Part shown: one piece after another, positions 1-25,638 of the stretch
Layout: every line of letters begins with the position of its first letter
How positions within the stretch are numbered: the stretch's first letter is position 1
Assembly: GCF_000003605.2 (NCBI RefSeq)
Contig: NW_003132368.1
Location: 50,604 to 76,241 of the forward strand
Direction of reading: 5' to 3'
DNA from: Saccoglossus kowalevskii
Lineage: Eukaryota; Hemichordata; Enteropneusta; Harrimaniidae
DNA length: 25,638 nucleotides
The notes under the pieces: generated by a model
The model's input: only the letters and a program-made list of their open reading frames with translations
Database searches by the model: none
Told to the model about the DNA's origin: nothing
Translations under genes and position numbers: made by a program

Positions 1-893
1 TGAAGTTATTGTCGCGAGTTTATATTAGATTGAGATATTGGGTATTGCTTTGATTATTTTCTATTTTAGTGAGGGTGAGTTTAATGTAGGTCAGTGAAAT
101 TATTCAGATATTTTTGCGATGCAATCACACAAATAATATATAAAAGAAAAAACTCTTTGGTGTATGTTACATGATACATTTCATATAATTACACTGTAAA
201 CGGGAAAATATTCTGGTTATTCTGACCACTGTATACAGTATATGACAATTTACAAGTGATATATTGGAATGACCTTCAGTATGAAAATACAAACTCAATT
301 CGAAGGTAGAGTAATTGTCACTTATATTCGCGGGATAATCATGGATTATCTCTGTCCATATTGTACGATTCTAGGGAAATTAAATAGGCCCATTGTTTGA
401 ATTGAAATCGCGTTAAGTTATAGCTATGATACAGCTAAACCAAATTTTGTACTCATAGAACTCATAGAAGTATCTTCAATTTAATTTCTAAATTGAAAAA
501 GTATGGCAATGAAATTTCTACAATCATCAAACCTAGAAACCATACTTAAAGATAATTTTTTTTCCAGAAAGCATATAAATACACTTTTGATCAATTTTGT
601 CAAAACTAAATAATGGCAGCGAAACCACGTTGCTGATCACATTTGTTATTTCCCCTGCACGGTGCTATAACCACATATGCTGCATGCCTAGTATTAAGTT
701 CATTGGTTATATCACTCATGAGAAACAAATACAGACTTTTTTTTTCAATATCTGCCAATAAATCAAAATGCAAGTCAAAACCAGTGACTGATCATAGTAT
801 TTATTCTTCCTAGTAAAATGTTCTTTAGAGGAAGATGATGATGAACAACAATCACTGTCGGTTTAGGGGTAATGTATGGTGTTTGTTTCTTAC
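1..893 (-). other. Intron leading to a seventh A exon just outside the window
   Basis: Bases 1-60 (tgaagttattgtcgcgagtt and following) match the sequence directly 5' of the other A exons, for example from 8311 and from 12082. By alignment to D3, the acceptor of the next A exon would lie about seven bases beyond position 1. The rest of the segment matches the other B-to-A introns. No exon of its own is seen. Confidence 0.85.
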
Positions 894-1106
894 CTTCTGC
901 CATGACCCGCATTTCACAAAAGTTGAGAAGTTCAGATTTGTCTACAAGCTGCATACTAACATAACGACCAACTATTGGACCGCTACATTCGAAATAAATG
1001 TTAGCCTGACTGGTTTGACTTTCAGTTATTATATCACCACATTGCTCATTTTGGGAAATATCTTCTGACAAACCAACTCGGATCTCTGAATTCACAATAC
1101 GATTTT
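894..1106 (-). CDS. D6 exon B: C-terminal half of sixth F-type lectin domain
   Basis: 213 nt, NRIVNSEIRVGLSED after the split codon. It reads ISQNEQCGD where the other five have ISRNTQCGD, and SELLN as in D2. It has FECSGPIVGRY, FCEMRVMAE and donor GAAG|GTAAGAAAC. The open phase 1 donor at the end shows that the transcript continues into another A exon to the left, so this is not the terminal domain. Confidence 0.96.
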
Positions 1107-1684
1107 CTGAAATGTAATAAACAAAATGATAGAGTGTTATGTTTATTTATTGTAGGAATTAGTGCAGGCTGATTACTGGTCAAAATGAAACAGTTTGACA
1201 TTGATAATAAGATAATTTATCGCAGTAGCTGCATTGTTGAACTGCCATTAGAGTATGCAGTCTATTTGCATATTATGAATGTCAGTGCTATCTGATAGAA
1301 AGGCCATCATTTATTTGTTTATTTCCTTATTCCAAAGTTATCTCCTTTATAGACTGACTTATGATGTTTTTTATACAATGCAGTGTTCGTTTTTGTGTAG
1401 TCATATTCATAGTCCCCAGATCAGAAGTATTCTATGAATGATATTTATGTTTCATTAACAAAAGTTAAATCTTCAAATTTGGGGCAAACATTTTAAGCTC
1501 CAAAGAAACTTGGTCCTACTGACTGAAGAGATTTACATTCTTAGAGTGTTTTAAACACCATGTTTCGATTTATAAAGCAAAATGGGTATAGTGTAATATG
1601 TATCCAATACGATTTAATACTATTGGAAGCCATTGTTACATTAGGTATTAAAACATATTACGAACAATACAAGAAGAAACTCAC

Positions 1685-1915
1685 TACAGCAGTCTTGGCG
1701 ATTAGTAACAATAACTTCATACACAAGGTAGTTTGCACCGAGATCGACTTTCCACCAGGCACCTTCTTCTTCCTGAGTACTGGTACAACTACCACTACCC
1801 CAGTTTGTGTTGATATTACCATCCACAGCATTGCTTGCCGGGAAAGATGCTGACCAATCACTACTTTGCGTTGCTGTCTTCCCAATTGCCACATTCTCCA
1901 GTATTGGTTGGTATT
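1685..1915 (-). CDS. D6 exon A: N-terminal half of sixth F-type lectin domain
   Basis: 231 nt, EYQPILENVAIGKT, DWSASF, NAVDGNINTNWGSGSC. The loop is TSTQEEEG, strongly acidic where D5 is basic. It has GANYLVYE instead of GAKY, then NRQDCC. The last exonic base is A rather than G (TGTA|GTGAGTTT), so the split codon with exon B is AAA (Lys) instead of GAA or GCG. The donor is still consensus from +1 onward. Confidence 0.96.
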
Positions 1916-2790
1916 CTAAGATAAAATTATTGTCGCGAGTTAATATTTTATTGAGTTAATGGATATTGTTTTGATTATATTCTATTTTGCGGAGGGATGA
2001 GTTCATTATAGGCCAGTCAAATTATTCTGACATTTTTGAGATACAATTAGACCAATAATATGTAAACAAAAACTCAGAAATTTTTGGTTTGTGTTTTATG
2101 ACATATTTCATATGATTACACTGCAAACAGGAAAATATTCTGGTTATAGTGACCACTGTATATACACTATAGCCAATCTACAATTGATATTTTGGAATGA
2201 CCCTCGGGATGCAATTACTAACTCAGTTCGAATGTCGATAGAGTAAATGTCAGAATTATCCACGGCATATACATAATTAATCTGCGTCAATATCATACGT
2301 TTCTATTAAAATCAAATGCGCGTATTCTTCGAGTTAAGATCGCGTGCAATAAGTTATGGAAACTATGATACACCTAAACCTAAATTCAAAAATTGTAGTC
2401 ATAAAATTCCTACAATTATCCAACATAGAAACGTTATTTCAAGACAAAATCTTCTCGAGTCAGCAAAGAATTAAACTTTTGATAAAGTTTGTCAAAAATC
2501 AATAATGGCAACGAAACCACGTTACTGATACAAATCATGTTATTTTTCCCGTGAAAAACTTAAGACATATATGGTGCATGCTAATATCAAATTGAGTGAT
2601 TGAAACGCTAATGAGAAACAGATGCAAAGTTGTTTTAAAATTGTTACCCAAACAATCAAAATTCCAGTCAAACGTCGTAAGTGATCATATTATTTAATTT
2701 TTCTCGTAATATTTTCTTTAAAAGAAGATGAACAAAAATAACAACACATCATAGTTAGTTTTGAGGTAATGTATGGTGTTTGTTTCTTAC

Positions 2791-3003
2791 CTTCTGCCAT
2801 AACCCTCATTTCACAAAAGTTGAGGTATTCGGATTTGTCTACAAGCTGCATACTAACATATCGCCCAACTATTGGACAGCTACATTCGAAATAAATGTTA
2901 GACTGACTGGTTTGGCTTTCAGTTATTATATCACCACATTGAGTATTTCGGGAAATATCTTCTGACAAACCGACTCGGATTTCAGAATTCACAATACGAT
3001 TCG
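2791..3003 (-). CDS. D5 exon B: C-terminal half of fifth F-type lectin domain, with an extra cysteine
   Basis: 213 nt, ANRIVNSEIRVG (split codon GCG, as in D3). The loop reads FECSCPIVGRY: a GGT-to-TGT change gives a seventh cysteine two residues after the conserved one. The six conserved cysteines are otherwise intact, so this one should be unpaired inside the domain and free to link domains or chains. It ends FCEMRVMAE and GAAG|GTAAGAAAC. Confidence 0.97.
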
Positions 3004-3680
3004 CTGAAATATAATAAACAAAATGATAGTGTCATGTTCATTCATAGTAGGAATTAGTGCTTGCTGATTACTGGTCATTTCCGATCTAACGTGACGTATT
3101 GTGTGGCAATATTGCGCGATGTGTACATGTCATTTGGATGAACACCAGTACAGTGAAAGTAAATCATTGTACTCATACACGAATGACGCTTGATTCTGGT
3201 TTACTTTCAAAAAAGGAATATAACAACAAAATAAAATACTCAAAAAGGAAAAGTTTGACTTTGATAATTAGATAATTTGTTGCAGTAGTTTGCATATTGA
3301 ACTGCCATTAAAGTATGCAGTCAATTTGAATATTATTAATGTCAGTGATATCTAATAGCATGGCCCTCATTTATTTGTTTATTAGCAAATGCCAACATTA
3401 TCTCCTTAGCAGACTGACTTGTGATGGCTGTAATAGAATGAAATGTTCACTTTTGTTTATTCATTTTCGTGGCCCCAGATCAGTATCCTATGAGTCATAG
3501 TTATTTTTCATTAAAAAATCTACATTCACGTGTTTTTAAAGTCCATGCTTCGAATTATAAAGCAGAGTGAGTATAGTATAATAAGTATCTAATACGATTT
3601 AATACTATTGGAAATATTTCAAAAGCCTTTGTTACATTCAGTATTAAAACAGATTACGAATAAACCCAGAAACAGCTCAC

Positions 3681-3911
3681 CGCAGCAGTCTCGGCGATTA
3701 GTAACAATTACTTCATATACAAGATATTTTGCACCAAGATCAACTTTCCACCAGGCACCTTTTTCTTTCTTAGTACTTGTACAGCTACCACTTCTCCAGC
3801 TCGTGGCGGTATTACCATCCACAGCATTGCTTGCCGGGAAAGATGGGGACCAATCACTACTTTGAGTTGCTGTCTTCCCAATTGCCACATTCGCTAGTAT
3901 TGGTTGGTATT
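3681..3911 (-). CDS. D5 exon A: N-terminal half of fifth F-type lectin domain
   Basis: 231 nt, EYQPILANVAIGKT. Its middle differs from the others: NTATSWRSGSC, where other copies have T(A/N)TNWGSGSC, putting a positive charge beside the predicted calcium and sugar site. The loop is TSTKKEKG, the most basic of the set. Ser again replaces the classical His. NRRDCC and donor TGCG|GTGAGCTG close the exon. Confidence 0.97.
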
Positions 3912-4743
3912 CTAAAAGGAATTTATTGTCGCGAGTCAACATTTCATTGAGGTAAAGAATATTACTTTGAATACTTTTTTTTTATTTTGTGGAGGGGTGA
4001 GTTTATTCTAGGTCGGTCAAATTATTTCGATATTTTTTGAGATAAAAAAAAGTTCAAAACCTTTGGTGTATTTTACATGGCACATTTCATATAATCACAC
4101 TGTAGACTTAAAATAACCCGGTTATAGTGACCACTGTATACACTATACGACAATATACAAATGAGTTTTCGAAATTTTCCTCAGTATGCAAATACTGAGT
4201 CAGTTACACAGTAGATAAAGCAATTGTCCAAAATATCAACGGCATATACATGGTCTATCCTCATCCCTATTGTACGTTTTTATTGAAATCAAATTAGCGC
4301 CGTGTTTCAGTCAAGATCGCGTGCATTAAGTTATAAAAGATATGATACACCTAAACCTATTTCTACAATCATCTATTCTAAAAATATCACTTCAAGACTA
4401 CTTCTCCTCGAAGAAGCATACAATTAAACTTTTGATCAATTCTGTCAAAAATGAATAATGAAGGCGAAACCAGGGTGTTGATCAAAATTATTTTATTTTT
4501 CAGGTATGTAGCTGTAGGTATATATGATACAAGCCTAATATCAAGTCAATTGGTTAAAGCACTCACGAGAGAAACATGCAAACTTGTATTGCCATTTTTG
4601 CCACAAAATCAAAATGCTAGCCAAACTTCGTGGTTGGCAATGTTATTTAATTTATTCCGCAAAATGTTTTTTAGCAAAAGAACAATGACAATAACTACAC
4701 TTCATAATTGGTTTGGAGGTAACGTATGGCGTTTGTTTCTTAC

Positions 4744-4956
4744 CTTCTGCCATGACCCTCATTTCACAAAAGTTGAGGTATTCAGATTTGTCTACAAGCT
4801 GCATACTAACATAACGCCCAACTATTGGACCGCTACATTCGAAATAAATGTTAGACTGACTGGTTTGGCTTTCAGTTATTATATCACCACATTGAGTATT
4901 TCGGGAAATATCTTCTGACAAACCCACTCGGATTTCAGAATTCGCAATACGATTTT
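4744..4956 (-). CDS. D4 exon B: C-terminal half of fourth F-type lectin domain
   Basis: 213 nt, ENRIANSEIRVGLSED (IAN shared with D1), then QCGD, FECSGPIVGRY, SEYLNFCEMRVMAE and donor GAAG|GTAAGAAAC. All three cysteines and the calcium-site CE pair are present. Nothing is disrupted, so this half-domain should fold normally. Confidence 0.97.
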
Positions 4957-5134
4957 CTGAAATGTAACAAATAAAATGATAGAGTGTTATGTTCATTCTT
5001 AGTAAGAATAAGTACTGGCTGACTACTGGTCAATTCCAATCTCTTCACGTGAGGTATTTGGCAGGAATCTCATGGAATGTGTACACGAAATTTGGTTGAA
5101 CACTACTGCACCGTACATGAAAGATGTTTGATTC

Positions 5135-5825
5135 TTATGTGAGCTAAGTAAAGTTGGTCATTGAGGGCGCTATTTAATCTGTATTATTTTTGATGATTTC
5201 TACTTATCTTTTTTGATAACGTAGGTATGTATTTAAACCATTTTTTTAGGATATCTGATTTGTGTATTTTCAGTAATTTAATGTATTAGTTATTATGGAA
5301 TTGGCCAAAAAGGGTGAACTTTGAATAACAATAGAAGTTATTTGCATATTTCCAATGAAACTTAGCACTGGGAAGTCAGTTTTGGTCAGTAACATCATTG
5401 GCGAAGTATCACCTTCTTTTCACTTCTCTGACCACTGAATCATTCAGACCAGAGTTGGTTTGTGGATGTTTAAAGTCCAGATCATTTCAACCGTGTTTAA
5501 CACAAGTGCAGTTTATGACTCCTACAAGCCAGACTGTGTTGCATTTGTTAGATTTGACCTACTGACGGAGTATGAAGATTGTTGCCATTGTTCTAGCCAT
5601 GTGCTTCAATGTCCATGTAATGTTTTGTTCCTGATATGTGATTTAACTTATTCTTTGTTCACTTTCATCGAAACGGCAACTCTAGTATTAGTGTGAATGG
5701 TATTTTTCCATTTAAATATAGTTAATTTTCACAATATAATTTCTTATATTTTCATAATGTTTTAGGTTTTAAGTTCCTGTAATTTACAGTGTCATTCTCC
5801 TATGTAAGCTTGGTTAATAAACAAA
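5135..5825. mobile_element. About 0.69-kb insertion in the D4 intron
   Basis: The flanks match the other A-to-B introns (left: ...gtttgattcttatgt; right: agtttgacttaaataatt...). The segment between has no counterpart in the other copies and lengthens this intron to 1356 nt. It contains a short plus-strand reading frame (5460-5696) with no recognised similarity, and AATAAA close to its right end. No clear terminal repeats or target duplication are visible, so retained ancestral sequence is as possible as an inserted element. Confidence 0.5.
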
Positions 5826-6312
5826 GAAAGAGTTTGACTTAAATAATTATATAACCTGTTGCAGTAGGCCGATAATTGAACTAGCATTAGAGTATGCCTT
5901 CAGTTAGCATATTATGAATGTCAGTGCTATCGGATATGATGGCCTTCATTTATTTATTTAGTTCCTGATGACAAAGTTATCTGTTCAGTAGACTGACTTG
6001 TTCTTTTTTCGTAATCATATTCATGGTTCCCAGATCAGAAGTATCCTTAGTCATAGTTATGTTTCATAAACAAAAGCTAATTCTTAAAATTCAGGCCAAA
6101 CGTTTTGAGCTCCAAAGAAACTTGGCCCTACTGACTAAGACGATCTACACACTTTGAGTCTTTTTAAACACCATGTTTCGATTTCTAAATCAAAATGAGT
6201 ATAGTTTAATATGAATCTAGTAATAAGGTTTAATACTATGGGGAGTATGTCAAAATATATTGATACATTCAGTATTAATACGGATTACGAATAAACACAA
6301 AAAAGAACTCAC

Positions 6313-6543
6313 CACAGCAGTCTTTGCGATTAGTAACAATTACTTCATACACAAAGTATTTTGCACCGAGATCCACTTTCCACCAGGCACCGTGTTCTTT
6401 CTGAGTACTGGTACAGCTACCACTACCCCAGTTTGTGTTGGTATTACCATCCACGGCATTGCTTGCCGGGAAAGATGGTGACCAATCACTACTTTGCGTT
6501 GCTGTCTTACCAATTGCCACATTCGCTAGTATTGGTTGGTATT
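6313..6543 (-). CDS. D4 exon A: N-terminal half of fourth F-type lectin domain
   Basis: 231 nt, EYQPILANVAIGKT with DWSPSF, NAVDGNTNTNWGSGSC and loop TSTQKEHG. As in D2, a His occurs in KEH while the classical His position (46) is Ser. It then has WWKVDLGAKYFVYE and NRKDCC, with donor TGTG|GTGAGTTC. Its shared KEH, AKYF and NRK features group it with D2. The intron that follows is about twice the usual length because of an insertion. Confidence 0.97.
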
Positions 6544-7194
6544 CTGAAATGAAATTATTGTCGCGAGCCAATATTTGATTGAGTTGAAGCATATTGCTTT
6601 GATTATTTTATATTTTGGAAAGGGTGAGTTTACACTATACGACAATCTACAGGTGGTATTTTGAAATTTCCTTCAGTATGCAAATACTGAGTCAGTTGGA
6701 AAGTAGATAAAGCAATTGTCAGAAATATCAACGGCATATAAATGGTCTATCCCCATCCCTATTTTATGTTTTTATTGATATCAAATTAGCGCCGTGTATT
6801 AGTTAAGACCGCGTGCATTAAGTTACAACAATTATGACGCACCTAAACCTATTTTGTACGCATGGAAGTGTCTGCACTTTTAATTCTAAATTGAAAAATT
6901 GTGCCGATAACATTCCAACAACCATCCATCCTAGAAATCTCACTTCAAGACTACATCTTCTCGGGAAGCATAAAATTAAACTTTGATCATTTTTGTCAAA
7001 TATCAATAATGATGCTGAAACCAGATTGCTGATTCAAATTATATTATTTTTCACGTAAGTAGCTGGTGGCATACGCTGCATGCATAATATCAAGTTGATT
7101 GGTTATTTAATTTGTCTCGCAAAATGTTCTTTAGCAAAAGAACAACAACACATCATAATTGTTTTGGAGGTAACGTGTGATGTTTGTTTCTTAC

Positions 7195-7407
7195 CTTCTG
7201 CCATAACCCGCATTTCACAAAAGTTGAGGTATTCAGATTTGTCTACAAGTTGCATACTAACATAACGCCCAATTATTGGATTGGTACATTCGAAATAAAT
7301 GTTAGACTGACTTGTTTGGCTTTCAGTTATTATATCACCACATTGAGTATTTCGGGAAATATCTTCTGACAAACCGACTCGGATTTCAGAATTCACAATA
7401 CGATTCG
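7195..7407 (-). CDS. D3 exon B: C-terminal half of third F-type lectin domain
   Basis: 213 nt, beginning with CG so that the split codon becomes GCG (Ala): ANRIVNSEIRVG rather than ENRI. The loop after the third conserved cysteine of this half is FECTNPIIGRY, so residues 119-120 are Thr-Asn instead of Ser-Gly and Ile replaces Val. The rest (SEYLNFCEMRVMAE, then GAAG|GTAAGAAAC) matches the consensus. All conserved cysteines and the second binding Arg are present. Confidence 0.97.
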
Positions 7408-8073
7408 CTGAAATATAATAAACAAAATGATAGTGTCACGTTCATTCATAGTAGGAATTAGTGCTTGCTGATTACTGGTCATTTCCGATCTAACGTGACG
7501 TATTTTGTGGCAATTTTGCGCGATGTGTACATGTCATTTGGATGAACACCAGTACAGTGAGAGTAAATCATTGTACTCATACATGAATGACGCTTGATTC
7601 TGGTTTACTTTCAAAAAAGGAATATAACAACAAAATAAAATACTCAAAAAGAAATAATTAAATAATTTGTTGCAGTAGTTTGCATATTGAACTGCCATTA
7701 AAGTATGCAGTCAATTTGAATATTATTAATGTCAGTGCTATCTAATAGCATGGCCCTCATTTATTTGTTTATTAGCAAATGCCAAAATTATCTCCTTAGC
7801 AGACTGACTTGTGACGGCTGTAATAGAATGAAATGTTCTTTTTTGTTTATTAATATTCATGGCCCCAGATCAGAAGTATCCTATGAGTCATAGTTATTTT
7901 TCATTATTAAATCCACATTCACGTGTTTTTAAACACCATGCTTCGAATTATAAATCAGAATGAGTATAGTGTAATAAGTATCTAATACGGTTTAATACTA
8001 TTGGAAATATTTCAAAAGCCTTTGTTACATTCAGTATTAAAACAGATTACGAATAAACCCAGAAACAACTCAC

Positions 8074-8304
8074 CGCAGCAGTCTCGGCGATTAGTAACAA
8101 TTACTTCATATACAAGATATTTTGCACCAAGATCAACTTTCCACCATGCACCTAGTTCTTTCTTAGTACTGGTACAGCTACCGCTACCCCAGTTTGTGGC
8201 GGTATTACCATCCACAGCATTGCTTGCCGGAAAAGATGCTGACCAATCACTACTTTGCGTTGCTGTCTTACCAATTGCCACATTCTCCAGTATTGGTTGG
8301 TATT
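8074..8304 (-). CDS. D3 exon A: N-terminal half of third F-type lectin domain
   Basis: 231 nt, starting EYQPILENVAIGKT after acceptor TTTTAG. It has NAVDGNTATNWGSGSC followed by TSTKKELG, WWKVDL and NRRDCC. The classical His position is Ser and the loop tip is KEL. The splice donor is TGCG|GTGAGTTG, with TGC codons for both cysteines, as in D5. The 3' half of the exon and its intron are close to those of D5, suggesting recent exchange between the two copies. Confidence 0.97.
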
Positions 8305-8989
8305 CTAAAATGAAGTTATTGCCGCGATTCAACATTTGATTGAGTTATTGCATATTGTTTTGATTATTTCCTATTTTGAAAAGGGTGAGTTTAATCTATG
8401 TTGGTCAAATTATTTCAAAATGTTCGAGATGCAACTAGATAAATAATATGTAAACAAAACTTTAAAGTCTTTTGTTTGTGTTACATGTTACATTTCATAT
8501 GATTACAATGTAAACAGGAAAAAAATCTGGTTATAGTGACCAGCGTATACATTATATAACAATTTACAGGTGATAGTTTGAAATGACCTTCAGTATGACA
8601 ATACAAACCCAATTTGAAGGTAGATAGACCAATTGTCAGGATTATTCGCGGCATATTCATGGATTATCTCTGTCCATATTGTACGTTTCTAGTGAAATTA
8701 AATAGGCCCATTGTTTGAGTTGAGATCGCATGCATTAGGTTATATTACTTATGATACACCTGAATGTATTTTTGTAAGCATGGAAGTATCTGCATTGTTA
8801 ATATCAATTCAAAAATTGTGGCGATGGAATTTCTAAAATCATCCAGCCTAGAAACCTTACTCCAAGACGACCTCTTCTTGAGGGAGCAAAGAATTAATCT
8901 TTTGAAACGACGTTGATGACCACAATTATGTTATTTCTCCCGTAGGGGCTTTAGGCATATATAGGTAGTGTACGGTGTTTGTTTCTTAC

Positions 8990-9202
8990 CTACTGCCATG
9001 ACCTGCATTTCACAAAAGTTGAGAAGTTCAGATTTGTCTACAAGCTGCATACTAACATAACGCCCAACTATTGGACCGCTACATTCGAAATAAATGTTAG
9101 CCTGACTGGTTTGGCTTTCAGTTATTATATCACCACATTGAGTATTTCGGGAAATATCTTCTGACAAACCCACTCGGATTTCAGAATTCACAATACGATT
9201 TT
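8990..9202 (-). CDS. D2 exon B: C-terminal half of second F-type lectin domain
   Basis: 213 nt, starting ENRIVNSEIRVGLSED after acceptor TTTCAG. It contains the QCGD and FECSGP cysteines, GRYVSMQL, and ends FCEMQVMAV before GTAG|GTAAGAAAC. It has SELLN where D1, D3, D4 and D5 have SEYLN, a feature shared only with D6. The intron that follows (8305-8989) is shorter than most because the usual stretch just 3' of the donor is reduced. Confidence 0.97.
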
Positions 9203-9812
9203 CTGAAATGTAACAAACAAAATAATATTGTTGTGTTCATTCATAGTGGGAATTAGGGCTGGATGATTACTGGACATTTTCAATCTCATCACGTGAGGTA
9301 TTTGGAAGGAATCTCATATGATGTTTACATGTAATTTGGATGAACGCCAGCACAATAGAAGTAAAACATTGTATTCATACCAGAAACACGCTTGATTCTG
9401 ATTTAATTTAAATGAATAAAACAACGATATAAAATATAAAGTCTATTATGAATGTCAGTGCTATAGGATAGCATGGCCCTTGTTTATTTGCAATTGCTAA
9501 AGTAGAAAAGTAATCGTATTCAGGATTCTCAGATCAGGAGTATCATATTAGTCATAGTTATGTTTCATAAACAAAATTTAATTCTTCAAATTCAGGGAAA
9601 ATGTTTGAGCTCCAAAGAAACTTTGCCCTATAGACTACAGAGATCTACACACTTGGAGCGTTATTTAAACACCATGTTTCGATTTCTAAAGCAAAATGAG
9701 TATAATTTAATATGTATCTACTTATATGGTTTAATACTATGGGGAGTATGTTAAAATCCATTGCTCCATTCAGTATTAAGACAGATTACGAATAAACCCA
9801 GAAAGAACTCAC

Positions 9813-10043
9813 CACAGCAGTCTTTGCGATTAGTAACAATTACTTCATATACAAAGTATTTTGCACCGAGATCCACTTTCCACCAGGCACCGTGTTCTTT
9901 CTTAGTACTGGTACAGCTACCACTACCCCAGTTTGTGGCGGTATTACCATCCACAGCATTGCTTGCAGGGAACGATGAGGACCAATCACTACTTTGCGTT
10001 GCTGTCTTACCAATTGCCACATTCGATAGCTTTATTTGGTATT
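9813..10043 (-). CDS. D2 exon A: N-terminal half of second F-type lectin domain
   Basis: 231 nt, opening EYQIKLSNVAIGKTATQSS (the linker differs from the usual EYQPIL). NAVDGN supplies calcium ligands; GSC at residues 42-44 supplies a further ligand and the cysteine that pairs with FC in exon B. The residue that is His in classical F-type lectins (position 46, after SCT) is Ser. The following loop is TKKEHG, so a histidine sits five positions later. NRKDCC provides the first binding arginine and the adjacent-cysteine disulfide. The donor is TGTG|GTGAGTTC. Confidence 0.97.
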
Positions 10044-10860
10044 CTACAATGAAGATATTGTCGAAAGTCAGCATTTGATAGAATTAATGAATATTGGTTT
10101 AATTTTTCATTTTATTTTGTGGAGAGGTGAGTCTAATCTAGAGCAGTCTTTGAAAGTCGTTGGTGTGTGATACATGATACATTTTATATGATTACACTGT
10201 AAACAGGGGAATATTCTGGTTATAGTGATTAGCGTATTCAGTATATGACAATTTACAAGTGATATTTTAGAATGTTCTTCGGTATGCAAATACTAACACA
10301 GTTTGAATGTAGATAGAGCAGTTATTAGAAATATCCACGGCATATACATTGTTTATCTCCGTCAATATCGTACGTATTGAAATCAGTTGAAATCGTGCTT
10401 TGTTTAAATTATGATCATGTGCATTAAGTTAAAATAGTTGTGATACACCTAAACCCACTTTTGTACGCATGAAAGTATCTGAATCTGAAATTTCTACAAT
10501 CATTCATCCTAGAAACCTTACTTCAAGACAACATCCTCTCAATAAAGCAATAATGTATTAATCAATTTTGTCAACAATCAATAATGGCGGCGAAACCACG
10601 TCAGCTGATTAAAAGTATATCGTTTTTCCCTGTAAGTATCTTTAGCATATATGCCACAAGCCTAATATCAAGTTGATAGGTTGAAGAGCTCATGAGAAAC
10701 AAATGCGAACTTTTTCGCCATTTTTACCAAACAATTCAGAATGCCAACCAAACCTTGTGTTTGATCATGTTATTTAATTTTCTCATAAAATGTTCTTTAG
10801 AAGTAGAAAAACAACAAGAATAAGTCATAGTTGATTTACTGTATTGAGTTGGTTTCTTAC

Positions 10861-11073
10861 CTGCTGCCATAACCTGCATTTCACAAAAGTTGAGGTATTC
10901 GGATTTGTCTACAAGCTGCATACTAACATAACGCCCAACTATTTCAGGACTACATTGGAAATAAATGTTAGCCTGACTTGTCTGGCTTTCAGTTATTATA
11001 TCACCACATTGAGTATTTCGGGAAATATCTTCTGACAAACCGACTCGGATTTCAGAATTCGCAATACGAGTCT
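10861..11073 (-). CDS. D1 exon B: C-terminal half of first F-type lectin domain
   Basis: 213 nt, phase 1 in and phase 1 out. It begins ETRIANSEIRVG (the Arg in TRI corresponds to the second fucose-contacting arginine of eel lectin) and ends CEMQVMAA before donor GCAG|GTAAGAAAC. It carries the QC...FQC disulfide pair and the FCEM motif, where the Cys closes the domain and, with Glu, completes the calcium site. It is the most divergent B exon in the loop before GRYV: FQCSPEIVGRY, where most copies read FECSGPIVGRY. It also has Thr for the Asn in 'NRI'. Confidence 0.95.
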
Positions 11074-11501
11074 CTGAAATGTAATAAACAAAATGATAGT
11101 GTTATGTTTATTCTTAGTAGGAATCAGTGCTGGCTGATTACTGGTCATTTTTAATTACATCGCGTGTCATATTTGGTAGGAATCTCAAGGGATGTGTACA
11201 CTAAATTTTGATGAACGTCTGTAAGTAAAAGTAAAACATTGTAACCATACACAAAAGACGTTTGATTCTGATTTACTTTTAAAGGAATACAACAATGAAA
11301 TAAAATTCTCAATAGTTTGATAATTAGTTAATAATTGCAGGAGGTGGAATATTGAACTACCATTAGAGTCTACTTGCATATTATGAATGTTAGTGATATG
11401 ACCCTCATTTTGTTTGTTTATTTGCTGTTGCCAAATTTATCTCCGTTGTAGACTTGTGACGGTTGTGATACATTGAAATTTTCTTTTTTGTGTAATCATA
11501 T

Positions 11502-11976
11502 NNNNNNNNNNNNNNNNNNNNNNNNNNNNNNNNNNNNNNNNNNNNNNNNNNNNNNNNNNNNNNNNNNNNNNNNNNNNNNNNNNNNNNNNNNNNNNNNNNN
11601 NNNNNNNNNNNNNNNNNNNNNNNNNNNNNNNNNNNNNNNNNNNNNNNNNNNNNNNNNNNNNNNNNNNNNNNNNNNNNNNNNNNNNNNNNNNNNNNNNNNN
11701 NNNNNNNNNNNNNNNNNNNNNNNNNNNNNNNNNNNNNNNNNNNNNNNNNNNNNNNNNNNNNNNNNNNNNNNNNNNNNNNNNNNNNNNNNNNNNNNNNNNN
11801 NNNNNNNNNNNNNNNNNNNNNNNNNNNNNNNNNNNNNNNNNNNNNNNNNNNNNNNNNNNNNNNNNNNNNNNNNNNNNNNNNNNNNNNNNNNNNNNNNNNN
11901 NNNNNNNNNNNNNNNNNNNNNNNNNNNNNNNNNNNNNNNNNNNNNNNNNNNNNNNNNNNNNNNNNNNNNNNNNNNN
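11502..11976. other. Assembly gap of 475 N
   Basis: The run of N hides roughly the last 119 nt of the D1 A exon, including the SCT segment, the variable loop, and the WWKVDL and NRxDCC motifs, plus the start of its downstream intron. The true length is unknown. Near-identical tandem copies on both sides are a likely cause of misassembly, so a missing extra copy cannot be excluded. Confidence 0.95.
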
Positions 11977-12076
11977 TTTGTGGCGGTATTACCATCCACA
12001 GCATTGCTTGCCGGGAAAGATGAGGACCAATCACTACTTTGCGTTGCTGTCTTGCCATATGCCACATTCGTTGATT
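11977..12076 (-). CDS. D1 exon A, partial: N-terminal half of first F-type lectin domain
   Basis: Acceptor TTTTAG at 12078-12077, then (G)AA TCA ACG AAT GTG: the domain starts ESTNVAYGKTATQSS and reads through DWSSSFPASNAVDGNTAT before entering the N gap. The NAVDGN segment carries the Asn, Asp and Asn expected to bind calcium. Compared with every other A exon, 12 nt are missing near the start, so the linker residues YQPIL-like are reduced to 'ST'; this fits a domain that follows a leader rather than another domain. It also has Tyr where the others have Ile (VAYGKT against VAIGKT). If the gap length is accurate, the exon should end near 11858 inside it. Confidence 0.9.
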
Positions 12077-12733
12077 CTAAAATGAAGTTATTGTCGCGAG
12101 TCAACATTTGAATGAGATAGCGGACATTGCTTTGATTATTTTCTATTTTGAGGAGGGTGAATTTATTCTTGGTCAGTCAAAACATGTCTGATATTTTAAA
12201 AACTTACTAAATTGTATACTTATGTTTTGAAAAGTATTTTTGATATAGAGATCCTTGTCAATAATAAAATATGGCTCATTTGCGTGGCGACAAGAAATGT
12301 ATATCTGGACGTATTGACAAATAGAATATGCATAAAGTATTGTTAGTTGAACGTGTACTTGACATTGAAATTATAAAGAAGAATTTAGTTCCACCTAATC
12401 AAATACAGATTTGATTTTTTCGGAATGATTGATTATTAAGGAAATTGATATAATGATTAAAATACACACTGGGCAATTGATGGTATATTTCAAAATAGGT
12501 GTCAAGTGTAAATGATTAATTGCCTGTTGTTCAAATAAGTGTACAGATATTGACAAGAAGTTTCGAAGTAACCAATCATAACACGGCCCACGAAGAAGGT
12601 AATAATAGTGATTTGGAAGCCCGATTAGTAGTGCAATTTTGTTGTTATTCTTAGCGAGAATATATCTGAAATAAAAAATAAATATTTTTTTTTTCAGATT
12701 ATAAATACTTATATCGTGAAAATCCTTATTTAC

Positions 12734-12770
12734 CTTCATTCTCTCTGGGAAATCTACCAGCCAGGTTTGC
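12734..12770 (-). CDS. Candidate 37-nt exon 2 (mature N-terminus or linker)
   Basis: A pyrimidine-rich acceptor (TTATTCTTTTTTAAATAG) precedes 37 nt that end in a good donor, GAATGAAG|GTAAATAAG. Read from phase 0 it encodes ANLAGRFPRENE plus the first base of a codon. This accepts a phase 0 upstream exon (the signal-peptide exon ends in phase 0) and hands over in phase 1, which the D1 A exon requires; G plus AA gives Glu. The exon is 657 nt upstream of D1. The peptide has no recognisable domain. Evidence is limited to splice signals and phase agreement, so a chance match is possible. Confidence 0.4.
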
Positions 12771-14330
12771 CTATTTAAAAAAGAATAAGTTATTATTTAT
12801 TATATGTGCCAAGATTTTGTAATGAGGTATAAATAAGCAAAGAATGGGTTTAAATGATAATCAGATGATCTTATGCAGAAGGCTTTTCACGAATCAACTA
12901 CTCAGATTGATATATGACAGGTTCAACCGGTAGGGGAGAATATTCTCATTATTCTCAATTGTTCGTCTTAATCTCGATGTCCACATATCATTCTTTTGTA
13001 CATTAATTGTTGTAAATGCTCATAGATTGATGATTTCATGTCAAGTTGTGTAGCACTGTACACATTGTCATATGTATGTGTGTAAATGTACCCTGTCCCA
13101 CGAGTATATGTCCATTTTACTTTGTTAAACTACCTATGCGATCATTGATGTGGAATTAATGGATGGCTATGTCAGTGTATATTGCACTACTCATCTGGAA
13201 TGCATAAATTATAATTAAGGTAGAGATGCAGTTTACCTGACAGGTATTTTAATTAGTTAATTAGGAAACCAAGATGACCTCCCTTGTCCACAAAACTATA
13301 TATTTTCGGAAAGCGTATTGTATGAATTTTAAAATTTTGTTAGTATTTATTTTTATGGTCACTGTAGTTTGAAATATGCACAAAAATGTGCTTTTTTGGT
13401 CAAAAGTGATTTAAAAAAAATAGATTCTAAACCATGCTTCTGTTTGCTGTCAAAATTAGTTCATGGGTACATCTGTTACTATGAAACAAGTGCCGTCTTG
13501 AAAACTGTCTACCACTTGTAAATTTTGCAGGGCAGCAGCCCAAAATTCACTACTTCAAGTTTATGCATAAATTAACACCCAGGCTAGTTGTCTGTACGAT
13601 TGTTGTAACACTATTCAACCAAAAACAATGCCCCGACGGCGTTTTGAAGATAAACACATTGTCAATCATTTGTGAAAATTTCAAAACAAAAGGTCAAAGC
13701 GTCTAGGAGCTATTTTTTTAAGTTCCGGGATGTGCACTAAAAAGAAGCTGAGATAATTGCTAATTTGCATAACAATTCACTCAGTAAGAAGTTCTCTAAT
13801 GCTCATAATTAAAATGGCTGTAACAGTTCCAAAGTTAAATATAGTGCATAATATGGAGATCCCGTCATTTCTTTTTTTCACCATGTTTTTTGTTTATTAT
13901 TTATGTACAGCCTTGCTAAATCTTGCTAAGCATTCAAAAGAGAGAATGTTTGCACCTGTTATCTATATTTTAAAATCGTTTTTTGAGTATGTTCTACTAT
14001 TCTACAAAATTTTAACAGTCTATAGCCAAGACTGTTTGGATAATAAAAAGCAAAAAAAAACAAAAAACATTTTACTCCCAAGTGCCCACGAACCTGCATC
14101 TCTACCTTAAAGCTTCAATCAGCAATACGGGTTACAATCAAGTTGTTTTCTAGGTGGTTGGTAAACTTAACCTTATTATTATTTATATGATCATAAACAG
14201 AGAAAATAGTAGTGGTTGTAGTAGTAATAGTTTGTAGTTTTTAAACAAAAACTGTGAAAGTGTTTGCACAAGAGATAATACAACGTGTGTGGTTGCACTT
14301 TGCTTTTCATAAAATTCAATTTCATCACAA
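12771..14330. other. Intron 1, array-proximal part: no gene recognised
   Basis: AT-rich sequence. Reading frames here, such as 13757-14110 on the plus strand, are low-complexity Leu/Phe/Lys frames with no domain. No RNA gene or clear repeat boundary was seen. Confidence 0.5.
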
Positions 14331-14415
14331 ATTCACTCCACCACATTGTCAAAGCGAAGAGGCCAATACCGTGAATGTGCTAGAAGAGTTAAACTCTGTC
14401 AAGACGATGTGATGT

Positions 14416-14790
14416 TTGGCAGGCAATGTAACAGAAAGCGATTCTCGTCGTTCAGTGACGATAAAGCTACCACCAATATGGGAACAAGCAGTGCTCGACA
14501 TAAAGATATCACCGCCACTGGTTACCCTACAACATCCACCGCATACGTCATTCAATATAATGGCCCAGTTATCAGAGATCAATACACGACTGTACAATCT
14601 TGAGAGTGTGCAAGGTAAAATTTGGCAACTTGACGAAACAACAGGTGGGATAAAAGTTCCGTGGAAGTCATAAGCACCATGTTTGAAAGTTTTGAAAGTC
14701 TCAAATCACCATGTTTGAAAGCACAAACAAAAAACTAGTATTAGAAAACAGTGAACTAAGAATCTAGACAAGTATATTCATCGAAGTAAC
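14416..14790 (+). pseudogene. Possible ORF1 relic of a non-LTR retrotransposon
   Basis: An open frame from 14416 to 14670 encodes a peptide with KLPPIWEQAVLDIKI, then a stretch of coiled-coil character (LSEINTRLYNLESVQGKIWQ). After a stop, another frame gives KLVLENSELRI near 14740. Coiled-coil ORF1 proteins precede ORF2 in LINE-type elements, and an ORF2 fragment lies just downstream on the same strand. Assignment is by position and character only, not by a recognised domain. Confidence 0.35.
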
Positions 14791-14870
14791 CTAAAAAATC
14801 ATGGTATACTAGTAATATCTGAAATCATCACCTTCCAATCAAAATTAATAAAAATAAATCTAAATCAGCC

Positions 14871-15200
14871 CACAGACAATGGATCACTAAAGGTATCCTA
14901 ATATCTTCCAAAACAAAGCACAAATTATTTTTAAAAACGCGGAGTCGCCCAAATAATTTTCAAATAATTGATAACTATAAATCATATCATATCTTACTGA
15001 CGAGGCTGCTTAGGACGGCTAAGAAAACGTATTATTCAAGGAAAATAGTTATAGAAAGATGATAATGCCAGTAAAACGTGGAAAGTAATCAATGAGATGT
15101 TTTAAATGAAACCACCAGCACCAAAGTTCTCAAAACGTCAATAAAACAGCCATCACAAAAAACTGCAATCTTGCAGAAGAATTCAATGATTTTTCGTAAA
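14871..15200 (+). pseudogene. Degraded non-LTR retrotransposon ORF2 fragment (endonuclease-RT linker)
   Basis: Frame 14871-15059 reads HRQWITKGILISSKTKHKLF ... YKSYHILLTRLLRTAKKTYY, ending IVIER before a stop. In neighbouring frames follow SKTWKVINEMF (about 15070) and LAEEFNDF...VNAIT (about 15173). This order (W-I-T-K-G-I, R-x-A-K-K-x-Y-Y, T-W-K-V-I-N-E, then EFNxFFVN) is typical of the segment between endonuclease and reverse transcriptase in CR1/L2/Jockey-like elements. Several stops and frame changes show that it is dead. The catalytic RT motifs are absent. Confidence 0.75.
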
Positions 15201-15320
15201 TGCCATAACCTAACTCTGTGAAAAAATAATTTCTTGTTTTAAATGTATTTTTTATTCATATTAGCATATATTATAATTGCTGCATTATGGGTGGGGATGA
15301 GTAGTTATTAGCATGCATGT

Positions 15321-15335
15321 GGGGGGGGGGGGGGG
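15321..15335. repeat. Poly-G run (15 G)
   Basis: An uninterrupted run of 15 G in otherwise AT-rich DNA, just past the retrotransposon relic. It could form a G-rich structure and is prone to length error in sequencing. Confidence 0.9.
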
Positions 15336-15713
15336 TAGTGTATGTTTTTAGTGATTGAAATATTTAATTTAATTTAATTCATTTAATATAATCATTGTTT
15401 GCATACTCGAATAATGATTTTGATAAACTTGTGCCTGCAGTAGTTTTATAAACTCAACAAAACAGTAAATTTGTATCGTTTAATTGCAATAAATAATCTC
15501 TAGTTTCAATTGTATGTGGGGCACTATTTTATTTGTATTACCAGATTATCAAAATATATTCTTAACAGATAGCTTTCTATTGTGATGGAGACCCTCTATA
15601 ATTGAGATCAGTTTCTGTATTTCCTATTCTTTATTTTAACGCAGCACACTATATACTTGTTTGCGATTCCCATGAAACATCCTTGAAAAATAAATATAAA
15701 CTGCGTAAACAGG

Positions 15714-16564
15714 GGTGAACGCGAAAGTCCAACAGACCTGCAATCAGATGGAACGACCTCACCGGCCATATTTGGGCTTGTGAATTTGCATATATGTCAT
15801 ACGGTGGGTGGAGCAGCCAAGCCACGGATCATAACCGGACATTGCATGTGCCTGTGTTTACTTGTCTCGCGCTATGTTACCATGCTGTTAATGTCAACAA
15901 AATTGAATAAAACAACCACTATTTCTCCAAGAACGCAAGAAATTATTTGTATTGTGTGCGGTCATCGTAAAGGCAGACGAAAGCTGACAAAATGACCCTT
16001 GCTTTCCAGGAAATTAATGATCCGTTGTTTCAGACAAATGTCGTCTGTCGAAGTTGTTCCAGGAAGGGGACAATTTGAAAAAATAATCAAAGTAAAGGGT
16101 CAAGTTGAAATACCCAAATAGCAAAGAAACCAGGCCACTAAGGTCCACCATATTTAAACCATGGGTGTTCGTTTTCTGGGCCTGTTCTTTCAACGCAATT
16201 AATGTCAGCACTATAGTGTCGGGGTTTTCTTTAAGCTCAGTGTCTGTAGACGGCTTTGGTGTCCTAATACTTTTAAGGCTCGCTCCACACATTCTTTTGA
16301 TAACATTGCATTCTTTTCTGAAATTCAAGCTAAAATGTATGCGATTCGGATCTGAGAAAGTATATACAATTGTCGGGATCTAAGTTTATCCAAGAAAGTA
16401 TGTATGGTTTCAGGGGTCTCAGTTCATTTGTTAATTAGCCTGTCTTCTGATTAATAATAGACATGTCAACCATTACAAGCCCTGATCTGTCCGGTAATGT
16501 GAGGGCGCTTACACTGATTGTAAGTCTCTAGGGATTTCACGGTTACAGGACTTTCGCGTTCACC
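15714..16564. mobile_element. Non-autonomous DNA transposon-like element with terminal inverted repeats (851 bp)
   Basis: The ends are perfect 17-nt inverted repeats: GGTGAACGCGAAAGTCC at 15714-15730 and its reverse complement at 16548-16564. Imperfect inverted similarity continues inward: CAATCAG (15741-15747) against CTGATTG (16514-16520), and GGGCTTG (15774-15780) against CAAGCCC (16476-16482). The interior has short frames on both strands (for example 15780-15995 plus, with CIVCGHRKGRRK) but no recognisable transposase. No target-site duplication is obvious at the exact ends, so the true termini may extend a little further. Confidence 0.7.
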
Positions 16565-16799
16565 TCTCGCACTTTATATCTATTCTTCATCAGAATCGCA
16601 ACAGATGGCAAGCAACTTGAAGTTGACAGACGCTATCACAAAATTCAAGTTACTGATTGAATTTGATTGGCAGCTATCGGATGTTTCATGCAGCATTACA
16701 ATAGTCCCATGCATAGTCATAACACACTAGACTGGTTGCCGCTGACTGTCACTGGGGGCAACCTGATACCGTGGACAAAGAGTCAATGAAATGTCCCAC

Positions 16800-17760
16800 G
16801 AATTCGTCCGAAAACGGGGACTTATAATTCGGTCTCCGTCCGTCTGTGCGTCTGTGCGTCCGTCCGGAGTCATATCTCAGAATCCCTTGGACCGATTCCG
16901 TTCACTCTTTGCATGTGCCTAGTACTTGATGTGGGACATATGCATATGCAGTGGTTTAGCGATTCGATTCAAAATGGCCGACTGGCAGCCATCTTATTTT
17001 TTGAAAATGTTTTTTTTGGACATGCTTTATCAGTTTTCATTTAAACTTGGTACATAGATTAAACATGTTAGGATACATGTTCATGACGATTTATTTCAAA
17101 ATTGGATCAAAGATGGCCGACTGACAGCCATCTTGTTTTTTGAAAATGTTGTATTTTGAACATGCTTTGTATGTTTTCATTCAAATATAGTACATAGATC
17201 ATACATGTCCGACCGTCCGTGCGTTCCTGAGTCTGTCCATCTCTCCATGTGTCCGTCCGTCCCTCAGTCTGTCCAGAGTCATATTTCAGAATCCTGTGGA
17301 CCGATTCCGTTCATTCTTTGCATGTGCCTAGTACCTTATGTGGGACATATGCCCATGCAGTGGTTTAGCGATTTGATTCAAAATGGCCGACAGGTAGCCA
17401 TCTTGTTTTTTGAAAATGTTGTATTTTGAACATGCTTTGTCAGTTGTCATTCAAACTTGGTACATAGATAGGAACATGTCCATGATGATTTATTTTGCAA
17501 TTGGATCAATTGGACTGGCAGGCATCTTGTTTTTTTATATGCGGTATCTTGGACGTGCTCTGTCAGTTTTCATTCAAATTTGGCACACACATGTACTTTA
17601 TACATTTAGGATGTATGTCCATGACATCTGACTTTTTGGCCTTACTACTATATTTCCACAATTTATGTACCATTTGCATTCGTATTTGGCACATACGTAC
17701 ATATCAGTGTGTTTCATAATCAGATCAAAGATGGCCGAATAACGGCTGTTTTTATTTTAG
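16800..17760. repeat. Diverged tandem repeat: about 410-bp units with nested 'atggccgac...agccatctt' subunits
   Basis: GTCCGT-rich start, AGTCATATCTCAGAATCC, GACCGATTCCGTTCA, CATGTGCCTAGTAC, GTGGGACATATG and AGTGGTTTAGCGAT recur in order at about 16830-16970 and 17240-17380, a period of about 410 nt. Within and after these, AAAATGGCCGAC, AGCCATCTTGTTTTTTGAAA, ACATGCTTTGTCAG and TTCATTCAAACTTGGTACATAGAT recur near 16971, 17110, 17379 and, more decayed, 17507 and 17737. This style of dispersed repeat is common in invertebrate genomes. The small frames it contains are not genes. Confidence 0.8.
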
Positions 17761-19260
17761 GCCATATGACTACTACACGGAACACGTGTTTTGATGTAAA
17801 TAAATATATTGTATACGCCACTTGGAACTCAAGTTTTAAGGACACGCTCGTCACAACCCCTCCGCTTTAATATGACGAGCACAAGGAGAACTTAATTTAA
17901 CGGGGACTGTGTCATTTTCAATGACTTGTTCAAACTGTTCATGTACAATAGCTACTACATAAACCCGGGTTTTAAAAACAAAACAATAGTACATTACTGG
18001 AAATTCTTATGTGTCAAACGTTTTCCAACAGTACTTGAACACCTTAAAGTACAATGTAGTGTGGCTTATGTTGATAGACATGAGAAGCCTAGCGGTGAAC
18101 TCTCTCTCAATGAAGGGTCGGGAAAAGGATTAGTAATCATGAAGAATAATAAGGATGGTTAAAATGTCTCAATTACTGACGAGAGTTGGTTTCTCTGGAG
18201 AAGTCAGTGGCACAATAAAGTCTTGATATTTACAATATTCCTGTAACCGCGGATGATGTACCACACCCTCTATGAAATCAAATGAAATCTTGACATGCAC
18301 TTTGTCTGAAGGGGACTAAGTCAGGTGCTATCCGTCGTCTGAATCGTATATGCGCAGTTTCGCCAGCTCGATATAAACATACCCCCCCCCCACACACACA
18401 CACACACATGCACACGGTGTGGGAATCTACCGAGAAGTCGCGGTAAAATGCTGAAATCTGATTGGAGGCGCCTCCAAATTAGTGACAACTGGTCCTGAAA
18501 CAAAATGTAGCGTTGTGCTCCGATCGCAAAGAATCGCCGATACAAAAATGGTGACCTCTCCCCCAGAATTCTAAGTTGAATTATTAGAACACACTGGAAA
18601 ACGAACGTCATCAATTGGAATTGTTAACGAGATTACTGATAGTAATAAATGCAATTTCACTAACAAACAAGGACATTTTCTTAGAATTATTGTAAAGGCT
18701 CGTCGTTTACCATGTTGAATTATCCTCATCCGAATGATGTACCATGAGATGATAACATTTTGGTGTTTGCGGCCAGATCTTAAGTAAATAAGGCTGGTTT
18801 GGATCAGGCTTTGAGTAGATTAATTGTGACGGAAGAGCTGTCGCGACAGTATTGTGTTTTTTTTTAAGAATATTAATAGTTGTGCTTTCGCTCAAATTGA
18901 GACAGGAATTGGGCTACTTGATAAACTTATTACCAAACGCTTGAGCGTGGTATTGAGAGTTTGTTTTCAGGGGTAGGTGTTACCAAGGTGGAAAATGGTT
19001 GCACATATGGGGATAATTTCTGGAATTGCAATAGAGAGGGTTCCGGTCGTAATACAGTATATATATTGTGTTTTCATGTTTCGTCTAATACTTCTGTGGT
19101 ATTCTGCTGCTGTAACTAATGCAAGATTTGTTCTGAAATTCAGTGTATTGTGTGCACTCAAGGGTTATTCGTTTTTTGCTGAAAACACCCCTATGTTTTA
19201 TTGGCAGAGTCGACCTTGTTTCACTCGCACTGGGAAATCTGCATTGTCGCTTGAATAAGA
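17761..19260. other. Intron 1, middle part: no gene recognised
   Basis: Mostly unique-looking AT-rich DNA. A frame at 17926-18162 (plus) has a mixed-composition end (HEKPSGELSLNEGSGKG) that might be decayed coding sequence, but no family is recognisable. A C10(CA)n tract lies at 18382-18408. Confidence 0.4.
18382..18408. repeat. Poly-C and (CA)n microsatellite
   Basis: Ten C residues run into nine CA dinucleotides, followed by ATGCACAC. Confidence 0.9.
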
Positions 19261-19529
19261 GCTAATTAAACACAATTTCCAGACCGTAACCGTAGTATAT
19301 AACAGCCGATTTTAACAGCCTATCACGTGATTTTACTCAGAATGTCAACATGGGAAGAGGCTATTTCATTTTACGCGGAAATAATTGGGAGTAGAATATG
19401 TGAGGGATTGTATTGCTGAGCATTTCTGTTTTAGTGTACTGGTTTGAAAATGTTGAATTTGCATGATTCGCGATGTTTTCTTTACTGAAACGCCACTAAT
19501 GGTTGAATCTCGGGTTTGAAGGAGAATGT

Positions 19530-19558
19530 AACAGCGCACCACGTCAGCGCACCACGTG
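19530..19558. promoter_or_regulatory. Direct repeat AGCGCACCACGT(C/G) with an E-box
   Basis: AGCGCACCACGTC and AGCGCACCACGTG are directly adjacent; the second copy includes CACGTG. Another CACGTG lies at about 19325 (TATCACGTGATTTT). The surrounding 19.3-20.0 kb is richer in CpG than its neighbours. A regulatory role is inferred from motif clustering only. Confidence 0.25.
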
Positions 19559-19724
19559 ATTCGTTTGAATACAATAGTGAAGGATAGGGCGCTGTCTTAC
19601 CTCGGTGAAACGTTTCGCAGTCAGTCATACCTCGGTTATGTTTAGTACGTAGTTTATAAATTTATGTTAAAATTTGGCAAGCATGCCGTGCAACTGTGGT
19701 ACTCCACTGATGGGATGACTTTCG

Positions 19725-19919
19725 TCAACAGCGGTCGTCGCTGAACTGCACGCTACAACTTTGCTTGTGATGTTGCTTGCTAGCCGTGGATTGAATGAAT
19801 CGTGACCGGTTAAAATTTTGCTCATTTGGCGTTAGTAATCTGTATTTGGAACTGGGTAACACCGCAACGTCGCCAGCAGAAACCTCCTGGTACTTAGATG
19901 TTAATGGTTGCGCCTCCAT
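19725..19919 (-). CDS. Candidate nested small ORF or first exon (64 residues, unknown)
   Basis: The ATG at 19919 lies in a strong initiation context (GCCATGG) in a CpG-richer patch. On the same strand a TATAAA (19972-19967) sits about 50 nt upstream, implying a very short leader. The product (MEAQPLTSKYQEVSAGDVAV and onward) is polar, with no signal peptide or membrane segment and no family I recognise. Further down the strand, two GAG|GTATGA and GAG|GTAAGA donor-like sites occur at 19631 and 19601, past the stop codon. It may be a small gene in lectin intron 1, a first exon spliced before the stop, or chance. Confidence 0.2.
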   Translation of the reverse strand: MEAQPLTSKYQEVSAGDVAVLPSSKYRLLTPNEQNFNRSRFIQSTASKQHHKQSCSVQFSDDRC

Positions 19920-19979
19920 GGCAATCGTTAATTTTACTGCGGGGATCTTCCGAGAGCCCTTCAGGGTTTATAAAACTCA

Positions 19980-21800
19980 GTACCAGGTGGTCAACATACA
20001 TCAAGTTCTCTCAATCGTTGTATTCCATGTGAGGTACACCTAATACTAATATGCTAAAAATGTCACTGAACGATTTGAACCGGATAAAAATAGCAGATGA
20101 AAATTTGTTTACAAAATAAAAATAGTTCGGTTGCCAATGGAAACAAGCCAATAGGCTGATTGGCGATCCGCTCCGCTCAAAAACAAGCAATATGTTTTCG
20201 GATGTTGCCATGGTAGGACATGAACGTGACTCTAACGTCGGTTTGTATAACTAAAACCCGGCACCGTGAACGAAGTTCGCAAAAAAAAAAACATTCAGTC
20301 TCTAGAAGTCACTTTATTGTATTGTTATGACGTATTATGCTGTTAAATTTATTATTTCCAACCGTTTGGCTATAGTATTTTTCTAGATTGGAGGCAGCAT
20401 TTACATTCCACTCAAAGTTCAAAGTTGCATTGGGATTACGTTGATACAGTGTAACAATGATGTCGGCGCCGGTGACCTTTTACCCGTGTGCAACGTAGCC
20501 AAAATAAAATGCATGACCATTTAAATACTGCTATTACAAGACTGGTATGAGGTAATACATTTGGAGCGAAAGTATTCAAAAAAATACTGTTGGCTGTTGC
20601 CATTGTAGCGGTGGGCCAAGATTGTTTTCCCAATTAGTGACGGTACGACCTGCCTGTCAAGTATGAATAAAATCAGCCAAGCCAAAACAAATCACAGAGG
20701 AGTTAAAAGCCGTTGCTGGTAAAAAACTTTGGGGTCAATTTTCTCGGTAATGAAAATAGACATAAAACATTTTCTTTTGCCCACACTCCAACTGAGTAGA
20801 ATGAGCTACGTCCATGCTTTTTAATCATAGATATGTTGGGTGTGATACATTTGGCGCGAAGGCTGTTGCTAAATATTGTTTATTTCTGGTATGTTTCGTA
20901 AAACTCTACTCCTGAATGGACTACTTTGTTAGCTCTCAAACCTCATTTGCATATGGGGTTTGAAAATAAACTGCAGTACATATGTAATAATGTGGAATAC
21001 TTAATTTTCACTGAAAATATTTTTCCGCTAAAATAAATTTCAATGAAAATGCCATTTCCCTCATACTCTATTGAGACTTGACACAGCACAGTGAAAATTT
21101 GATCCACACGTAATGCTTGAAAACTTTTCAGCGAAAATTCTATGAGACTTTATGAGAGTTGGAAATGAACATTATATGACACCCACCCCTACCCCTCCAT
21201 ATACACTACACCCTCAAAACATCCTTTCACCAGTGTATTCTATTTGACTTCAGGAGTAATTGAAATAAACAAATTATAATTTCAGCCTCTAGTCCAGCAC
21301 TGATTAAATAAACTACCTCGTCTTTATGCCAACTTGAAGTTATTCATTGCCTACACCAGTGACTTCAAAGTCTGTGTTTCAGTCCCAGGAATTTACTTGC
21401 CATTAATTGCATGGGAGTGCCATTCTTTTATTTTCTATTGTAATGTAAATTACTCGGAACATAAAGCTGTAACCACAGACCATCTAGGAGCTGTGACTAC
21501 ATCCTGGTAAAGTAAGCACTGGTTAGGCAGGCTTGAACTATGCATGTGAAGCCAGCTGAGAGGTATAGCCAATCCTATAGAGTTCTCATTGTTTGGTAAC
21601 TATTTTCTGCAAATGCAGCAAAAATCAAAATAAAAATATTACCCACACAGCATTCTACAAGTTACTTGTATTGTATAAAGTGCCTGTTTCGTCGTGTTGG
21701 GTAAATAGGACGGTCATTGCCAATACAATATCGTGGAGTTTGTATTTACCTGAGCACGTGCTTTAACACAACGCTTGATGCTACTGTGGAAATTTTTGTT
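19980..21800. other. Intron 1, distal part: nothing recognised
   Basis: AT-rich with short A-runs (about 20280) and no convincing coding frame, RNA gene or repeat pair. The frames here are short and of random composition. Confidence 0.4.
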
Positions 21801-21820
21801 TTTCAGTGCAGCTGGTTCAC

Positions 21821-21850
21821 GTATAAATAGATACTCAGCGCGTCTTCAAT
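21821..21850 (+). promoter_or_regulatory. Isolated TATA-box-like promoter on the plus strand
   Basis: GTATAAATAG (21821-21830) is followed at the proper distance by TCTTCAATT (A at about 21848), an initiator-like sequence. The first downstream ATG frames are under 20 codons, so any transcript would be spliced or non-coding. The motif is a good match, but a lone TATA sequence is weak evidence. Confidence 0.22.
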
Positions 21851-22231
21851 TTGGAACCGTTCGACGTTTGTTTTGATGCGGTCGTATATTTCATGGTATT
21901 TGTGGGAGATTGGTTGTTAGGCATTACTTTATGATGGTATAACATGGACATGCGCACATGCACAGACTAATTTTTAAATACAACATGTAATAGATGGAAT
22001 CAAAGTACGCGCATACCCTGACTATACAGCGCGGAAATTGTTACCAAATGTGTTGACGTTTAGGAAATCAAGTACGATTCGTTTGGGGGAAAATACTCAA
22101 TAATAAAGAATGAAGAGTTTTATTTATGCTCGATATTGGTATAGCATTATTACCTGAACATATTTAGCAATTACACCAGATATTGTACGCATATGCAATC
22201 CTACATTATTTTGAAAAATAAATAAACTTAC

Positions 22232-22288
22232 GTTTGCCTGGAGGACTGCTGCGAAGAAAAAACACATTCCAATCATTTTTACTACCAT
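22232..22288 (-). CDS. Candidate exon 1: signal peptide of the lectin gene
   Basis: Starting at the ATG at 22288, the exon encodes MVVKMIGMCFFFAAVLQAN. This is a textbook signal peptide: a basic start (VVK), a hydrophobic core (IGMCFFFAAVL) and a likely cleavage site after LQA. It runs directly into a consensus donor, AAC|GTAAGT, in phase 0. It is the only convincing secretory start I see on this strand between the lectin array and the right edge. Its phase matches the mini-exon at 12770-12734, and it would supply the secretion signal that the lectin domains need. An upstream out-of-frame ATG (about 22350) would lie 5' of the transcription start implied by the TATA-like box. The link to the lectin exons, 9.5 kb away, is inference; it could instead be exon 1 of another secreted-protein gene. 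Confidence 0.5.
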
Positions 22289-22334
22289 GTGTATTCGACG
22301 AAATGAGGAACGAATATGGAACCCACGGATCAGT

Positions 22335-22370
22335 GGCACTGTACTTATTCATTATGGTAATAGAATATAC
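22335..22370 (-). promoter_or_regulatory. Candidate core promoter (TATA-like box and initiator) of the lectin gene
   Basis: On the minus strand, TATATT (22369-22364) is followed about 29 nt later by a TACAGTG initiator-like sequence (A at about 22340). This would give a 5' UTR of roughly 50 nt before the ATG at 22288 and would leave out the out-of-frame ATG near 22350. The spacing is right for a TATA promoter, but short AT-rich motifs are common here, so the support is modest. Confidence 0.3.
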
Positions 22371-23778
22371 TGGAAGATAAGGGGTCGTATTGTCACCACA
22401 CCCCGCGCTATGCCATCTGAACAAACAACAATTTCTCAACTATATTTAACTACAAATACAGCAACCAAATATTCACACGATCGTCACCAAAAATTTATCC
22501 ACTATTTATGTATATTTTTTATCTTGATTTCGCACCTCGATCACGTTTTATGGCCAACATGTTCTCCTGTCAAATGAATTGTTTCGATACGTTTGACATT
22601 TTCAGCTCACTTTGTTCTGTGTCGCCTTCGTTAAAAACGTACTCGTGATTATTATTATCTTCATTTTCCTAGATGATGTTACTAAAATGTCAATGAATTC
22701 TCTCATGTGTTCTCCTTTTTCGCATTTTGTGTCTATCATTCAAAAGTTCCTGTATAATTATAACGACACTGTGCTACAAAATCCAACTACAATTTTTTTC
22801 ATAGCACCCGCTGTACTTTGTTAAAAATTTAAACATATGCCTCCAATGAAAACCAGCATGTTGATAAATTTGTACACAGTGCCTAAAAACGCATGCACAG
22901 TTTTAAAAAAAGGGGCTGCGTCACAATATAGAACATTTTAGTTATGATTAGGTAAAACTTAAAGATATAGACTGGCAAATTCTATAAAATTAAAACCATT
23001 TCGAATAGATAAACAGATGTTATCACCTGTCATCAGGCACTTAACAAGAAGTCAAATAAATAAATACACATTGTTTATTACTTATTTATTTTACTGCAAT
23101 GTTTGGCAATCAACGTGACTATAAGTAATTCTTTTTGATATTTCGAAGAAGCACCAGTGTGGTTTTAAAATCATGTGATTTTTACTGGATATTCTGATAC
23201 GATATTCTGTAGGATTGTGAACACTAGTCTGGGGTAACCGACCATAGCTGACCTGAAATGTACTATAGTATTAAAACTAGTTTGATTGACATGGATTAAA
23301 ACAGTTATACCTGCACTTTTCAATACAATATTTAATTATTTATTCATATACCAATAGAATAAATTAGACGATAAGAAGCTTTAGTTAGCTATACCTTTCC
23401 AACACGCTTTGTTCTATATCGTCTTCGTTAAAATGTATTCGTCATTTACAATGTCTTTACTTTTCATTTTATAAGATGATGTTACTGAAATGTCACTGAA
23501 TTATCTCATGTGCTTCCGTTTTTGCATTTTGAGTATATCACATTAAAACATGGGTCTCCCATAACACCAGCCTGTTGATAATTGTGAACACTGTCTGTGT
23601 CTATAGGCGCATGCGCAGTTTTAAAAGTGCGTATGCGTCAAGTGATAGAACACTTTTTTTTCTGAAGTGTCATTTTGGTTTTGATTAGGTGAAATTTAAA
23701 GATTTTAGATTGACAAATTCTATAAAAAACATTTCGAATAGATGTTATCACCTGTCATCAGGCACTTAGCAAGAAGTC

Positions 23779-23849
23779 AAATAAATAAATAAATAAATAA
23801 ATAAATAAATGAGTGAGTGAGTGAATAAATGAATAAATAAATAAATAAA
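23779..23849. repeat. (AAAT)n / (GAGT)n microsatellite
   Basis: AAAT tetramers run into GAGT and GAAT variants and back to AAAT. It lies at the end of one upstream repeat unit (AAGAAGTCAAATAAAT); the other units have only two or three AAAT copies, so it expanded locally. Confidence 0.9.
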
Positions 23850-24270
23850 GCAAGCCCAGTGTGTCCCTAACGATGTGGCAGTAGTGACCCGTGGCAACGA
23901 AAAAGGTTCCCTGAGGAAGTAGATGTTGCTATACGAGCGAAACTCGTGTAAAATGTAAAAAAAATATTTTAAAATTACACCCAGTTGCATTTTATTACTT
24001 AAACACCATTTCACCTATCGATTTCGTAGTTTGCTATGTTTTTTCCAAACTTTCCCGGCTCTGCAATCACGGGTGGTAAAAACCGTCCCGAGTCGCCCAG
24101 TTGTGATGGCACATAGTGGTCGAACGAAATCTGGGCAGGCGCAAGACATCCATGTCACCCCGAGGCGACGACGCCAACGCATTGCATGTTGAATCGACGA
24201 TTTACATCTACGTCTCCTACCGCAGGATCTACTTTTTCAATATTTTAACATTTTGAAAAGATATTAGCAC
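23850..24270. other. Unique GC-richer segment splitting the upstream repeats
   Basis: This segment has no counterpart in the other upstream repeat units. It includes TTCCCTGAGGAAG followed by ACGAGCGAAACTCGT, a short hairpin (ACGAG/CTCGT), and a CpG-rich stretch at about 24050-24240. Similar 'TGAGGAAG...CGAAAC' phrases occur near the ends of some retroelements, so it may be a transposon fragment. No open frame of note was seen. Confidence 0.35.
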
Positions 24271-25638
24271 TGAATTTTAAAATATTTGATATATTTATTT
24301 TAAATAACACACAATTTTTTCAACAGAAGTTTAGGATATAAGAAAAAATAAATAAAAAAACGTCTGTGATAGAGTCTATTGTGGCTCTCCGTGGCTCCGT
24401 GGGTCAGGTCTTAAGCTCGACGACTCTGCTAGGGAAAACCAGCCTGTTGATAATTGTGATTACTATCTGTGTCTTAAAGGCACAGGCGCAGTTTTAAAAA
24501 TGGGGTTGCGTCACATCATCGGATACTTTGCAAGAACCAGTGTGGTTTTAAAATCATGTGATTTTCAATAGAGCGACGATATTCTGTAGCATTGTGCACA
24601 CTGGTCTGGGAGAACCGATAATAGCTGACGTAATCGTAACTATAGTATTAAAACTTGTTTGATTGACATAGATAAAAACATTTATACCCGCGCTTTTCAA
24701 TGAAACATTTAATTTTGTATCCGTATACCAATAGAATAAATTAGACGATATCGTCGTCGTTAAAACGTATGCGCCATTCACAATTTCTTTACTTTTCATT
24801 TTATAAGATGATGTTACTGAAATGTCAATGAATTCTCTCATGTGCTTCCTTTTTTGCATTTTGAGTATATCACATTAAAACATGGGCCTCCTATGAACAC
24901 CAGCCTGTGATAATTGTGAATACTGTCTGTGTCTATAGGCGCATGCGCAGTTTTAAAAATGGGTATGCGTCACATCATAGTACACTTTTTTCTGACTTGT
25001 CATTTTGGTTTTGATTAGATGAAATTTAAAGGTTTTAGATTGGCAAATTCTATAAAAACCGTTTCGAATAGATAAACAGATGTTATCATCTGTCATCATG
25101 CACTTAGCAAGAAGTCAAATGAATAAATAAATGCACAGTGTTTATTATTGACTTATAGTACAAGTTTAGAAATCAATCTGAATTTAAAAATATTTGATAT
25201 ATTTATTTTAAATAACAGACATTTTTGTCAACAGAAGCTTGGTATATGAGAACTAAATGAAAACAAAAAAACGTCTTTGGTAGAATCTAGTTGCGGCTCT
25301 CTGTGGCTCCCTAGGTCAGGTTATAAGCTCGAAGACTCTGCAAGGGGGTGGGCCTCCCATGAAAACCAGCCTGTTGGTATTTGTGAACACTGTCTGTGTC
25401 TATAGGCGCATGCGCAGTTTTAAAAATGGGTATGCGTCACATCATAGAAGACTTTTTTCTGACTTGTCATTTTGGTTTTGATTAGATAAAAGATTTTAGA
25501 TTGGCAAATTCTATAAAAATTCATTTGGAATAGATAAACAGATGTTATCACCTGTCATCGGGCACTTATAGTGCAAGTTTGTAAATCAACGGGTTACTTT
25601 AAGTAATTCTTTTTGAGATTTAATGAAGCCAAGATACC

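Follow-up and report, generated by a model that had tools for sequence, protein, structure and literature searches.

The window analysed here, a 25,638-nt stretch of Saccoglossus kowalevskii DNA, carries on its minus strand six back-to-back F-type lectin units, each composed of an exon A and an exon B. These units probably form one multi-domain F-type lectin gene with at least six domains per transcript, which would have arisen by tandem duplication of a signal-peptide exon together with exons A and B, decay of the internal signal-peptide exons and later exchange of DNA between the copies. The features concerned are as follows.

11977..12076, minus strand: exon A1, 5' part only, the remainder lying inside the N gap 11502-11976
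10861..11073, minus strand: exon B1, 213 nt, phase 1-1
10298..10349, minus strand: relic of a signal-peptide exon ahead of A2; frame open, donor site GTTAGT, joining to A2 gives TAA
9813..10043, minus strand: exon A2, 231 nt, phase 1-1
8990..9202, minus strand: exon B2, 213 nt
8609..8660, minus strand: relic of a signal-peptide exon ahead of A3; donor site GTTTGT; located by sequence matching
8074..8304, minus strand: exon A3, 231 nt
7319..8135, minus strand: conversion-like tract, unit 3 copy, running from the 3' part of A3 through the whole intron into the 5' part of B3
7195..7407, minus strand: exon B3, 213 nt
6692..6743, minus strand: relic of a signal-peptide exon ahead of A4; lacks the first ATG, donor site CTCAGT
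6313..6543, minus strand: exon A4, 231 nt
4744..4956, minus strand: exon B4, 213 nt
4200..4251, minus strand: relic of a signal-peptide exon ahead of A5; internal stop, donor site CTCAGT
3681..3911, minus strand: exon A5, 231 nt
2915..3742, minus strand: conversion-like tract, unit 5 copy; edges chosen by run score
2791..3003, minus strand: exon B5, 213 nt, extra Cys (ECSCP)
2223..2274, minus strand: relic of a signal-peptide exon ahead of A6; frame open, donor site GTTAGT
1685..1915, minus strand: exon A6, 231 nt
894..1106, minus strand: exon B6, 213 nt
295..342, minus strand: relic of a signal-peptide exon ahead of the expected A7; contains a stop and lacks 4 nt, donor site GTTTGT; located by sequence matching
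1..893, minus strand: inter-unit intron 3' of B6, ending at the acceptor side of the unseen A7

The exon sizes given in the initial annotation hold throughout, with 231 nt in all five complete A exons and 213 nt in all six B exons, as does its claim of uniform phase: every visible junction is phase 1, and units 2-6 splice into open frames. Its statement that the first unit is shorter stands for the start of A1 (ESTNVAYGK, four codons less than the other A exons), but A1 runs into the N gap after 100 nt, so that its full length and donor are hidden. Likewise, six copies are present as described, whereas the seventh, placed there at the edge, is known only from an intron reaching base 1, with the next A exon expected just to the left, where the scaffold consists of N from C2403:19093 to 50603 (31.5 kb). 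Seven or more lectin domains are nevertheless probable for the gene. All 12 acceptors end in AG, the five visible A donors read GTGAGT or GTGAGC, and all six B exons end in a phase-1 GTAAGA donor, past which read-through meets a stop after 19-41 codons. The 11 complete exons are all open with intact splice sites.

Membership in the F-type lectin family is indicated by similarity to solved structures, namely 3cqo (striped bass MsaFBP32, E=1.3e-47) and 1k12 (the agglutinin AAA, E=1.7e-25), and by the Pfam model F5_F8_type_C (66.7 bits, cut-off 28.2, with a query holding one extra junction residue). Together with the 74-95% identity of the 300-nt repeats D1 and D2, the match to FBP32 argues against a chance array. 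Solved structures also served to check where the splice was placed: the spliced unit aligns gap-free across the DCC..R motif with 1k12 and with domain 1 of 3cqo, leaving a one-residue gap against domain 2; the query with the extra junction residue needs a gap against 1k12, whereas the spliced junction does not. The cation motif h2DGx, as defined in the accessible part of PMC5712786, is kept as AVDGN in the five complete units and in A1. In the same five units the fucose motif RXDX4(R/K) and the vicinal cysteines are kept (R, D, C, C, R), while the triad His is replaced by Ser, so that specificity is probably altered; canonical fucose binding is not claimed. Mean pN/pS is 0.30 for A and 0.37 for B, taken over non-independent pairs, which shows purifying selection overall. 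Variable sites are not significantly enriched near the pocket at any of four distances (9/36 against 16/112 elsewhere, Fisher p 0.11; the other three p 0.12-0.49).

In the inter-unit introns, a decayed signal-peptide exon precedes each of A2-A7. The relics before A2, A3 and A6 are still open, but across the ten aligned copies, six in the window and four in a second array with such relics (C3226), the GTAAGT donor is lost in every case and stops occur in five. A hydropathy scan of the array interior found no signal-peptide exon with a phase-1 donor. Unlike the window array, its closest relative outside the scaffold (C352:43810-44055) retains an apparently intact signal exon, MYMSWICNIIAVAAFIL, with a phase-1 GTAAGT donor about 300 nt before the A exon. 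This region matches the inter-unit introns at best with 72.8% identity over 169 nt (E 2e-18), the other copies giving E 2e-5 to 0.04. Because the relics before A2-A7 are homologous to this exon, the duplicated unit was probably signal peptide-A-B; that the signal exon was lost in the arrays, rather than gained at the C352 locus, can be argued from these comparisons but not proven. The parts of the F-type lectin literature consulted (PMC5712786, PMC3269628) do not mention decayed signal exons in F-lectin arrays, which could still be in print.

The array is most likely the outcome of serial tandem duplication of a gene-start module comprising a signal-peptide exon, A, and a B ending in a phase-1 donor. 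The B of one copy would then have been spliced to the A of the next, rendering the internal signal-peptide exons useless and leaving them to decay within the inter-unit introns, and the shared phase 1 was inherited. Subsequently DNA would have passed between the copies, through gene conversion or unequal crossing-over, and made some of the A and B exons chimeric. The predicted product is a secreted multivalent lectin.

Exchange of this kind is best seen between units 3 and 5, which share a recent tract across A, intron and B within otherwise diverged copies. Within the tract 789 of 814 aligned sites are identical, against 739 of 906 outside it; identity is 96.2% in the intron, 90.5% in the first 169 nt of A and 76.8% in the next intron. 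The observed run score was met in none of 2000 permutations for each of the pairs 3-5, 2-4 and 2-6, making three of the ten unit pairs tested significant after correction; the other seven show no significant tract once corrected. Chimeric exons generated by recombination are thereby supported, with the mosaicism taken as it stands in this draft assembly. A draft tandem array can be misjoined, which would mimic mosaicism or alter copy number, and here an N gap lies within the array and stretches of N (31.5 and 23.9 kb, either assembly gaps or withheld sequence) flank the window, hiding the array ends. We nonetheless consider it very unlikely that the assembly of similar repeats produced the mosaic pattern and the copy number. 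Outside the 3-5 tract, paired introns diverge by about 16-27% and are easily kept apart, and even the intron of units 3 and 5 differs at 25 of 663 sites. Since the fucose-binding motif is divided by the A/B intron, with Arg, Asp and Cys-Cys on A and the last Arg on B, DNA exchanges can reshape the binding pocket.

The initial annotation had further proposed that any A exon can be joined to any B exon and that domains could be mixed by splicing. The first statement is confirmed, as all 30 junctions of A2-A6 with B1-B6 are in frame and stop-free, their junction codons encoding E, A, K or T. Mixing is evident in the DNA, but the phases are weak evidence for mixing by splicing: A-A joins keep the frame just as well, and the phases allow B-B joins too, so that valid domains are favoured no more than others. 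The symmetry itself is an inherited family trait, since GT occurs at the same place in every one of the 30 A exons that could be tested at other F-lectin loci of the genome. Regulated alternative splicing that shuffles A with B exons and alters the number of domains is therefore a doubtful, if conceivable, alternative. The accessible part of PMC5712786 describes mRNAs with one to five bindin repeats produced in this way in oyster, and the pyrimidine tract, poorer at A acceptors (9-10 of 16) than at B acceptors (12 of 16) in all six units, might permit skipping; splice sites are, however, near-identical in all units and offer no visible basis for choice.

It could also be supposed that the units are small independent genes, each having a promoter, a signal exon and an end to itself. 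A signal-exon relic in each unit does suggest that the ancestor resembled a complete gene start, and 12 of the 30 B rows elsewhere in the genome lack a consensus donor and reach a stop in 30 codons or fewer. On the array strand AATAAA occurs somewhat more often than base composition predicts (27 times, about 17 expected), so that transcript ends between units are compatible with the signals alone, although this is not decisive. All six B exons of the window array nevertheless keep their donor, while none of the six relics has GTAAGT, two carry stops, one has lost its first ATG, and the relic of unit 2 creates TAA when joined to A2. One transcript per unit, the alternative named in the initial annotation, is on these grounds highly improbable. 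A decaying or silent pseudogene cluster is likewise unlikely. Some units of the locus are dead, judging from a decayed A exon 33 kb away on the same strand of the scaffold (a 2-nt loss breaks the frame, donor GTGGGT), the related C3226 array includes one frameshifted A exon and one B exon interrupted by a stop, and a first exon was not found upstream of A1; within the window, however, the complete exons are open with intact splice sites, and the pN/pS values point the same way.

A1 may well be the first unit, as array-like sequence upstream of it stops near 12197. Hydropathy scans of the 13.5 kb upstream of A1 gave no convincing first exon. A long frame from 18611 has non-consensus donors, and the candidate MVVKMIGMCFFFAAVLQAN (22288-22232), with a GTAAGT donor, is in phase 0 and cannot splice directly to A1; the remaining candidates have weaker frames and poor donors. 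Upstream of the first repeat, a search for retroposons gave no family above cut-off in 10 ORFs, and no reverse transcriptase domain was found when the six full frames of 12198-25638 were scanned at E 0.1, where long mixed frames may cut sensitivity. No tandem array scoring 50 or more was present in the lectin region (below 17 kb), Rfam gave no match at gathering scores, and no relatives were confirmed in viral_contigs.

The genome contains 151 reported F-lectin exon matches, the window counted in, and the same A/B split recurs at C352, C3226, C4257 and other loci where tested. A comparison of 34 A exons shows variation at the position of the triad His and none at the residues beside it. It is tempting to imagine the array as a pocket-shuffling device within a large germline-diversified lectin repertoire: with the intron inside the sugar-binding motif and exons of phase 1-1, DNA exchange and splicing could pair A and B halves into new pockets, and the open relics of units 2, 3 and 6 would be remnants of starts at any unit. 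This is speculative and rather improbable. The preferred history, duplication of the module followed by cross-copy splicing and first-exon decay, shows how a small gene for a secreted lectin could plausibly have grown into a long one with many domains, its fossils still legible. The array also offers a case in which lectin exons have recombined around an intron that interrupts the ligand-binding motif, within a large F-lectin family that varies at the key position for sugar contact.

Compared with the Anguilla anguilla agglutinin AAA (1k12), a single domain, the window units keep the equivalents of Arg79, Asp81, Cys82, Cys83 and Arg86, and have Ser for His52 in the five complete units. The best solved relative, striped bass MsaFBP32, also has tandem F-lectin domains, but only two, both with His where the window units have Ser. 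The closest parallel in architecture is sperm bindin of the oyster Crassostrea gigas, for which the accessible part of PMC5712786 describes tandem F-type lectin domains, a mid-domain intron, recombination, and loss of the His-Arg-Arg triad in some isoforms. Tandem repeats and a mid-domain intron are common to both, and recombination between repeats is matched by the three unit pairs described above. The two differ in that six units are visible here against one to five in bindin, as far as the review portion goes, and in the decayed signal-peptide exons, which that portion does not mention for bindin. The GA/CT microsatellites beside the repeats and the retroposon upstream of the first, which it lists for bindin, were not found at the window array in the scans described above. 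Positive selection at pocket sites is a further bindin trait; here selection is purifying overall, and the excess of variable sites near the pocket falls short of significance. Should isoforms prove to be mixed, the array would encode a recognition repertoire akin in its logic to that of oyster bindin.

The minus strand of the window encodes, at 1-12076 and in order from right to left, six F-type lectin units, each made of an exon A and an exon B. The A exons are 231 nt long in all five complete copies (A1 is interrupted by an N gap), the B exons are 213 nt in six of six, and phase 1 is found at all visible junctions of the array, which bears out the exon sizes and phase given in the initial annotation. 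Within-unit introns span 578-1356 nt (the 903 nt of unit 1 take in both the N gap and A1's hidden end), and those between units 651-875 nt. Among units 2-6, the sequence at 5137-5820 is unique to the A4-B4 intron (blocks of 477, 39 and 125 nt) and contains just short, chance-like repeats. B5 (2791-3003) carries an additional cysteine, in ECSCP, that could engage in inter-chain pairing.

Neither end of the gene lies within readable sequence: scaffold C2403 reads N at 19093-50603 and at 76242-100154, exactly up to the window (C2403:50604-76241) on either side, in what may be gaps of the assembly or withheld sequence. Scans upstream of A1 within the window found no first exon of the array gene. 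A signal-peptide-like start on the array strand at 22288-22232, MVVKMIGMCFFFAAVLQAN, has a GTAAGT donor but is in phase 0. At 16850-17600, a block of recurring phrases including TTGTATTTTGAAAATG units looks, by eye, like a dispersed repeat.

In the 572-Mb assembly at least 151 F-lectin exon matches are reported, those of the window among them; the part examined comprised the 30 best loci (11 within the window), one 10-kb stretch of scaffold C3226 and 40 other short pieces. Outside the window, 33 distinct A exons were recovered, and GT stands at phase 1 directly after the Cys-Cys codons in all 30 that could be checked. The donor reads GTRAG in 26 of them; among the other four, the C3226 unit NRLDDCC, where automatic alignment ended one codon short, likewise has a GTGAG donor after Cys-Cys. 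This constancy indicates that phase symmetry is an inherited family feature, telling little about splicing of the window gene: the array is phase-symmetric as annotated, and the symmetry is a weak pointer to mix-and-match splicing.

C3226:196000-205999 holds a second array with the A/B layout of the window; its units show M, D, L and G at the His52 position, with a frameshift in one A exon and a stop in one B exon. Numerous exon matches occur on both strands of the 260-kb scaffold C4257 (~95000-232600). At C352 ~41000-44055, a Ser-type unit with a signal exon appears, from joins made by eye, to lead in phase 1 into a unit of the His type whose B part is followed by a stop, a possible two-domain layout. 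The window's own scaffold carries one further copy, with no B match nearby:

C2403 ~16,970-17,245, array strand: lone decayed A exon at a distance of 33 kb from the window; 2 nt lost, donor GTGGGT

Whether the units form one gene or many is informed by their introns. Among the matches listed, the closest relative outside scaffold C2403 is C352:43810-44055; some 300 nt upstream of it lies a likely signal-peptide exon, MYMSWICNIIAVAAFIL, whose GTAAGT donor is in phase 1. That exon and its flanks match the inter-unit introns of the window array (best E 2e-18) and also those of the C3226 array. All ten aligned array copies (six in the window, four in C3226) lack the GTAAGT donor, reading GTTAGT, GTTTGT and CTCAGT twice each and GATAGC, TTTAGT, ATTTGT and ATCAGT once; five contain stops, and in two the first ATG is gone. 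The u6 relic is least decayed, with an open frame and GT at the donor, and upstream of A1 no relic aligns, array-like sequence stopping near 12197.

This homology between an apparently intact exon and decayed copies suggests that the repeat unit was most likely a complete gene start, comprising signal exon, A and B; birth of the C352 signal exon from an array intron, the reverse history, is less likely. Duplication of such a gene start would leave internal signal exons as fossils within one fused multi-domain gene, which fits the relics, and their fossil state argues against a separate transcript for each unit. The donor is retained in all six B exons of the window; among 30 B rows elsewhere, which count at least one exon twice, a consensus phase-1 donor stands near the end in 13, another 12 lack one and reach a stop within 30 codons, and five have neither. 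A single transcript, secretion and multivalency are suggested by the anatomy.

Units also appear to have exchanged sequence, as judged by sliding identity together with permutation testing of 395 variable sites in units 2-6. Mosaic tracts in u3-u5, u2-u4 and u2-u6 were each matched in 0 of 2000 permutations; seven of ten pairs were not significant after correction, the nearest being u4-u5 (0.065) and u3-u4 (0.145). In u3-u5, with edges picked by the run score of the same test, A and B match perfectly over their final 62 nt and initial 89 nt, respectively, with 96.2% identity in the intervening intron, whereas the first 169 nt of A reach 90.5% and the next intron 76.8%, so that exons A5 and B5 both resemble chimeras, barring assembly error. 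Overall selection is purifying (pN/pS 0.30 for A, 0.37 for B), with no significant clustering of variable sites near the binding pocket.

The triad His of the pocket is replaced by Ser in all five complete window units. Across 34 A exons (33 outside the window, one of them decayed, plus unit 3), this column reads H 13, S 5, Q 3, L 2, G 2, C 2 and others, ranking 10th in variability among 70 columns, alongside conserved neighbours C44 (34/34), R73 (34/34), D75 (33/33) and C77 (31/31); one further exon, L073, has H there, adjoining an alignment gap. Such variability suggests that sugar specificity is probably altered or lost in many family members.

Over almost its full length, the spliced unit aligns with FBP32 of striped bass (1.3e-47) and with the eel agglutinin AAA (1.7e-25). 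On AAA numbering, taken from this alignment and in agreement with residues named in the review PMC5712786, exon A holds the equivalents of His52 (Ser here), Arg79, Asp81, Cys82 and Cys83, and exon B that of Arg86. The A/B intron therefore interrupts the RXDX4R motif, splitting the codon of the residue after Cys-Cys, which across units 2-6 is E, A or K.
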